A stretch of DNA of 62,210 bases from Methanoregula sp. (GCA_028679185.1 JAJRBZ010000059.1:1-62210), one strand, 5' to 3'; counted from the first letter of the stretch, positions 1 through 62,210 are shown. Numbers and translations: made by a program. Notes: a model not told the origin generated them from the letters alone.

Positions 1-126
1 GGTGGTATCCGACGAGAGAAATTACCTCTCTACTTAGGGGAGTACGTATGGAGGTACAATCACAGAAATGAAAATGATAATGTTAAAGTAAAACATATCA
101 TCAAGCTACTTGAACACGAGGTTTAG
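1..126 (+). pseudogene. 3' end of an IS1595/ISXO2-type transposase gene, cut by the window edge
   Basis: Frame 1 is open from the first base and ends at TAG (124-126), giving 41 residues. They include LPLYLGEYVWRYNHRNE, which resembles the C-terminal end of ISXO2-like (IS1595 family) DDE transposases, where a leucine- and tyrosine-rich helix runs into a (F/Y)NHR motif. Only the C-terminus is visible, so I cannot say whether the element is intact outside the window. No terminal inverted repeat was recognised in the next 170 bases, which otherwise hold nothing I can name. The family call rests on a short motif. Confidence 0.55.
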
Positions 127-296
127 TCGCTAGAATGTGACTATACCCATTTTTAATTGCTGGGATTGTTCAAAAGACAATGAGGATTTACAATTTTTTA
201 AGAGGATATGCTCGATAGGGATTTGGCGTTAAATTCATTGAATCTGAATTCAGGAATAGTGGTAGTCAGGTGAGAGATTAGACTTGAAAAGTAGAG

Positions 297-368
297 CGCC
301 CCGGCCGGGACTTGAACCCGGGTCAAAAGATCCGCAATCTTCTAGGATGTCCACTACCCTACCGGGAC
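297..368 (-). tRNA. tRNA-Arg, anticodon GCG
   Basis: The minus strand folds into a full 72-nt cloverleaf. The 7-bp acceptor stem is GTCCCGG paired with CCGGGGC, with one U-G pair. The D arm is GGGT/ATCC, and the anticodon stem GAAGA/TCTTT has loop TTGCGGA, giving anticodon GCG, which reads CGC arginine codons. The T stem CCGGG/CCCGG has loop TTCAAGT. The discriminator base is G, CCA is not encoded, and there is no intron. Confidence 0.95.
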
Positions 369-410
369 ACAGAAATTTAAGGCTGCTGCCTTACTAAAAT
401 TGCTTTCATG

Positions 411-420
411 GCATAAATAC
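411..420 (-). promoter_or_regulatory. Candidate TATA box for tRNA-Arg
   Basis: Read on the minus strand this is GTATTTATGC, about 43 nt before the mature tRNA 5' end. With the usual archaeal spacing this would give a short 5' leader for RNase P to remove. The call rests on composition and position only. Confidence 0.35.
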
Positions 421-545
421 CTCACCGTTTATGGATCTGGATAAGAAAGATCTGAATTTTCATTAAACCCGATTGCATCTAAAAAAATTTTCTATTGAAA
501 TAATCATCCAGTCCACGTTGGACTGGATATCGCCATAGTACTCAC

Positions 546-1262
546 TTACGCAAAATCCCTGGGATTAAAATCGAAATAAGTACAGTCCGTTGTCATATTG
601 AAATGAGAGATATCATCGAAATTGCCCAAAGGCTTTACCCATACCATCGCCGTTGCAGTGATATTATTACGCTTGAATTCGATCTGAACATTATCACGTT
701 TCAACACTTTGAGGGTACGATTTATGTATTCGGTATATCCCTTCCCTTTTCCAAATCCATCCTGAAGATATATCTCCCCGGTTGCTTTACTCCTGACAGT
801 GACCTCAAACCAGGAAACAGGACTGTACGTATCAATAGTAATTTCTTTTTCCCCTTGTCCGGTCAACTTGGAATCGATGACTCTTTTATAGGTTATATTG
901 GATGGTTTGACGGTGTAATTGATATACATCGGCGGACTCCGAAGGTCAAACGCTATTGCGGTTGTATTATATTCAAAAGTATTTTCTGGCGATGTGTAAA
1001 TGCGGCAATATTTATCCTGAATCGGTTCGGTTGTGGGAGGAATTGTCCGGTACCCGCTTGTTGGTGTAACAGTAATAAAGGGTGTTACATCCGTCACATA
1101 GCTTGGAGTTGTAGTTGTCACAGTCGTTTGTTGACCAGGATTAAAAAAATTCCCGGTGGCAGATGACGTAGTATTATCTTTTGGTGGAGCAACACATCCT
1201 GATACGACAACAATAAGAATAATCGTAAAGCAGAAAGCAATCCGGGTAAAATTCTCTTTCAT
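546..1262 (-). CDS. Predicted lipoprotein of unknown function
   Basis: A 238-residue protein with a short charged N-terminus, a hydrophobic stretch (about residues 8-21) and a lipobox-like VVSGC with Cys23, so it is probably lipid-anchored on the outer face of the membrane. Residues 30-75 are a Ser/Thr/Pro-rich linker typical of methanogen surface proteins. The remainder (about 85-238) is beta-rich with several N-x-T/S sequons and no motif I recognise. A TATA-like CTTAATTA lies about 30 nt upstream of the ATG. It stands alone between two tRNA genes. A role in the envelope is inferred from the signal only. Confidence 0.75.
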   Translation of the reverse strand: MKENFTRIAFCFTIILIVVVSGCVAPPKDNTTSSATGNFFNPGQQTTVTTTTPSYVTDVTPFITVTPTSGYRTIPPTTEPIQDKYCRIYTSPENTFEYNTTAIAFDLRSPPMYINYTVKPSNITYKRVIDSKLTGQGEKEITIDTYSPVSWFEVTVRSKATGEIYLQDGFGKGKGYTEYINRTLKVLKRDNVQIEFKRNNITATAMVWVKPLGNFDDISHFNMTTDCTYFDFNPRDFA

Positions 1263-1370
1263 AAATCAATAGTACTGCTATTCCTAGTAATTAAGTATTT
1301 TCAGATGAAAATTTCCCGGAGATTAAACTGAATCTTACCTCTAATTAATAAAATTAAAAAAAACAGGATA

Positions 1371-1455
1371 TGCGAGGGATGGGATTTGAACCCAAGAACT
1401 CCTGCGAGATCAGGCCCTGAACCTGACGCCGTTGACCTGGCTTGGCTACCCTCGC
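1371..1455 (-). tRNA. tRNA-Leu, anticodon CAG
   Basis: An 85-nt minus-strand class II tRNA with a long variable arm. The acceptor stem is GCGAGGG paired with CCCTCGC, with discriminator A. The anticodon stem TCAGG/CCTGA has loop TTCAGGG, giving CAG for CTG codons. The variable arm and T arm (GGGTTCAAATCCC) are intact. No CCA and no intron are encoded. Confidence 0.95.
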
Positions 1456-1480
1456 GCTTGTATACATTATGTATGAAATT

Positions 1481-1490
1481 ACATAAAGAT
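1481..1490 (-). promoter_or_regulatory. Candidate TATA box for tRNA-Leu
   Basis: On the minus strand this reads ATCTTTATGT, centred about 30 nt before the mature 5' end of tRNA-Leu, the expected position for an archaeal tRNA promoter. No transcription evidence is available here. Confidence 0.45.
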
Positions 1491-1501
1491 AGGGGCTCTG
1501 C

Positions 1502-1712
1502 CTATCTTGCCTGCCCGTTTACGGATTTCTTCATCTCACGGTCACGAAGCTCATTCCGCTTGATCGATCCAACGCGGATATTTATAGGGTGCGGAGACTT
1601 TTCTCACATGATTCTGGAGTTCATGGACAAGTGCATCGGATAGCTTGAAACCGGATTTGAGAATCACAAATGCCTTGACGATCAGACCTGAATACCGCAC
1701 CATTTTAGATCG
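1502..1712 (-). pseudogene. Decayed C-terminal end of an AMP-forming acyl-CoA synthetase
   Basis: On the minus strand one frame reads GLIVKAFVILKSG, then VRKVSAPYKYPRW before a TGA. A second frame, entered at about position 1578, reads KRNELRDREMKK and ends at TAG (1502-1504). In the AMP-binding_C domain of acetyl-/medium-chain acyl-CoA synthetases these two blocks are joined by a stretch carrying the catalytic lysine (LPKTxSGKI). Here that joint is deleted and frameshifted. No start, no adenylation domain and no upstream coding region survive, so this is a remnant. It lies between tRNA-Leu and the tbp promoter region, consistent with past rearrangement next to a tRNA gene. Confidence 0.7.
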
Positions 1713-1718
1713 ATTTGG

Positions 1719-1755
1719 TGGTGCACTTATTGAGATTTAATTTTTATATGCACCA
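1719..1755 (+). promoter_or_regulatory. TATA-like box flanked by a 7-bp inverted repeat upstream of tbp
   Basis: The TATA-like TTTTTATATG (1741-1750) lies between TGGTGCA (1719-1725) and TGCACCA (1749-1755), a perfect 7-bp inverted repeat. If this promotes tbp, the leader would be long (about 180 nt). A second, weaker AT-rich element (TTAGTATTAT, about 1922-1931) sits at a leaderless distance from the tbp start and could be the true promoter. The sequence from 1756 to 1958 holds no gene I can support. Confidence 0.35.
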
Positions 1756-1958
1756 TCCGGTATGTATTCCTGCATCACAAAAAACGGTACATTGCACGGA
1801 AACTGTCAACTTTTTACAAGAATGTTTTACTGACAAGCGATAAATTCCAGATTTAAGATACCACAATTTTAAGAAAGGAGATTTTAGATAATCACCATCG
1901 ATGGAACATAAAGATTGTCCATTAGTATTATGATTCAGGGAAAAGCATAGTATAGTGG

Positions 1959-2513
1959 ATGGCAGATAAAAAGTACGATTCATTAAAAATTGAGAATATC
2001 GTGGCGTCGGGTGTTATTGCCGATTCCATAGATCTTGTTGATGTTTCCAGCAAGATTAAAAGCTGCGAACTCAACACGAAGCGGTTTCCAGGTGCAGTCT
2101 ATCGGATTGAGAATCCGAAGATTGCATCTTTGATTTTTTCATCAGGGAAGGTTGTTCTGACAGGTATCCGGGACAAAAAGGCGCTGTCAGATGGACTCAT
2201 AATTATAATGAAATCTCTTAAGGAAGCAGGTGTAGATACCTACAAAGAACCAAAAGTGGCGATTACAAATATTGTCTGTTCATATGATATCGGGAAATAT
2301 ATCAATCTCAACAAGGTAGTTATCACCCTCAACCTTGAAAATATCGAATACGAGCCTGAGCAGTTCCCCGGACTTGTTTACCGTATCAAGGATCCAAAAA
2401 TCGTCGCTCTTCTTTTCTCTTCCGGAAAGATCATACTCACCGGTGGCAAGAACCTGGAGGACATAAAGAAAGGACTTGATTTCCTCGAACAGAAACTTGA
2501 GAGTATAATGTAA
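1959..2513 (+). CDS. tbp: TATA-box-binding protein
   Basis: A 184-residue archaeal TBP, the general transcription factor that binds the TATA box and recruits TFB and RNA polymerase. The two-fold repeat that forms the saddle is obvious: residues 42-72 (RFPGAVYRI to SSGKVVLTG) match residues 135-165 (QFPGLVYRI to SSGKIILTG). Length is normal for archaeal TBPs and it lacks a long acidic tail. It is transcribed alone and convergently with the helicase gene that ends 28 nt further on. Many methanogens carry more than one TBP, so this need not be the only copy. Confidence 0.97.
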   Translation: MADKKYDSLKIENIVASGVIADSIDLVDVSSKIKSCELNTKRFPGAVYRIENPKIASLIFSSGKVVLTGIRDKKALSDGLIIIMKSLKEAGVDTYKEPKVAITNIVCSYDIGKYINLNKVVITLNLENIEYEPEQFPGLVYRIKDPKIVALLFSSGKIILTGGKNLEDIKKGLDFLEQKLESIM

Positions 2514-2541
2514 ATTATTCAATAACCCGTTTTTCACAGGA

Positions 2542-5238
2542 TTATGACCAGTACTGGTGTGTCTGTATAAACCTTCGTTCCGCTTTCATTATCTCCCGAT
2601 AGAAAGCATCACCATCCGTAAGGGTTGCAAGGATACGGGATGCATTCTCAGGACCGACCCCCCGTGCAGAAAGAGCAATAACCGCCTTCTTTCCGCTCGA
2701 CAATACAATATTGGCATTTTTAAGCAGACGCTGCTCGATCGCGTGATCTGCCTGAGTCTTTCGTGGTTTCCGGATGACCGGGTACAATTCATCCTCATAT
2801 GGTTTGAGTGCAGCTATGAGTCGTGCCCCGCATTTTGGACATTTTGGGAAATCAGGCACTCGGGAGACTACTGTCCTGCTCTTCCAGTTTCGGCAGTTCA
2901 TGCATACAAGCAGCACATCATCCGAGTCCAGCCTCCGTTTCAGCGTTGCAAGTACTGCCTGATCGGCCGTAGGTGGAGGAATCTGATCCCGGGATGAAAA
3001 CAATCCCCCGGCTCCAATCATGGAAAGAGGGGCCAGAGCAACGCGAATCTCTCCCCCAATAACCTTGCGGACAATAGCTGCAGCTGAGTCAATATCCATA
3101 TATCCAGAGAGAAGTTCCCTGTAGGCTTCCTGTTGTACAACTGTTCCATCAAAGTATTCCAGCAGACGGAGGATACTGATCTTTTCATAATCTGCATCGG
3201 GATCGATCGCACCAAATTTTTTTGCGATCTGGACAAGTTTCCATTTAAAAAGCCCAGTGCGTTTGAGGGCAAGCCGCAGAATTCCCGGCATATGTGAAGG
3301 GTCAAGAGAGAGCAAAAAGTCCCGGACATCTGCAGCCCTGATGGATGAAGGAAGCCGCAGGAGCATGCGATATGCGTCAAGTTCAAGTCCAACCGTCGTT
3401 CCATAGCGTGCTGAAATGAGTATGGATAACACACGTCCCAGAGCTTCATTTGTCTTATGACCGGCACAGACGTTGCATACTACCCCGTCTTCAGTATTTT
3501 CCAGCGTGATAAGATGGTCTGTGGGAATAACAGACCGGTTGGCATCCATCTCCGAGAGGAACTTTTCTGAAAAGACGATGCCTGCCTGCTCCGAGGTATA
3601 TTCAGATATATTGCGTCTCCTCCTCATCCTGCCTACCTCTCGTGCAACTGAGAAAGGCACCGGAATCTGCTCGCCTTCCCATGAGGGGAGTTCTCCGAGT
3701 GCTTTTTTTGCGGGTTCTACCGTGAGTTTTCCTTCAGCAATCTGGATTACCCGCCAGAGCTGCCCTTTGGTGATGAATACTGCCCCGGTATGAACCCAGC
3801 CAACCACAAATGATTCATCAAGCGAACCTACCGTTCTTCGGGAAACCATATCAAATACCGGAACCTTCCGTTCATCGTGAATCATAGACAGGTTCCCGGA
3901 AAGGTAGCGACGGGCACGGGCTGTTGTCACAATCCGGCTCCCTTCGCTCCTTATTAACCTGTGCTCCTCCATCTGCCTGCATACCTCTTCAAGAAGCATC
4001 CCACAATTGGTAAAAATAGTAGTGCGATTCAGGATTTCACGGATTTTTGACAGCTCGATCTCACCATACTCTACAGCAATAGCAGCAATCTGGTTGGCAA
4101 GCACGTCTGCGGCATTCCTGTGGGGAACTACCTTTTCGATCTCATTTGCCTTTGCCTTCCTTGCTATGACCAGAGATTCAAGAAAGTCATCAAAGCCTGT
4201 TGCAAAAATTGTCCCGCGTGAGACCGCATTAAGCTGGTGTCCGGCACGCCCAACCCTTTGCACAAGCCGCGCAACTTCCCTGGGTGAGCCAAACTGTATC
4301 ACGTGGTCCACCCTTCCTATATCAATACCAAGTTCCATTGACGACGTGCATATAAGTGTCCTGATCTCACCGCGTTTGAATCGTTCCTCGGCATCAATTC
4401 TTACCTCTTTTGAGAGTGAACCATGGTGCACTTCAACATCCCCGCGATCGTACAGTGCGTGTCCAAGTGCTTCTGCAGTTACCCTGGTGTTGACGAAAAC
4501 CAGTGTTGATCCCTCCCTGTCAAGGGATTCTGAAAGGATTTCCGTCTGCTTCTGGAAATTATCACCAACGAACCTGACAATGATATCCAGATGTTTTGCA
4601 ACGGGGACCTGAACAACAGAGAACTGGCGTGGACCGCAAAGATAACGACCAATATCATCGGGATTTCCTACCGTCGCCGATAAGCCGATGCGCTGGAAAT
4701 CCCCCGCGTAGACATGGAGTCGTTCAAGTGCGACAGAAAGCTGGGCGCCTCGTTTGCTTCCTGCAAGCTCATGGATCTCATCAATAATAACGAATCTGAC
4801 CTGAGCCAGGTGCTGCCGGAGCCGTTTTCCCATGAACAGCGCCTGGAACGTTTCAGGTGTGGTAATCAGGAGATCAGGCGGAGACAACGCCTGTTTGCGT
4901 CGTTCCCCCATTGGTGTGTCACCATGTCGCACACCAACCGACAAACCGAGCTCGCCGCACCACCATTGCATCCTTGCAAGGATATCCCGGTTAAGGGAGC
5001 GCAGCGGTGTAATGTAAAGCGCCTTAATTCCACCACCAGCTGGCATCGACATGAGTGCATTAAAAACCGGAAACATCGCACTTTCGGTCTTTCCGGTACC
5101 GGTCGGTGCAATCAGGACGATATTGTTTCCTTTCAGGATCAGCGGAATTGCCTGATTCTGGGCATCGGATAATTCCGAAAAACCACGTTTTTTAATACAT
5201 AGCTGGACTTTTGGATCCAGGTATTCAATCGGTTTCAT
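2542..5238 (-). CDS. Lhr-type DEAD/DEAH superfamily 2 helicase
   Basis: An 898-residue helicase when started at the ATG at 5238 (MKPIEYLD), which overlaps the upstream phosphoesterase gene by 14 nt; a longer start at 5283 would overlap more and adds no family-like sequence. Seen motifs: Walker A APTGTGKTE (44-52), DEIH (153-156), SAT (187-189) and, further on, the QRVGRAGHQ motif VI. The C-terminal third holds a four-cysteine zinc site, C779-x2-C782 and C800-x2-C803, followed by a Gly-rich HhH-like segment. This architecture fits the archaeal large-helicase-related (Lhr) group, 3'-5' translocases thought to act in DNA repair. Its position after the RPA-associated protein and phosphoesterase supports a DNA-maintenance role. 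Confidence 0.9.
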   Translation of the reverse strand: MKPIEYLDPKVQLCIKKRGFSELSDAQNQAIPLILKGNNIVLIAPTGTGKTESAMFPVFNALMSMPAGGGIKALYITPLRSLNRDILARMQWWCGELGLSVGVRHGDTPMGERRKQALSPPDLLITTPETFQALFMGKRLRQHLAQVRFVIIDEIHELAGSKRGAQLSVALERLHVYAGDFQRIGLSATVGNPDDIGRYLCGPRQFSVVQVPVAKHLDIIVRFVGDNFQKQTEILSESLDREGSTLVFVNTRVTAEALGHALYDRGDVEVHHGSLSKEVRIDAEERFKRGEIRTLICTSSMELGIDIGRVDHVIQFGSPREVARLVQRVGRAGHQLNAVSRGTIFATGFDDFLESLVIARKAKANEIEKVVPHRNAADVLANQIAAIAVEYGEIELSKIREILNRTTIFTNCGMLLEEVCRQMEEHRLIRSEGSRIVTTARARRYLSGNLSMIHDERKVPVFDMVSRRTVGSLDESFVVGWVHTGAVFITKGQLWRVIQIAEGKLTVEPAKKALGELPSWEGEQIPVPFSVAREVGRMRRRRNISEYTSEQAGIVFSEKFLSEMDANRSVIPTDHLITLENTEDGVVCNVCAGHKTNEALGRVLSILISARYGTTVGLELDAYRMLLRLPSSIRAADVRDFLLSLDPSHMPGILRLALKRTGLFKWKLVQIAKKFGAIDPDADYEKISILRLLEYFDGTVVQQEAYRELLSGYMDIDSAAAIVRKVIGGEIRVALAPLSMIGAGGLFSSRDQIPPPTADQAVLATLKRRLDSDDVLLVCMNCRNWKSRTVVSRVPDFPKCPKCGARLIAALKPYEDELYPVIRKPRKTQADHAIEQRLLKNANIVLSSGKKAVIALSARGVGPENASRILATLTDGDAFYREIMKAERRFIQTHQYWS

Positions 5239-5980
5239 CAGACTGCAGCGACATAAAGGGGCCGAGATATGTCCCATCGGCAAGGATAATCTCTGATTCC
5301 TCCTTTTTCATGAATCGTGACACGGGAGAAAATGGTTTTTTGAAAATCTGAAAGATGTCATATCCTGATATCTCGTTAAAAGCCGGGATCAGCAGTGCAC
5401 GACAGGATAAAGAATTTTTTTGCGAGACAGACATCCCCAGCCCGTTCAGATCAAGCCCGGCCCGCAGGTATACAGGGGTCTGGATGGCACAACCAACCTC
5501 ATCTTTGAGCAAGAGCAGCGGATGATGATGACCCAATACCATAAGGTGTCCGGCAAGTTTCGGTGACGGGTACATATGTCCATGAAGATATCCAATACCG
5601 TCGAGTATGGAGCCATCTTTTGCCTGAAGTTCCGAATCAAGGAGATAACGCTCAATACCGATGTCATGGTTGCCGGGAAATACCTTTATAGGGATACGAC
5701 TTCGAATCGTTTCGAGAATTTTTGGAAGCTCATAATATTCCTGCCGGCTCAATGAAGGAATACTATGTTTAATATCTCCCAGAAGAACGAGCATGTCCGG
5801 GTCTGCTGCATCAATGATTTTCAACAGACGTTCGAGCCGATCAGTACTACGGCTTTTAAAATGCAGACCGTGGGCAGCAAGATCAGCCTCGATTCCGAAA
5901 TGGAGGTCCGCAACAATCAATAACCGGTGTTCACCTTCAATAACGAGTGCCGGACCGTCACTAAAAAATTCCAGATTCAT
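5225..5980 (-). CDS. Calcineurin-like metallophosphoesterase (COG1407 type) linked to RPA genes
   Basis: 251 residues from the ATG at 5980, which overlaps the TGA of the upstream gene (ATGA), so this start is preferred over one 36 nt upstream. Metallophosphoesterase ligands are visible: D25-x-H27 (ADLHFG), LLGDIKH near 67-72, GNHD (103-106), HGH and GHHHP. This is the COG1407 family. In haloarchaea a homologue (rpe) sits in an operon with rpa and rpap genes and is linked to DNA repair. The same rpap-phosphoesterase order occurs here, with the helicase gene added downstream. The substrate is unknown. Confidence 0.85.
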   Translation of the reverse strand: MNLEFFSDGPALVIEGEHRLLIVADLHFGIEADLAAHGLHFKSRSTDRLERLLKIIDAADPDMLVLLGDIKHSIPSLSRQEYYELPKILETIRSRIPIKVFPGNHDIGIERYLLDSELQAKDGSILDGIGYLHGHMYPSPKLAGHLMVLGHHHPLLLLKDEVGCAIQTPVYLRAGLDLNGLGMSVSQKNSLSCRALLIPAFNEISGYDIFQIFKKPFSPVSRFMKKEESEIILADGTYLGPFMSLQSDETD

Positions 5981-6747
5981 AACCGTTTGACAAATCCTTT
6001 CTGAGGCTGGTAGCATTCGTCATCGAGGATGAGCGATTCTATCGCAGAAAGCACGTTTTCTGATGATATACCAGCCATAACTGCCTGCTCAATAACAGAT
6101 TCTACAGCAATCCCCTTATGTCCGCTGCCTGCATCAATAAACGACATAACCAGCGAACGCAGATCAGGTTGTGCAGATGCTTCACATTCTAAAAGACGAA
6201 CAGTCTGTATCGCAGCCTCAACCATCCGTGCCAGCTCCCTGAGCCGGGTAGTGGTTATTGAATAATGGCGAACAGCAACAAGGATTCGTTCATCAGTAGG
6301 TTTACCCTGTATAGCCAGGTTCATCTTTTTAAGGCGTCTGAGTGTCGATTTTGCTGTAGTAAGCACCCACTGGTCACGAACCTCACGATTCACAACCTGC
6401 ACATGATCAGGACGCACAGATAACATCACCCTGGTATTTTTCATGTACATCTGGGCTCGGCCGGTGACAGTTACAAATGAGGGAACGGGTATTTCTCGGA
6501 AATTTTCAGCAAGACTGGAATTTCTGCCACCGACAACCAGATTGAATGCACCGGTTGGATCAGCAATTCGGGTATGCAGCATGTCCCCGCTCTCAACAAC
6601 CTCAGTCAGGGCACCTGAAATGAACATGAAACGGCACCATGCCCCGGCCGGTGTTACCACCCATGCAGACTTATTGCCATCATCATCCTGTATTGACAGT
6701 GTTGAACCAGCATACTCTCCAGCAAAAACCCTTAATGCCCCTTCCAT
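5977..6747 (-). CDS. RPA-associated protein (RPAP, COG3390), OB-fold
   Basis: A 256-residue protein resembling haloarchaeal RPA-associated proteins, which partner single-stranded-DNA-binding RPA. The N-terminal 110 residues look like an OB fold: alternating beta strands, a hydrophobic core around WCRFMFISGAL, and the conserved TRIADPTGAF followed by VTVTGRAQMY. The C-terminal half is helical (RLRELARMVEAAI) and ends in a winged-helix-like segment (GIAVESVIEQAV). It is the first gene of the three-gene minus-strand operon. The cognate rpa gene is not in this window. The 288 bases upstream (6748-7035) hold no gene I can support. Confidence 0.8.
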   Translation of the reverse strand: MEGALRVFAGEYAGSTLSIQDDDGNKSAWVVTPAGAWCRFMFISGALTEVVESGDMLHTRIADPTGAFNLVVGGRNSSLAENFREIPVPSFVTVTGRAQMYMKNTRVMLSVRPDHVQVVNREVRDQWVLTTAKSTLRRLKKMNLAIQGKPTDERILVAVRHYSITTTRLRELARMVEAAIQTVRLLECEASAQPDLRSLVMSFIDAGSGHKGIAVESVIEQAVMAGISSENVLSAIESLILDDECYQPQKGFVKRL

Positions 6748-7035
6748 AGTGTCATATCAGTTTTATCAGGGAATCGTATTCAAGATATAGTCAGTGCCAT
6801 ACCGGAATACTCAAATAAGCCAGAAAAGGTACAACGGCATTACGACCAAGATACAAGGAATTTTTTATACTCATCAGACCGGTCATGGCATACTTCAGTT
6901 TTTATACAATTGCATTCTCTGGGTCATATCCATTATTCATGAGGATTGAGAATGAATTTTAAATAGTATTCCTTGTTTTTAAATGAGAAAACCTCAGAAA
7001 AGAGAGACGGAAGCGATGGGAGGCAGTGAGATAAA

Positions 7036-7533
7036 TCATGGAAGAGGAGTTTTTGCTGGAGTCAGGACGACTGCACTAAGGTCGGGGGGCACAAGACTCT
7101 TATCAAGCTCGTAGGCTTTTGCATATGCAGCTTTTGCTTCATCCATCCGCCCGAGGTTTTTGAGAGCATTCCCTTTGTTGAAATAGGCAATTGAAAAGAC
7201 GGTGGTGAGATTCTCATTGGATGAGAGCGCGGCGTCAGCTGCAGTAATCGCTTCCCTGTCTCTCCCGAGCATTACAAGAATCCCTGCACGGTTTGACTGG
7301 ATTAAAGGTACAAGTTGGGGAACGTTAAGGGCAAGTGCATCATCAGCAGCCTTCAGCGCTTCTTCATAATTTCCTTCATTTGCAAGATCCACACTATCAG
7401 AGTAGAGCGCACCGGCATCTTTGAATTTCGCTGAGGCGTCCGTAGACATTGAGGGTAATATGACGAGAAGAGCAAGGGTAATAATCAGTACGGCAATGAT
7501 AGAACCGGCAATTATGTACATCCGGGTTTTCAT
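7036..7533 (-). CDS. Membrane-anchored TPR protein
   Basis: 165 residues. Residues 5-28 form a strongly hydrophobic N-terminal anchor (IIAGSIIAVLIITLALLVIL), leaving the rest outside the cell if the usual topology holds. Three degenerate tetratricopeptide repeats follow: YSDSVDLANEGNYEEALKAA, a middle one around IQSNRAGILVMLGR, and IAYFNKGNALKNLGRMDEA. Such modules mediate protein-protein contacts; the partner is unknown. It precedes the DUF3821-like surface protein on the same strand with a 56-nt gap in reverse order, so the two may be related in function, though the spacing does not prove an operon. Confidence 0.75.
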   Translation of the reverse strand: MKTRMYIIAGSIIAVLIITLALLVILPSMSTDASAKFKDAGALYSDSVDLANEGNYEEALKAADDALALNVPQLVPLIQSNRAGILVMLGRDREAITAADAALSSNENLTTVFSIAYFNKGNALKNLGRMDEAKAAYAKAYELDKSLVPPDLSAVVLTPAKTPLP

Positions 7534-7589
7534 ATCGGATCACTTCTTCACAGTATACTCATTGCTTGTATTAAAAACAGGGGAGGGGA

Positions 7590-8621
7590 TCAGACCCGTT
7601 TCCGGATGATGAACAACCCCGCTGTAACAATACCAACCAGCGTAATCCATTCCGGCAGTGGCGTATAGGTTGTCTTCTTTCCTACAGGTGAAGATGTAGT
7701 AGAAAGTGTAGTTATCGACTGCGTTGTTGATGAAAGGGAGGGAATAACCGAAATTGTTGTTATCACCGGCTTTGCAGTTTCCGGTATGACACCTGAGGTG
7801 TTTCCTTTAACAAAAGTTACTGTGTTTGTCTGGGTTATCTTCCCTGCAAGATCTGTTATACCGCTGCTCCTGAAGGATTCCTCCATATGGTTAAGATTCT
7901 GGTTTATCGTGAACGTATACGTTCCCAAAGTGTACAGCGGTTCACCATATGCATTCCGCGCACTACGATTCCAGTCTTTTCCATATTTCCAGTAAAAGGG
8001 GGATTCAGTGATAAAAGGCTTATTATCGAAGGGTAAAATCTGTGTTCTCGAATTTCCAGCGCTCCCGGTAAATATATTGCTGATACTCTGGCCGAAGGAA
8101 TCTGTCAGTGAAACAGTAAAAAATGAATCTGATGGATTCACGTCAGGACGATTCAATGGCTTGAGTGCATGATACAGATTCGTGTCAACACGATAGGTAA
8201 TATTTGCCAAGAGAGGTACGGTTGTTCCACTCACGTCCTGGTTATGATCAAGATCCCAGACTCTGATATCAAGTTGTGGTTCAAGAACTTCAAAAACGAC
8301 TGTTTCTGGTTTTTTATCTACACAATACCATGGCCCCGTATAATTCGCATAAATCACCGGGCTGATGTCGTAATGATATATTATTTCCGAATTGATATTC
8401 TGCTCATACAGGATGATGTTTTTTTCCGGGGGCGCACTGGTAGCTGTATCATTTTGCCACCAACCTATTGTATGACATCCATTTAATGCATTGGAGATAT
8501 CCAGATTGCTCTCGCCGATAAAGACCGGAGCACCTGTAGTAATTTTAGATGTACTGCCTCCTGCTGGCACAGCACACACAAAAATGAATACAAGAGCGAG
8601 TATGATATTTTTTTCTTGCAT
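7590..8621 (-). CDS. Secreted, membrane-anchored surface protein with DUF3821-like N-terminus
   Basis: 343 residues from the ATG at 8621 (MQEKNIILALVFIFVCAVPAGG, a clean signal peptide). A longer open frame extends across the divergent rfcS start and is rejected. After the signal, GAPVFIGESNLDIS and a following GWW motif resemble the DUF3821 domain found in surface proteins of Methanomicrobiales and Methanosarcinales. The middle is beta-rich with N-x-S/T sequons. A Thr/Ser-rich stalk (about 285-325) leads to a C-terminal transmembrane helix (WITLVGIVTAGLFII) with RKRV at the end, the usual wall-anchor topology. Probable N-glycosylated envelope protein; exact role unknown. Confidence 0.7.
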   Translation of the reverse strand: MQEKNIILALVFIFVCAVPAGGSTSKITTGAPVFIGESNLDISNALNGCHTIGWWQNDTATSAPPEKNIILYEQNINSEIIYHYDISPVIYANYTGPWYCVDKKPETVVFEVLEPQLDIRVWDLDHNQDVSGTTVPLLANITYRVDTNLYHALKPLNRPDVNPSDSFFTVSLTDSFGQSISNIFTGSAGNSRTQILPFDNKPFITESPFYWKYGKDWNRSARNAYGEPLYTLGTYTFTINQNLNHMEESFRSSGITDLAGKITQTNTVTFVKGNTSGVIPETAKPVITTISVIPSLSSTTQSITTLSTTSSPVGKKTTYTPLPEWITLVGIVTAGLFIIRKRV

Positions 8622-8772
8622 GGAAAGTAATTTCAAAACCCTTATGATAAACATTATGACATTGATTAAAAAGAGCACGTGATTTTCTCCTGTTTGCAGG
8701 TTTCCTGTAGGTAAGACTAACCATACTATCAGCTCAAATACCAAAAAGGTACTACCGGAAGAGAGGATGCCC

Positions 8773-9738
8773 ATGAAAGACCATACTATCTGGATTGAAA
8801 AATACCGGCCGTCAAAACTCGCTGATATTGTTGGGCAAGATGAAATCGTTGAACGGTTGTCGTCATATGTGAAGAGCGGCAACCTCCCTCACCTGCTCTT
8901 TACGGGAAATGCGGGAGTCGGTAAGACTACAGCTGCTGTGACACTTGCACGTGAATTTTTCGGGGAATCATGGCGAATGAATTTCCGTGAACTTAACGCT
9001 TCCGATGAAAGGGGTATAGATGTGGTCCGGAACCAGATTAAACAATTCGCACGTACGACCCCTCTTGATGATGCAACATTCAAGATTCTCTTTTTAGACG
9101 AGGCCGACGCACTGACTACCGATGCACAGGCAGCCCTGCGGCGGACCATGGAGAGCTATGCCCAGACCTGCCGCTTTATTCTCTCTTGCAATTATTCTTC
9201 AAAAATTATAGATCCAATCCAGAGCAGGTGTGCAATTTATCGGTTTAAACCTCTGGCACCGGGTGCAGTGAAAGAAGAAGTGCGCAGGATTGCCAGTCAC
9301 GAGGGGCTTAGCATATCAGATGAAGCAATGGATGCAATTGTCTATATTGCACAAGGAGACATGCGGAAAGCAATTAACGCACTACAGGGTGCTGCAATTA
9401 TCAGTTCTACAATAGACAATAAGATGGTATATGCAATAACCTCGACCGCACGGCCAGATGAGATTGAAGATCTTCTGAAGATCTCTCTTTCCGGAGATTT
9501 TGAAGGCGCTGAATCGCTCCTTGCTTATCTCCTTCACGAACGCGGGATTGCGCCTAATGAGCTGATCAACCAGTGTTATCGGGCAATAGTACAAAGAAAT
9601 ATGGAAAGAGGATTAAAAGTGGAACTCATTGACCACTTGGGTGAAACAGATTTCCGGCTTTCTGAAGGGTCAAACACTGATATCCAGATGGAGGCTTTGA
9701 TTGCCCGGTTTGTACTTTCCTCTCAGAAGTCCAGGTGA
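8773..9738 (+). CDS. rfcS: Replication factor C small subunit (clamp loader ATPase)
   Basis: 321 residues from the ATG at 8773: the ribosome-binding sequence GAGAGG (8761-8766) lies 6 nt before it and abuts the alternative ATG at 8767, so the second ATG is the better start. Walker [10 protein letters not shown] (about 45-53), Walker [10 protein letters not shown] (about 105-113), sensor/arginine-finger SRC (IQSRC) and the C-terminal collar are all present. RfcS with the large subunit loads the PCNA clamp. It heads a long plus-strand cluster and is followed 9 nt later by mcm. No intein is present, unlike in some archaeal rfc genes. Confidence 0.97.
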
Positions 9739-9747
9739 CGTGAAGAT

Positions 9748-11859
9748 ATGGATAAAAACCCTGACCTGCAGGATACTGATAAGACAGAAAACTGGAGCAG
9801 ATTGTTAAAAAGCAAATATAAAAAAGAAATCAGTGAAATTTCCCGTGAATATCCCCATAAACGTTCCCTTAACATCGATTACCGTGATGTGGAGCGGTTT
9901 GGTAAAGCCGGTATCGCTCTCGCAGACGAACTTCTGGAAAATCCCGGTAAGGTTCTTGAAGATGTCTGGGATGCAATAAAAAAAAGCCAGCTGATAAGGA
10001 TCAAGGATGGTAAAGAACCCAAAGGGATCAATATCAGGTTTATAAATCTCCCAAAAAAAGTAGGTATCCGCAACATAAGGTCAGATGATATAAATAAATT
10101 CCTCTCAGTAGAAGGTATCCTGCGCAAAACCACTGAAGTCCGGCCTCGTATTATAGAAGCAGCTTTCAGATGCCCTGCAGGACATTTCACAGTTAAAAAG
10201 CAGAAATACGGTAAATTCATTGAACCGGATGGATGCGCAACAGATGGGTGCACATTTAAAAAACTTGAACTTTTACCAAAACGCTCAAAGTTTGTCGATT
10301 CACAAAAGCTCCGGATACAGGAATCCCCCGAAGGACTTCGTGGCGGTGAACAACCTCAGACACTTGATGTGGATGTTACAGATGATCTGTCCGGCAAAGT
10401 AGCACCAGGAGACCGGGTTATAATAAACGGTATTCTCCGCTCTGTGCAGCGGATTGTAAAAGGTGAGAAAAGCACAGTCTTTGACATTTTTTTGGAATGT
10501 AACTCTATCGAGATAGCCGAGAAGGAATTCGAGGAGGTTGAAATCAATGAGAATGATGAGGACGAGATTAAAACGCTCAGTAATGATCCGATGATTTATC
10601 GGAAAATTACCCATTCCATTGCCCCGACAATCTTTGGCAGCGAAGACGTGAAAGAGGCAATTGCTCTCCAGCTTTTCGGGGGGATAGCAAAGGAAATGCC
10701 GGATGGCAGTCATCTTCGGGGCGATATCCATGTACTACTTATCGGGGACCCGGGTATTGCAAAAAGTCAACTGCTCCGTTATGTTGTAAAGCTTTCACCA
10801 CGGGCGATCTATACCAGTGGTCAGCAATCAACATCAGCCGGACTAACTGCAACTGCAGTCAAAGATGAATTCGGTGAGGGGCGGTGGACACTGGAAGCAG
10901 GTGCCCTTGTTCTCGCAGACATGGGAGTATGTGCGGTTGATGAAATGGACAAAATGCAAAAAGAGGACCGTTCTGCTTTGCACGAGGCGATGGAGCAGCA
11001 ATCCATCAGTGTCGCAAAGGCCGGGATAACGGCCACTCTCAAATCGCGCTGTGCACTTCTCGGAGCGGCAAATCCGAAATACGGTCGGTTCGATATGTAT
11101 GGTGATATATCCGATCAGATTAATATGCCCGCCTCCCTGCTGTCCCGATTTGATCTTATATTCATCATGGCCGATCAGCCCGAACAGAAGCGGGATCTTG
11201 CCATCGCCGAACACATACTGAAATCACACGGAATCGGCGAGCTGATTGCACAGCACAAAAAAACACCCATCGCGGGTATTACTGATGAATATATCCTGCA
11301 ACAGCTCAAACCGGTGATGCCGGACATTGATCCCCCGCTCTTCCGAAAGTACGTCGCGTACTCGAAACGATCCTGTTTTCCCATACTCTCAACGGAGGCA
11401 AAAGAGGCACTTGTCAGCTATTACCTCAAGCTCAGGGGAATAGCCGAGCCCAACAAACCGGTTCCTGTCACAGCCCGGCAACTCGAGGCACTTGTCAGAC
11501 TTGCAGAAGCGAGCGCACGAATACGGCTTTCGGATACCATTGAACACCATGATGCTGAACGCGTGATTCATATCGTTGATGCCTGCCTCCGCCAGATCGC
11601 TTATGATGCCAGAACTGGCAGCTTTGATATCGATAAGATAGCAACAGGAATATCCAAAGAGAAACGGGATATAGTCCGTGTGATTAAGGATGCAATTCGC
11701 GACATTGGTGGCGAAGGGAGACGCGCTTCCAAAGACCAGGTTGTCGATGTGGTGGTCTCAAAAGGGTTTTCCCGGGATAAGGTTGAAGCGGGAATTGAGA
11801 TGCTCGTGCGATCAGGAGAAGCAATGGAACCCAAACTGGGTATCCTGCAATTAATTTAA
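9748..11859 (+). CDS. mcm: Replicative minichromosome maintenance helicase MCM
   Basis: 703 residues, typical archaeal MCM. The N-terminal domain carries a zinc site with C142, H146, C163 and C168, then a conserved beta-hairpin region. The AAA+ core has Walker A GDPGIAKS (about 333-340), Walker B VCAVDEMDK (about 393-401) and the SRFD arginine finger (about 465). The C-terminal winged helix (VVDVVVSKGFSRDKVEAGIEML) is intact. MCM is the replicative 3'-5' DNA helicase. It lies 9 nt after rfcS, so replication proteins are co-transcribed here. No intein and no frameshift are seen. Confidence 0.98.
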   Translation: MDKNPDLQDTDKTENWSRLLKSKYKKEISEISREYPHKRSLNIDYRDVERFGKAGIALADELLENPGKVLEDVWDAIKKSQLIRIKDGKEPKGINIRFINLPKKVGIRNIRSDDINKFLSVEGILRKTTEVRPRIIEAAFRCPAGHFTVKKQKYGKFIEPDGCATDGCTFKKLELLPKRSKFVDSQKLRIQESPEGLRGGEQPQTLDVDVTDDLSGKVAPGDRVIINGILRSVQRIVKGEKSTVFDIFLECNSIEIAEKEFEEVEINENDEDEIKTLSNDPMIYRKITHSIAPTIFGSEDVKEAIALQLFGGIAKEMPDGSHLRGDIHVLLIGDPGIAKSQLLRYVVKLSPRAIYTSGQQSTSAGLTATAVKDEFGEGRWTLEAGALVLADMGVCAVDEMDKMQKEDRSALHEAMEQQSISVAKAGITATLKSRCALLGAANPKYGRFDMYGDISDQINMPASLLSRFDLIFIMADQPEQKRDLAIAEHILKSHGIGELIAQHKKTPIAGITDEYILQQLKPVMPDIDPPLFRKYVAYSKRSCFPILSTEAKEALVSYYLKLRGIAEPNKPVPVTARQLEALVRLAEASARIRLSDTIEHHDAERVIHIVDACLRQIAYDARTGSFDIDKIATGISKEKRDIVRVIKDAIRDIGGEGRRASKDQVVDVVVSKGFSRDKVEAGIEMLVRSGEAMEPKLGILQLI

Positions 11860-11871
11860 GAGGAAGTGAAA

Positions 11872-12210
11872 ATGTTCACAAACCGGGAACAGGCAATTTT
11901 TGAGGCAGGCATAAAGCTGGGTGCAATCTACCATCAATGGATTGGCACTCCCATTTCACAAAATTCTGCTGCAAGTGTTGAGAGCGCTATTGAACAAGCA
12001 GTAATCCTGCAGCCATTTGTAGAAGAGATCACGGTCAGACTTGATCGAAAACTAATGACACAGAACTTGTTTGGTTATAGCGAACTCTCCGGTCTCATGT
12101 TTAACGTGGATATCGTAACACGGGTCGGATTTTCCTATTGCCGGGCGCGGCTTGCCTCACGGGAAGGCTATCCTCTCATGCAGATCGTTGAGTGCAATGA
12201 AATCCCCTGA
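11872..12210 (+). CDS. mptD: Archaeal dihydroneopterin aldolase MptD
   Basis: 112 residues from the ATG at 11872; AGAGGA ends 7 nt before it, favouring this over the GTG at 11866. The sequence matches the DUF381 family (FEAGIKLGAIYHQWIGTPIS at the N-terminus, MQIVE near the end), shown in Methanocaldococcus to be MptD, which converts 7,8-dihydroneopterin to 6-hydroxymethyl-7,8-dihydropterin and glycolaldehyde in tetrahydromethanopterin synthesis. Size is normal. It overlaps the next gene by 14 nt. Confidence 0.88.
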   Translation: MFTNREQAIFEAGIKLGAIYHQWIGTPISQNSAASVESAIEQAVILQPFVEEITVRLDRKLMTQNLFGYSELSGLMFNVDIVTRVGFSYCRARLASREGYPLMQIVECNEIP

Positions 12211-13024
12211 ATTTCCAGTCACTGATGATCATATCCATATTGATCCGGTAAACGGGCGTGGAATAGAAGCAGCAAAAGATTTTTTTCGTGCTGGCGGCAC
12301 ACATCTTTTTCTTGTTTCAAAACCTTCATGGTCACTTTCCGTTTACCCTTCCAGTACCGTAGATTTCACAACCGTTTTCGACACGACAATCCAAGTTGCC
12401 AGAAAAATCGAAGCAATCGGGATAGTCGTATTTCCTGTCCTGGGAGTCCATCCTGCTGAGATCAGCCGGCTTATTGAACGCATGTCGGTACAAGAGGCAA
12501 CTAAGATTATGAAAGCCGGGCTGGATTGTGCAGCAGGATACATACAGAATGGAAAAGCAGTTGCCCTGAAAAGCGGGCGACCACATTATGATGTGAATCC
12601 GGAAGTCTGGACAGCATCCAATGATATTCTGTCACATGCCCTGAATCTGGCTGCTGATTTAAGGTGCGCATTGCAGATACATGCTGAAAGTGGTCCATGT
12701 ACGGATATTGCCGATATGGCAGGAGATGCGAATTTTCCTCTACAACGTCTGGTTAAGCACTATGGTTCACCCGATACACCGCTGCATCCCTCACTCATCG
12801 CGAATCATGAAGCAATACCACAACTTGCTCGTGAGCGGAGATTGTTCACCATGGAGAGCGATTACATGGATGAGAATTCCCGCCCCGGCGCAGTTATTGG
12901 TCCAAAATCAGTACCTCGTTACACTAAACAGATGCTCCGGTACGGCCTGATCACGCAGGAGGACTGCTTCAGGATCCATGCAGAAACCATCGGGAAAGTA
13001 TATGGTGTCACCATCAGACTGTGA
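12197..13024 (+). CDS. TatD-like metal-dependent hydrolase (COG1099 type)
   Basis: 275 residues from the ATG at 12197, inside the end of mptD; longer in-frame starts would overlap further. A TIM-barrel amidohydrolase pattern is visible: TDDHIHIDP at the N-terminus (metal-binding HxH), VLGVHPAE, QIHAES, ANHEAI, and a late acidic MESDYMDE. This matches the archaeal TatD-like group whose substrate is undefined; bacterial TatD proteins are DNases. It sits between mptD and a DUF424 gene in a cluster of ribosome- and tRNA-related genes, but no specific link can be drawn. Confidence 0.75.
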   Translation: MKSPEFPVTDDHIHIDPVNGRGIEAAKDFFRAGGTHLFLVSKPSWSLSVYPSSTVDFTTVFDTTIQVARKIEAIGIVVFPVLGVHPAEISRLIERMSVQEATKIMKAGLDCAAGYIQNGKAVALKSGRPHYDVNPEVWTASNDILSHALNLAADLRCALQIHAESGPCTDIADMAGDANFPLQRLVKHYGSPDTPLHPSLIANHEAIPQLARERRLFTMESDYMDENSRPGAVIGPKSVPRYTKQMLRYGLITQEDCFRIHAETIGKVYGVTIRL

Positions 13025-13070
13025 AGGTATTGACTCACCTTTTTTATTCCCTCCCGCTAAATGGTATTCA

Positions 13071-13364
13071 ATGTTTTTGAAGGTGCATCGTTCACAGGGC
13101 CTGGGAGATGTTGTAGCGGTGTGCGATCGTGAATTGCTGAATACAACGATCAGTCACGGGGGGCTCTCAATTCGAATAACCGATGCCTTCTATGGAACCT
13201 GCCCTGTCACTGAAGATATAGTAATTGAAGCGCTAAGGAAGGCAGATAATATCAACCTGATGGGAAAGCGTGCGGTCAGTATTGCTATTAATATGGGGCT
13301 TATTACCCAATCCGGCTGTATAATGATAGGGGAAATACCCCATGCACAGGTATACTCACTATGA
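13071..13364 (+). CDS. DUF424 family protein
   Basis: 97 residues from the ATG at 13071 (MFLKVHRSQGLGDVVAVCD), which matches the family's usual start and length; a longer frame would run back into the preceding hydrolase gene. Characteristic features are the N-terminal LKVHR, AVCDREL, the NLMGKRAV helix and the final IPHAQVY. DUF424 proteins are widespread in archaea. The downstream NMD3 gene overlaps it by ATGA, which points to a ribosome or RNA-related role, but this is inference. Confidence 0.8.
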   Translation: MFLKVHRSQGLGDVVAVCDRELLNTTISHGGLSIRITDAFYGTCPVTEDIVIEALRKADNINLMGKRAVSIAINMGLITQSGCIMIGEIPHAQVYSL

Positions 13365-14401
13365 GTATTCAGGATTCATTCTGCCCAAAATGTGGAAAAC
13401 CTACCGAACAGGACGGGCTCTGTAATAAATGCAGGATTGGCATTACTCCCTGGTTTACCTGTGATCGACGTGTAAAGAGCACCCAATGCCCGAGCTGCGG
13501 TGCAATAAAACAGGTAAATACATGGACTGATACTGATCGCGAACGTGCCAGTATTGCCAATGATCTCGCAAAAGATGCGATTCATATTCATCCTGATGTC
13601 AGGAGACCTTCTATCGTCATAACTGTTGAAGATATCACGCAAAACCGGTCAACCGCGTCGATTACAATGCAGGGATCGCTCTACAATATCCCTGTTGAAG
13701 GCACCTGCAGTCTTGAGATAATCTGGAATAAGGAGCAGTGCGATCGCTGTAACCGGATCAGCGGCGGCTATTATGAAGGGATTGTTCAGGTTCGTGCAGA
13801 AGGAAGACTCCCAAGTACCTTTGAACATCAGATGTCTGCAGGAATTGCACAACAGGTAGAAGACTCCCTCCAGGCTGGCGGGGAACGACTTTCATTTATC
13901 GCAGATATGCTTGAAACCCGTGAAGGTCTCGATATCACTGTTGGTTCTCAACATATCGGGATGCTTATCTCCCAGGGAATAATTGCTCAACTCGGCGGCA
14001 GGTTTACAACGCATCCAAAACTGGTTGGTGAGAAAAACGGGAGACAGCTCTATCGTATCACCTACTCAGTACGGCTTCCCCGGTTTCAGAAGCAGGATGT
14101 TGTATTGAGCCGTGGTCGATACGTAGAGGTGATACGTGTTGAAGCCAACCACATTAAGGTTCTTGATCTAACGGATGGCATTCCAAGATCGGTTCGGGAA
14201 GAGGATATTGACCGTTTTATAGGGAATTTGCGGAATGCTGAGTCAGCAATGGTCGCATTTGCTGATAGTACCACAATAGGTATACTCGATCCGGAAACCT
14301 TCCAGACAATAGAGTCCAGGAAGCCGAAATGGCTTGATATCAAAGCCGGGCAGCAGGTACTCATACTTCGTGATGGTGACCAGATTATAGTGGCAGGGTA
14401 A
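13361..14401 (+). CDS. NMD3-family zinc protein (ribosome-associated)
   Basis: 346 residues; ATGA overlap with DUF424. The N-terminus is a run of treble-clef zinc motifs: CPKC (9-12), CNKC, CPSC (about 46-49) and, after a beta-rich stretch, CDRC followed by GGYYEGIVQVRA, the hallmark of NMD3. In eukaryotes NMD3 is the adaptor for export of the large ribosomal subunit. Archaea have no nucleus, so the protein presumably acts in late 50S maturation. The C-terminal SH3/OB-like region (about 230-346) is present. It is followed after 3 nt by a tRNA-modification gene. Confidence 0.9.
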   Translation: MSIQDSFCPKCGKPTEQDGLCNKCRIGITPWFTCDRRVKSTQCPSCGAIKQVNTWTDTDRERASIANDLAKDAIHIHPDVRRPSIVITVEDITQNRSTASITMQGSLYNIPVEGTCSLEIIWNKEQCDRCNRISGGYYEGIVQVRAEGRLPSTFEHQMSAGIAQQVEDSLQAGGERLSFIADMLETREGLDITVGSQHIGMLISQGIIAQLGGRFTTHPKLVGEKNGRQLYRITYSVRLPRFQKQDVVLSRGRYVEVIRVEANHIKVLDLTDGIPRSVREEDIDRFIGNLRNAESAMVAFADSTTIGILDPETFQTIESRKPKWLDIKAGQQVLILRDGDQIIVAG

Positions 14402-14404
14402 ATA

Positions 14405-15283
14405 ATGCGCGTAAGAGCAGTTCCGAAAAACACCCTCAGAAATATCATCAAAGAGAAATGGATTGACCACTCAAGGAAAGCATTTACCGAAGGGAATATT
14501 GTCTGGGTACCTGTCAGGAACAATGAACCCTTCGACAGAGAGATTCCCAGACGAATCCGGTATCAGGGACGAGGATTTTTTATGCTGGGTGATATTGCAG
14601 TTATCCATGGGGAAAAACCCGATCGGAGGGAAATTGAGGATATCATTAATTTCCGTCACCCAAGAGGAATGCTCTGGATTGAATCCCTTCATAAAATTAC
14701 ACGAATTCCAAAAACAGAAGTCCTCTGGGGAGATGTCGGTGAAGTCCGGCATCGCGAGAACGGATATACGTATTTTCTTAATCCCGAAAAAGTGATGTTT
14801 GCGCAGGGAAACAGAAGTGAAAAAATGCGGATTGCACAGATGGTGCGCAGGAGTAATTCCGCTGAAAGAGTGGCAGATATGTTTGCCGGAATCGGGTACT
14901 TCACAATCCCGATGGCTGGAAGCGGGGCTAAAGTCCACGCAATTGAGATCAATCCTGTAGCTTTTGAATACCTGAACCGGAATATCCAGGAAAATAACAT
15001 GTCTGATCTGGTGACCACGTCATTAGGAGATTGCCGGAATCAACTTTACGCAACATATGACCGAATTATTATGGGGCACTTTGATGCAATTTCTATGCTT
15101 CCATCAGCCCTTTCACACGTTCATAAGGGGAGTATCATTCATATTCATAGTATCGGTTCGGTTGAAGACCAGATTAAAATGCAGGTTGATTGCGCAGGTT
15201 TTTCTGCAGTCATTGATGTACATAAAGTCAAGAAATATCGCCCGCATGTATGGCACATGGTGCAGGACGTGACCATCTCATGA
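14405..15283 (+). CDS. tRNA wybutosine-type enzyme of the Trm5/Taw2 family
   Basis: 292 residues with a Trm5/Tyw2-type Rossmann fold: motif I DMFAGIGYFTIPMA, motif II EINPVAFEYLNRNI, and DRIIMGHFDA at the place where Trm5 m1G37 methyltransferases carry an NLP motif. The MGH variant fits Taw2, which transfers the aminocarboxypropyl group of SAM to imG-14/yW precursors at position 37 of tRNA-Phe. The N-terminal domain is short. The choice of Taw2 over Trm5 rests on this motif. It overlaps coaBC by ATGA. Confidence 0.78.
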   Translation: MRVRAVPKNTLRNIIKEKWIDHSRKAFTEGNIVWVPVRNNEPFDREIPRRIRYQGRGFFMLGDIAVIHGEKPDRREIEDIINFRHPRGMLWIESLHKITRIPKTEVLWGDVGEVRHRENGYTYFLNPEKVMFAQGNRSEKMRIAQMVRRSNSAERVADMFAGIGYFTIPMAGSGAKVHAIEINPVAFEYLNRNIQENNMSDLVTTSLGDCRNQLYATYDRIIMGHFDAISMLPSALSHVHKGSIIHIHSIGSVEDQIKMQVDCAGFSAVIDVHKVKKYRPHVWHMVQDVTIS

Positions 15284-16422
15284 CTCTGGTACAAACACTT
15301 GCCGGAAAACAGATTGTAATTGCCGTTACCGGGAGTATTGCTGCTGTGGAAGTGGTGAAGCTCATACATTTACTCCGCAGGCGTGGAGCGGTCGTGCAGC
15401 CAGTCATGAGTCAGGCAGCATCAGGAATAATTCACCCTGATGCGCTCACCTATGCCAGTGGACAGGAGACCATCACACGGTTGTCGGGCCAGGTGGAGCA
15501 TGTGGCCTATTGTGGGGATGAGGGAAGTGCGGATCTGTTACTCATCGCTCCCTGTACTGCAAATACGATCAGTAAAATAGCCTGTGGAATCGATGACACA
15601 CCGGTTACCACTTTTGCAACAACGGCACTTGGCAGTCAAAAGTCCATCCTTATAGTACCTGCAATGCACCACAGTATGTATCGTCATCCGGCAGTAACGG
15701 ACAACATTGCAAAACTGAAACAGTATGGAGTTGGGATTGTTGATCCCCGGTTTGAGGAAAGCAAAGCCAAGATCGCGGATAATGAAGAGATTGTCCTCCG
15801 GTGCGAGCGTGCCATTTTGGGAAAAAAACTTTCCGGCAAAAAAGTACTCATTACCAGCGGACCCTGCCGGGAACCAGTTGACGATATCCGTATTCTTACT
15901 ACGCGGTCAACCGGGCAGATTGGCAGAGCCCTTGCACTTCAAGCGTTCCGGCTTGGTGCTGATGTTACTGTTATTCACCATGACACATTTCCCTGTATCA
16001 ACAATATTTTTGTTGAAACGGCAGATGATATGCGTGCAGCAGTACATCGCTTTTTTTCGGAGAAGGGAGCAGATATCTATATCAGTGCTGCGGCAATTTC
16101 TGATTTTGCACCAAAAGCGGTGAAGGGGAAAATCCCAAGCGGAAAAGCGGTAAATCTTCTCCTCAATCCGCTCCCGAAATTACTAGATGAAGTCGTAAAT
16201 AAATACGATTCGGAAATCATCGCGTTCAAACTCGGCAGCACTCCGGAAAAGATGGCAAAGGCAATGATTGCCCAGGGTATTGAGATGGTGCTTATAAACA
16301 CACCTTCAAGCATGGGAACCACGCACGGAGAATATATACTGCTGACCCGGAATGGGAAGATTCCATTGAGTGGTACAAAAGAAGAGATAGCCCACGCGAT
16401 CTGGAATGCCGTTATTCCGTAA
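15280..16422 (+). CDS. coaBC: Bifunctional phosphopantothenoylcysteine decarboxylase / phosphopantothenate-cysteine ligase
   Basis: 380 residues from the ATG at 15280, which overlaps the preceding stop. The N-terminal CoaC half is an FMN flavoprotein (IAVTGSIAAVEVVKLI at the start, LIAPCTANTISKIACG, and PAMHHSM, where CoaC proteins have PAMN/PAMH). The CoaB ligase half begins near residue 185 with VLITSGPCREPVDDIR and STGQIGRALA. Together they turn 4'-phosphopantothenate, cysteine and a nucleotide into 4'-phosphopantetheine. The two genes for making phosphopantothenate follow downstream. Confidence 0.95.
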   Translation: MTLVQTLAGKQIVIAVTGSIAAVEVVKLIHLLRRRGAVVQPVMSQAASGIIHPDALTYASGQETITRLSGQVEHVAYCGDEGSADLLLIAPCTANTISKIACGIDDTPVTTFATTALGSQKSILIVPAMHHSMYRHPAVTDNIAKLKQYGVGIVDPRFEESKAKIADNEEIVLRCERAILGKKLSGKKVLITSGPCREPVDDIRILTTRSTGQIGRALALQAFRLGADVTVIHHDTFPCINNIFVETADDMRAAVHRFFSEKGADIYISAAAISDFAPKAVKGKIPSGKAVNLLLNPLPKLLDEVVNKYDSEIIAFKLGSTPEKMAKAMIAQGIEMVLINTPSSMGTTHGEYILLTRNGKIPLSGTKEEIAHAIWNAVIP

Positions 16423-16520
16423 TGATTCTACAGCCAAATTTTCTTCCTCTGACAAAATTTTGTTGACCTGATGAGTGAATCAATACCGGGATTCTTTAAG
16501 AGGGAAAAACGCCTTATCTT

Positions 16521-16530
16521 CTTAATTATA
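16521..16530 (+). promoter_or_regulatory. TATA-like element before the pantoate kinase gene
   Basis: CTTAATTATA lies about 20 nt before the preferred ATG at 16546 and would give an almost leaderless transcript. It marks a possible new transcription unit after the 123-nt gap behind coaBC. Confidence 0.35.
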
Positions 16531-16545
16531 TCAGTACACAAGTCC

Positions 16546-17412
16546 ATGAAGTCCAAAACTGTCGTCGCCTTTTGTCCGGGTCATATTTCAGGTTATTTCA
16601 AACGGATAATAGGAAATACTATTGCCACAACAGGAAGTATCGGTGCAGGTATAGTTATCAGTGAGGGGGTCACTGCAACTGTAACACCTGCAAAAAAAAC
16701 ATCGATCTGCATCAAACGAAGAAATTCAACGGGATCACCTTCAAAGATTACTTCCAAATCGCCTCTTTTAACAGATGTTATGCAAAATCTTAAGGTGACT
16801 GCATCCGTTATTACAGAATGCGTCCTGCCGATTGGAGCCGGGTTTGGACTCTCTGCTGCTGCATTGCTTGCCACCCTCACTGCCCTGAACCAGCTTTTTG
16901 ATCTGGGAATGACTGGTGAGGAAATTGCACAATGTGCCCATGCCGCAGAGGTTTCCCACCAGACCGGACTTGGCGATGTTGCTGCCTGTCAGGGAGGTGG
17001 AAGAGTTATCAGGTTGATACCGGGGATCCATGGATTGATAGAACGGAGATTTGATATGCCAGAGCCATTGTATGCAGTAAGTTTCGGACCGATCCATACC
17101 CCAACAGTACTGGGATCTTCCGAACAGATGGAACGGATAGCCTCCGCTTTTCCTCTGACAATACCGGAAAACGTTGAGGATTTTTTTCTTCTCTCGCGCC
17201 ATTTTGCCGAGAATAGCGGTCTGATTACGCAGGAAGTAAAAAATGCAACCCGTCTTTGTGACGCTGCAGGGGTTTTATCCGGTATGACAATGCTGGGTAA
17301 TGGAATTTTTGCGTATGGCAGGAAAGCGCAGGATGTTCTTTTACCTCTTGGTCATGTATATGAATGTCACGTTTCAGATCATGGTGCCCGGATTATAGAT
17401 GATTCTGTATGA
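16546..17412 (+). CDS. Pantoate kinase (GHMP superfamily)
   Basis: 288 residues from the ATG at 16546 (MKSKTVVAFCPGHISG), which places the conserved CPGHI near the start as in the family; an in-frame ATG 75 nt upstream adds unrelated sequence. The GHMP ATP-binding motif is PIGAGFGLSAAALLA. Archaeal pantoate kinase phosphorylates pantoate to 4-phosphopantoate, replacing the bacterial order of reactions. Its stop overlaps the start of the phosphopantothenate synthetase gene (ATGA), so the two steps of the archaeal CoA branch are coupled. Confidence 0.92.
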   Translation: MKSKTVVAFCPGHISGYFKRIIGNTIATTGSIGAGIVISEGVTATVTPAKKTSICIKRRNSTGSPSKITSKSPLLTDVMQNLKVTASVITECVLPIGAGFGLSAAALLATLTALNQLFDLGMTGEEIAQCAHAAEVSHQTGLGDVAACQGGGRVIRLIPGIHGLIERRFDMPEPLYAVSFGPIHTPTVLGSSEQMERIASAFPLTIPENVEDFFLLSRHFAENSGLITQEVKNATRLCDAAGVLSGMTMLGNGIFAYGRKAQDVLLPLGHVYECHVSDHGARIIDDSV

Positions 17413-18140
17413 TACCTGATGATCACCCCCGCTTCCGTTCGCTCGTCATTCGTGAACGCCTTGCGGAATGTGCAAAAAAGGGAATAGTTGCCTGGGAGGG
17501 ACTTATTGCCCATGGACGTGGAGAAGCTTTTGATTATTTGATAGGGGAACGGACAACCAGGAGCGCGCTGCTCGCCGAGAGGACTGCTGCTGCACTCCTC
17601 ATGACCGCCCGTCACCCGGTTATCTCGGTAAATGGAAATACTGCAGCACTTGCAGCGCACGAAATTTCAGAACTGCAAAAAGCATGCGGGGCCTGTGTTG
17701 AGGTGAACCTGTTCCACCGTACCGAAGGACGTGTAGAAATGATAGAAAATCTTCTTCGCGACTTCGGAGTAGATGTGTTTATAGGCGAAGCGGAGAGGTT
17801 ACTTCCACTTTCCCATGACCGGGCATGGTGCAGGCGTAATGGCATGTTCTCCGCCGATGTTGTGCTCGTTCCGCTTGAAGATGGAGATCGGTGCGAGACT
17901 CTTGTGAACATGGGAAAGACGGTCATAGCGATTGATCTCAATCCCCTGTCACGCACCGCTCGATCGGCAACGCTGACTATAGTCGACGAGGTAACCCGCG
18001 CACTTCCCCAGATTACCCATGCCTGTCTTGGGCTTTCTGATTCGGAAATAGAAAATCTCATCAGTTTTATTGACAATAATTATCTTTTGTCAGAAGCAAT
18101 ACGTGAGATGACAGCGAGGTTGCCTGATGCTCTGGATTGA
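17409..18140 (+). CDS. 4-phosphopantoate-beta-alanine ligase (phosphopantothenate synthetase)
   Basis: 243 residues of the COG1701/DUF137 family. Characteristic stretches are GIVAWEGLIAHGRGEAFDYL near the start, GNTAAL, EVNLFHRTEGR, and IAIDLNPLSRTA near the end. The enzyme condenses 4-phosphopantoate and beta-alanine with ATP to make 4'-phosphopantothenate for CoaBC. It overlaps the kinase gene upstream and the RFC-like gene downstream (by 14 nt), so the whole stretch is likely one transcript. Confidence 0.93.
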   Translation: MIPDDHPRFRSLVIRERLAECAKKGIVAWEGLIAHGRGEAFDYLIGERTTRSALLAERTAAALLMTARHPVISVNGNTAALAAHEISELQKACGACVEVNLFHRTEGRVEMIENLLRDFGVDVFIGEAERLLPLSHDRAWCRRNGMFSADVVLVPLEDGDRCETLVNMGKTVIAIDLNPLSRTARSATLTIVDEVTRALPQITHACLGLSDSEIENLISFIDNNYLLSEAIREMTARLPDALD

Positions 18141-19122
18141 AAAATACCGCCCAAAGATACTCACTGATATTGCAGGCCAGGATCCCGTAATCCACTACCT
18201 CGCATCCTTTGCCGCTTCAGGAACCGTACCCCACCTGATTCTTACCGGACCTCATGGAACCGGGAAAAGCACAGCAATTGAATGTTTTGCCAAGGCGCTC
18301 TATCAGGATAACTGGGAGTTAAACACCTCTGTTTTCCAGACTGCCGATCTCTTTTTGCTGGGAAAAACATACATTGAACATGACGATCGATATGCGCATC
18401 TCTACCAAAAAAACCAGTCCCTTATTACAAATTTTAAGTATATCATCAAGTGGTATGCTTCCCTTCGTCCGCTTGATGCAGAATTCAAGCTGATGGTTTT
18501 TGAAGATGCACATGCACTAACCAGAGATGCACAGCAGGCATTACGAAGGATTATGGAGCGGACAAGCACTACATGCCGGTTTATTTTTTCAACAACTAAC
18601 CAGAGCGCACTTATTCCCCCTGTCACATCCCGGTGCCTGCCTCTCTTCTTTTCACCGGTTGACCGCAAGGTCATGCTTCGCTATCTCATGACAATCAGGC
18701 AACAGGAAAATTCAGGGATGCACATGTGTTCTGATGATGATCTTGAGCTAATCGTGGAGGTGGCCCAGGGGGATATGCGCAAGGCGATTCTTCTCCTGCA
18801 GGTTGCTCTTGAATCAGGACGATGCCAGGATCTTTTTGGAATTGCCCAGTCAGAAACGGCAAATATTACCACTTCTGCTATCGATGCCCTCAAAAAAGGA
18901 GATGTACACAATGCAATCAGACGTCTTGAGGCGCTGATGATAGAATACGGGCTTTCCGGAAGTGAAGTATTCTCTGAAATTCGAATGATTGCACAGCGGG
19001 AATATAACCATCCATCTCTGGCAGTTACGCTTGGCAATGCTGAATTCCGCATACACCATGGAAACAATGAATTTGTCCATATTGGTGCTTTTGTCTCGGG
19101 GGTCCGTGAGGTATTCACATGA
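18127..19122 (+). CDS. Divergent RFC small-subunit paralogue with degenerate Walker B
   Basis: 331 residues, clearly RFC-like: WIEKYRP at the N-terminus, Walker A GPHGTGKST (about 41-49), TSRC, and the GDMRKAI collar motif. Compared with the canonical RfcS in this window, Walker B LDEADAL is FEDAHAL (about 125-131), so both acidic catalytic positions are swapped or changed and the last Asp is His. The [12 protein letters not shown] segment is replaced by an insertion of about 30 residues (around 62-95). Some methanogens have two small RFC subunits. This one probably binds ATP but may hydrolyse it poorly, or may form an alternative clamp loader. It overlaps the next gene by ATGA. Confidence 0.85.
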   Translation: MLWIEKYRPKILTDIAGQDPVIHYLASFAASGTVPHLILTGPHGTGKSTAIECFAKALYQDNWELNTSVFQTADLFLLGKTYIEHDDRYAHLYQKNQSLITNFKYIIKWYASLRPLDAEFKLMVFEDAHALTRDAQQALRRIMERTSTTCRFIFSTTNQSALIPPVTSRCLPLFFSPVDRKVMLRYLMTIRQQENSGMHMCSDDDLELIVEVAQGDMRKAILLLQVALESGRCQDLFGIAQSETANITTSAIDALKKGDVHNAIRRLEALMIEYGLSGSEVFSEIRMIAQREYNHPSLAVTLGNAEFRIHHGNNEFVHIGAFVSGVREVFT

Positions 19123-19850
19123 GTGCTGTAAAGCAGATGAAAATCAAGGAACACTATGATACCATTGCCGATGTGTACGATCACCATTACGACAAGAACC
19201 GTGGACGATGCTATCACCGACACATAAGCACGTATATTATGAGCGTTCTGCCGGAAAATGGAATTCTCCTTGATATCGGATGTGGGACAGGTCTCTTTGT
19301 TGACAGGTATATTGAGTCTGGCGGTACTGCTGTAGGACTCGATATCAGCGGAAAAATGATTGAAAAAGCACGGCACCGGTGCAAACCGTGCGATTTTGCG
19401 GTCGGAACCGGGGAGAAAATTCCTTTTTGTGATAATGCTTTTGACGGGATAGCCAGCCTTCTTGTTTTCAGTTATGTTAGAGATCCCGAAGCAATGTTGA
19501 GTGAAGCGCACAGAGTTTTAAAGCCAGGGGGTTCAATCGCAATCTGTACGCTGGGAAAAAAATTACTGACCCGCGGAATCCCAGCCATATACCAGATCGG
19601 TGAAAAGATTAAGGTAAAACATGTCGTTATGAAGGATTTCGGTGAACACTATTATGACAAAAAGGAGATGGAAGAGCTCTTTATTCAGGCTGGATTTTCC
19701 GATATAATGGTTAAATGGTGTTCTTTTGCCCATATCGACATGATCGATCCAATTTTCCATATTGCGCAGAAAATTGAACCTTTTGTTGAGAACCGCGTTC
19801 CCCAGCTCGCCTATAATATCTGTGTGAGCGGAAAAAAACCACGGAAATAA
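19119..19850 (+). CDS. Class I SAM-dependent methyltransferase (UbiE/type 11 like)
   Basis: 243 residues. Motif I is LLDIGCGTGLFV (50-61), the acidic motif II VGLDIS follows, and post-motif positions read FDGIASLLVFSYVRDPEA then HRVLKPGG, the standard type 11 pattern. The substrate is not evident. It starts inside the stop of the RFC paralogue and ends 6 nt from the convergent AIR-synthase-like gene. The C-terminal part (about 170-243) has no known fold marker. Confidence 0.8.
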   Translation: MSAVKQMKIKEHYDTIADVYDHHYDKNRGRCYHRHISTYIMSVLPENGILLDIGCGTGLFVDRYIESGGTAVGLDISGKMIEKARHRCKPCDFAVGTGEKIPFCDNAFDGIASLLVFSYVRDPEAMLSEAHRVLKPGGSIAICTLGKKLLTRGIPAIYQIGEKIKVKHVVMKDFGEHYYDKKEMEELFIQAGFSDIMVKWCSFAHIDMIDPIFHIAQKIEPFVENRVPQLAYNICVSGKKPRK

Positions 19851-19856
19851 AAAAAA

Positions 19857-21191
19857 TTATCGGGATTTTTTCTTTTCCATCAGGGTCATTAATACCCGCT
19901 GTTTTTTCTGCATTGCAGCTTCCGACGCACGTATAACTCCCTTTTTCATCTCATCAAAATTGCGCATATCGGAATCAACAATCTTTTTAACCGGGGTATA
20001 TGCCGATTCACGGAACCTGGGAGAGAAATCACTCTCCCTTCCGTCCACCAGAAGAACCGACTCCGGCGTTCCCTTTTCAACATATCCGATTTGGTGCATA
20101 GCTATGCCAGCGTGTTTCACAACCCGGCAGATCTCTTCTGCTTGATCTGGAGGTGCGGCAACAAGCAGGGCATCAATGGAAACACCGAGATAATCGATCT
20201 GTAATGTTTCAAGCATGGACCGGACATGCGGTTCAACTAAACTGCCTGTCGCATTTTCATCAACAACAATACGGCAACCGGCAGTCTCTGCCATCTCAAA
20301 TGCATCTCCCCGCAAACCGCCATTCGTAACATCTGTCATCGCGTGAATATACATAAAGACCTCGCTCTTTATCAGGTTCTCACATGCAAGAAGAAAATTG
20401 AGATTAATAGTCTGCTCGACAACTTCCGGAAATCCAGAGTATATTGCAGCAGTCGCAACTGTTCCTCCACCTGCACCTTCAGTCATAAGCAGGACGTCCC
20501 CGGGTTGTGTAGCCTTCCGGGCTGTGAGGTGTTTTGTAATACCTACTGCCCCCACACAACCGGTAAGACGGGTACCCAGCACCATATCACCACCAATACG
20601 GAGTGTGGAACCGGTTACGAGTGGCACATCCATCGCTTCTCCAACCGTTGTAATACCGGCAGTGTAATCAAAGATTTTTGCCACATCACCATCATCAGCA
20701 ACGTGGATATCTGAAAAGAGCATAATCGGTTTTGCTCCCATTACGTAAACATCCCTCAACGTTGCGCGCGTGACATGGAATCCTGCAAGGAAGGGGTAAT
20801 CTGAAAGACGGGAATGCATGCCATCAACAGTACAGATGATGTAGTTGCCACCCGCACTTACTGCTCCGGCATCATCCATTTCATCCACCCCGACTGAAGC
20901 TGAAGTTTTACCGATGATACGGGCAATCTGGCGATGAGCAAAAAAATCTCCTTTTCCCCGGGATCCTACTCCGAATTCCCCCATCTTTACATCAGCTGGT
21001 ACAAATTCAAAAAAATCACCTTTCAGACCATGTGTATTTTTCACCTCTTCAATCACGGCGTGTGCAAATGCGGATGCATAATGTGGCTGGATCTTTTTAA
21101 AACTCATAATGATATCAGTAAGATTTTTTTGTATAGCATCTTCTCTGGTTCCGTCCGCAACTTTTCTGCGAACATACTCCTCAACATCCAT
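19857..21191 (-). CDS. AIR synthase-related (PurM/SelD/ThiL/HypE superfamily) protein
   Basis: 444 residues. The N-terminal 90 residues are a helical extension, followed by a PurM-type ATP-binding fold: GVDEMDDAGAVSAGG, RDVYVMGAKPIMLF, and in the second half MTDVTNGGLRGDAFEMAE and SIDALLVAA. This superfamily phosphorylates amide, selenide or thiamine phosphate groups. The group with this length is a COG2144-like one of unknown substrate that is common in methanogens. It is monocistronic, with a compact convergent neighbour. Confidence 0.75.
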   Translation of the reverse strand: MDVEEYVRRKVADGTREDAIQKNLTDIIMSFKKIQPHYASAFAHAVIEEVKNTHGLKGDFFEFVPADVKMGEFGVGSRGKGDFFAHRQIARIIGKTSASVGVDEMDDAGAVSAGGNYIICTVDGMHSRLSDYPFLAGFHVTRATLRDVYVMGAKPIMLFSDIHVADDGDVAKIFDYTAGITTVGEAMDVPLVTGSTLRIGGDMVLGTRLTGCVGAVGITKHLTARKATQPGDVLLMTEGAGGGTVATAAIYSGFPEVVEQTINLNFLLACENLIKSEVFMYIHAMTDVTNGGLRGDAFEMAETAGCRIVVDENATGSLVEPHVRSMLETLQIDYLGVSIDALLVAAPPDQAEEICRVVKHAGIAMHQIGYVEKGTPESVLLVDGRESDFSPRFRESAYTPVKKIVDSDMRNFDEMKKGVIRASEAAMQKKQRVLMTLMEKKKSR

Positions 21192-21264
21192 AGATTTGTG
21201 TACGTGCGAGAGACATAAAAAAGCGGAGGCTGGCAGTCGGATTCAAAAAAAGATTCATCAGATA

Positions 21265-22230
21265 TTATCTTAGCAGCACACCCAAAACATTTGAGAAACT
21301 TCTCAGGGCATCATCAAACATACCGTTTTTCAACTGCGAAAGTCCTTTTACCAGACCTGAGCGAACCTCTTTCACATCGATATAATATGCCTGGTCAAAT
21401 GCCCTTGCAGATTCTTCAAGTCTGCCGACCATAAAGCATGAATTGCTCATAACTATCCATGCATCAGCTGTTGTAGGATTAATTTTAAGAGATTTTTCAA
21501 GACAGAGGATTGCCTCTTCGTGTTTCCCAAGAAGACTGAGAGCAAGTCCTTTTCGGTACAGGGCATTGGCATTCACCGGGTCGATTAAGAGGGCGCGATC
21601 GAGAATATCGATCGCTTCGTGATACCTTTTTAAATTGATTAATGCTATCCCTTTTTTTATCAACGCTGAAAAATAAAAAGGATAGATTTTAAGAGCCCTG
21701 TCGTAACATATAATCTCTTCCTCATACCATTTCAGCCTGCCAAAGGCGAATCCCCGGTTTACCCATGCGGAGAGATATCGTGGCCTGAGTTCCAGTGCCC
21801 GGTCACAGCATTTTATTTCCGCTTCGAATCTCCCCAGCATTCCCAGTGCAACACCCTTGTTATTCCATGCAACTGCGCTATCGGGATCAATGAGCAATGC
21901 CTGCTCACAACATGCCAGTTTATCCTCAAACCTGCCGAGCATCCCCAAAGCAAATCCTTTATTATTCCATGCTTCGACACAATTTGGATCAAGGGATATT
22001 GCTTTTTCACAGCACTCGATCTCTTCTTCATATCGACCCAGTTTTCCCTGGGCAAAGCCCCTGCCAACCCATGAAAGTGCATGATTTGGATTAACTGATA
22101 GCGCCGCAGAAAATGCTAAAAGCGCATCCTCATGCTTTCCTTCCCGGCCAAGAGCAAGTCCCTCAATATAATAATCCCTGCTTCCCTGGGGAGACTTTAT
22201 ATTTTCTGTTACTTCAGGAAATTCAACCAT
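21265..22230 (-). CDS. Soluble TPR-repeat protein
   Basis: 321 residues made almost entirely of about eight 34-residue tetratricopeptide repeats with the usual W/G/Y/A/F pattern (AWNNKGFALGMLGRFE recurs nearly unchanged as AWNNKGVALGMLGRFE). There is no signal peptide or membrane segment, so it is a cytoplasmic scaffold. Neighbouring repeats 3 and 4 are close in sequence, which indicates recent internal duplication. The partner is unknown. The 210 bases on its far side (22231-22440) hold only the pilin promoter and an A-rich tract. Confidence 0.8.
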   Translation of the reverse strand: MVEFPEVTENIKSPQGSRDYYIEGLALGREGKHEDALLAFSAALSVNPNHALSWVGRGFAQGKLGRYEEEIECCEKAISLDPNCVEAWNNKGFALGMLGRFEDKLACCEQALLIDPDSAVAWNNKGVALGMLGRFEAEIKCCDRALELRPRYLSAWVNRGFAFGRLKWYEEEIICYDRALKIYPFYFSALIKKGIALINLKRYHEAIDILDRALLIDPVNANALYRKGLALSLLGKHEEAILCLEKSLKINPTTADAWIVMSNSCFMVGRLEESARAFDQAYYIDVKEVRSGLVKGLSQLKNGMFDDALRSFSNVLGVLLR

Positions 22231-22409
22231 TCGAGGAATCCATATAATAGTACGGACTTACTTATCAAATTCTTAGTGCAGGAGATATATATGTTAACGG
22301 ATTAAAAAAAAAAAGATGCTCACGTCACAATCCGTTTATTTCTAACCGTTCACTACCTTTAAAACGCAGCATTGGGGAAATATTTGTTTTTCAAACCAAA
22401 TCCAGCAGG

Positions 22410-22419
22410 ATTATAATGC
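22410..22419 (+). promoter_or_regulatory. TATA-like box before the pilin-like gene
   Basis: ATTATAATGC lies about 27 nt before the TTG at 22441, the distance expected for a leaderless archaeal transcript. Confidence 0.4.
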
Positions 22420-22440
22420 TTATCTCTCAATATAGCATCG

Positions 22441-22962
22441 TTGTACTCTGAATTCGGAAATGATAATGCCTCATCAGGTCAAATCGGCGTTATCCTGCTG
22501 GTAGCAATCACGATACTCCTCGCATTCCTCATTCTTCTTATGATCCAGGCACCATCGTTTGTATTGAATATGGAGAAGGAAATCCCGGTAATTTTCGCGA
22601 TTACGGGGGTTGAGAATGTCGATGAATTGACCGGACATAATAATTATGACAGTCGTATGCTCCTTCTCAATACGGGCACAGATGATTATCCAAATAAAAA
22701 TCTTAAGGCAGGATTCCTGAAAAACGGTCAACCCGTACTCTGTAATATTGCAACAATGAACGGACACGATTTCATCAGTACATCACATACCGGTGTCCAG
22801 TGGATGGGTGGCTCCGGATGCTCCGGTGAAACCTGGAGTCCCGGGGAGCGGATATGTATTGATTTCTCAGATGGAACATTTTATCCAGGTGACAGAATAC
22901 AAATGGATATTATTGATAAAGTTACGAATATGACCATTTCGCGGCATATATACAATTTTTAA
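22441..22962 (+). CDS. Archaeal type IV pilin-like protein, TTG start
   Basis: 173 residues. After a short polar leader, SGQIGVILLVAITILLAFLILLMI matches the hydrophobic N-terminus of archaeal type IV pilins (DUF1628-like, IGVILMVAITVILA). This hints at class III signal-peptide processing by a prepilin peptidase. The rest is a beta-rich globular domain with one pair of Cys. No in-frame ATG or GTG precedes the hydrophobic region, so the TTG at 22441 is the most likely start. It is a single gene with no pilus assembly genes beside it. Confidence 0.7.
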   Translation: MYSEFGNDNASSGQIGVILLVAITILLAFLILLMIQAPSFVLNMEKEIPVIFAITGVENVDELTGHNNYDSRMLLLNTGTDDYPNKNLKAGFLKNGQPVLCNIATMNGHDFISTSHTGVQWMGGSGCSGETWSPGERICIDFSDGTFYPGDRIQMDIIDKVTNMTISRHIYNF

Positions 22963-23006
22963 TAAATATCATCAAATCGATCTAAAAAAAGTAAACAAAT
23001 AAAAAA

Positions 23007-23198
23007 TTATTCATCAAGCAGTTTGAATACACCTTTTTTTGCCTTAGTGATTTTACATTCCGGGCAATGCCAAGACTCAGGGACATCTTGCCATGCTGTC
23101 CCGGGTGGTATACCCTGCTTTGGATCTCCCTTCAGGGGATCATAGATATAGTGGCATTCGAGACATACGCATCGTATCATTTTTTCTGGATCTTTCAT
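23007..23198 (-). CDS. Rubredoxin
   Basis: 63 residues from the ATG at 23198; a longer open frame upstream adds a non-family leader. The two iron-binding knuckles are CLECHYIYDP and WHCPEC, around the conserved GIPPGTAW and DVPESW. Rubredoxin carries one electron on a Fe(Cys)4 centre and in methanogens commonly serves oxidative-stress enzymes such as rubrerythrin or flavodiiron proteins. None of these is adjacent here. Confidence 0.95.
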   Translation of the reverse strand: MKDPEKMIRCVCLECHYIYDPLKGDPKQGIPPGTAWQDVPESWHCPECKITKAKKGVFKLLDE

Positions 23199-23227
23199 GA
23201 TCAATTCAACTCTGAACAATAAGGCAC

Positions 23228-23238
23228 TATATATTTTC
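23228..23238 (-). promoter_or_regulatory. TATA box for rubredoxin
   Basis: The minus strand reads GAAAATATATA, about 35 nt before the rubredoxin ATG, a good archaeal TATA match. Confidence 0.45.
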
Positions 23239-23317
23239 TGATTTTTTTCCCTGTATTTATATGAATTCTTCCGGATAGGCAACCACTAAGCCGGAAAGGT
23301 TATCATCGTCCGTCAGG

Positions 23318-23872
23318 TTACAGAAAGGAGGCATGACGGGCGCATAGTCGCGCCACGCGAAGGGGTTCGGGAATTTTCCCCTCAAGAGTAAAATCATTGC
23401 ACAGTTGTGCTGCATCCCGCTGATCCAAACCCCAGGCCCGGATAAAGATAGTCTGATGAGTATGCAGTTCCACCGGAACGCGTTTTCCCAGTTTTTCGAA
23501 TGCAGAAAGCCGAATGCTGTCATCAGGAAAATGGTGACGGATATCTTCCAGGAGCCCCTTTGAGTCCTCATAGGTAACACAGATTACTGGTATTCCGGTA
23601 TAGTCTGCAATCTGTTGGGGATTGATAATATTGAACCATGCAATTACGCAACCCGATAGCATAATTACATTAATATCACTGCGTTCAAGGTCAAGTACCA
23701 TCCGGAGTACAGATGCAGTTGCATCCATGCCACCAACTGTCACGGTTGAAAATGCGAAACCATCTATACGAAGGTCTTTCCGCATTACCACCCCGGCAAG
23801 TTTCGAAACTGTCCTTCCTGTATAGCTTTCAGCGATGCCCAGCGCACGGAGCCCCTTTTTCGGGATGTGCAT
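23318..23872 (-). CDS. DUF99 family protein (endonuclease V-like fold)
   Basis: 184 residues of the archaeal DUF99/UPF0215 family (COG1628). Recognisable blocks are KGLRALGIAES at the start, VVMRKDLRIDGF, VIMLSGCVIAWFNIIN, and GIPVICVTYE. The family is distantly related to endonuclease V, but its activity is undefined. It is divergently transcribed from the AglJ-like gene; only 38 nt separate the two starts, so their promoters overlap. Confidence 0.85.
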   Translation of the reverse strand: MHIPKKGLRALGIAESYTGRTVSKLAGVVMRKDLRIDGFAFSTVTVGGMDATASVLRMVLDLERSDINVIMLSGCVIAWFNIINPQQIADYTGIPVICVTYEDSKGLLEDIRHHFPDDSIRLSAFEKLGKRVPVELHTHQTIFIRAWGLDQRDAAQLCNDFTLEGKIPEPLRVARLCARHASFL

Positions 23873-23910
23873 AGAAGCACTTATGTCACCCGATTAAAAA
23901 TACTATATCA

Positions 23911-24834
23911 ATGAGTTTTAACAAAGATGATGTTTGTATCTTAATCCCAACATTAAATGAAGAACTTACTATTGGTAAGATTATCAGTGAGTTCAGGGAT
24001 TTGGGATACAACCATATTCTCGTTATTGATGGAAAAAGTACCGATAATACTGTTAAATTCTCCCGCGAGAACGGTGCCACGGTCCGGACACAGTCCGGAA
24101 AAGGCAAAGGAAATGCCATTATCGAGGCGTTTGAAATCATAGAGCACCCTTATATACTCATGCTTGATGGGGATGGTACATACAATCCCAAAGATGCAGA
24201 AAAAATGTTGATCCCCCTGTTTTCGGGGTATGATCAGGTAATCGGTGATCGTCTCGTTAATGCCGGGAAAGGGGCTTTTTCCTACCTCAACCTTTTTGGA
24301 AATCATATGGTAAACCTTCTGTTCAAGGTAGCCCATAGCAGGGATCTGCACGATATTCTGTCAGGGTACCGTGCATTTACGAGACCTGCAGTTCAGCAGA
24401 TGAATCTGAAAGAAAAAGGATTCGAAATTGAGACCGAGATGTCGGTAGAGGCAGTTCGGAACGGGCAACGTATAATGGTTGTGCCGGTCAATTATTCCCG
24501 CCGCCCTGGGACAGATACAAAACTCTCACCATTTCATGATGGTATAAAGATAGTCAGCACAATTTATCGGCTGGCCCGGATGAACAATCCCATGTTCTAC
24601 TTTGGCATGATGGGGATCTTCACATCGATTCTTGGTATTATCACGGGAATTTATGTTTTGCTGGAATGGTTGCGCGGAATTGATCATATTCCGCTGACGA
24701 TTCTTACTGTACTTCTTATTGTGGTCGGAATTGAAATTTTCATGTTTGGTATGATCAGTGATATGCTGCTGGTATTTCACCGTGAAATCATACGGGAAAT
24801 CCAGCTTCTGCAATCCCAGAAACCACCTAAATAA
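23911..24834 (+). CDS. AglJ-like family 2 glycosyltransferase (dolichyl-phosphate sugar transferase)
   Basis: 307 residues. The GT-A domain carries ILIPTLNEELTIG, then VIDGKSTDNT, and the metal-binding MLDGDGTYNP. Two transmembrane helices lie near the C-terminus (about 232-255 and 265-290). This layout matches archaeal AglJ, which puts the first hexose on dolichyl phosphate for N-glycosylation, the lipid donor that the AglB gene 9 kb away would use. It ends in T-rich sequence facing the convergent aldolase gene. Confidence 0.82.
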   Translation: MSFNKDDVCILIPTLNEELTIGKIISEFRDLGYNHILVIDGKSTDNTVKFSRENGATVRTQSGKGKGNAIIEAFEIIEHPYILMLDGDGTYNPKDAEKMLIPLFSGYDQVIGDRLVNAGKGAFSYLNLFGNHMVNLLFKVAHSRDLHDILSGYRAFTRPAVQQMNLKEKGFEIETEMSVEAVRNGQRIMVVPVNYSRRPGTDTKLSPFHDGIKIVSTIYRLARMNNPMFYFGMMGIFTSILGIITGIYVLLEWLRGIDHIPLTILTVLLIVVGIEIFMFGMISDMLLVFHREIIREIQLLQSQKPPK

Positions 24835-24836
24835 TA

Positions 24837-24850
24837 TTTTTTTGTTTTTT
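24837..24850 (+). terminator. T-rich terminator between convergent genes
   Basis: Two T runs (T7 then T6, split by one G) follow the stop of the AglJ-like gene and end 17 nt before the convergent aldolase stop. Archaeal RNA polymerase terminates at such U tracts. Confidence 0.5.
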
Positions 24851-24867
24851 TAAGAGCTAAAAATTTA

Positions 24868-25437
24868 TTATCCGTGAGGAGTTTTTACAGACGTGTTTTT
24901 GTCGGCATATACCTTTTTAAAAAATAAGACCTTACAGGAATGTTCAGCTAATGAAGTGTAAACATATGCTGCATCGAGATTTTTTCCTGCAGCAAAGGTT
25001 CCATGACCCCGAATAATTACCAGTTCTGAAAACATGAGTGCATTACTGACATTATCAGCTATCTTTTGAGAACCAGGAGCACCCTCAACAACAGGAATTT
25101 TGGGGCAAAGCATCATTCCTTCGCTGTCTTCAGGTACAACCATATCCATTACAAGTGAAGCAGCAACTGCATAAGGGGGGTGTGCATGGACAATCGCTTC
25201 ATGACCGGTTTTCCGGTACACATCGCGATGCACACGATATTCACTTGAGGCATAATCCGGTACTTTTCCCTTAAGGGGAATAAATACAGGCTCACCGGCT
25301 ACATCAAGATATGATCCGGTTTGTTTGATGAAAAAACCCTCAGTACCTTTTCTTGCGCTGATATTTCCAAAATTTCCTCCTACAAGATGCTCATTGAAAA
25401 GTCTTTTGCCTATTCGTTCGAACTCACCAGAATACAA
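24868..25437 (-). CDS. Class II aldolase/adducin family protein (fuculose-1-phosphate aldolase type)
   Basis: 189 residues with a TTG start at 25437; AGAGGTG about 7 nt upstream supports it, although the start lies 28 nt inside the glycosylase gene. Class II aldolase features are visible: GGNFGNIS at the N-terminus, SSE with E67 as the likely acid/base, zinc ligands H84 and H86 (VHAHPP) and H145 (RGHGTF). Methanogen homologues act on fuculose-1-phosphate or related substrates and can supply lactaldehyde for F420 synthesis. The exact substrate is uncertain. Confidence 0.8.
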   Translation of the reverse strand: MYSGEFERIGKRLFNEHLVGGNFGNISARKGTEGFFIKQTGSYLDVAGEPVFIPLKGKVPDYASSEYRVHRDVYRKTGHEAIVHAHPPYAVAASLVMDMVVPEDSEGMMLCPKIPVVEGAPGSQKIADNVSNALMFSELVIIRGHGTFAAGKNLDAAYVYTSLAEHSCKVLFFKKVYADKNTSVKTPHG

Positions 25438-26045
25438 TCAGAACACCTCTTTTTCGCACAAAATTTTTTTGCATATTCCACTATATGTGCATGCGTCTGT
25501 CTATAGACATGATTATCTTTTGGAAGATTCATTTCAAAAAGGTGCTTTAACTCCTGACGATTTTCGGTAATCCCGATGCATCGTACCATACGATCTGTAT
25601 ATGCGTCGATTACAAAAGAAGTCCGGAAAAAACCATAACAAAGAATACTATCAGCAGTCTCTTCACCAATCCCCGGCACGTTTAAAAGCCCGGACCTGAG
25701 TTGTCCGGTTGGTATATCAGACATTCCGCCAATACTTCCATACGCATCTTTTACATAAAGGGCCAGAGATTTAAGACGCTTTGCCTTAACCCGGAAGAAT
25801 CCTGTACATCGAATCGCATCTTCGATATCCTGAATATCTGCTGTAAGAATTGCATCAAAAGAGTTCAGTCCTCTTTTTTTTAGATTTCCTAAGGCACGAT
25901 CCACATTTTCCCACCGCGTCTGCTGGGTAAGAATCGCTCCTATCATTACTTCATCTGTATTCCCCGGCCACCACCCAATCTCTCCAGACCATCTGTTAAG
26001 CGTCCTGATGAGGCTTTTAATCTTAATGGAACTGGATCCCGACAT
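25410..26045 (-). CDS. HhH-GPD DNA glycosylase of the endonuclease III-related COG2231 group
   Basis: 211 residues. The helix-hairpin-helix VPGIGEETAD (123-132) and the catalytic-type Asp (VIDAYTDRM, D147) are present. The Lys of bifunctional endonuclease III (LPGVGRKTA) is Glu129 here, so a monofunctional glycosylase without beta-lyase activity is expected, as in the MagIII/COG2231 group. The iron-sulphur loop is incomplete: C196, C201 and C204 are followed by no fourth Cys. It overlaps fno upstream (23 nt) and the aldolase downstream (28 nt). Confidence 0.82.
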   Translation of the reverse strand: MSGSSSIKIKSLIRTLNRWSGEIGWWPGNTDEVMIGAILTQQTRWENVDRALGNLKKRGLNSFDAILTADIQDIEDAIRCTGFFRVKAKRLKSLALYVKDAYGSIGGMSDIPTGQLRSGLLNVPGIGEETADSILCYGFFRTSFVIDAYTDRMVRCIGITENRQELKHLFEMNLPKDNHVYRQTHAHIVEYAKKFCAKKRCSDCILVSSNE

Positions 26046-26676
26046 CCTTCATCTTGTTATAACGCGCAATATTGAGGAGGAGTGGTGTTAAGCACTCGAC
26101 CTGATACGAAGCCGCAAGAGGACCCGCATCAAATGCCTGGAGTTTTGAAATGCGGTTCACTATTTCCATAACCTGTCGTTTTGCTGGTGCATCATCCCCG
26201 CAGACCGGGACGGAATAGTTGAGCTCTTCATCAAGCAGTTTCCAGCGGTTTGCTGCGATGGTATTAAAGGCTGTGCAGATTTTAGCAGTCGGTGGAAGCA
26301 ACCTTTTTATGAGGAGAGCAGCAGAACCTTCCGGAGGTGGAACACACAGGAAGAAATCCCGTTTTTCCATGGGATTGACAGGACTGATAACTATCTTGTT
26401 TTCAAAACAGTCCAGTGTCTCAAGAGTACTCACCAGGTGTTTAAACGGGATAGCGAGTATCACGATATCCGCACAGGATACTGCATCCTGGTTCGATGCA
26501 CCGACCAATGTGCAGGGGTTTTCCCCACGTTTTTCACACACATCAAGGGTGCACTTACAGACGGTCTCCGCTTTCTCCTTATCACGGGATCCAACGATGA
26601 TATCATAAAGAGGGGAGAGGCGCATTACCATTCCCTCGCCGATATCTCCAGTGCCACCTACAATACCTATCTTCAC
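26023..26676 (-). CDS. fno: F420H2:NADP oxidoreductase
   Basis: 217 residues. The N-terminal Rossmann motif is GIVGGTGDIGEG, followed by IVGSRDKEKAE, where the arginine contacts the NADP phosphate. VILAIPFKH and the later FNTIAANRW belong to the F420 side of the fold. The enzyme exchanges hydride between reduced F420 and NADP+, supplying NADPH for biosynthesis. The ATG directly abuts the stop of the thioredoxin gene, so the two are translationally coupled. Confidence 0.93.
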   Translation of the reverse strand: MKIGIVGGTGDIGEGMVMRLSPLYDIIVGSRDKEKAETVCKCTLDVCEKRGENPCTLVGASNQDAVSCADIVILAIPFKHLVSTLETLDCFENKIVISPVNPMEKRDFFLCVPPPEGSAALLIKRLLPPTAKICTAFNTIAANRWKLLDEELNYSVPVCGDDAPAKRQVMEIVNRISKLQAFDAGPLAASYQVECLTPLLLNIARYNKMKDVGIQFH

Positions 26677-26949
26677 TTAACTCACCAGCGGTTTTAAGAG
26701 TTTTTCGAGCGTCGCAGCATCAGTAACTCCTTCCATGGCCTGCACGACCTTCCCATCCTTTTCGATAATGAGGGTCGGAACAACACGGATACCGAATTTT
26801 TCAGCGAGGTCCATGTGCTGGTCAACATCAACCTTCTTTATATCGATTGTATCGCCCATTTTTTTTCCGAGTTCCTCTAAAATCGGTGTCTGCAGTCTGC
26901 ATGGACCACACCATGTCGCAAAAAAATCATATAAAACCGGTTTGCTCAT
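26677..26949 (-). CDS. Thioredoxin
   Basis: 90 residues with active site WCGPC at 13-17, the conserved cis-Pro segment VVPTL and a short C-terminal helix. It heads a four-gene minus-strand operon (thioredoxin, fno, glycosylase, aldolase). The direct junction with fno suggests a supply line from F420H2 to NADPH; the thioredoxin reductase that would complete it is not in the window. Confidence 0.93.
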   Translation of the reverse strand: MSKPVLYDFFATWCGPCRLQTPILEELGKKMGDTIDIKKVDVDQHMDLAEKFGIRVVPTLIIEKDGKVVQAMEGVTDAATLEKLLKPLVS

Positions 26950-27002
26950 TGAACATACCCGGAAGAATAGTCGATTAAAAAAATAGATAAAGGTATGGTA
27001 TT

Positions 27003-28472
27003 TTATTTGGAGAGCATTTGCATGATAATTTTACCATACGCAGGACGCGTGACAATTACACCAACAATTACACCAAGGATAGTGATAATCGCAAATCCCT
27101 TGAGTGTTGATAAGTCCATCAATGCAAGGGGAGCCATTGCAATCACAACAGTTGCTGCTGCGACAACAATAATACCCAGCGCCCGCGAGAGTCTCTTCAG
27201 ATAGAGATTTGGTGAAGGAACTTTTCCTTCGTGTAAAATCTCATCCGTTATTATGACCAGTTGATCTATCCCGGTTCCAAGGACCGCGATGAGACCGGCG
27301 ATTGTCGGCAGATCCATCTGGAACCTGATCAGAGCAATGAATCCTAGCAGGATGATAACTTCTGATGCATTAATCAAAACCATAGGGAGCACAATGCTCG
27401 GTTCACGATACCGGTAATAGATGACAAACCCGACCGCGATGAGCGCGAAGATCCCGGCAAGAATCACCATCATCTTGTAGTGCTCTCCAAGAGGTGCTGA
27501 TACACCTCCGGATCCTGCAATGGTGACATCAACGGGCAATGCTCCTGAGCGGAGATGAATTTCAAGATTGGTTGCCTGCTGGGTCCCGTACTTTCCGGTT
27601 CCGGTAGAAGCAAAGAGCTGACGGATATTCTCGCTCTGGAGTTTTCCTGCGAGATCTTCAGAAAGAGGTGCGGAATATACTGATTTGTTATCGAGAAGCA
27701 TGATAAGATTATGGTGTGCAGGGTCGGCGGTTGCGCCGTATTGAATCGCTGCAGTGCGGAATGCTTCAGCACCGCTTTCACTTAAGGTAAACCCTACACC
27801 CCATTTGTCGCTGCCCGCGGGCTCCTGGCTGGGTACCTGGACACTGGTGATGGTATCACCAGACAGGACATGCTCGGTCTGGTTTCCGGTTGTCTGGATA
27901 CGAATTTCGAACTTCCCCTGCTTTCCTACAATTTCCTGCGCCTGGTTCATATCCACACCAGCGAGTTCGACACGGATAAACCGGGCGACATTGTTTAAAC
28001 CGGTGAGAGTATTGACCTTTGCATCCTTGGTACCAAGCGTATTGATCTTATTTTCAAGGACACGCTTCACCGTGTCTGAAGTAGATTTTGATACACCTTG
28101 CTGGTATGAGGTAAGCTTCCCCAGCTCACTGGTAAAGATTGGTTCAAGTTCTTCCTGCGAATAGTATTTCCGGATTTCGAGATGATTGGGATTTGTGGAT
28201 TCCACTACAACTACTTCGGTATCTAGCTTCTTTGAGAGATTGCTGACAAATGCTTCAACCGGTTGATCGGTAGTAAATCCTACCACTTCAGCACGAAACT
28301 CAAGCTGGAGCCATGAACCCTGCTGGAGGTCAAGTCCGTACTGTAGATTGGTTGCAAGATGACCCTGATCATCAATATGCGGATATATTGCAATAACCGA
28401 CAGGACGATAAGTATGAGGAGCGTCGCAACCCTCCAGTCAGTAACAAGTGCTTTTAATTCCTTTGAGTTCAT
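27003..28472 (-). CDS. secD: Protein-export membrane protein SecD
   Basis: 489 residues from the ATG at 28472, preceded by GGGAGGTGG and overlapping the secF stop (ATGA); a start 27 nt upstream is rejected. One N-terminal transmembrane helix precedes a long external P1-type domain (about residues 40-310). Then five helices hold the conserved GSGGVSAPLG, AVLGTGIDQLVIITDE and the final membrane pair. SecD with SecF uses the proton gradient to pull proteins through SecYEG. The archaeal order secF then secD is kept. Confidence 0.95.
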   Translation of the reverse strand: MNSKELKALVTDWRVATLLILIVLSVIAIYPHIDDQGHLATNLQYGLDLQQGSWLQLEFRAEVVGFTTDQPVEAFVSNLSKKLDTEVVVVESTNPNHLEIRKYYSQEELEPIFTSELGKLTSYQQGVSKSTSDTVKRVLENKINTLGTKDAKVNTLTGLNNVARFIRVELAGVDMNQAQEIVGKQGKFEIRIQTTGNQTEHVLSGDTITSVQVPSQEPAGSDKWGVGFTLSESGAEAFRTAAIQYGATADPAHHNLIMLLDNKSVYSAPLSEDLAGKLQSENIRQLFASTGTGKYGTQQATNLEIHLRSGALPVDVTIAGSGGVSAPLGEHYKMMVILAGIFALIAVGFVIYYRYREPSIVLPMVLINASEVIILLGFIALIRFQMDLPTIAGLIAVLGTGIDQLVIITDEILHEGKVPSPNLYLKRLSRALGIIVVAAATVVIAMAPLALMDLSTLKGFAIITILGVIVGVIVTRPAYGKIIMQMLSK

Positions 28473-29320
28473 TTGCCACCTCCCTTCAGGACATACCATT
28501 TGAGTATGCCGACGTTCGTGAGCCAGGTGTTCATTACATCATATAGAAGCCCGATCAATAGCACAGCTGAAATCTCATAAATGATCTGGACAGCTCCGAA
28601 CCATGAAACAAGAAACATGGCCGCAACGGCAGCAAGGGTTGTTGTGGTCATGATAATGCCGGTATGGAATGCACCGGCAAGCTTTTCATTAAGCTTTCCC
28701 TGCCGTTTAAGAACCCTGTTGGTGAGCAGAATATCACTGTCAACCGAGTACCCAATCAACATAAGCAGTGCAGCAAGCGTGCCAAGCGATAGCGGAATCC
28801 CGACAATGTTCATTGTGGCGGCAGTCATGACCATGTCTGCAAATGCTGAAAGCACGACTGCTCCCGATGGCACGAAAGTCCGGAAGGATAAAAAAACCAC
28901 AATAGACATACCAATAAAGGAAAATATCATAGCAAGCACTGCCTGTGATTGCAGGGATTTTCCGAAGGTTTCCCCGATCTGATCAATCCGTGTATCAGGA
29001 TATTTCTGGTTGATTAATGATGTGAGTGACTTATATTTTGCATCATCCATCAATCCAAACTTCAAAAATTTTCCGTTGCCCATATCACTTACTTCAACGA
29101 GTGGATAACCGGTAAAATATGAAGTAATCTGTTCCTTGGTGTCGGTCGTAAAAATCGTCACTGCTGTCCCACCAGAGAAATCAATACCCGGTGTTACAGG
29201 CATCCCAGTTGAAACCATGTTCAAGGTGAGCAGTACAAGAGATACAGCCAGGAGGCCGAGAGGGATTATCACCAACTGTTTTGGCGAATATTTCTCAATG
29301 TTGTAGTTGACCAATCCCAT
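28469..29320 (-). CDS. secF: Protein-export membrane protein SecF
   Basis: 283 residues with an N-terminal helix, the GIDFSGGT motif just after it, a small periplasmic-type domain, and a C-terminal block of five helices including LIGYSVDSDILLTNRVL, the SecF signature. It is the first gene of the secF-secD operon, and its stop overlaps the secD ATG. Confidence 0.95.
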   Translation of the reverse strand: MGLVNYNIEKYSPKQLVIIPLGLLAVSLVLLTLNMVSTGMPVTPGIDFSGGTAVTIFTTDTKEQITSYFTGYPLVEVSDMGNGKFLKFGLMDDAKYKSLTSLINQKYPDTRIDQIGETFGKSLQSQAVLAMIFSFIGMSIVVFLSFRTFVPSGAVVLSAFADMVMTAATMNIVGIPLSLGTLAALLMLIGYSVDSDILLTNRVLKRQGKLNEKLAGAFHTGIIMTTTTLAAVAAMFLVSWFGAVQIIYEISAVLLIGLLYDVMNTWLTNVGILKWYVLKGGGK

Positions 29321-29344
29321 AGCATAATCATCTGTTTACGTACG

Positions 29345-29354
29345 ATTAAATAGT
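29345..29354 (-). promoter_or_regulatory. TATA box for secF
   Basis: The minus strand reads ACTATTTAAT, centred about 29 nt before the secF ATG, consistent with a nearly leaderless mRNA. Confidence 0.45.
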
Positions 29355-29490
29355 TACCAGAGGGTATTCAGGACTATTTTACTTTCATCGCCTGAAGATC
29401 GATAGTATCTGCAAACTTCGCAGAATAAAAGTGTTCCCTCATAAAACCATGAGAACTTCTTTTTAGGTCAAAATATAGCTCAAAACAAAA

Positions 29491-29500
29491 AAATATAAAT
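29491..29500 (+). promoter_or_regulatory. TATA box for the DUF2551-like gene
   Basis: AAATATAAAT preceded by an A-rich BRE-like tract lies about 29 nt before the ATG at 29525, a strong archaeal promoter and a leaderless start. Confidence 0.55.
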
Positions 29501-29524
29501 AGAGAGACCTTTGACAGTAAGTCT

Positions 29525-29836
29525 ATGAGATCTCCTTCAGAGATCAAACGAGTTGTTGAAGGACGATTGCGGTCATACCTTTCACGGGACAGGACTGGAA
29601 TCCGGCGCGAAGTACTCAGACTGTTTGTCAGGACCAAATCTCTCACCATAGCAGAACTCGTCGCTGAACTTCAGAAAAAGTTTGTAGTTACATTCCATGC
29701 AATTGCATCAATGGTAGGAATTATTGCCTCCCGCATCGGGATCCTCCGCGCAATCCGAAATGCCGGCGGTGTAAACAATTACGAGATAAAAGACAAATAT
29801 TTTGATATTGTGGTCAGGATTGTTGGGGTTAATTAA
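29525..29836 (+). CDS. Small winged-helix-like DUF2551-type protein
   Basis: 103 residues. Basic N-terminal helices (EIKRVVEGRLRSYLSRDRTGIR) are followed by LTIAELVAELQKKF and a helix-turn-helix-like FHAIASMVGIIASRIGILRA. This resembles the methanogen DUF2551 family and a winged-helix DNA-binding fold. There are no cysteines. Its role is unknown; the strong TATA box suggests good expression. The antisense open frame across it is ignored. Confidence 0.65.
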   Translation: MRSPSEIKRVVEGRLRSYLSRDRTGIRREVLRLFVRTKSLTIAELVAELQKKFVVTFHAIASMVGIIASRIGILRAIRNAGGVNNYEIKDKYFDIVVRIVGVN

Positions 29837-29890
29837 ACCCACTTTAGATCAAAATGGTTTTTACTGCCACATTCCTATTATTATAGCATC

Positions 29891-30175
29891 ATGCATACAA
29901 AAGAAAGCGCCCTCATAAACCAGGTGACCATTGTCCCGGAAGTGATCGATTATATCAATAAAAGGGACTGCGATTTTCGCATCTGCACTTCCTGTGGGGG
30001 ACCAATTCTCTTACCCCTCCGTATCAAACCCCCAAAAAAGACGGATTTGCTTATCAGAGCGGGGAACCATATGATCTATGTCTCTGCTCACCAGGCACGA
30101 TTCATCCACAGCATCAGGATGGATATGGTACCCTTTTTTGATGATGATGACCTTACCGGACCTGAAAGCGGATGA
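29891..30175 (+). CDS. Conserved-looking small protein with a CxxC pair, function unknown
   Basis: 94 residues with ICTSCGGPILLP in the middle (C52 and C55 in the count from the first Met) and a hydrophobic ISVSAHQA-like segment later (IYVSAHQARFIHSI). The single CxxC could be half of a zinc site in a dimer. It overlaps the archease gene by ATGA and so belongs to the archease-rtcB operon. I do not recognise a family. Confidence 0.6.
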   Translation: MHTKESALINQVTIVPEVIDYINKRDCDFRICTSCGGPILLPLRIKPPKKTDLLIRAGNHMIYVSAHQARFIHSIRMDMVPFFDDDDLTGPESG

Positions 30176-30579
30176 GTTTTGAAGAAATCTCCCATACTGC
30201 CGATGTGAAAATTCATGCTCGCGCCCCTACTCTTGAAGAACTGTTTGCTGAAACCTTAAAAGCCCTGATGCAGGTAATGTACGGGACAACGTCTCAGGGG
30301 GAAATAAAAAGGGAGATCCGGATTGAATCCGGTGATATTGAATCGCTCCTTATAGACTTTCTTTCGGAGGTGCTTTTCATATCAGAAGTGGAGAGTCTTG
30401 TTTTTTCAGAGGCATCTCTTAGAATTAATGGTTTATCCCTGATCGCAGAACTTAAAGGTGAGCCGTTTGATCCTGCACGCCATTCGGGTGGTTCTGAAGT
30501 GAAAGGAATATCCTATTCAGGACTTGCAATAACCCATGATGCGAATGGATATATGCTGGATATTATATTTGATGTCTGA
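30172..30579 (+). CDS. Archease, RtcB ligase activator
   Basis: 135 residues of the archease family: SHTADVKIHARAPTLEELFAE at the N-terminus, ESLLIDFLSEVLFI, and the end YMLDIIFDV carrying the metal-binding acidic residues. Archease speeds up guanylylation and turnover of RtcB, which lies 24 nt downstream, so the pair works together in tRNA splicing and RNA repair. Confidence 0.93.
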   Translation: MSFEEISHTADVKIHARAPTLEELFAETLKALMQVMYGTTSQGEIKREIRIESGDIESLLIDFLSEVLFISEVESLVFSEASLRINGLSLIAELKGEPFDPARHSGGSEVKGISYSGLAITHDANGYMLDIIFDV

Positions 30580-30603
30580 GACTACTGGCAAAATGGTGGA
30601 CGG

Positions 30604-32037
30604 ATGCTTGAAGGAATAAACAGAATCGGGGTAAATGAATGGGAAGTACCTGTTGGATATACCCCGGGTATGCGTGTCCCGGGCAGGTTCTTCCTCTCTG
30701 AATCATTATGCAGGACTCTCGAACCGGGTGCTGTACAGCAGCTCGCCAATGTTGCAACCCTGCCGGGAATTTTGAAAAATGCACTTGCAATGCCGGATAT
30801 TCATTGGGGCTATGGATTTCCCATTGGAGGTGTTGCTGCATTTTCTGTTGACGAAGGTGTAATATCTCCCGGCGGTGTTGGTTTTGATATTAATTGCGGA
30901 GTGCGGTTAATTTCAACTCCGCTCCTGCACAAGGATGTTGCCGGTCGTCGCGACCTTATTGATGAACTTTTCAGTTCAGTTCCCACCGGTGTCGGTGCGA
31001 AAAGCGCACAGAAGGTCTCTTTACAGTCTCTTGATGGTATGATGGTGAAAGGTGCCCAATGGGCGGTTAATGCCGGCTATGGTCTTGAACGCGACCTCGT
31101 ACGATGTGAGGAAGGGGGATTCATGAAAGATGCGGACGTTCGCGCCATTTCAGGAAAGGCAAAACAACGTGGAATACCCCAGGGAGGAACGCTTGGATCA
31201 GGTAATCATTTTCTTGAAGTCCAGGTCGTACAAGAAATTTTTGACCCAAATACCGCAAAAGCGTTTGGGCTCACCCTTGGGCAGATCTGCTGTATGATCC
31301 ACTGCGGATCCAGAGGACTTGGACATCAGGTGTGCACCGATCACTTAAAAACTCTCGAAGGGGCGACAAAGAAATATCGTATCACGATTCCCGATCGACA
31401 ACTTGCCTGTGCACCGATAACCTCACCAGAAGGGATTGCATATTTCGGTGCAATGGCTGCCTCAGCAAACTTCGCGTGGGCAAACCGTCAGATCATTACC
31501 CATGCTACGCGACAGGTACTGGCAAAGATGTTCAGGATTGATTATGAAGAAATGCCACTCATCTATGATGTCGCGCATAACGTAGCTAAGATGGAGGAGC
31601 ATGCTATTGGAGGGATGCGCGTGAAAGTATGTATACATCGAAAAGGTGCAACCCGGGCATTCGGGCCAGGATCACGCGATCTTCCATCCGATCTAACTTC
31701 TATAGGGCAACCGGTAATCATCCCGGGCAGCATGGGAACATCATCGTATGTTTTACTCGGTACACAGCATGCCATGGATATAACATTTGGGAGCACCTGC
31801 CATGGTGCAGGCAGAATAATGAGTCGTACCCAGGCAAAAAAGAAATTGAGTGGCAGGGAAATCACACAAAATCTGCTAAGAAAAGGAATTATCGTCCGCG
31901 CACATAGAGAAAATGCAATCGCCGACGAAGCTCCTGAAGTTTATAAACCCAGCGATGAAGTGGTAAATGTTGTCCACGATCTGGGGATATCAAAGATTGT
32001 TGCACGCCTCTCACCACTTGGGGTGATCAAGGGATGA
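30604..32037 (+). CDS. rtcB: RNA-splicing ligase RtcB
   Basis: 477 residues without an intein. Motifs include MPDIHWGYGFPIGG, the metal site GVGFDINCGVRLI with its Cys, GTLGSGNHFLEVQ, and HCGSRGLGHQV; the active-site His that takes GMP is in the SxCHGAGR-like segment FGSTCHGAGRIMSR. RtcB joins 2',3'-cyclic phosphate and 5'-OH RNA ends, as after tRNA intron cleavage. It overlaps the next gene by ATGA. Confidence 0.96.
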   Translation: MLEGINRIGVNEWEVPVGYTPGMRVPGRFFLSESLCRTLEPGAVQQLANVATLPGILKNALAMPDIHWGYGFPIGGVAAFSVDEGVISPGGVGFDINCGVRLISTPLLHKDVAGRRDLIDELFSSVPTGVGAKSAQKVSLQSLDGMMVKGAQWAVNAGYGLERDLVRCEEGGFMKDADVRAISGKAKQRGIPQGGTLGSGNHFLEVQVVQEIFDPNTAKAFGLTLGQICCMIHCGSRGLGHQVCTDHLKTLEGATKKYRITIPDRQLACAPITSPEGIAYFGAMAASANFAWANRQIITHATRQVLAKMFRIDYEEMPLIYDVAHNVAKMEEHAIGGMRVKVCIHRKGATRAFGPGSRDLPSDLTSIGQPVIIPGSMGTSSYVLLGTQHAMDITFGSTCHGAGRIMSRTQAKKKLSGREITQNLLRKGIIVRAHRENAIADEAPEVYKPSDEVVNVVHDLGISKIVARLSPLGVIKG

Positions 32038-32609
32038 GCTGTCGTGCAGGATTTATCTGGCATACAAAACAGCACTTCAACAGATACATCGAAGAATGTG
32101 GCATAGCCTGTGAACTTGTCACCCCGCATATGCTTGCAGCTCCATTTTACCATGGCTTATTTAATTGTATGATAATTCCCACAGGTTTTGCAAATCCTGC
32201 TTATTCAAACCTGTTGCCGGCACTCCGCGCGGCCTCACACAGAATTGAACAATTTGTTGAAAATGGCGGGAATCTTCTCATCTTCGGTGCAGCTGTTGAT
32301 AAACCAGACTCCTATGACTGGCTTCCGTTTCCGGTAACCTATCGGCATGAGTACCAACAACGAAGGATTGAATGCATTTCAGGGTCCGATACCGAAACGA
32401 TCATTGACGATTATGATCCGTCGTGCATAGAATGCGATGGTTCATTTCCATCACACGAAGGGGTGTGTGCAGGAATTGCTGATTCTGCCGATGTAATTAT
32501 TAAAAAGCAGATTGGAAAGGGGAAAATTATTATCACAAGCATCCATGAATTTCCGTCAAGGAATTTTTTGAAAAAGTTTTGTAGTGAAGGAAAAGAAAGC
32601 AGATTCTAG
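32034..32609 (+). CDS. Unknown protein, possibly class I glutamine amidotransferase-like fold
   Basis: 191 residues starting in the rtcB stop. It has an alternating beta/alpha pattern: MIIPTGFANPAY, HRIEQFVENGGNLLIFGAA and GKGKIIITSIHEFPS look like strands and turns of a flavodoxin/GATase-like fold. No catalytic Cys-His-Glu triad is evident, so this is only a fold guess. Genetic linkage to archease and rtcB suggests an RNA-repair accessory role, which is inference. Confidence 0.6.
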   Translation: MSCRAGFIWHTKQHFNRYIEECGIACELVTPHMLAAPFYHGLFNCMIIPTGFANPAYSNLLPALRAASHRIEQFVENGGNLLIFGAAVDKPDSYDWLPFPVTYRHEYQQRRIECISGSDTETIIDDYDPSCIECDGSFPSHEGVCAGIADSADVIIKKQIGKGKIIITSIHEFPSRNFLKKFCSEGKESRF

Positions 32610-32802
32610 CAGAAATTGGTATATTCATAGAATTTTTTTTTAGATCTGGAAGAAAAGGTGGTCCATCTTACCTGATCAGAATTCTTAAAGGACCCAACCC
32701 GTCCTGTCATAACTAATCCAAGCCTAATTTTAAGAGTCAGTTTCCTGATACCTTCGGGAGAAACTGGTCGTTTGTAATTTTTTTAATTGGAAGTTTTGAA
32801 GG

Positions 32803-32812
32803 TTTATTATAT
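32803..32812 (+). promoter_or_regulatory. TATA box for aglB
   Basis: TTTATTATAT is centred about 29 nt before the aglB ATG, giving a leaderless or nearly leaderless transcript. The 226 bases from 32610 to 32835 hold nothing else I can support. Confidence 0.45.
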
Positions 32813-32835
32813 TGTGAATTTATTACTATCTAGTA

Positions 32836-35511
32836 ATGGATTTACCCGGCCTTAAAAAACACCAGTCATACATTGTTATTGCAGTTCTCCTCTTTTTTAT
32901 AGGACTTGCCTTAGTTCTGAGGTTAATTCCCGCATTATTCATTCATGATCCCGGGTTTTTGCTTATTTTTGACACGGATTCATGGTATACCATGCGTCAG
33001 ATTGAAGTGATGGTAAAGGATTTCCCGGTTTACAACTGGTTTGATCCAATGACCGCTTATCCAACGGGGAAGGTAATTGACTGGGGGCCACTTTACCCCG
33101 GTATTGCTGCGATAGTATGCCTGATCACAGGTGCAACAACACGCACCGGAATTATTTTTGCATCTGGCTGGGTATCCCCACTCATCGCCGTGATTATGGT
33201 TCCGCTGATGTTTCAACTGGGAAAAACTGTGTGGAACTGGAAAGCGGGAATTATCAGCGCAGCAATGATTTCTGTCGTTTCAATCCAATATTTTTCAGTT
33301 TCATCGTATGGGTGGGCAGATCATCATATCGCAGAGGTTCTTTTCAGCACGCTCTTTTTTCTCTCCTATATATTTACCTTAAAGCACATGGAAAGGCACC
33401 CGGTTGATTTTAAAATGGGAAATACTCTTCATTTTCCACTTTTCCTCTCATCCATTACAGGCGTAATTTTTTTCCTCGCGCTCCTTTCTTCTACGACAGT
33501 CGTTCTATCGCTTTTGGTTATTGCACTATATACTCTGATTCAAAATATCCAGAATAATTTTATTAATCGCGATTCTGACAATCTTTTTTTAGTAAATATT
33601 GTGATGTTATCAATCGTTTCAATTCTTTTCTTCCTCTTTGGTTTCAAACGTGAAGGGATATCATTGACCGGTTACTCGATTGGAATTGTGTATGTTCATT
33701 TTGCACTAATCGCTGAAACTGTAGTGCTTTTTATCCTTTCATCAGTATTCCGCGGAAAAAAAATACTCTACTTAACAGGCCTTGCTGCACTCTTTGCAGG
33801 AGCGATTATACTGGATCAGATCAACGGGCAATTTCACATGTTAACCCAGCAGGTGCTAACATTGTTCAGCGGCACCTCAGTATATTCCGTGGGTGTCGTA
33901 GAGACCCTTCCCTGGACACTTTCCGGCGCATGGGAAAATTTTAACTTTGCCCTTATTCTGATGGCAGGAGGACTGATAATTCTTGGATACCATGTCGTGA
34001 AAACAAGACACAATGAAAATATATTCATTCTGGTATGGTCTGTCATTATGCTCCTTCTTACAATCCAGTACCAGCGCTTTCAGTACTATTTCACGGTTAA
34101 TCTCGTTCTACTTGCGGCAATATGTATCGCTGAGCCTTTCGAGTGGAGAAAAGACAAAATTATCAATTATATCTGCGGAATATTTTTTAAAGTATCAAAA
34201 TTCCCGGTATCAAACGCTGGAACAGATAGTGATAATCCCATAAAAAATTTCCCCTCAGCAAAACGGGATGCCAGGAAAACCAGTAAAAGATCGCTCAAAT
34301 CAAAAACAAACCATATCTCATCGGCAAAGAGCATTATTGTAATTTCTGTGCTTTTACTCACTGTGGGATTCTTTGCGATTTCCATCTCACAGGCTATTTC
34401 ATATGGTGTAAATACACCGCACCATGAAATTTCTCCTGACTGGATAGAGTCACTCAACTGGTTAAAAACAAACACGCCTGAAACAGGAATTGATTATTTC
34501 AAGTCGTATGATGTACATGGTTTTTCATACCCTGATGAATCATATGGAATTTTGGCCGTTTGGGATGCGGGTCACTGGATCACATTCTTTGCACACCGAA
34601 TTCCCATTTCCAATCCTTTTCAGGATAACCTTGGAGGCAGCTCGGGCACAGCCGCGTATTTCCTGAGTCAGAACGAATCAGAGGCTGAAGATATCCTTCA
34701 CTCATTGAATGGGAAATATGTAATTACAAATTCAGACATGGCAGTTGATACATTCACAAACCTGATACCGTGGCCAAGTGGTTCTGTAGACATTTCTCCC
34801 TTTATCAAATGGTTTATGGTACCGGATACATCAAATCCTTCCAGGTTACAAAAGGTTCACCTTTACGATGCCCCGTATTTCCAAACGATGGTCGCCCGCC
34901 TCCACAATTTTGACGGTTCGATGCAAACTCCCAAAACCTCGAACTATGTCCAGTATATCATCCGTCAGGTACCATCAGCTGGCGAGATTTCAGGAGATGT
35001 CAAGGGATATGCCCGGGTTATTACGAACGAACAGGAACTGGATACATCACGGATTTATAATGATACGCAGATTGTAAAAGAGAGTAAAGATCTTATACCG
35101 GGGCGTTATGCAAACCTGTTCTCCCATCTACCAAACCAGCCCGTACTGTCGATACCAGCGCTGAAGCATTACCGACTCATCCATGAATCACCGAATAACG
35201 CATCCGTAAAAGTATTTCCGGAATCAGATACAATCACGCTTCCGGGTATCAAATACATTAAAATATTCGAATATGTCAGAGGGGCACATATTCACGGTGA
35301 GGGCATCATCGAGTTACCACTCGTAACAAATACCGGCCGAACATTTGTGTACCGACAGGAAAGTGAGAACGGGGAATTTACCGTCCCCTACTCAACATCC
35401 GGGAATCCATATGAGGTTCAGGCAACTGGACTTTACCATATTATTGGTACATCACGGTACATATCGGTTACAGAAAAAGATGTAACGGAGGCAAATCTGG
35501 TCGTTGGGTAA
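32836..35511 (+). CDS. aglB: Oligosaccharyltransferase AglB (Stt3)
   Basis: 891 residues. The N-terminal half has about 13 transmembrane helices, with the first-loop metal motif DTD at 46-48 (IFDTDSWYTMRQ), as in GT66 enzymes. The soluble half begins near residue 545. The WWDYG motif, which reads the sequon, appears as VWDAGHWI (about 572-579), so the first Trp and the Tyr differ. The enzyme moves a glycan from dolichyl phosphate/pyrophosphate to Asn of secreted proteins. It stands at the left edge of the glycan island but is transcribed alone. Confidence 0.92.
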   Translation: MDLPGLKKHQSYIVIAVLLFFIGLALVLRLIPALFIHDPGFLLIFDTDSWYTMRQIEVMVKDFPVYNWFDPMTAYPTGKVIDWGPLYPGIAAIVCLITGATTRTGIIFASGWVSPLIAVIMVPLMFQLGKTVWNWKAGIISAAMISVVSIQYFSVSSYGWADHHIAEVLFSTLFFLSYIFTLKHMERHPVDFKMGNTLHFPLFLSSITGVIFFLALLSSTTVVLSLLVIALYTLIQNIQNNFINRDSDNLFLVNIVMLSIVSILFFLFGFKREGISLTGYSIGIVYVHFALIAETVVLFILSSVFRGKKILYLTGLAALFAGAIILDQINGQFHMLTQQVLTLFSGTSVYSVGVVETLPWTLSGAWENFNFALILMAGGLIILGYHVVKTRHNENIFILVWSVIMLLLTIQYQRFQYYFTVNLVLLAAICIAEPFEWRKDKIINYICGIFFKVSKFPVSNAGTDSDNPIKNFPSAKRDARKTSKRSLKSKTNHISSAKSIIVISVLLLTVGFFAISISQAISYGVNTPHHEISPDWIESLNWLKTNTPETGIDYFKSYDVHGFSYPDESYGILAVWDAGHWITFFAHRIPISNPFQDNLGGSSGTAAYFLSQNESEAEDILHSLNGKYVITNSDMAVDTFTNLIPWPSGSVDISPFIKWFMVPDTSNPSRLQKVHLYDAPYFQTMVARLHNFDGSMQTPKTSNYVQYIIRQVPSAGEISGDVKGYARVITNEQELDTSRIYNDTQIVKESKDLIPGRYANLFSHLPNQPVLSIPALKHYRLIHESPNNASVKVFPESDTITLPGIKYIKIFEYVRGAHIHGEGIIELPLVTNTGRTFVYRQESENGEFTVPYSTSGNPYEVQATGLYHIIGTSRYISVTEKDVTEANLVVG

Positions 35512-35558
35512 AGAAACAGGAGATTGAATTAAAGGGATAGTCTGAATCATAGATCCTG

Positions 35559-36707
35559 TTATTGATTAACCGGTGATTTTTGATCAGCAATCACTTCCTG
35601 ATAATACGATTCTATATCCAGGGTTATGCGATCCCAATCATATGATGCAGCAGACATAATACAGGCATTACGCATTTCGGAATGGTGCACGAGGGCCAGA
35701 CTGATCTTATCTGCAAGGTCTTCGGCAGAGAGGGAGCATAAGAAGCCATTGCTCTCAGTGATTAAATCATGGATTGCATTTGCCGGATGATTGACGGTAA
35801 CGACCGGAAGTCCACATGCCAGCGCTTCAAGTGCTGTTATGCCAAATCCCTCCCGGGTTGATGGAAGAACACATACTTTTGAAGATTTCATACGAGCGAT
35901 AATTTCATCGTGCCGCTCCTGGAATCCAATTAACCGTATTTGCGGTTCCAGGCAGGATTCATGTATCAGTGCAGTAATTGTATCCCGTTCAGGACCATCA
36001 CCGATAATCATCAGGGTGCAACCGGGTTGTTCCAAAAGAAGTACACGAAAGGCGTGGATTAACAGGTCAACATGTTTTTCTTTAATCAATCTTCCTGCAA
36101 ATATAATATCCGAGACTGAATCAGAGGGAGGAATAGAACTGAAATTCTGAAAATCAACGCCATTTGGAATAATTTTTATTTCCTCATGTCTTCCAAGCAT
36201 TGCAAGATTTTTTGCAGTAGTTTTCGAAACAGCCACATTTTTTGTGGTAAGCCGGGCTACAAGTCGTTCTGTATATATCCCTGCAAATCCATTCCATCCA
36301 AGGTATTCATACCAGTAATCCCCCCAGACTTCATGCCATGTGATTACAAGAGGGATTTTTTTCAGTTTTGAAAGAAATTTCGCTGCAAAGCATGAAAAAT
36401 AGGGAAACTGCTGGCAATCAAGGATATCAAACCTCTCCTTTAGCAGTGGAAAAATGAGGGCGATGCTGAAATAGAGAGCCTGCCTGATCGACCTCCTGCT
36501 GCCACTATAGAGGTTTTGAGAACGGCAGACCCCATGCAGGAACACACCCTCGCTGATGACAATATCTTCGCCATCCCAGAATTTCATTCCGAAAATATGC
36601 ACTTCATGCCCATTGCGGGAAAGCCTTGTAGCAAGTTCCCAGACACGTTTTTCAATACCACCTTTTACGTAAGGATAGATGACATCATAGATAAAAGCGA
36701 TTTTCAT
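35559..36707 (-). CDS. Family 4 glycosyltransferase
   Basis: 382 residues of GT-B fold: an N-terminal GGIEKRVWELATRL acceptor loop, central VIPNGVDFQNF, IFAGRLIKEKHVDLLI, and the EX7E donor site STREGFGITALEALACGLPVV. Probably adds a sugar to a lipid-linked glycan. It lies 9 nt after the membrane-bound GT2 gene, with which it forms a two-gene operon. Confidence 0.88.
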   Translation of the reverse strand: MKIAFIYDVIYPYVKGGIEKRVWELATRLSRNGHEVHIFGMKFWDGEDIVISEGVFLHGVCRSQNLYSGSRRSIRQALYFSIALIFPLLKERFDILDCQQFPYFSCFAAKFLSKLKKIPLVITWHEVWGDYWYEYLGWNGFAGIYTERLVARLTTKNVAVSKTTAKNLAMLGRHEEIKIIPNGVDFQNFSSIPPSDSVSDIIFAGRLIKEKHVDLLIHAFRVLLLEQPGCTLMIIGDGPERDTITALIHESCLEPQIRLIGFQERHDEIIARMKSSKVCVLPSTREGFGITALEALACGLPVVTVNHPANAIHDLITESNGFLCSLSAEDLADKISLALVHHSEMRNACIMSAASYDWDRITLDIESYYQEVIADQKSPVNQ

Positions 36708-36716
36708 CCTGCAAAC

Positions 36717-37874
36717 CTATACATCATCGTTATTTTCATTGAGGAGCATCATACTCTGAAACACAGCAAAAAGAAACACCTGTAACCCGGTAACAACAAA
36801 AACAAGCGAAATAATCGCCGTGGAGATTTCTGAAAGGAAGCCGAAATTTGTAAAGACCCATTGGAGGAATATGTTAAGACCGAGTAGTATACCAGCAGTG
36901 ATTAAAAAAAAACCCAGAATAAGGAATATTTCGAGACTATGGTATTTCATCAGTATTTCGATTATACCCCCCTTGTTCTCATACCCGTGGATGACAGAAT
37001 AGGTTTTCATCAAAAAAGCTGAAAGTACGACCTGAACACCCCCCATCATCAGGATTGCGCCAAGAATGAAAGCATGGAGATGGGAAGATTCAATTTCGCC
37101 CTGAATATAAAAAAACATCATAAGGAAAAGTCCAGTTAATGAAAACATAAATCCCGGGACAGCGATAAATGGAAGTGGTTTCATAAGGAGGACAAACCGG
37201 ATGTGACGCCATCCATCTGCAAAACTATGCAACTTGGAGGATGTCAGTCGTGGATAATAATCAATAGGGACTTCAACGATTTTCAGCGGCGCTTTTGATG
37301 CCATAACAAGCATTTCAGATGCAAACTCCATACCTCCGCTCTTTAATGGAAGACGATCTAATCCTTCGCGCGTAATTACGCGAAACCCGCTATGTGCATC
37401 AGAAAATCGCGTATGGAAAAATACATTGATCATCCAGGTCAGGAGAGGATTTCCAATATACCGATGGAGTCCATCCATCGAACCTTCATGAATTATGCCT
37501 TTAAAACGTGAACCGATAACAAAATCTGCACCATCCCTGAGAGGGGCAAGTAGTTTTGGAATGTCAAAAAAATCGTACGTATTGTCTGCATCCCCCATGA
37601 AAATGTAACGCCCCCGTGCATGTTTGAATCCGGTAATATAGGCATTTCCATAACCGTTTTTTTCAGCATGAAAGACTTTTGCACCTAAAGATTCTGCAAT
37701 CTCAGGAGTCCGATCAGTCGATGAATCAACAACAATTATCTCGCCTTTGATTGCATTGTCATGAAACACTTTCTGTATTCTGGTAATACATTCTCCAATG
37801 GTCTGCTCTTCATTAAGAGCGGGAAGTATTACCGAGACATCAATACTATTTTCATTGCTGGATTGTTGATCCAT
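36717..37874 (-). CDS. Family 2 glycosyltransferase with C-terminal membrane region
   Basis: 385 residues. The GT-A domain has VILPALNEEQTIGECI, VVDSSTDRTPEIA and the metal motif FMGDADNTYDF; four transmembrane helices fill residues about 235-385. This is the polyprenyl-phosphate hexose transferase layout (DPM1/AglJ type), so it likely loads a sugar on dolichyl phosphate at the cytosolic face. It is the first gene of a minus-strand pair, divergent from the SDR gene at 38107. Confidence 0.85.
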   Translation of the reverse strand: MDQQSSNENSIDVSVILPALNEEQTIGECITRIQKVFHDNAIKGEIIVVDSSTDRTPEIAESLGAKVFHAEKNGYGNAYITGFKHARGRYIFMGDADNTYDFFDIPKLLAPLRDGADFVIGSRFKGIIHEGSMDGLHRYIGNPLLTWMINVFFHTRFSDAHSGFRVITREGLDRLPLKSGGMEFASEMLVMASKAPLKIVEVPIDYYPRLTSSKLHSFADGWRHIRFVLLMKPLPFIAVPGFMFSLTGLFLMMFFYIQGEIESSHLHAFILGAILMMGGVQVVLSAFLMKTYSVIHGYENKGGIIEILMKYHSLEIFLILGFFLITAGILLGLNIFLQWVFTNFGFLSEISTAIISLVFVVTGLQVFLFAVFQSMMLLNENNDDV

Positions 37875-38106
37875 TTTATGTCCTTTTGTCTAATTTTTTG
37901 CGATACAAAAAATAATTGACTTTTGATTCAATAAAATGATTGGAAATGAATTCAAAATACTGGTTAATCAAATTATATAGGAAAATGTTCATTTCAAATA
38001 AAAATTGAATATATACACATAACTTATAGCATTAATGAATCTGAACATCCTTTTCATTTAAACCTTATAATAAATGATCATTAAAGGGGAATTAAAAGGG
38101 GAATTC

Positions 38107-39111
38107 ATGAAAAAAATACTGATTACCGGTATCAGTGGTTTTGTAGGAGGACATTTTGTTCATTACCTGACCACTCATCACAATAATCTTGAAATCCATG
38201 GAATCAGCCGTTCAAAACCTGCATGGGATTTCGTGAACATTCCTCCCCGGCTGCTCAATGTCCATCATTTCCATAAAGCTGATCTCAATGATATTCCAAG
38301 GATAAAATTACTTATAGAGGAAATTCAGCCGGACTATATCCTTCATCTCGCAGCACAAAGCTCTGTTGCAGAGAGCTGGAAGACACCGGTATTCTCATTT
38401 CTGAATAATACGAACATCTTCTTGAATATCATTGATACTGTCCGGCTCAATGATAATGCTGCCCGCGTTCTTTCGATCGGGTCATCAGAACAATATGGGA
38501 TTGTACCTGAAAATGATCTGCCGATAACCGAAGACAGGCCGCAATGCCCGGAGAATCCCTATGCAGTTGCACGGGTTGCCCAGGAGCACCTGGCAAGGAT
38601 ATATGCCAAAGGGTACGATCTCGATATCTGCTGTACCCGTTCATTCAACCACTGCGGTCCGGGCCAGACTGATCGTTTTGTCGTAAGCGCCATAGTCAAA
38701 CAGTTTGTGAAAATTGCCAAGGGTATCCAGAAACCAGTTATCAATATAGGCAACGGTGCAATTGTGCGTGATTTTGTTGATGTACATGATGTTGTTGACG
38801 CTTATAACCTCCTTCTAACCAAAGGAAAAAAAGGAGAAGTATACAATATCTGCAGCGGCCAGGGCCGGGCAATCAAGGATATTATAACCGTGCTTTCCGA
38901 AATGCTGCGTATTCGTGTCGAAGTGCATCAGGAGCAATCTCAGATCCGCCCCATAGACAACCCACGGATTATTGGAAGTTACAAAAAAATCCAGCGGGAT
39001 CTGGGGTGGGAACCAACGATTCCCTTTGAACAGAGTCTCAAGTCCATATATAAATACTGGGACCAGAGATTACAGGACGAATCGAAGATGCTTTCAGGAA
39101 ATACTCTATGA
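38107..39111 (+). CDS. SDR sugar-nucleotide enzyme, GDP-6-deoxy-mannose reductase-like
   Basis: 334 residues from the ATG at 38107 (MKKILITGISGFVGGHF); the GGGGAATT just before it repeats a similar box 15 nt upstream. The NAD(P) glycine motif, ILHLAAQSSVAESW, SIGSSEQYG, and the tail GDLGWEP-like QRDLGWEPTIPFEQS fit Rmd/GMD-type extended SDRs that make GDP-rhamnose or related deoxysugars. The catalytic YxxxK reads Y-A-V-A-R (NPYAVARVAQE), so Lys is Arg. It starts the plus-strand glycan export cluster. Confidence 0.82.
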   Translation: MKKILITGISGFVGGHFVHYLTTHHNNLEIHGISRSKPAWDFVNIPPRLLNVHHFHKADLNDIPRIKLLIEEIQPDYILHLAAQSSVAESWKTPVFSFLNNTNIFLNIIDTVRLNDNAARVLSIGSSEQYGIVPENDLPITEDRPQCPENPYAVARVAQEHLARIYAKGYDLDICCTRSFNHCGPGQTDRFVVSAIVKQFVKIAKGIQKPVINIGNGAIVRDFVDVHDVVDAYNLLLTKGKKGEVYNICSGQGRAIKDIITVLSEMLRIRVEVHQEQSQIRPIDNPRIIGSYKKIQRDLGWEPTIPFEQSLKSIYKYWDQRLQDESKMLSGNTL

Positions 39112-39238
39112 GACCATGAAAACGGATTTTATTAAAACAATCAGTTGCCCTCATGAACTAATGAAAGGAGCATAAAACACAAAAATGTTCCTAAAAAACA
39201 GTCGTGGACAGGGAAATTATGAAGACTGGTGAAAAACT

Positions 39239-40309
39239 GTGAAGATAGCTATCTTTCATGACTATTTCGGTGCTATCGGAGGAGGGGAAAGAGTAGTAAC
39301 CACTCTTGCGGATATCTTCCATGGGGATATTGTAACAACCGATGCCGATGCACTAAAAAAATTACAATTTAAAGGTAATGTTATTCAACTTGGAGATACT
39401 TTTAAATTACCCCCGATAAAACAATTTTCAGCGCAAAAAAAATTTTATTTCTGTAACCTTTCTGATCAATACGATTTTTTTATTTTTTCCGGTTACTGGA
39501 GCCGTTATGCCGCTCACCTCAATCATCCGAATCTATGGTATTGTTATAGTCCTATAAGACCCTTTTATGACCTTTACGACGTATTTCTCCAGCGACAGAA
39601 AAACATCCTCACACGTCATGCATTTCGATTGTGGGTATATAGTCTACGCTGGTATGATAAAAAATCCATCCGGAATATTGATCGGATTATCGCGATTTCC
39701 CAGATAACCAAAGCGAGGATTGAACATTACCTCCATTATAAGGCAGATGTTATTTACCCCCCGGTCGACACATCACAGTTCAGGTTTAAAGAGTCCGGAA
39801 ATTTCTGGTTATCAGTGAACCGGCTTTATCCAGAAAAACGCATCGAACTGCAGATTGAGAGCTTCCGCCGAATGCCTGATGAGAACCTTGTGATCGCAGG
39901 CGGATTTTCGAAAGGTGATCATGCAGAAGCGTATACCAAGAGGATACTAAGGGATTTACCGGATAACGTAAGGATCGTTGGTGAGGTCGAAGAAAAAGAA
40001 CTTGTTGATCTTTATGCATGCTGCCGTGGTCTGATTTGCACCGCCCTCAATGAGGATTTCGGATTAACTCCGCTTGAAGCGATGGCGAGCGGGAAACCGG
40101 TTGTCGCAGTGAATGAAGGAGGGTTCTGTGAGACCGTGACCGACGAAACCGGCCTCCTGGTAAATCCAAATCCCCAAGCTATCATTGATGCTGTGCGGGA
40201 GGTATCAAAGGATGCTGAGTCGTTCCGTAAGGCTTGCCAAGAGCGAGCGCGGCTTTTTGATATGGCGATCTTTGCAGAAAAAATGAAAGCGGCTGTGAAC
40301 CAAAGATAA
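39239..40309 (+). CDS. Family 4 glycosyltransferase (WbaZ-like)
   Basis: 356 residues with a GTG start at 39239. The N-terminus reads [18 protein letters not shown], the acceptor loop of mannosyl- or rhamnosyltransferases; [15 protein letters not shown] and [11 protein letters not shown] follow, and the donor site is [19 protein letters not shown]. It lies between the deoxysugar SDR and wzm, so it likely builds the backbone of the exported polysaccharide. Confidence 0.86.
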
Positions 40310-40332
40310 TGATTATCATGGTATCATAATTA

Positions 40333-40340
40333 TTTTTTTT
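40333..40340 (+). terminator. Poly-T terminator after the GT4 gene
   Basis: A run of eight T follows an AT-rich imperfect dyad 24 nt after the GT4 stop. This would separate it from the wzm transcript, at least in part. Confidence 0.4.
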
Positions 40341-40350
40341 ACTTTGTCTG

Positions 40351-40406
40351 ATATTTTTAAGAAGGAAAATACCATAATTACAATTGTCATTACCACAATT
40401 ATGGTA
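40351..40406 (+). promoter_or_regulatory. Candidate wzm promoter with a perfect 10-bp inverted repeat
   Basis: The TATA-like ATATTTTTAA (40351-40360) is followed by the arms TACCATAATT (40370-40379) and AATTATGGTA (40397-40406), spaced by 17 nt. The repeat lies where transcription would start and 30 nt before the wzm TTG, so it could be an operator for a dimeric repressor or a leader hairpin. Confidence 0.4.
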
Positions 40407-40435
40407 CATAAGAACAATTTCGGCGGGGATCGATT

Positions 40436-41203
40436 TTGAATTTCAGCCTGATCATTGAACTTACCAAACGGGATTTTATCGAACGTTATTCAGGATCAGC
40501 TCTGGGTTTTATCTGGTCATTCATCTATCCCCTCATTAATATCCTGATCTATATGATCATCTTCGGCAACCTGATGGGGGCCCGGCTTCCTGGCATGTCA
40601 TCAGTGTGGGGGTATGGAATCTACCTCATTTCAGGACTTATTCCGTGGACGGCATTTGCAAATACAGTAACACGATCTTCTACTGTATTTCTGGATAAAA
40701 AAAATATCATAACAAAGATACGCATAGACCTCCCGAGACTCCCCCTCTTCATCGTATTTTCAGAGACAATTACCTTTGTTGTAACACTTGTTATATTTCT
40801 TGGCATCCTTCTCATTACCGGGTTCTCCTTCTCGCCGTATCTTTTATTTATTCCTGTAATCTATCTCATCCAGCAGATCTTCGCGTATTCCCTGGGTTTT
40901 TTCCTCGCGATGATTGTGGTCTTTCTTCGGGATCTTAAGGAGGTTGTTACAATCGGTTTTCAGATCTGGTTCTGGTTCACCCCTATCGTCTATGTGTTTG
41001 AGATTCTTCCATCTTTAGCCCAGCAAATTCTTTTCTGGAACCCTGCACTCGCATTCATTTCCGCATACCATGATATTTTTATTTTGCAGAAGATGCCCTC
41101 ATTCATCTATCTCACGCTCGTTTTAATGATGAGTAGTATCCTGATTGTCTTTGATTATATGATCTTTAAAAAGCTGGAGAAGGATATCCGGGATTTCATA
41201 TGA
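40436..41203 (+). CDS. wzm: ABC-2 type polysaccharide export permease (Wzm/TagG family)
   Basis: 255 residues with a TTG start preceded by GGCGGGG. Starts with FSLIIELTKRDFIERYSGSALGF, the typical cytosolic helix and RY motif of the family, followed by six predicted transmembrane helices; FFLAMIVVFLRDLKEVV and QIWFWFTPIVY are conserved in Wzm/TagG. Forms the membrane channel that moves a lipid-linked polysaccharide across the membrane. The ATPase gene wzt is 84 nt downstream. Confidence 0.92.
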   Translation: MNFSLIIELTKRDFIERYSGSALGFIWSFIYPLINILIYMIIFGNLMGARLPGMSSVWGYGIYLISGLIPWTAFANTVTRSSTVFLDKKNIITKIRIDLPRLPLFIVFSETITFVVTLVIFLGILLITGFSFSPYLLFIPVIYLIQQIFAYSLGFFLAMIVVFLRDLKEVVTIGFQIWFWFTPIVYVFEILPSLAQQILFWNPALAFISAYHDIFILQKMPSFIYLTLVLMMSSILIVFDYMIFKKLEKDIRDFI

Positions 41204-41287
41204 TGCAATTTTCAAAGAGGATGAAGAGACATGCTTGTTGAAAAAGAATTCTTAGTGATATAATTTACCCCCATCAGGTGCACCATC

Positions 41288-42562
41288 ATGATTAAAGTTG
41301 AAGGGATCTCAAAAAAATTCAAACTCTACCATTCACCAGCCTATCGGCTCAAAGAGATCATCTTCAGGCAACAATATCACAAGGATTTCACCGCTTTGGA
41401 TACTATCTCTTTTGAGGTCGGCGCAGGTAAGACTCTTGGTATCATCGGGCAGAATGGAGCCGGCAAATCTACCCTCCTGAAAATTCTCTCCGGCATTGTA
41501 ATTCCGGACAGCGGAACCATCCAGATTGATGGAAAGGTCACCGGGCTTCTTGAGCTTGGTACCGGTTTTAACACGGAGATGACGGGCCTTGAGAATATTT
41601 ACATGAACGGTACCCTAATTGGCATGAGCAAGGACGAAATCGACCGGAAAAAACAGGCAATTATCGACTTTTCCGAACTGGGAGAATTCATCAACGAGCC
41701 CATCAAGACCTATTCTTCAGGTATGACCATGCGACTTGCATTCTCTATCGCAATCCATGCAGATCCGACATGCTTCCTTGTTGATGAAGCACTTTCTGTA
41801 GGAGATGCATACTTCCAGCAGAAGTGCATGAGGAAGATCCAGGATTTCAGGGCGAGTGGGGGATCGATCATTTTTGTGTCGCACGATATGAATGCAGTAA
41901 AGACGTTGTGTGATACCGCGATATTGCTGGATAATGGACGAATAATTGATTATGGTGAGCCAAAGGAGGTTGTGGATTTTTATCAGAATATGATGCTGAA
42001 AAAGATGCATCAGGGGGAGGTTGAAGTAAATGTAAAGAAGGGAAAAAATGACTCTTCACAAAATAACAAAAACAGTTACCGTTCAGGAATTTCAACCAAT
42101 CAAGTGGAAGTACTGTCAGTAAATATTTTTGATAAATCCAATCAGGAAATAAATTATATTGAAAGTGGGGATTTTGTAAATGTGGTCAGTAAAATCCTTT
42201 CATTTGCAACGCTCGATGACCCCCATTACGGAATTATAATCCGTGATAAATTTGGCTCAGAAGTATATGGAGCCTCTACAGAATCTTTAAGCTTAATAAC
42301 TGCACCTCAGTATAAAGGAGAGATTGTAACCGCAATCTTTTCCTTATATCTTCCCTTATCTCCTGGCGAGTATACGATATGCATCGGTGTTGCAAATGGT
42401 GCTTGTGACTTTGGTATTTTCGAAGAATACTGTTTATTTATTCAAGATATCGCAATTATAAAAATAATCCAAAAACATGGAAAATCGAGATTTGGGGGTC
42501 TAGTAAATCTTAATGCGAAAATGGATATTTTAAAAGATAACGATAAAGTAAACAATGATTAA
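41288..42562 (+). CDS. wzt: Polysaccharide export ATPase with C-terminal carbohydrate-binding domain (Wzt)
   Basis: 424 residues. The ABC domain (1-240) has Walker A IIGQNGAGKSTLL, signature YSSGMTMRL, and Walker B CFLVDEALSVGD, typical of Wzt/TagH. From about residue 255 there is an additional beta-sandwich (NQVEVLSVNIFDK, YGIIIRDKFGSEVYG, LSPGEYTICIGVANG) that matches the Wzt C-terminal domain. In bacterial O9a/O12 systems this domain binds the modified non-reducing end of the glycan before export. Here it suggests that the exported chain carries a specific terminal cap, which the four methyltransferase genes downstream could supply. Confidence 0.93.
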   Translation: MIKVEGISKKFKLYHSPAYRLKEIIFRQQYHKDFTALDTISFEVGAGKTLGIIGQNGAGKSTLLKILSGIVIPDSGTIQIDGKVTGLLELGTGFNTEMTGLENIYMNGTLIGMSKDEIDRKKQAIIDFSELGEFINEPIKTYSSGMTMRLAFSIAIHADPTCFLVDEALSVGDAYFQQKCMRKIQDFRASGGSIIFVSHDMNAVKTLCDTAILLDNGRIIDYGEPKEVVDFYQNMMLKKMHQGEVEVNVKKGKNDSSQNNKNSYRSGISTNQVEVLSVNIFDKSNQEINYIESGDFVNVVSKILSFATLDDPHYGIIIRDKFGSEVYGASTESLSLITAPQYKGEIVTAIFSLYLPLSPGEYTICIGVANGACDFGIFEEYCLFIQDIAIIKIIQKHGKSRFGGLVNLNAKMDILKDNDKVNND

Positions 42563-42614
42563 AGCGGATTGTTTCGAAAAAATATTTAGCATCATAAAAT
42601 AAATTTTTTGCATC

Positions 42615-43475
42615 ATGAATTTAAAAAAATATAGACCATCTTCATCACAAATCCAGTCGTTAATTGGGGATGGGTGTTATCAACCATTTATTTTTTCTGA
42701 CGAATTTATTTCAGGTATTGGTTATAGTTGGGTAACAGGAGAATTAATTATTGCAATGGATAAAGCCAATGATATTGCATATCGATGGCAAGCACCAAAT
42801 ATGCCATTAAAAAGGATTAAAAATTATATTACAGACGAAAACTGGGAATTATTTGTCGATTGTAACACCAGGTTACGAAACATGTATGATTCGTGGATTA
42901 ACCATACTCTTAATGCATTAGATTTTCCGTTAGATTATAGTGTAGTCGATACCGCTTCAAATGCCGGATATTTTCTTTATAAATTTAAAGAAAAAGAGGC
43001 AGGAACATGTATTGGTTATGATTTGTTGGATTTTTCTAATGTATTTTCTACATTGAATACACTTACGGGATATAATGTGAAATTTTTTAATAAATCTTAC
43101 GACATGACTAGTCACACAATCCCTGATTCATCTCCTGCTGATATTGTAATATCATGTGCTATCATGTGTCATTTGAGCGATCCATTAAACTATCTCGCAT
43201 TCCTTGGGTCAATCACAAAAAAGGCATTGTTATTATTCACCTCTGTTGATGATACGGATACTTTTCAAATAATCTATGATGGCGCCAAAGCATTTTATCC
43301 GGATGCACGATTCCCAAATTGTTTTGATGCTAATACCCGGATTTCAAAAGGTGTGTTATTATTCGGATTAAAAGAATTAGGATTTTCTGAAATTATTGAA
43401 TTGCCATATTCTGATTTGTGGATTCCTCTGGAAACATATAAAAAATTTAAAACAATAGTGGCATTAAAAGAATGA
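42615..43475 (+). CDS. SAM-dependent methyltransferase-like protein
   Basis: 286 residues. The N-terminal 100 residues have no clear motif; the Rossmann part starts at YSVVDTASNAGYFLYKF, an atypical motif I, followed by IGYDLLDF, ADIVISCAIMCHLSDPLNYL and LLFTSVDD. This resembles the DUF1698-like or type 11 group. AT-rich coding sequence. It is the first of four successive methyltransferase genes behind wzt; the spacing of about 50 nt and the same strand make a common transcript likely. Confidence 0.7.
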   Translation: MNLKKYRPSSSQIQSLIGDGCYQPFIFSDEFISGIGYSWVTGELIIAMDKANDIAYRWQAPNMPLKRIKNYITDENWELFVDCNTRLRNMYDSWINHTLNALDFPLDYSVVDTASNAGYFLYKFKEKEAGTCIGYDLLDFSNVFSTLNTLTGYNVKFFNKSYDMTSHTIPDSSPADIVISCAIMCHLSDPLNYLAFLGSITKKALLLFTSVDDTDTFQIIYDGAKAFYPDARFPNCFDANTRISKGVLLFGLKELGFSEIIELPYSDLWIPLETYKKFKTIVALKE

Positions 43476-43500
43476 TACTGTTCTGACTCTGGGAGGATGG

Positions 43501-45294
43501 ATGTTAGAGAATATTCTTAATATTATGCAACAGACGGATTTTGATTTTCGAAAATATACCAATCCAAATGACAAATTATCCTATCTCTTTTCTGAATGGG
43601 TTCCCTATTACCGGATGAAATATGCCATATGCAAAGCAATTAATCCTCATTCAATTCTTGAAGTGGGAGTAAGATACGGATATAGCGCAATCACTTTTTT
43701 ATCAGCATCACAAAATGCGACTTATCTCGGAATTGATAACGATACCAACACATATGGAGGAACACAGGGTGCTATTGAATGGGCAAAAAAAATTACAAAA
43801 AATTCCAATGCAACATTTTTAATAGCAAATACTCAGGAGATGGAGTCTCTTCCAGGGGAGCATTATGATTTGATCCACATCGATGGACAGCAGGATGGAG
43901 ACGGTACATTTCACGACCTTGAACTTGCACTTCAGAAAGCGAAATGGATTCTCGTGGATGGATATTTCTGGTCGCAAGAGAACATGATTAGTTCAACATA
44001 TTTTCTGAATAAATATAAACAGTTTATCGAATATGCCATCATTATACCATCATATGCAGGAGATTTATTAATAAAAACGAAGGAATCGGCTAAAAATATC
44101 CGATTCTCAAGGAAAACAGATACAGATCAAACGATACGCGAAGAATACGATCAAATCTATTTTTTACAGGATTGCGGGGGATATAATTCATTTAAAAAAT
44201 ATCAGGGCAGACAAGTAACTGATGAAAGACTTCTTGCTGCATTATATCTTGCCAGTCCCGCCCATAATAAATCAATTCTTGATATCGGCTGTGGGAGAGG
44301 AGAACTTTGCTATGCCTTAGCTCAATTAGGAGCAAATGTAACAGGAATAGATTATTCCTCCTCTGCAATTTCAATTGCAGAAAAGACATTTCATGATGCA
44401 ATCAAAAAAGACAAACTAAAATTTATTTGCATCGATTTCCTTCAGTTCAATTTTGATAAAAAATTTGACCGGATTATCGCTACCGATTTTATCGAGCATA
44501 TCGAGAAAAGCCGGTATGATCTGGTCTTACGAAAAGTTGCAGGGCTTCTGAAACCGGGAGGATTATTCATCCTTCATACTTCCCCCAATGTGTTGAATTT
44601 TGAAGCCCCCTATCAAGAGAAAAGAGCCATTGCCCGTTCAATTGGGAGTTACCTTCCTAAAAATCCGCGAACATATTATGAAGATATTATGCATATCAAT
44701 GAACAGTCGCCAGATTCTATCAAGAAAAATCTGGAAAAACATTTTCCATATTCAATTGTCTGGGTTGCTACCGCTCCGGATATCGTAGGATCGCTCGGAA
44801 GAGTATTTTTAATGAATGAGACGATTAATGCCCGCAGCATTTTTGCGATCGCATCTGATTCCATGATAGAACATTCCCGAATTCTTAATCAACTGATCCA
44901 GAATCCATTGGATACCAATAAGCTCGCTGCAAAAATCTCCTGTGGCTCATACCCGGCCAATGTAGCACCACATGAGCATTTTTCCGTCGAAATTACAATT
45001 GATAATTTGAGTGATGAGAGATGGGTGTCCCTCCCGCCAAACCCAGTACACCTCGCCTATCATTGGCTTGATGAAAAAAGAGAGATTATCGTATTTGACG
45101 GGATGAGAACAGTTATCCGATATCCCTTGTTGCCTGGGGAGAAACGGACATTTTCAATTGATGTAATTGCTCCACCAAGGGACGGAAATAATATCCTTCA
45201 GGTTACATTGGTTCAGGAGGGATGTTTCTGGTTTGAAAAATTCGTTCGGGATCTCCCGGTATTTCTGAAGATCAAAACTAAACGAGATAAATAG
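43501..45294 (+). CDS. Three-domain protein: two methyltransferase domains plus Ig-like tail
   Basis: 597 residues. Domain 1 (about 30-195) resembles CmcI/Methyltransf_24: ILEVGVRYGYSAITFL, YLGIDND, DLIHIDGQQDGDGTFHDLE. Domain 2 (about 220-400) is a type 11 methyltransferase: ILDIGCGRGELCYAL, VTGIDYSSSA, RIIATDFIEHIEK, LLKPGG. The tail (about 475-597) is a beta-sandwich with VEITIDNLSDERWVS, LAYHWLDE, a GMRT turn and LLPGEKRTF, like Ig-type accessory domains of bacterial surface-glycan enzymes. GGGAGG four nt before the ATG marks the start. Two active sites on one chain suggest sequential methylation of one glycan terminus. Confidence 0.78.
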   Translation: MLENILNIMQQTDFDFRKYTNPNDKLSYLFSEWVPYYRMKYAICKAINPHSILEVGVRYGYSAITFLSASQNATYLGIDNDTNTYGGTQGAIEWAKKITKNSNATFLIANTQEMESLPGEHYDLIHIDGQQDGDGTFHDLELALQKAKWILVDGYFWSQENMISSTYFLNKYKQFIEYAIIIPSYAGDLLIKTKESAKNIRFSRKTDTDQTIREEYDQIYFLQDCGGYNSFKKYQGRQVTDERLLAALYLASPAHNKSILDIGCGRGELCYALAQLGANVTGIDYSSSAISIAEKTFHDAIKKDKLKFICIDFLQFNFDKKFDRIIATDFIEHIEKSRYDLVLRKVAGLLKPGGLFILHTSPNVLNFEAPYQEKRAIARSIGSYLPKNPRTYYEDIMHINEQSPDSIKKNLEKHFPYSIVWVATAPDIVGSLGRVFLMNETINARSIFAIASDSMIEHSRILNQLIQNPLDTNKLAAKISCGSYPANVAPHEHFSVEITIDNLSDERWVSLPPNPVHLAYHWLDEKREIIVFDGMRTVIRYPLLPGEKRTFSIDVIAPPRDGNNILQVTLVQEGCFWFEKFVRDLPVFLKIKTKRDK

Positions 45295-45369
45295 TATATT
45301 ATTTTTAAGTTCCGCGAAATATTCTATGTGCTAATCGCATAATTTAAAATTTCATACAAGGAGGGATTC

Positions 45370-46713
45370 ATGGAGAACGCGACTATCGGGAATTGCGATG
45401 ACAACATCAATGCCGAAGAGATAATGCAAAAAATACGGGAGAGAATTTATCGCAGCAAAATTTCTGGTGAAATGCCTCAGGATCCTTATGTATTAATATC
45501 ATCCTTTTATCTAGGTGAAAACGCTGAAGGGTTACCTGAATCCGTCAAGCAGGATTTATCTTCGGTCAATTCATCATGGGATCTCAAAAATTCTAGTTAT
45601 GATATAAGTTCTCACCACAAATTTTTTGGAAAAATCCTCGTGAAAAGTCGTGAGCTTGTCCATGGCGAAGTACGGCGTTATGTGGATCCGATCTTTTCCC
45701 GCCAGACAATGTTCAATGCAAGCACGATTCGGCTGCTGATGAGGACTTTCCAAATCAACGCAGAACTTGAAAACGCAATTTCCCTTTTAAAACAAGAAAC
45801 TAATCAAAAGATTAAAGATACGATAGACACCGCAAAATCTGAAACAGACTCAAAAATTGAAGATCGTGCACGTGAACTAGAATTAAAAATTGAAGATCGC
45901 GAACGTGAATTATTTTCCCAGCTGGATGCCGATATCCATTCTCGGGCATCGCTTGCACGTATCCTCGAAGATCGAATACAGACGGAACTTGTCAAAAAGA
46001 GCGCGGTCTCGGAATCCATCACTCCTACTGATACAACCTATTTTCTCTTTGAGGAACGATTCAGGGGTTCCCGGGAAGATATTAAACTTCGACAATTGTC
46101 ATTTCTCCCTTATTTCGAAAAATGTTCCCGGGTGCTTGATATTGGATGTGGAAGGGGAGAGTTTCTTGAGGTTCTCCGTGAACATAAAATTGGTGGGATT
46201 GGGATAGATATTGACGCAGATATGATCGCCTACTGCCATTCCCGCCAGCTTTCAGTTATACAGTCTGATGCGGTAACATATCTTGAGGCACAGGAAGATA
46301 AGAGCCTGGATGGAATATTCATCGATCAAGTCGTAGAGCATCTTGAACCCGATTATCTTGTCAGATTGCTCGCACTCTGTTACCAGAAACTAAAATTTGG
46401 ATATTTTATCGTCGTGGAGACAGTAAATCCGCTGTCTTTTGTTTCTTTTGTCAATTTCTTCATCGATATGACACACAAGAGACCGGTTCATCCTGAAACC
46501 CTTCAATTCCTCATGAGTATCGCAGGATTTCGGGTGAGTGAGAGGAAATTTTTCTCACCAGTTTCCGATGACGGCAAACTGAAAAAGATGATGATTACCG
46601 TGGAAATGGATGAAAATGCCCGAAATAGATATGATTTGTTCAATCAAAATATCGAGAAATTAAATGCAGTGCTGTTCGGTCCGCAGGACTACGCGATAAT
46701 CGGGAAAAAGTGA
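45370..46713 (+). CDS. Coiled-coil methyltransferase, WbdD-like chain terminator candidate
   Basis: 447 residues; AGGAGGG precedes the ATG. The N-terminus NAEEIMQKIRERI is typical of methyltransferases in bacterial polysaccharide clusters. Residues about 130-210 are a charged coiled coil, including an 11-residue tandem repeat KIEDR(A/E)REL. The class I methyltransferase domain follows: RVLDIGCGRGEFLEVL (255-270), IGIDIDADM, GIFIDQVVEHLEPDYL. In E. coli O9a WbdD, a methyltransferase/kinase with a coiled coil caps and measures the chain. No kinase domain is seen here and the coil precedes the enzyme domain. Confidence 0.8.
   Translation: MENATIGNCDDNINAEEIMQKIRERIYRSKISGEMPQDPYVLISSFYLGENAEGLPESVKQDLSSVNSSWDLKNSSYDISSHHKFFGKILVKSRELVHGEVRRYVDPIFSRQTMFNASTIRLLMRTFQINAELENAISLLKQETNQKIKDTIDTAKSETDSKIEDRARELELKIEDRERELFSQLDADIHSRASLARILEDRIQTELVKKSAVSESITPTDTTYFLFEERFRGSREDIKLRQLSFLPYFEKCSRVLDIGCGRGEFLEVLREHKIGGIGIDIDADMIAYCHSRQLSVIQSDAVTYLEAQEDKSLDGIFIDQVVEHLEPDYLVRLLALCYQKLKFGYFIVVETVNPLSFVSFVNFFIDMTHKRPVHPETLQFLMSIAGFRVSERKFFSPVSDDGKLKKMMITVEMDENARNRYDLFNQNIEKLNAVLFGPQDYAIIGKK
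45853..45918 (+). repeat. Two 33-nt tandem repeats in the coiled-coil coding region
   Basis: Units 45853-45885 and 45886-45918 share AAAATTGAAGATCG at their start and encode KIEDRARELEL and KIEDRERELFS. The 11-residue period is a hendecad, a known coiled-coil periodicity, so a unit could be gained or lost without breaking the frame. Confidence 0.8.
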
Positions 46714-46719
46714 AATTAT

Positions 46720-47508
46720 ATGATGCTCATGAACCAAGAAGAGCCTAAAAGCAATCCAGATGTTATTTTGAGGGAACTTAAAAATAATTTTCGAGTTATT
46801 GATATTCTTATCGAACTGAAAGATTTCAAAAAATTTTGTGACACTGTTGGTTATCCAAGATCTTACGGAAGACTTTTTGGAAATTTTTTAAATGAAAAAT
46901 TATTAGAGCATTATATATCCACAATCTTATTGGATTTTTCAGTAAATGATCGTTTTATCGATATTGCTGCAAGCCATTCACATTATGCTGAATATATCCA
47001 CAAGAAAGGTATTGAATCCTATAAACAGGATCTCATATTCCCAAAAGGAATTACGGTTAGTCGCGATTCAGACGTTCCCTTAATTGGGGGAAGTGCTGCA
47101 AACCTTCCCTTTCGCGATAATTATTTCACCAGAATGACACTGCATTGCAGCATCGAGCATTTCGAATATGTTGATGATATAAATTATATAAATGAAGCTT
47201 CAAGAGTTTTGCAGCCAAAGAGCAAAATCTGTATACTTCCGCTTTATTTTGGTGAGGAATATCATATAGTAACAGATCCCAAAATATTCGAAAAAGAAAA
47301 AAATGAAATACGTTTCGAAGAAAATGTTCCTATTTATTTTAAAAAAGGTTTCGGAAACCGACATTGCAGAGTATATTCTGTATCAGAATTTAAAAATCGC
47401 CTGGCAGATGACAAAATTTGGCAAGTAGAAATATTCCATGTTTTAAATCTCAATGATATTGGCAAGGAATTATATTGTGAATTCGCGGCATTATTTATCA
47501 AAAAATAA
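46720..47508 (+). CDS. Type 11-like SAM methyltransferase, divergent motif I
   Basis: 262 residues. The nucleotide-binding motif I is degenerate (FIDIAASHSHYAEYI rather than GxGxG), but ANLPFRDNYFTRMTLHCSIEHFEYVDDINYINEASRVLQP is the usual post-I/III pattern. It may have lost activity or use a different substrate. Last gene of the wzm-wzt-methyltransferase run, beginning 6 nt after the coiled-coil gene and ending 3 nt before the convergent GT4 gene. Confidence 0.7.
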   Translation: MMLMNQEEPKSNPDVILRELKNNFRVIDILIELKDFKKFCDTVGYPRSYGRLFGNFLNEKLLEHYISTILLDFSVNDRFIDIAASHSHYAEYIHKKGIESYKQDLIFPKGITVSRDSDVPLIGGSAANLPFRDNYFTRMTLHCSIEHFEYVDDINYINEASRVLQPKSKICILPLYFGEEYHIVTDPKIFEKEKNEIRFEENVPIYFKKGFGNRHCRVYSVSEFKNRLADDKIWQVEIFHVLNLNDIGKELYCEFAALFIKK

Positions 47509-47511
47509 TTT

Positions 47512-48705
47512 TTATTTTTTTCCCGTCGCATTTTTAATTTCATTCACCATCAATTCTGCGATTTCTTTCCAGACATAATGCGCCTTGACAAGATCCCGCC
47601 CATTGGATGAAAGGAACTCAGATAAATTTTTATCATTGATAACATCAGAAATCTTCTCTGGAAATGCGTCAATATCGCAAATAATAGCATGAATGCCATT
47701 TTTAAGATTGATTCCCCGTGCGCCAACCGCGGTTGATACAACAGGAAGTCCTGCCGCCATATAGTCCAGCATTTTCAGATTTGTTCCAGAACCACTCATC
47801 ATGGGATTTATGGCAACATTTGTAACCCTGAACAATTCGCGTTTTTCTTCATCCGTGATTAAATAGGCAAAACCAACATTTTTTCCATGGTTTTCGTTCC
47901 TTATCGTCCAGCATACGCTTCCGGCAATGAGGAAATATACATTTGGTAATTTGGGTGCGATATTTCGAATTATCTGCTTTGCAGATTCGACATTTGGGGG
48001 ATGCCCACTTCCCAAAAAAAGTATCAACGGGGCTGAAATTATTTGCTCTTTCTTGATCAATCTACTCTTGTATATTTCGGTATAGTATTCCAAATCCACA
48101 CCATTTGGAGCTACTTTGATTTTTGACGTGTCCACATCATAAACCTGTGTAAAAAGCTGTTTATCATCTTCTGACATGGCAAAACAGAGATCGCATCGTT
48201 TTAAGAGAGCCTGACCCGTCATCCTTAATCTGTCTAGCAGTATGTTTTTTAAATACCCATTCGAAAGAATAGACTTTTTAAGAGCGTATTCAACATTAAG
48301 CGCTTCATAAATTACCAGCTGATTCCGGATATATGGAGCTACAGCAGGATACATATAGGGGTGGCAAAAAATTACAATGTCACATTCTGCAAGTTCTTTT
48401 CGAATAACTTTTTTAAGTTGAAGATTTGAAGAGGCGAAAAACAGAGCACCAAAATCATCGACTGAAGAACGCATCATTAGATTTGTAATAAAAATAATTA
48501 TTTTATAAAAAAAAGTCTTGGGGACTGAAATTTCATGAAAATTTTCCGAGATAATTTTATTCTGAATTTTTGGATTTTCTCCCAGACACACATAGATTAT
48601 CTGAAAATTTGATGATATGTTTTGATAAATATTGAATATCCGGACTTTTCCTCCATGAACAATCGGGAAAATGGTAAAATCATTCACAACAAGAATTTTC
48701 TTCAT
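47512..48705 (-). CDS. Family 4 glycosyltransferase, compact paralogue
   Basis: 397 residues from the ATG at 48705; a longer frame overlaps the upstream GT. GT-B fold with KVRIFNIYQNI at the acceptor side, VAPNGVDLEYY, LFLGSGHPPN and a donor site MSGSGTNLKMLDYMAAGLPVVST. Its C-terminal Rossmann domain runs directly from FLIAGSVC to VGFAYLITDEEK, whereas the neighbouring paralogue has about 135 extra residues there. The two lie head to tail with one nucleotide between them, probably by tandem duplication. Confidence 0.85.
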   Translation of the reverse strand: MKKILVVNDFTIFPIVHGGKVRIFNIYQNISSNFQIIYVCLGENPKIQNKIISENFHEISVPKTFFYKIIIFITNLMMRSSVDDFGALFFASSNLQLKKVIRKELAECDIVIFCHPYMYPAVAPYIRNQLVIYEALNVEYALKKSILSNGYLKNILLDRLRMTGQALLKRCDLCFAMSEDDKQLFTQVYDVDTSKIKVAPNGVDLEYYTEIYKSRLIKKEQIISAPLILFLGSGHPPNVESAKQIIRNIAPKLPNVYFLIAGSVCWTIRNENHGKNVGFAYLITDEEKRELFRVTNVAINPMMSGSGTNLKMLDYMAAGLPVVSTAVGARGINLKNGIHAIICDIDAFPEKISDVINDKNLSEFLSSNGRDLVKAHYVWKEIAELMVNEIKNATGKK

Positions 48706-48706
48706 A

Positions 48707-50323
48707 TTAGAATCTCTCAATTTTTTCTGACATATCATGAACAATAAATTCCCAGTCATATCGCTTTTCTACAAGATTATGCCCATTTTTTTTCAATGAA
48801 TCTGCAAGACGATCATCTGATAACAAATCATGAATTTTTTGGGGGAAATCCGCGATTTCACAGATTAATGCATGGTTGTGATCGATTAAGTCCAGACCTC
48901 GTGCTCCCATTGGGGTCGTTATAGTAGGGATTCCGGCGGAAAGATAGCCAAGGACTTTAATATTTGTTCCCGAACCGCTGAGCATGGGATTTATAGCGAT
49001 ATCAGAAATTTTTAAAATCTCCTTCTTTTCCTCGTCACTTATCTGACCAAGTAAATACACATTTTCTGAGTTAATAAACGTAGATATCCGATTCTGCGAA
49101 TCATGTAAATCAAATAGGAGGGATTCTCCATTCTTTGAATATTCAATTTGTTGAATTGCAACACCCAATACTCTGCCAGAATCCCGAAGTTCCTTTTCGC
49201 AGGTGAATGATAGTGTCGTTTCCTGGTGCGTGGAGAAGGGGATTGTAAGAATATTCCAACCAGTAACCAGAGGGAAGATCTCATGAGTTGATATTCCGGT
49301 TACCTCAATTGTCTGAAGATGGGGTGAAAATAATTTAATCGAAATTGATTCAATATTTTCCGATAGTTCTATCTTTGATTCGGGTTTTACCCAAACTATA
49401 GGAGTGGTATCCCAGAATTCAAGTGGATAAAATCCAGCAATAAGTCGTATATTTTTTATATTCCCAAAAATGGGAAGTTCTTGAGATAAATTCTGATTTG
49501 TCAATCCCTCTTGGTTCGTAAAATATTGAGAAACATTCCCTGCGATGAGAAAAATAATTTCTGGCAATTGTGCTGAAATTGTGAGAATCTGGGTAACAGC
49601 TTCAATATTTGGGGGGTGATAGCTTCCGATAAACAGGCATATGGGAGGATTTTTACACCCCTGACGGTTGAAAAAAACTGAATTATACGCTGCAACAGGA
49701 ATACCGTTTGGGGCCAGATAAAATTTTTCCGTAATAACGTGATAATTTTCGATAAGACTGTTTTTATCTTCATCTGATACGACAAATATCATATCGCATT
49801 GTTTTGTTAGTTTTTTTTCAATATTATAGACGTATCTTAAAAAAAATTTACCTATGGCAGAATTCGAAAAAACGTGTTTCATCAATTCGTATTCATTGTT
49901 ATACGCATCATACACGATTTTTTTCCCCTTGAGAAAACGATGAGGCACTGTATAAAGGAAAGGCGATGCACAAAAAATGATATCCGTTTTAAGTAATTCT
50001 TGTTTAACACATTTTTTAAAATTTGGATTGAACCTGCTTTCAATTGATGTGATTACGGCAGAACATTCATTGATTGAGGAATATTTCCCCACAAAATGAT
50101 GAAGGGCTGAAGAAATTATTGTCTTTGGAATTCTGATTTCTTTAAAATGTTCTGCATGAATTACTGTTTCCATGGTATTGTCTTTATTTTTATGGGTGAA
50201 ACTCACCAGCGTCACATCATAATATCTCGAAAGCCCCCTTAAAACATAAAAGAGTCGTTCCTCGCCTCCGCTTTTTGGTGGGGTAAATGCTGGATGAAAG
50301 CTTAATGCAAGGATAGCACGCAT
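48707..50323 (-). CDS. Family 4 glycosyltransferase with an inserted beta-sandwich domain
   Basis: 538 residues. GT-B fold (PPKSGGEERLFYVLRGL, LAPNGIPVAAYN, LFIGSYHPPNIEAV, SGSGTNIKVLGYLSAGIPTI). Residues about 285-420 interrupt the second Rossmann domain between the strand FLIAGNV and YLLGQISDEEK; this insert starts AGFYPLEFWDTTPIVW and ends RVLGVAIQQIEYS. The same module appears in the GT4 at 50358 and the membrane protein at 53338. The insert probably forms a side domain for glycan binding. Confidence 0.83.
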   Translation of the reverse strand: MRAILALSFHPAFTPPKSGGEERLFYVLRGLSRYYDVTLVSFTHKNKDNTMETVIHAEHFKEIRIPKTIISSALHHFVGKYSSINECSAVITSIESRFNPNFKKCVKQELLKTDIIFCASPFLYTVPHRFLKGKKIVYDAYNNEYELMKHVFSNSAIGKFFLRYVYNIEKKLTKQCDMIFVVSDEDKNSLIENYHVITEKFYLAPNGIPVAAYNSVFFNRQGCKNPPICLFIGSYHPPNIEAVTQILTISAQLPEIIFLIAGNVSQYFTNQEGLTNQNLSQELPIFGNIKNIRLIAGFYPLEFWDTTPIVWVKPESKIELSENIESISIKLFSPHLQTIEVTGISTHEIFPLVTGWNILTIPFSTHQETTLSFTCEKELRDSGRVLGVAIQQIEYSKNGESLLFDLHDSQNRISTFINSENVYLLGQISDEEKKEILKISDIAINPMLSGSGTNIKVLGYLSAGIPTITTPMGARGLDLIDHNHALICEIADFPQKIHDLLSDDRLADSLKKNGHNLVEKRYDWEFIVHDMSEKIERF

Positions 50324-50357
50324 TAATACACTATTCGTTTAATATTATTTAGAAATA

Positions 50358-52073
50358 ATGAAAGCCTTGCATATTACCTTTCGATATGGAAATGACGTTT
50401 ATGGGGGGGCGGAACTATATTTCAGGCATCTTTCAGAAGAACTTAAAAAGCGTGGTGTTGAAATCGATATCTGCACTACACAAACTCACACGCTAATACC
50501 GTTCATAAAATCCGGGACTAAATTTGATAACAGTCTTGGAAATGAAACGATAAATGGTATCAGAGTTTTTAGATTTCCAGCAAAATCCCAGAACCGGTAT
50601 CTTTCATTAATTTTTGAAAAACTTATACAATGGCAACGTGACCGGGAAGAATTGGAATCTTCATCAGAAATCAGAGAGATATTCAATAAATCATATTTCG
50701 AAAACGGAGGTATGCTCGCGGATGGATGGAATCAACTTGAACGTTACGGGGACTCTTTCATGCGATGGACAAAGTCCGATGCCGCATTTGTGATCAATGA
50801 CTCAAATATTTCAAAAATCAGTTTTTCATTGAATAATCCCAAAGGATTTTTTACTCAGATTGAAATCATAGCAAATGGCCATCATGAACGAAGAATTATC
50901 AGGTCTCTATCACATTGGAGTACCATATCATTTCAACTAGCAAATGTATCAGGTCTGGTTACGGTAAAAATTCATTGTGGGAACGTATGGCGTCCGATTA
51001 AAGATTTCAGATCACTCGGGGTTGCAATATCCAATATCAAATATGTATCCCAATCGGGAGAGGAAACGATCGATCTGGAACATGATTACAGGTTTTTCCT
51101 GAATAAACAAAAAAAATATATTCCCTATTTAATGCAGCGTGCTCATGATCGTCCAAAATACTATTCCTGGATGTTTGATTACCTTCGGGGACCACGATCT
51201 CCGGATATGCAGCGATGGTTAGAGAGAAATATATCCAACTATGATATTGTCTTGGCACAGATGTTACCGTTTAATACACTAAAATATTCTTTTATTGCAA
51301 AAAAATTCAATAAACCCCTCATCCTTCTTCCTCTCATGCACGTTGATGATGAATTTTATCACTGGAATCATTATTATGATATGCTCAAATCGGCTGATTG
51401 CATCTTTTCACTTACGTTATTTTCAAAAAAGCAGGTTTTTGATAATCTTGGCGCAAAGTGCATAAATGTTGGTGCAGGAATTGAAACAGGGATTTTTTTA
51501 AATGGTGACATCAATGGATCCAGATTCCGGGAAAAATACCACCTTACTGATAAGGAAATAATTTTGACGGTATCCCGAAAATCCCCGACAAAAAATTATG
51601 ACTATCTCATCGAGGCGATTGAAGGAATAAAGCATGATCATCCCGAGGTAATTCTCGTTATGATTGGTCCTGATGAGGATAAAAAACCGATAAAATCAGA
51701 AAACGTTTTGTATCTGGGAAAGCTTGGTGATCGAGATCTTGCCGATGCGTATGATGCATGTGATGTCTTTGCAATGATGTCAGAGAGTGAGAGTTTTGGC
51801 ATGGTTTTTTGCGAAGCGTGGTCAAGGAAAAAACCTGTAATAGGCAACAGAAATTGCGGGGCTGTAGCAGCAATCATAGATCATAATTGGGATGGACTAC
51901 TGTGTTCAGACAAAAAGGAAGTACGTTCGGCAATAATTCAATTACTCGAGGATAAAAAGAATTCAGTGATATTTGGAGAGAGAGGTTACCAAAAAGTGAT
52001 TGAAAGATATACATGGGATAAAATCTCAAATCGGGTTTACAATTGTTATAATAATCTCATAATGAGGAATTGA
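50358..52073 (+). CDS. Family 4 glycosyltransferase with a beta-sandwich inserted in the N-terminal domain
   Basis: 571 residues. The GT-B halves are clear: YGGAELYFRHLSEEL and VFRFPAKSQ at the N-terminus, ILTVSRKSPTKNYDYLIEAI and MSESESFGMVFCEAWSRKKPV at the C-terminus. Between residues about 118 and 245 lies a separate block beginning ADGWNQLERYGDSFMRW and ending RSLGVAISNIKYV. This is related to the insert in the divergent GT4, but here it sits in the first Rossmann domain. It starts 34 nt from the divergent GT4 start and is followed 1 nt later by a methyltransferase gene. Confidence 0.83.
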   Translation: MKALHITFRYGNDVYGGAELYFRHLSEELKKRGVEIDICTTQTHTLIPFIKSGTKFDNSLGNETINGIRVFRFPAKSQNRYLSLIFEKLIQWQRDREELESSSEIREIFNKSYFENGGMLADGWNQLERYGDSFMRWTKSDAAFVINDSNISKISFSLNNPKGFFTQIEIIANGHHERRIIRSLSHWSTISFQLANVSGLVTVKIHCGNVWRPIKDFRSLGVAISNIKYVSQSGEETIDLEHDYRFFLNKQKKYIPYLMQRAHDRPKYYSWMFDYLRGPRSPDMQRWLERNISNYDIVLAQMLPFNTLKYSFIAKKFNKPLILLPLMHVDDEFYHWNHYYDMLKSADCIFSLTLFSKKQVFDNLGAKCINVGAGIETGIFLNGDINGSRFREKYHLTDKEIILTVSRKSPTKNYDYLIEAIEGIKHDHPEVILVMIGPDEDKKPIKSENVLYLGKLGDRDLADAYDACDVFAMMSESESFGMVFCEAWSRKKPVIGNRNCGAVAAIIDHNWDGLLCSDKKEVRSAIIQLLEDKKNSVIFGERGYQKVIERYTWDKISNRVYNCYNNLIMRN

Positions 52074-52074
52074 G

Positions 52075-52884
52075 ATGGTTAGTTTAAAAAATTATGTAGT
52101 AAGTGATGATTTTTCGCACCATAAAGAAGAATTTTACCGGACATATGAAATCATCAAACTGCATACCACCTTTAAGGATAAACTGATCCTTAATCTCTGC
52201 TGCGGAGCAGGGTTGCACACCGGATTTCTCGTCAGAAACGGTGCTCAGGTAATCGGGATTGATCTCCTGGACTACGAAACATTATGGGGGGGAAATTTCA
52301 AAGAAAAATTACTTGAAATTTTTCGCGATAATAATGAACCCTTTGATGGCTCAAAATGTCAATTCATCCGAATGGACGCTGAGAATCTCCTTTTTAAAGA
52401 TGAATTATTTGATTTTGTTTACTGTATTAATGCCTTTGAACATATTCAAGATCTGAGTAATGCATTGATTGAAATCTGGCGTGTATTGAAACCAGGCGGA
52501 TTTGCATTCATTCAATTTGATCCTCTTTATTATTGTGATACAGGCTCCCATATGTTTGATTTTTTTCCGGAACCCTGGGGGCATCTTGTATATTCCGAAG
52601 ATGAATATATTCAAAAACTTCGCTCTGCAAATTGCCCTGCAGAAATGATTCGGGATTTTAGAGCGGGACTTAACAGAAAGGGGAGAATGTATTTTAAAAA
52701 ACTTTTTGCGATATTCACTGATAAAAAATTACAGATATTTGAAAAAAAAGCATCGTACGAATGGTCGGGTATAACAAATCCCGAACATTTGAAGCATAAT
52801 AATTTCAAGAGGCTTCAGAAAATCTACACAAAAGAAGATCTTCTTTTTCGGGGAATGAATATTTTGTTGAGGAAAATAAGGTAG
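52075..52884 (+). CDS. Class I SAM-dependent methyltransferase
   Basis: 269 residues; SD-like GAGGAATTGAG overlaps the stop of the preceding GT4. Motif I is LILNLCCGAGLHTGFL, followed by VIGIDLLDY, the acidic loop CQFIRMDAENL, FDFVYCINAFEHIQDL and RVLKPGGFA. The substrate is unknown; coupling to the GT4 gene suggests it methylates the sugar that enzyme adds. Confidence 0.8.
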   Translation: MVSLKNYVVSDDFSHHKEEFYRTYEIIKLHTTFKDKLILNLCCGAGLHTGFLVRNGAQVIGIDLLDYETLWGGNFKEKLLEIFRDNNEPFDGSKCQFIRMDAENLLFKDELFDFVYCINAFEHIQDLSNALIEIWRVLKPGGFAFIQFDPLYYCDTGSHMFDFFPEPWGHLVYSEDEYIQKLRSANCPAEMIRDFRAGLNRKGRMYFKKLFAIFTDKKLQIFEKKASYEWSGITNPEHLKHNNFKRLQKIYTKEDLLFRGMNILLRKIR

Positions 52885-53337
52885 TGTACATGAAGTGCTG
52901 TAAAAAGTGAAGATGCCCAGTATCCAACAGTGAATTGGAAACAAAGAGGAACGGGGCAACGAATCTAAGAGACATAGTGCTAAATTATCTTACTGATAAC
53001 GAGAAGGGGATACAGGCTCAGCAGGCTGGAATACCAAGACATGCGAGAACGAGTTTGAGAGTGCAGGAATGCGCAGTTCAACTTGATGAACGAAGTCTCA
53101 CTCGTGCAGCTGATACTATTCGCCAGTTCCACAGGGATGTGCTGATAATATAGATATACTACCAAAAATACGATGATAATCTTTGATGAAATTATTCGAT
53201 CAATATATGTATTCATTTAATTCTACTAAAAAAAGCCAGGATGATTGCGTTTTTTCCTCTCATGTTTATAAATTGTAAACTGATTAAGAAACCAACGAAC
53301 TCTTACTCTAAGGTGCCTCAATCAGGATGAGAATACA
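52885..53337. other. Non-coding or decayed stretch between glycan genes
   Basis: About 450 bases. An open frame from 52935 to 53153 (72 codons, plus strand) reads a polar, Gln/Arg-rich peptide (QAQQAGIPRHARTSLRV) unlike its neighbours in composition: it is GC-richer than the genes on both sides. I find no family match, so it may be a decayed mobile-element piece or a genuine small gene. The rest (53154-53337) is AT-rich with nothing I can name. Confidence 0.35.
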
Positions 53338-55608
53338 TTAAACATTCGAATCGGTTATAGTAATCTTCTGTATCGCGATGCTCAAACATCGCTGATCAGT
53401 ACTCATTAATATGGGAACATCGATAGGTCGTTCACAACTTTCTGCAGTGTGCAAATAAATAACGTTCTCACCAGAAATAATAGATATTTCAGACATAACG
53501 TTAGTCGGAGATGTGGATATAATTTTAGAAATTATGAAATTTCCATTAGTATAAAGATCCAGAGTTCGTGGATGAGAAAAACTTTGCGCGATAAAAGTTA
53601 ATGTTACAGTACTATTTTTTGGAGAGAGAATTTTAATTTTTGAATCATTTTTCATCCAGTAGGTAGTTACTGAATTCCAATTTTCTCCACCATAGAACCC
53701 ATCAGAAAGTGAAATTAAAAATCCTGGGATTATCCCTATTGACACAGAATCGATTGTTTTTTCAGATATTTTCGGAAGAAGAGGATTTAAGTAGAGCGAT
53801 TTTGATGTAATTGTAGTAAAGTTTAGATTTACGAATTTATTTGATTGAAAAAAATGGCTACTTCCTAATATTGCGCTTCCTGGTTCAAATGTATCTGAAT
53901 ATATTGATTTATAGGAAGAATTGTCTTTATTCCAAGAATATTGACCAATATCATAAAAATTTCCCTCAGGTGAATAAGCAAATGGCCATTGGGTGTAAAT
54001 GATATTATTTTCGGAAATACTTTGTGCATACTTATAACCCTCTAAATGAGTATTACCCGAATTAGCGAAAAAAAATGCAAGATTTAGAGACATTAAAATG
54101 TTAATAATTATTAACAAGGATAATATCAATAAACCCAGAATTCTGATTTTTTGATCTTTTAAATCAAGGATATTAGAGATTCCCTTTGAAAATAATATTA
54201 TAAGGGGGGGGAATGCGGGTAAGAGATACCTAAAATCTAAAGCGGAGACATCCAGTGGATTCTTAATACCATATCCATATAATTTGGTATTGATTAAAAA
54301 AAATAATAAAAATATACCCATCCATAATAATAGTATTAATGAATGGTTCTCTGATGTCAACCTAATTTTTTTCAGCAAGTATAGTGAAGAAATAACAATA
54401 ATTAAAATTAAAAATACAGATAAATAAAAATAATAATTTCCTACAGGAATTACAGGGAAATAAAATATTTCGGTGGGTGGAAAAAATGCCATTCCACTCA
54501 ATAACACCATTTCTGCAAAAATAACTACATAATAAAAAATTTTATTTGAGCTTTTATGAAATATTGCAAGTATTCCCACAAATAATAAACCTGTGTAGAG
54601 AATTTGACATATTTCCTGAGTCGCAGATCCTGCCCAGATGAATATTGCATCAAAGCCATACCTTAATGGTGTAACAATTGAAAATTCCGATTGGGAAGTA
54701 AAAACCAACGACGTTTTAGGTTTAGTTAGAAATGTGAAAAAAATATAATATAATGAAATAAGCATTGAACCAACCAAAGTAATGAAATTAAATTTTGAGA
54801 GTCGATTGAATTTGTAGAGTATAATGCCGATAATTGGGAAAATAATAATGCCGGGTTCTTTAATCCCTGTAGAGAGAAATGCAAATAATAAAGTCAGTAT
54901 CAGGAAAAACTCATTTTTTGTTTTTAAGTAATTTATCAAAAATAAAAAAGTGAAAACTACAAATGAAACAAACGGCATGTCTAAATATGCCTCTTTATTT
55001 ACTAGAAAAAATGCAGGTAATGTAAGACTTATAATTAATGCTATAATACCAACAAATTCATTGTAAATTTCTTTAGCAATAAAAAAGATCCCCAACATTC
55101 CAGCGAGACCAAGTATCATATTTGTAAGATGAGTGATTATTTCGGATTCTCCCCAGATTCTATACGCGAATCCCCAAATTAAATATAAAAAAGAATTGCG
55201 TTCTGAAGATCCAAAAAAATCGTGTTCCATAAAAAATTTTGCTCTGGCAACGTGTTGTATTGCATCCCAGCGATATGCAAAATCAAATCCAATAAACCAG
55301 AGAAGTATTAAAGCACCAATTATGGGAAATAGAAAATTTATTTTTTTAAATTTATATGCCTCATAAATAGAAAATCCAAGCATTGGGATGAGAATATATT
55401 TCAATATATTCAATGTTGAAAGCAAATTAGAATCTTGATAATAGTAGCCATAACCTAATAAAAGGAAAAAGATTCCACAAATCATCGAATTAAAATAAAT
55501 AAAATAGGTAACATTTTTCGATCTAAGATTTTCACCTGCAGGTAAATAGTCTGAAATTTTATCTGGTAAGGTGGGGTCAATTTTACTTTTATTGATAATT
55601 ATTCTCAC
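53338..55608 (-). CDS. Polytopic membrane glycosyltransferase (PMT/GT39-like) with C-terminal beta-sandwich
   Basis: 756 residues, strongly AT-rich. The first about 560 residues contain a dozen or so transmembrane helices; FAYRWDAIQHVARAKFFMEHDFFG after helix 3 has the acidic pair expected in the first external loop of GT-C dolichyl-phosphate sugar transferases. An extracellular region follows and ends in a module (636-756) starting DGFYGGENWNSVTTYW and ending RCLSIAIQKITI, the same type inserted in two GT4 proteins nearby. It would transfer a sugar from a polyprenyl donor outside the cell. Only one gene, transcribed away from the flippase-like gene. Confidence 0.75.
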   Translation of the reverse strand: MRIIINKSKIDPTLPDKISDYLPAGENLRSKNVTYFIYFNSMICGIFFLLLGYGYYYQDSNLLSTLNILKYILIPMLGFSIYEAYKFKKINFLFPIIGALILLWFIGFDFAYRWDAIQHVARAKFFMEHDFFGSSERNSFLYLIWGFAYRIWGESEIITHLTNMILGLAGMLGIFFIAKEIYNEFVGIIALIISLTLPAFFLVNKEAYLDMPFVSFVVFTFLFLINYLKTKNEFFLILTLLFAFLSTGIKEPGIIIFPIIGIILYKFNRLSKFNFITLVGSMLISLYYIFFTFLTKPKTSLVFTSQSEFSIVTPLRYGFDAIFIWAGSATQEICQILYTGLLFVGILAIFHKSSNKIFYYVVIFAEMVLLSGMAFFPPTEIFYFPVIPVGNYYFYLSVFLILIIVISSLYLLKKIRLTSENHSLILLLWMGIFLLFFLINTKLYGYGIKNPLDVSALDFRYLLPAFPPLIILFSKGISNILDLKDQKIRILGLLILSLLIIINILMSLNLAFFFANSGNTHLEGYKYAQSISENNIIYTQWPFAYSPEGNFYDIGQYSWNKDNSSYKSIYSDTFEPGSAILGSSHFFQSNKFVNLNFTTITSKSLYLNPLLPKISEKTIDSVSIGIIPGFLISLSDGFYGGENWNSVTTYWMKNDSKIKILSPKNSTVTLTFIAQSFSHPRTLDLYTNGNFIISKIISTSPTNVMSEISIISGENVIYLHTAESCERPIDVPILMSTDQRCLSIAIQKITITDSNV

Positions 55609-56106
55609 CGGGATCTATTGCATAAGTTACCAAAATCCGATAAATTTTGTTCATTTATGATTGTAATAAGCATAGCAAAAGATTTTTCGGATTTTTTAAA
55701 AGATTCCGCATTTCCTTTCCTTATCAATAAAAACTCCATCCTCATCACCATAATTCTCCTCGACGTCTAGTTTTATGTAAGTATCAATAAAAGTCTTAAT
55801 CTCACTTCTATGTATAAATCCGCTTTTCTTGCTTGCGTTCGTATTGTATACATGCTGTAAAATTCTGATTGATATTGCATTTAATAAACAAATACGAAAA
55901 TGTACACAAATCACATATCCCTTATCGTTGTTTGTCGAGGTTGGGAATAATAGGATACAGTTATTCATTCATATATGAAAAGTATATTACAGAATAAATT
56001 CATTCGTTAAAATCCCAAATCGAATATTGGATATTAGTAATGCTGAGGAAAAACAGATAAAGATTGTTTTAGATTCAGACTCTAAATAACTGCTTATCAG
56101 GAAATC
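55609..56106. other. AT-rich intergenic stretch with a doubtful short open frame
   Basis: A minus-strand frame from 55696 to 55968 (90 codons) ends in a charged stretch (KLDVEENYGDEDGVF) but has no recognisable domain, ribosome-binding site or TATA box that I can defend. The stretch also contains the upstream region of the flippase-like gene at 56107. I call no gene. Confidence 0.3.
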
Positions 56107-57078
56107 ATGAACTCTAAAATTCTGGTAAAAATATTGGCGGTACTCATAACCCTTGTTCTCGTCGTATTATTATTAAATCAGATCAATCTGGGAGATATCT
56201 TCACCACCCTCCAAAATATCAATCTCATTTACATTATTGGCGGATTTTTACTTTACACATGCAGTTATTTCTTCCGGGCATGGCGATTTCATGTCCTTCT
56301 CAATAGGGAGGTTAGCACAAAAGACCTGTTTTATATCGAATGCGTGCATAATTCTGTCAATAATCTTTTACCGGCACGGACCGGGGAATTATCTTATGTA
56401 TATCTCCTGAAAAAAATTAACAATAAAACAACTGGAGATGGTGTCGCCACGCTTGTTGTGGCGAGAATCTTTGATTTTATTGCATTGATTAGCTTATTCT
56501 TTATCGCTGTTATTCTGGTAACAAATATTCCAAAAATCATGTTGAGTGCATTATGGATAATTGCTGTTTTTGCATTATTTTTGTTAATAGTTCTCGTAAT
56601 ATTAATCACGAGAGGAAAAAATTTTGTTATTAATGTTCAAAAAACTGCAGAGAGATTACACTGTGAAAACAATCCTGTGGTAAATTACCTGATCAGGAAA
56701 GGATTCGAGACTGTCGAAAGTCTTGATAAAATTCAGGTGAAAAAAAGTATCGCTGGTCTGATGACTTCTTCTCTCCTGATCTGGGGAGTCAATTATTTGG
56801 TAGTTTATCTTCTTATGAAGGGAATGAACATCCAGATCTCTATATTATTGGTTATTTTGGGAGGGACATTCATTTTACTGACAACGGTTCTCCCCATCCA
56901 GGGAATTGCCGGTTTTGGTACAACAGAGACTATCTGGACACTGGTATTTGTCCCCCTTGGTCTTTCTATGGATCAGGCAATTATTTCCGGTTTTTGCTAC
57001 CACATTGTAATAATCCTCTATTTTACGATTCTGGGATTATATGGATGGATAACGGTTCGATTAAAAATCAGTCTTTGA
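56107..57078 (+). CDS. Flippase-like / LPG-synthase transmembrane protein (UPF0104)
   Basis: 323 residues with about eight transmembrane helices. The family hallmark NSVNNLLPARTGELSYVYLL lies after helix 2, and FGTTETIWTLVF near the C-terminus. This group includes AglD-type and MprF flippase-like proteins that are often linked to N-glycosylation clusters. It probably helps move or position the lipid-linked glycan. It overlaps the convergent methyltransferase gene by 11 nt at its 3' end. Confidence 0.85.
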   Translation: MNSKILVKILAVLITLVLVVLLLNQINLGDIFTTLQNINLIYIIGGFLLYTCSYFFRAWRFHVLLNREVSTKDLFYIECVHNSVNNLLPARTGELSYVYLLKKINNKTTGDGVATLVVARIFDFIALISLFFIAVILVTNIPKIMLSALWIIAVFALFLLIVLVILITRGKNFVINVQKTAERLHCENNPVVNYLIRKGFETVESLDKIQVKKSIAGLMTSSLLIWGVNYLVVYLLMKGMNIQISILLVILGGTFILLTTVLPIQGIAGFGTTETIWTLVFVPLGLSMDQAIISGFCYHIVIILYFTILGLYGWITVRLKISL

Positions 57079-57799
57079 TGGCTACAGCGATAATGTTTTT
57101 AGTAAATATTTTAGTGGATTTTCTTCCATAAAATCTGAATAAGATCCGAAAGGTCCCTTCTAATAGAAAATTAAATAATTTTGCCAGATTATTTACAGGA
57201 TTGTAATAAAAAATGTACAGATCCTGCGGAAAAATAAATATCTGTGAAAATCCGGTACTTCGAAGTAACTGGGACATGCTTTCTTCGGTGAATAATAGCT
57301 CGTGAGTAAAATCTGCATATCGACTGCTCGAAGCCATTATCGGATTTGCTGCATTGGGTGCCTTGATAATCAAACGCCCTTCATGGTTTAGTGCGTTGAA
57401 TATAAGCTGCAGGAGGAGTATTATTTCAGATTTTTCAAGATGTTCAATGACATCATTCATTATGATAGCATCATATGGTTCAGTTGTTTCTTTTAAAAAA
57501 TCAAATATATCCCTTATTGCAACATTGAAATTATTCTTCTTGCAGAACTCGATATTCTCTTCACTTACATCGATACCAATATAATTCTTATATCCTTCCT
57601 TCACCAAAAAATGGAGGAAATGTCCCATTCCACAACCCAGATCTACAATTTTCGCGTCTCTGTCAGCTGGTAAATGAATTAAATAATTTTTTCTATAATA
57701 CTGGTAATGAACGGGAAATTCCTCGTTATTTGAATGAATTTTCCCAAAATGTGTTGTAATATAGCGAGAATACAGGTTTTTTTTATCATCGGTTCTCAT
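57068..57799 (-). CDS. Class I SAM-dependent methyltransferase
   Basis: 243 residues. Motif I KIVDLGCGMGHFLHFL, motif II GIDVSEENIEF, then FDFLKETTEPYDAIIMNDVIEHLEK and LIIKAPNAANP. The substrate is a presumed glycan or lipid sugar. It overlaps the upstream GT4 gene by 14 nt and is the last gene of a minus-strand operon that starts at the SDR gene at 60819. Confidence 0.8.
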   Translation of the reverse strand: MRTDDKKNLYSRYITTHFGKIHSNNEEFPVHYQYYRKNYLIHLPADRDAKIVDLGCGMGHFLHFLVKEGYKNYIGIDVSEENIEFCKKNNFNVAIRDIFDFLKETTEPYDAIIMNDVIEHLEKSEIILLLQLIFNALNHEGRLIIKAPNAANPIMASSSRYADFTHELLFTEESMSQLLRSTGFSQIFIFPQDLYIFYYNPVNNLAKLFNFLLEGTFRILFRFYGRKSTKIFTKNIIAVAIKD

Positions 57800-58964
57800 G
57801 CAGTCCCTCGTTGGATTGTGTTTTTATCAAATCTTTATAAAGTGTTTCATATTCAGATGCAATTTCTTCGATATAATAATGGTCTATATCACGTCTGTTA
57901 TTTATTGAGATATTCTTTCGCAAGGTTTCATCCAGCATCAGTTCTTTTATTCTTCCTGCAAAAGCATCGCTGTCATTACCAGATACCAGGAGTGCATTAA
58001 TACGGTCTTTTAATATATCCGTTTGTCCGCCATTATTCGTTGATACGATAGGCAGACCGCAGTGCATTGCCTCAAGAAGACAGATTCCGAATCCTTCATG
58101 AACTGAGGGCAGAAGAAAAATGTCGGAAACTGCAAGGTACTGGAATTTCATTTCATCAGGCACATATCCCAAAAATGTAATGTTATTTTCCAGTCCGAGT
58201 CTGATTGCCAGATTTTTCAGATCCGCTTCTTTTGGGCCCTCACCAATGATGTAATAATGAAAAGACGTGGCAGGCAGAGTCGATAATGCATGGATTGCAT
58301 ATTCATAACCTTTCCTGCCCACCAGCCTCCCTACTGATATAAGGATTGTCCTGTCTTCCGGAATCTGTAATTCGGTACGACTTTTTTGTGTAAATAAAGG
58401 TTTTAAAAAGCCAAGAGGGATAATATTGACCGGTTTTTGTGGTTTGTAGTATTGCAGGATCAGCTCACTGAGGTTTTCGGATTCCACGGTACTCCTGTCA
58501 GAGTGATTGAATAAAAACGTGATCAAAAATTTCAGGACCCTTGATGTATGGGGAGAATGCTTTTTGCTCGGATCGTACACATCCCCACCCAGTGCAGTTA
58601 ACACCAATGGTATTTGGAAAAGGCGAGATAATCCCCACCCGCAGATACCGGATGGTACTACAAACAGGGCATGCACACAATCATACTTCTTTTTTTTACA
58701 GAGTACGATGCCTTTGAGAAAGCCAGCAGGAGCGAACGAGAGCATTGAGGTAAATGTAGCCGTGCTCAGCTCCTTTCGGTTGATTACAGGAACCCGATAA
58801 ATTTGCACACCATTTAACATTTCATATTCAGGGAGATTTCCAAATCCTGATGTAAGATAATCAACATCATGTCTTTTCGCTAATTCCTGTGCAAGCTGAA
58901 ATGAAGCCACACCTCCGCCACCGCCAAGTGGCGGGCATTCATAATTAATAAATAAGATCTTCAT
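57786..58964 (-). CDS. Family 4 glycosyltransferase
   Basis: 392 residues. Gly-rich acceptor loop PPLGGGGGVASFQLAQEL, VPSGICGWGLSRLF, IIPLGFLKPLF, ISVGRLVGRKGYEYAI and donor site HEGFGICLLEAMHCGLPIV. The start overlaps the upstream GT2 stop by 4 nt. Likely adds one residue to the lipid-linked glycan whose first sugar is loaded by the GT2. Confidence 0.86.
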   Translation of the reverse strand: MKILFINYECPPLGGGGGVASFQLAQELAKRHDVDYLTSGFGNLPEYEMLNGVQIYRVPVINRKELSTATFTSMLSFAPAGFLKGIVLCKKKKYDCVHALFVVPSGICGWGLSRLFQIPLVLTALGGDVYDPSKKHSPHTSRVLKFLITFLFNHSDRSTVESENLSELILQYYKPQKPVNIIPLGFLKPLFTQKSRTELQIPEDRTILISVGRLVGRKGYEYAIHALSTLPATSFHYYIIGEGPKEADLKNLAIRLGLENNITFLGYVPDEMKFQYLAVSDIFLLPSVHEGFGICLLEAMHCGLPIVSTNNGGQTDILKDRINALLVSGNDSDAFAGRIKELMLDETLRKNISINNRRDIDHYYIEEIASEYETLYKDLIKTQSNEGLHENR

Positions 58965-59905
58965 TTCAGTATCTTATCGACGCGATACGGTTTCCGCTCC
59001 TTTTGTCCATAATAGATCTTTAAGAGAATATCCGCCAGGATCCCAAGTGCAATGAATTGTATTCCTACGACCAGCATAAAGAACCCGACGAGAAACAGAG
59101 GACGTTCCGTCAGACCCATGTTTAAAAAAAGTCTTTCAAAAATGAGATATAGACTGATAAAAAATCCAATGGTAGCCAGAATAAAGCCAAATCCTCCAAA
59201 AATATGCATGGGTCGGACAGAATATTTCTGCCAGAACGCTATCACGATGAGATCAAGGAATCCCTTAGTTAACCTCTTCCACGAATATTTTGATGAACCA
59301 TGCGTCCGTTCTCTATGATTGACCTTTATTTCTCCGACCCGGTACCCTTTCCATTGAAGCATCGCAGGTATATACCGGTGAAGCTCCCCGTAAAGTTCCA
59401 GATCCTCAATACATTCCCTCCTGTATGAACGAAGTGTACATCCAGAATCATGGATTGTCTCTTTAGTGAGAAATTTTCTCAACGAATTCGCCATCTTCGA
59501 AAATATTTTTTTGAAGACAGGGTCCTGTCTGTTGTATCGCCATCCACAGACAACATCAAAATCCTCACGTTCAATTTTTTCAATCAATGCAGGAATATCA
59601 CGGGGATCATTCTGAAGATCGGAATCCATTGTGACGATGATGGTTCCGGTAGCATAATCAAATCCGGCTTGTAATGCTGCACTCTGACCAAAATTTTTCC
59701 TGAATTTTATAATCCTGATTGAATTATCCCTGAGCTGTAATGATTTCATTTTCTGGCATGTTTGGTCGGTGGATCCATCATCAATTAACAAAATTTCATA
59801 GGGAATGCCTAATCCAATAAGCACGCTGCTGAGATCTCTATAAACAGGATCGATATTATCTTCCTCGTTGTAAGCGGGGATTATAATTGATAGTGTTGAA
59901 TCCAT
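58961..59905 (-). CDS. Family 2 polyprenyl-phosphate glycosyltransferase (DPM/ArnC-like)
   Basis: 314 residues. GT-A domain: IIIPAYNEEDNIDPVY, LIDDGSTDQTCQKM, MDSDLQNDPRDIPAL and, later, HDSGCTLRSYRRE. Two C-terminal transmembrane helices (about 230-255, 270-295) match ArnC/GtrB-type enzymes that attach a sugar to polyprenyl phosphate. It overlaps the SDR gene by 25 nt. Confidence 0.87.
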   Translation of the reverse strand: MDSTLSIIIPAYNEEDNIDPVYRDLSSVLIGLGIPYEILLIDDGSTDQTCQKMKSLQLRDNSIRIIKFRKNFGQSAALQAGFDYATGTIIVTMDSDLQNDPRDIPALIEKIEREDFDVVCGWRYNRQDPVFKKIFSKMANSLRKFLTKETIHDSGCTLRSYRRECIEDLELYGELHRYIPAMLQWKGYRVGEIKVNHRERTHGSSKYSWKRLTKGFLDLIVIAFWQKYSVRPMHIFGGFGFILATIGFFISLYLIFERLFLNMGLTERPLFLVGFFMLVVGIQFIALGILADILLKIYYGQKERKPYRVDKILK

Positions 59906-60819
59906 TTTTTATAGATCTCCAGTCCTTCATCAAGGGTAGTTTTTGGTACCCATCCCAGTTCTTTTTCGGCTTTTTTAATATTTGCCGAAGTATGCTCAGC
60001 GTCACCTTTTACAGCATTTTCATAAGTAATTTTTGATGTACTCCTTGCAACAGCGATAATTTTTTCAGCTAATTCCTGTACACTAATATTATATCCTCCC
60101 CCTATATTGTATATACCGGAACCTTTGTTCATCGATTTGATATTTGCCTGGACAATATCTTTAATGAAGGTAAAGTCCCGGGTTTTTGTCCCGTCACCAA
60201 AAATGATAATTGGCTCATTGTGTAACGCTTTATGCATAAATATATGAATGGCCAAATCCGGCCTCATAAATGGTCCATATACAGTAAAATATCGTAAAGA
60301 GACTGTTTTCAGATCATACAGTTCCTGAAAAACTCTGCAATAATGCTCAGCCATCAACTTTGAAACCCCATACGGAGAAACAGGTTCAGTTGGATGTGCC
60401 TCATCGAAAGGCAGATATTTTGTTTTGCCATACACTGATGATGATGATGCATTGATAATTTTTTTCACATCTGCATTTCTTGCAGTTTCTAAAAGATTAA
60501 GGGTCCCGGTTGCGTTCACCTCGTGAGATTTTATAGGATCCTCAACGGAAATTCTCACCCCTGCCTGGGCAGCTTCATGAAATATGTAATCAATATCAAT
60601 CATAATTTTTTTAAGAAGGGATTTATCCCGTATATCACCTTTAATAATTGTGTAGTTGGGATATGAGGTGAATCGCTCAATATTTCTTCGTTTTATCTGA
60701 GGATCATAATAATCATCAAAATTATCAAGACAAATAACACCACATTCAGGATCCTTTAAAAAATGCTCAGTTAAATAGGATCCTATGAAACCTGCTCCAC
60801 CGGTAATAAGTACCTGAAT
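59881..60819 (-). CDS. UDP-glucose 4-epimerase-like SDR with an apparent ATT start
   Basis: The frame encodes a complete 312-residue extended SDR if it begins at ATT (60819-60817): QVLITGGAGFIGS is the NAD-binding N-terminus expected right after the start Met. An in-frame TAG lies just upstream, and there is no ATG, GTG or TTG between it and the glycine motif; the first ATG (60603) would remove the whole nucleotide-binding fold. GGGGAG (60825-60830) lies 5 nt before the ATT. Catalytic SSSSVYG and Y-G-V-S-K (SPYGVSK) are intact. Probably supplies a UDP-hexose to the downstream transferases. Confidence 0.78.
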   Translation of the reverse strand: MQVLITGGAGFIGSYLTEHFLKDPECGVICLDNFDDYYDPQIKRRNIERFTSYPNYTIIKGDIRDKSLLKKIMIDIDYIFHEAAQAGVRISVEDPIKSHEVNATGTLNLLETARNADVKKIINASSSSVYGKTKYLPFDEAHPTEPVSPYGVSKLMAEHYCRVFQELYDLKTVSLRYFTVYGPFMRPDLAIHIFMHKALHNEPIIIFGDGTKTRDFTFIKDIVQANIKSMNKGSGIYNIGGGYNISVQELAEKIIAVARSTSKITYENAVKGDAEHTSANIKKAEKELGWVPKTTLDEGLEIYKKWIQHYQL

Positions 60820-60873
60820 AACGACTCCCCTCTAGAATTATATTCTACGCACTGTATTGAATAGAACGTCATT

Positions 60874-61626
60874 TTATTGAAATTTTTCTTTTTTATTTAT
60901 TTTTCTGGCGGACAAATATATCATAATTGAAAATGAGGATATAACCGGGATCTTTCCAAGTATCTGATCAATTCTATCAAGAATTTTTGTATCGATGAAA
61001 GAGAGCGGGGGAGTATAAATAAAATTTTCAATATTTACTGAGGATAATTTCAGTCTGGATGCCCATCTCATGAAATTGCGTTTTCTCATTTTGAGGATAT
61101 TATGTTCTATCCGATTAAAGCACCCATGGAAAAAATTTAATGGAAACAGCCAGTTGGGTTCCATCATGACAATTGTGCCATCGGGTTTAACAGTGCGATA
61201 AACCTCTTCAAAACCCTTAAAGGGATCGGGAAAATGGTGCAGACTCCCGGAAATATAGACTGCATCAAATGAATTGCTCCGGAATGGTAAAAGATTTCCA
61301 TCTCCAACAAAAAAATTCCAATTTTCCAAATTATCTGATCGGAATTTTTTTTGTGCCTGATAAAGCATTTTTTCAGATATATCTAATCCTATATACCGGA
61401 CATTGGCAAATTGTCTTGTTACATATTGTGCATGCAATCCTGTACCCGCTCCAATTTCCAGAATACAAAATTCCGACCTGTTATTATTTTTAAGATTCAA
61501 CAATTCACAAATTTTTTGTATTTTTTTCAGATGATTCCGATTCGCACGTCCAAAGAAAATCCGTTCTTCAAATTGTTCCGCATTTTCATCGTAATAATTT
61601 TTCTGGTCAGAAATAGTGTTTAACAT
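60874..61626 (-). CDS. Class I SAM-dependent methyltransferase
   Basis: 250 residues from the second in-frame ATG (61626, MLNTISDQKNYYDENAE); the first ATG at 61635 is also possible. Motif I CILEIGAGTGLHAQYV, IGLDISEKML, FDAVYISGSLHHFPDP and TVKPDGTIVMMEPNW form a typical UbiE-like enzyme. The last 50 residues are basic and hydrophobic, which may target it to the membrane. It is transcribed in the same direction as the SDR operon but upstream of it with a 54-nt gap. Confidence 0.8.
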   Translation of the reverse strand: MLNTISDQKNYYDENAEQFEERIFFGRANRNHLKKIQKICELLNLKNNNRSEFCILEIGAGTGLHAQYVTRQFANVRYIGLDISEKMLYQAQKKFRSDNLENWNFFVGDGNLLPFRSNSFDAVYISGSLHHFPDPFKGFEEVYRTVKPDGTIVMMEPNWLFPLNFFHGCFNRIEHNILKMRKRNFMRWASRLKLSSVNIENFIYTPPLSFIDTKILDRIDQILGKIPVISSFSIMIYLSARKINKKEKFQ

Positions 61627-61635
61627 CACTACCAA

Positions 61636-62210
61636 TGATTCAGATGTGCTGACAAATTAATTAATCCTTTTTTTACATCGATAAATCCTATCGGATACAG
61701 TATCTGCAAAGAGTTATCGTTTAAGTAAAAAAAATTTGCAGGGATTAATCTTGAAGGATTCTTTCAATTTTTCTTAAATACTGCAGTGTTGACTGTGTTT
61801 TTTTAGTCTAACCCCATAATCCCTTGATCACCCCATTTCTCAGGTAGTAGCGCCACCGCTGTCATGTGAAGATTGGTATATGACATTTTCTGTCGCAAAA
61901 GCCCGGATTGCTGGCAGATGCAGAGGGATTGAACCATAGACTTGGGGTTTAAACAGAACATTAATAAATTGTTCACATGAGTAAAAAAAATTTAAAAAAA
62001 CGATTTCGTAAATTTTCCATTCTGCGATCCGAGTTTCGGCAAATCTCTGTTGTCCCGGATTTGAAGGTGATTTCTATAGTACTGTTTTTGTTGGTATTGA
62101 GAAAACAATATTCGGGTGATGGCTGGAATATACCAAGATCAGGAGTCTGATTTCCATTCCAGCTGATATAATGTTCTCTGTATTCCAACAATTTCTGAAG
62201 ATCTTATTCA
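61636..62210. other. Right-end stretch without a supported gene
   Basis: About 575 AT-rich bases. A minus-strand frame (61973-62191) yields a 72-residue peptide with EYREHYISWNGNQTPDLG near its start and an in-frame TAA a few codons upstream. It could be the tail or remnant of a gene, but no start site or family is evident. Nothing else can be named. Confidence 0.3.

Follow-up and report, generated by a model that had tools for sequence, protein, structure and literature searches.

The nearest solved Wzt to the one studied here is that of Aquifex aeolicus (PDB 8dku and 8dky), a transporter whose glycan is of the D-rhamnose/D-mannose type: the O antigen is a polymer of these two sugars, with 3-O-methyl caps that are read by the C-terminal domain (CTD) of Wzt (PMC9445017). 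In E. coli O8 and O9a, a Wzt with a cap-binding CTD is accompanied by WbdD, a methyltransferase (MT) with a long coiled coil, which carries a kinase domain in the O9a type (PMC3482155). ORF6 of Klebsiella O7 and related modular terminators combine a coiled coil with further domains, the modules being fused or separate; those of O7 include a kinase domain and polymerase modules (PMC11231755). In Geobacillus, which has no LPS, a methyl-capped rhamnan is predicted to leave the cell through Wzm/Wzt and to be attached to the S-layer protein by an oligosaccharyltransferase (WsaB), and WsaE joins an MT to glycosyltransferase modules (PMC2943079). In archaea, terminal methylation of Halobacterium lipid-linked glycans was reported in 1985 (Lechner 1985, as cited in PMC8674786); the N-glycosylation of Halobacterium salinarum with transient terminal methylation concerns a short tetrasaccharide, and its MT is not defined (PMC8674786). 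No description of archaeal Wzm/Wzt export linked to the oligosaccharyltransferase AglB was found within the scope of our literature search.

The window analysed here is a stretch of 62,210 nucleotides from Methanoregula sp. (GCA_028679185.1, JAJRBZ010000059.1:1-62210). A first-pass annotation had described in it a Wzm permease, a Wzt with an extra CTD, and four MT genes on one strand as an archaeal export and capping system, and gene calls and Pfam matches recovered all of these. The features of the locus are as follows (GT, glycosyltransferase; NBD, nucleotide-binding domain).

32836-35511, + strand: AglB oligosaccharyltransferase, 891 aa, Wzt-linked paralogue (Pfam AglB_core-like, STT3, and AglB_L1; tree grouping)
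35559-36707, - strand: GT4 glycosyltransferase, conserved locus flank (Pfam; synteny in relatives)
36717-37874, - strand: GT2, dolichyl-phosphate-sugar-synthase-like, with a C-terminal membrane part (Pfam Glycos_transf_2; conserved synteny)
38074-39111, + strand: Rmd-like GDP-4-keto-6-deoxymannose reductase for GDP-D-rhamnose synthesis (best PDB match 2pk3, E 1.1e-73)
39239-40309, + strand: GT4 mannosyl/rhamnosyltransferase, WbaZ-1-like (PDB 2f9f, E 6.5e-67)
40436-41203, + strand: Wzm permease (Pfam ABC2_membrane, 1.6e-12)
41288-42562, + strand: Wzt, whole gene (ABC_tran, 3.2e-20; Wzt_C, 9.5e-21, at residues 269-408)
41288-42007, + strand: Wzt NBD, residues 1-240 (Pfam ABC_tran)
42074-42562, + strand: Wzt C-terminal carbohydrate-binding domain (CTD), residues 263-424, a swapped module (Wzt_C; AlphaFold model; break in identity and GC3)
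42615-43475, + strand: MT1, methyltransferase-like, CmoB-related (weak Pfam/NCBIfam matches)
43501-45294, + strand: MT2, two MT domains and a C-terminal domain of ~110 aa (Pfam Methyltransf_24 and Methyltransf_25)
45370-46713, + strand: MT3, coiled-coil MT with N-terminal block, coil 99-206, and MT domain 222-447 (Pfam MetW/Methyltransf; alignment; model; 3dli)
46720-47508, + strand: MT4 methyltransferase (Pfam Methyltransf_11; found at this position in L064, with related genes in L148 and L155)
47512-50323, - strand: pair of GT4 glycosyltransferases (47512-48759; 48707-50323), of which the second has an inserted domain (Pfam; synteny)
50358-52073, + strand: GT4 glycosyltransferase with an inserted domain (Pfam; neighbour kept in L064, L229, and L244)

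The six genes from Wzm to MT4 occupy 40436-47508 on the + strand in the order Wzm, Wzt, MT1, MT2, MT3, and MT4, separated by gaps of 84, 52, 25, 75, and 6 bases, and a convergent glycosyltransferase gene closes the run. The first two are neighbours that encode an ABC-2 permease and a Wzt-type ATPase, as in ABC-dependent glycan export. The start that the first-pass annotation had given to the feature, 40351, lies in non-coding DNA, since the Wzm frame opens at the TTG at 40436. The GT4 pair at 47512-50323 follows MT4 in L064 and lies near Wzt in L229 and L244; neither of the two GT4s with an inserted domain gave a Pfam match for that domain.

The locus resembles the Aquifex system in its CTD fold and in its D-rhamnose/D-mannose context, whereas the archaeon has no LPS and an AglB gene is linked. 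As in E. coli, an MT with a long coiled coil is encoded beside a Wzt with a cap-binding CTD, but the MT domain lies C-terminal of the coil, the PDB search gave no sequence match to WbdD, and extra MTs are encoded in a variable slot. In contrast to Klebsiella O7, the window has two MT proteins (MT2 and MT3), which are fused only in some Methanosarcina-group genomes. The resemblance to Geobacillus lies in the combination of Wzm/Wzt with an oligosaccharyltransferase in an organism without LPS, although the Geobacillus glycan is O-linked and WsaB is not AglB.

The gene set recurs well beyond the window. The MT3 model matched 45 of the 394 genomes in a phylum sample, and MT3 recurs through Methanomicrobiales and Methanosarcinaceae, across two transporter lineages. 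Each of the 19 genomes with a strong MT3 match (own genome included) has a Wzt_C domain within 3 kb of MT3, so that the synteny of wzm-wzt with a coiled-coil MT gene, which the first-pass annotation had proposed to look for in related methanogens, was indeed observed. The association of Wzt and MT3 is far beyond chance, and the set of exporter and MT3 is real and widespread. The loci are typically arranged as Rmd/Gmd, GT4, Wzm, Wzt, a variable slot, MT3, and glycosyltransferases, with the WbaZ-1-like GT4 almost always directly upstream of wzm; L064 has Wzm-Wzt-MT2-MT3-MT4-GT-GT-GT, the same order as the window, and the locus of L231 comprises AglB, Gmd/Rmd, GT4, Wzm, Wzt, and MT3.

The structure of the CTD was then considered. 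An AlphaFold model of residues 263-424, built with a 24-row alignment, had a pLDDT of 88. Foldseek comparison of this model with the PDB gave solved Wzt cap-binding domains as all of the 17 best matches, among them Aquifex 8dky (with 3-O-methyl-D-mannose), which leads the list, O12 5hno, and O9a 2r5o; the matches that followed, to NPC2 and RhoGDI, were distant. The CTD profile also matched Wzt cap-binding domains in the PDB at 1.5e-17. The first-pass proposal depended on a carbohydrate-binding fold in this domain, and the 17 top matches bear it out.

The sugar-binding pocket gave a more differentiated picture. The Aquifex contacts were mapped for 46 archaeal Wzts whose loci contain MT3, and these Wzts sorted into clean pocket classes, the mapping being least certain near the trap loop, where it spans a 3-residue gap. 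In a second archaeal transporter lineage, whose NBDs are 43-46% identical to that of the window (four members aligned), N313, T346, A348, H350, and W362 are all kept in 22 of 24 Wzts, and the contact L300 is not; recognition of a methyl cap is thus well predicted for this lineage from its pocket residues. In the lineage of the window, N313 is kept in 19 of 22 members, and H350 and W362 are lost. In the window CTD itself, none of the five contacts is present, S, C, G, A, and F replacing N313, T346, A348, H350, and W362, respectively; these contacts belong to the Aquifex subtype with a 3-O-methyl mannose/rhamnose cap and are not required in the wider family. Because the methyl-cap contacts of Aquifex are lost, the window system probably uses a cap other than a plain 3-O-methyl sugar, and its CTD should read another end. 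For the same reason, a methylated end is no more than a putative ligand of this CTD in the window genome, which counts against the reading preferred below.

Comparison with Methanoregula relatives showed that the CTD has been exchanged. The NBD of the window is 80-88% identical to theirs, whereas the CTD is only 26-35% identical, and GC3 falls from 0.52 to 0.25 at the joint between the two domains, a break that was tested against codon permutation within amino acids. These two breaks mark the window CTD as a swapped module. Elsewhere, CTD types cut across NBD lineages: for L148 and L064, identity is 83% in the CTD and 77% in the NBD, and for L143 and L155 it is 61% and 70%, respectively. A recent transfer confined to the window was considered for the low GC3 of the CTD and of MT1/MT2 and was rejected as a unique event, since nearly all Methanomicrobiales members show the drop; the CTD and accessory genes form a cassette that is repeatedly AT-rich. 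The slot between Wzt and MT3 contains MT1 and MT2 in the window, a B12-radical-SAM protein in L143 and L144, and a radical-SAM/SPASM protein with an MT in L148, and it is empty in L141 and L142. A strict pairing of CTD type with MT3 was also rejected. Because MT3 similarity tracks the core and not the CTD type, a strict match between enzyme and CTD would hold at most for the accessory genes.

MT3 consists of an N-terminal block and a C-terminal MT domain, both invariant in the alignment, with a helical spacer between them, and its MT domain is close to the A. fulgidus structure 3dli. In the model, residues 99-206 form a single helix (pLDDT mostly 60-87; overall pTM 0.48). Across 30 homologues, the spacer measures 95-213 residues with conserved ends, and the family-averaged hydrophobic periodicity peaks at 3.7 residues, which none of 300 shuffles reached; for the window MT3 alone the periodicity was not significant (reached by 323 of 1000 shuffles), so that significance belongs to the family average. 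Because of this 3.7-residue repeat, the spacer is a real hendecad-like coiled coil, and the first-pass description of one MT with a long coiled coil stands. As in WbdD-type systems, a single protein whose gene lies beside wzm-wzt combines an MT with a coiled coil. The order of domains differs: in WbdD the catalytic part is N-terminal and the coil C-terminal, whereas the order N-block, coil, and MT domain was found in 20 of 20 aligned MT3 proteins. The reversed order pointed out earlier is therefore a genuine and conserved difference. No WbdD was found among the PDB matches of MT3 to E 0.1, nor among the best 60 of 74 PDB matches of MT2 (to E 0.001), and Pfam/NCBIfam searches gave no kinase match in MT1-MT4, a domain that belongs to the O9a type. 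The first-pass annotation had read the missing kinase as a sign of distinct chemistry, an argument that fails because E. coli O8 WbdD is likewise without a kinase domain (PMC3482155).

For the other enzymes, Pfam indicated two clear MT domains in MT2 and one each in MT3 and MT4, whereas MT1, which is CmoB-like, fell below every Pfam cut-off and is the weakest of the four MT calls. The C-terminal ~110 aa of MT2 had no match by Pfam or by PDB sequence search. Several Methanosarcina-group genomes (L065, L073, L074, L230, and L235) have MT2 and MT3 joined into a single protein behind Wzt, and the fusion occurs in L238 with no visible Wzt. The occurrence of MT1 and MT4 is variable among relatives. 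A search of 232 Methanomicrobiales genomes found MT1 in its own genome only, and MT1 relatives were rejected as a cassette marker, with none in the other 231.

The probable sugars were deduced from the neighbouring genes. In the PDB search, the protein encoded at 38074 has Rmd (2pk3) as its best match, its Gmd partner was found above the curated cut-off on another contig of the same genome (G000:C85), and the GT4 that precedes Wzm resembles WbaZ-1 (2f9f). Together these suggest that Gmd and Rmd supply GDP-D-rhamnose and that the glycan is of the D-rhamnose/D-mannose (D-rhamnan) type.

The first-pass annotation had held the system to be separate from AglB-based N-glycosylation. However, the AglB gene ends 5.8 kb ahead of Wzt in the window, and of the 17 assessable Methanomicrobiales loci, 10 have AglB no more than 15 kb from Wzt and another 3 have it within 35 kb, compared with about 0.4 loci expected by chance for 1-3 AglB copies per 2.4 Mb by our own rough estimate. 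Outside this order, AglB was seen in 16 of 21 loci viewed, mostly divergent and next to GT4-Wzm or Rmd/Gmd. An AglB gene in the same neighbourhood, kept across relatives, is as in an AglB-dependent N-glycosylation locus. In an AglB tree of 60 sequences, made by a quick method with SH-aLRT support only, 18 unlinked Methanomicrobiales copies formed one clade, and all 12 linked copies fell in another group (support 89) together with 8 unlinked ones; in Methanosarcinaceae, 15 linked copies stood apart from the five unlinked paralogues sampled. The window AglB grouped with other Wzt-linked AglBs. With AglB in the same locus, adjacent in most archaeal versions, and with the linked copies forming their own paralogue clade, the claimed separateness is not supported. 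Of the earlier interpretation, the Wzm/Wzt exporter, the cap-binding CTD fold, and the conserved coiled-coil MT partner are retained, size control and terminal methylation are kept as inferences, the separateness from AglB finds no support, and the kinase argument is given up. The linked paralogue is not exclusive to the system, because some linked-type AglBs come from genomes without MT3. Furthermore, four loci (G081, G087, G107, and G078) have Wzt and MT3 with no AglB nearby, which counts against supply of a dedicated AglB, and the clustering of AglB could mirror a general glycosylation island.

Taken together, these findings point to an archaeal locus for ABC-transporter-dependent glycan assembly and export, in which the chain end is recognised, the cap cassette can be exchanged, and the product most likely goes to a dedicated AglB. 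We assign this reading a probability of about 0.6. The glycosyltransferases of the locus would assemble a lipid-linked glycan, probably with a high content of D-rhamnose and/or D-mannose, on the cytoplasmic face of the membrane. MT3, anchored to the membrane or the polymerase via its conserved N-terminal block and with a reach set by the variable-length coiled coil, would modify the non-reducing end and so limit chain length, and accessory enzymes from the variable slot (MT1 and MT2 in the window) may alter the appearance of the chain end. The modified end would then be bound by the Wzt CTD, the chain exported by Wzm/Wzt, and the exported chain transferred by the linked AglB paralogue to asparagine of surface proteins. 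Exchange of the CTD and accessory genes as an AT-rich cassette against the conserved NBD/MT3 core would lead species to export differently capped chains. Transfer of the DolP glycan in Halobacterium appears not to require its terminal methylation (PMC8674786), which counts against this mechanism. A fuller version, which we hold tentatively and at somewhat below even odds, is that at least two methanogen orders have an N-glycosylation route with a long, end-capped D-rhamnan/mannan-type chain, which Wzm/Wzt exports to a dedicated AglB paralogue only once the Wzt CTD has read its tip. In this version the cap code (the CTD plus accessory enzymes such as MT1/MT2 or radical-SAM proteins) would move between species as one cassette while the NBD in front of it is conserved, and close relatives would be capped differently.

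Other explanations were weighed against this reading. The locus may instead produce a surface polysaccharide in its own right, size-controlled and methylated at its end, that carries a separate anchor and does not involve AglB; in bacteria, Wzm/Wzt systems are used for LPS or capsule, the CTD fold and the coiled-coil MT are present, and the CTD and capping genes alone need no AglB. We consider this unlikely, as no dedicated ligase besides AglB was noted in the locus and a separate AglB paralogue is linked to such loci in two orders. Characterised archaeal N-glycans are mostly short, and Wzm/Wzt might accordingly be a plain flippase of a short lipid-linked oligosaccharide, with the MTs only decorating internal or terminal sugars and having no role in length or licensing. 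This would suit L247, whose Wzt of 237 aa is too short for a CTD though MT3 and AglB are nearby, but the conservation of the cap-binding CTD, the full set of five methyl-cap contacts kept by one lineage, and a coil beside Wzt that varies in length between conserved ends make it rather improbable. That unrelated MTs of a glycosylation island came to lie by chance behind an ABC transporter is very improbable for the locus as a whole: glycan loci do gain MTs by transfer, yet MT3 stands next to Wzt throughout the 19 genomes and in both transporter lineages, and MT2-MT3 fusions occur. The synteny thus disfavours chance for MT3 and MT2, and for the variable MT1 and MT4 it is possible.

An export locus of the preferred kind would be a concrete candidate exporter with a built-in chain-end reader; it is linked to one particular AglB paralogue and occurs in Methanosarcina, which is experimentally tractable. 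If true, it would offer a mechanism by which terminal methylation of the Halobacterium type could act in archaeal glycan export. The locus also shows the exchange of a cap-recognition module between lineages. Related Wzt/MT loci were also observed in purple sulfur bacteria and Desulfobulbaceae.

The slot directly behind Wzt is filled in relatives by radical-SAM proteins, which were found at the following loci.
L143, 7883-9703: radical-SAM protein (B12-binding or SPASM type), directly behind Wzt
L144, 7935-9752: radical-SAM protein (B12-binding or SPASM type), directly behind Wzt
L148, 8441-9487: radical-SAM protein (B12-binding or SPASM type), directly behind Wzt
L077, 9269-10288: radical-SAM protein (B12-binding or SPASM type), directly behind Wzt
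This occupation of the slot suggests that the exported glycan in these relatives undergoes C-methylation or other radical chemistry.

Domains lacking a Pfam match were observed in the methyltransferase MT2 and in two GT4 glycosyltransferases of the window.
44902-45291: C-terminal domain of MT2, approximately 110 aa
49094-49447 (-): inserted domain in GT4
50685-51122 (+): inserted domain in GT4
The MT2 domain, which also gave no significant PDB match, was additionally contained in a 1482-aa membrane protein of L068; by analogy with the Klebsiella O7 terminator, it is possibly an Ig-like carbohydrate-binding domain. The GT4 inserts comprise approximately 120-145 residues each. Homologues of comparable size were observed in L229 and L244 and, for the first of the two genes, in L064.

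In other Methanoregula genomes (L162, L163, L177, and L178), which lack the coiled-coil methyltransferase MT3, the Wzt is of another kind: it measures 581-591 aa and its C-terminus is extended. Accordingly, the genus has several Wzm/Wzt systems. At L247 (G230:C1:42000-61900), Wzm, Wzt, a WbaZ-1-like GT4, MT3, and an AglB-like protein (593 aa) were all present in a single locus, where Wzt was 237 aa, a length that would not accommodate the carbohydrate-binding C-terminal domain.

A further glycosylation block was observed at 53338-61635 of the window, containing a PMT_2 membrane protein, an LPG_synthase_TM flippase-like protein, methyltransferases, GT4 and GT2 glycosyltransferases, and a sugar-nucleotide epimerase. 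In Methanosarcina relatives, genes resembling this block adjoined the Wzt loci.
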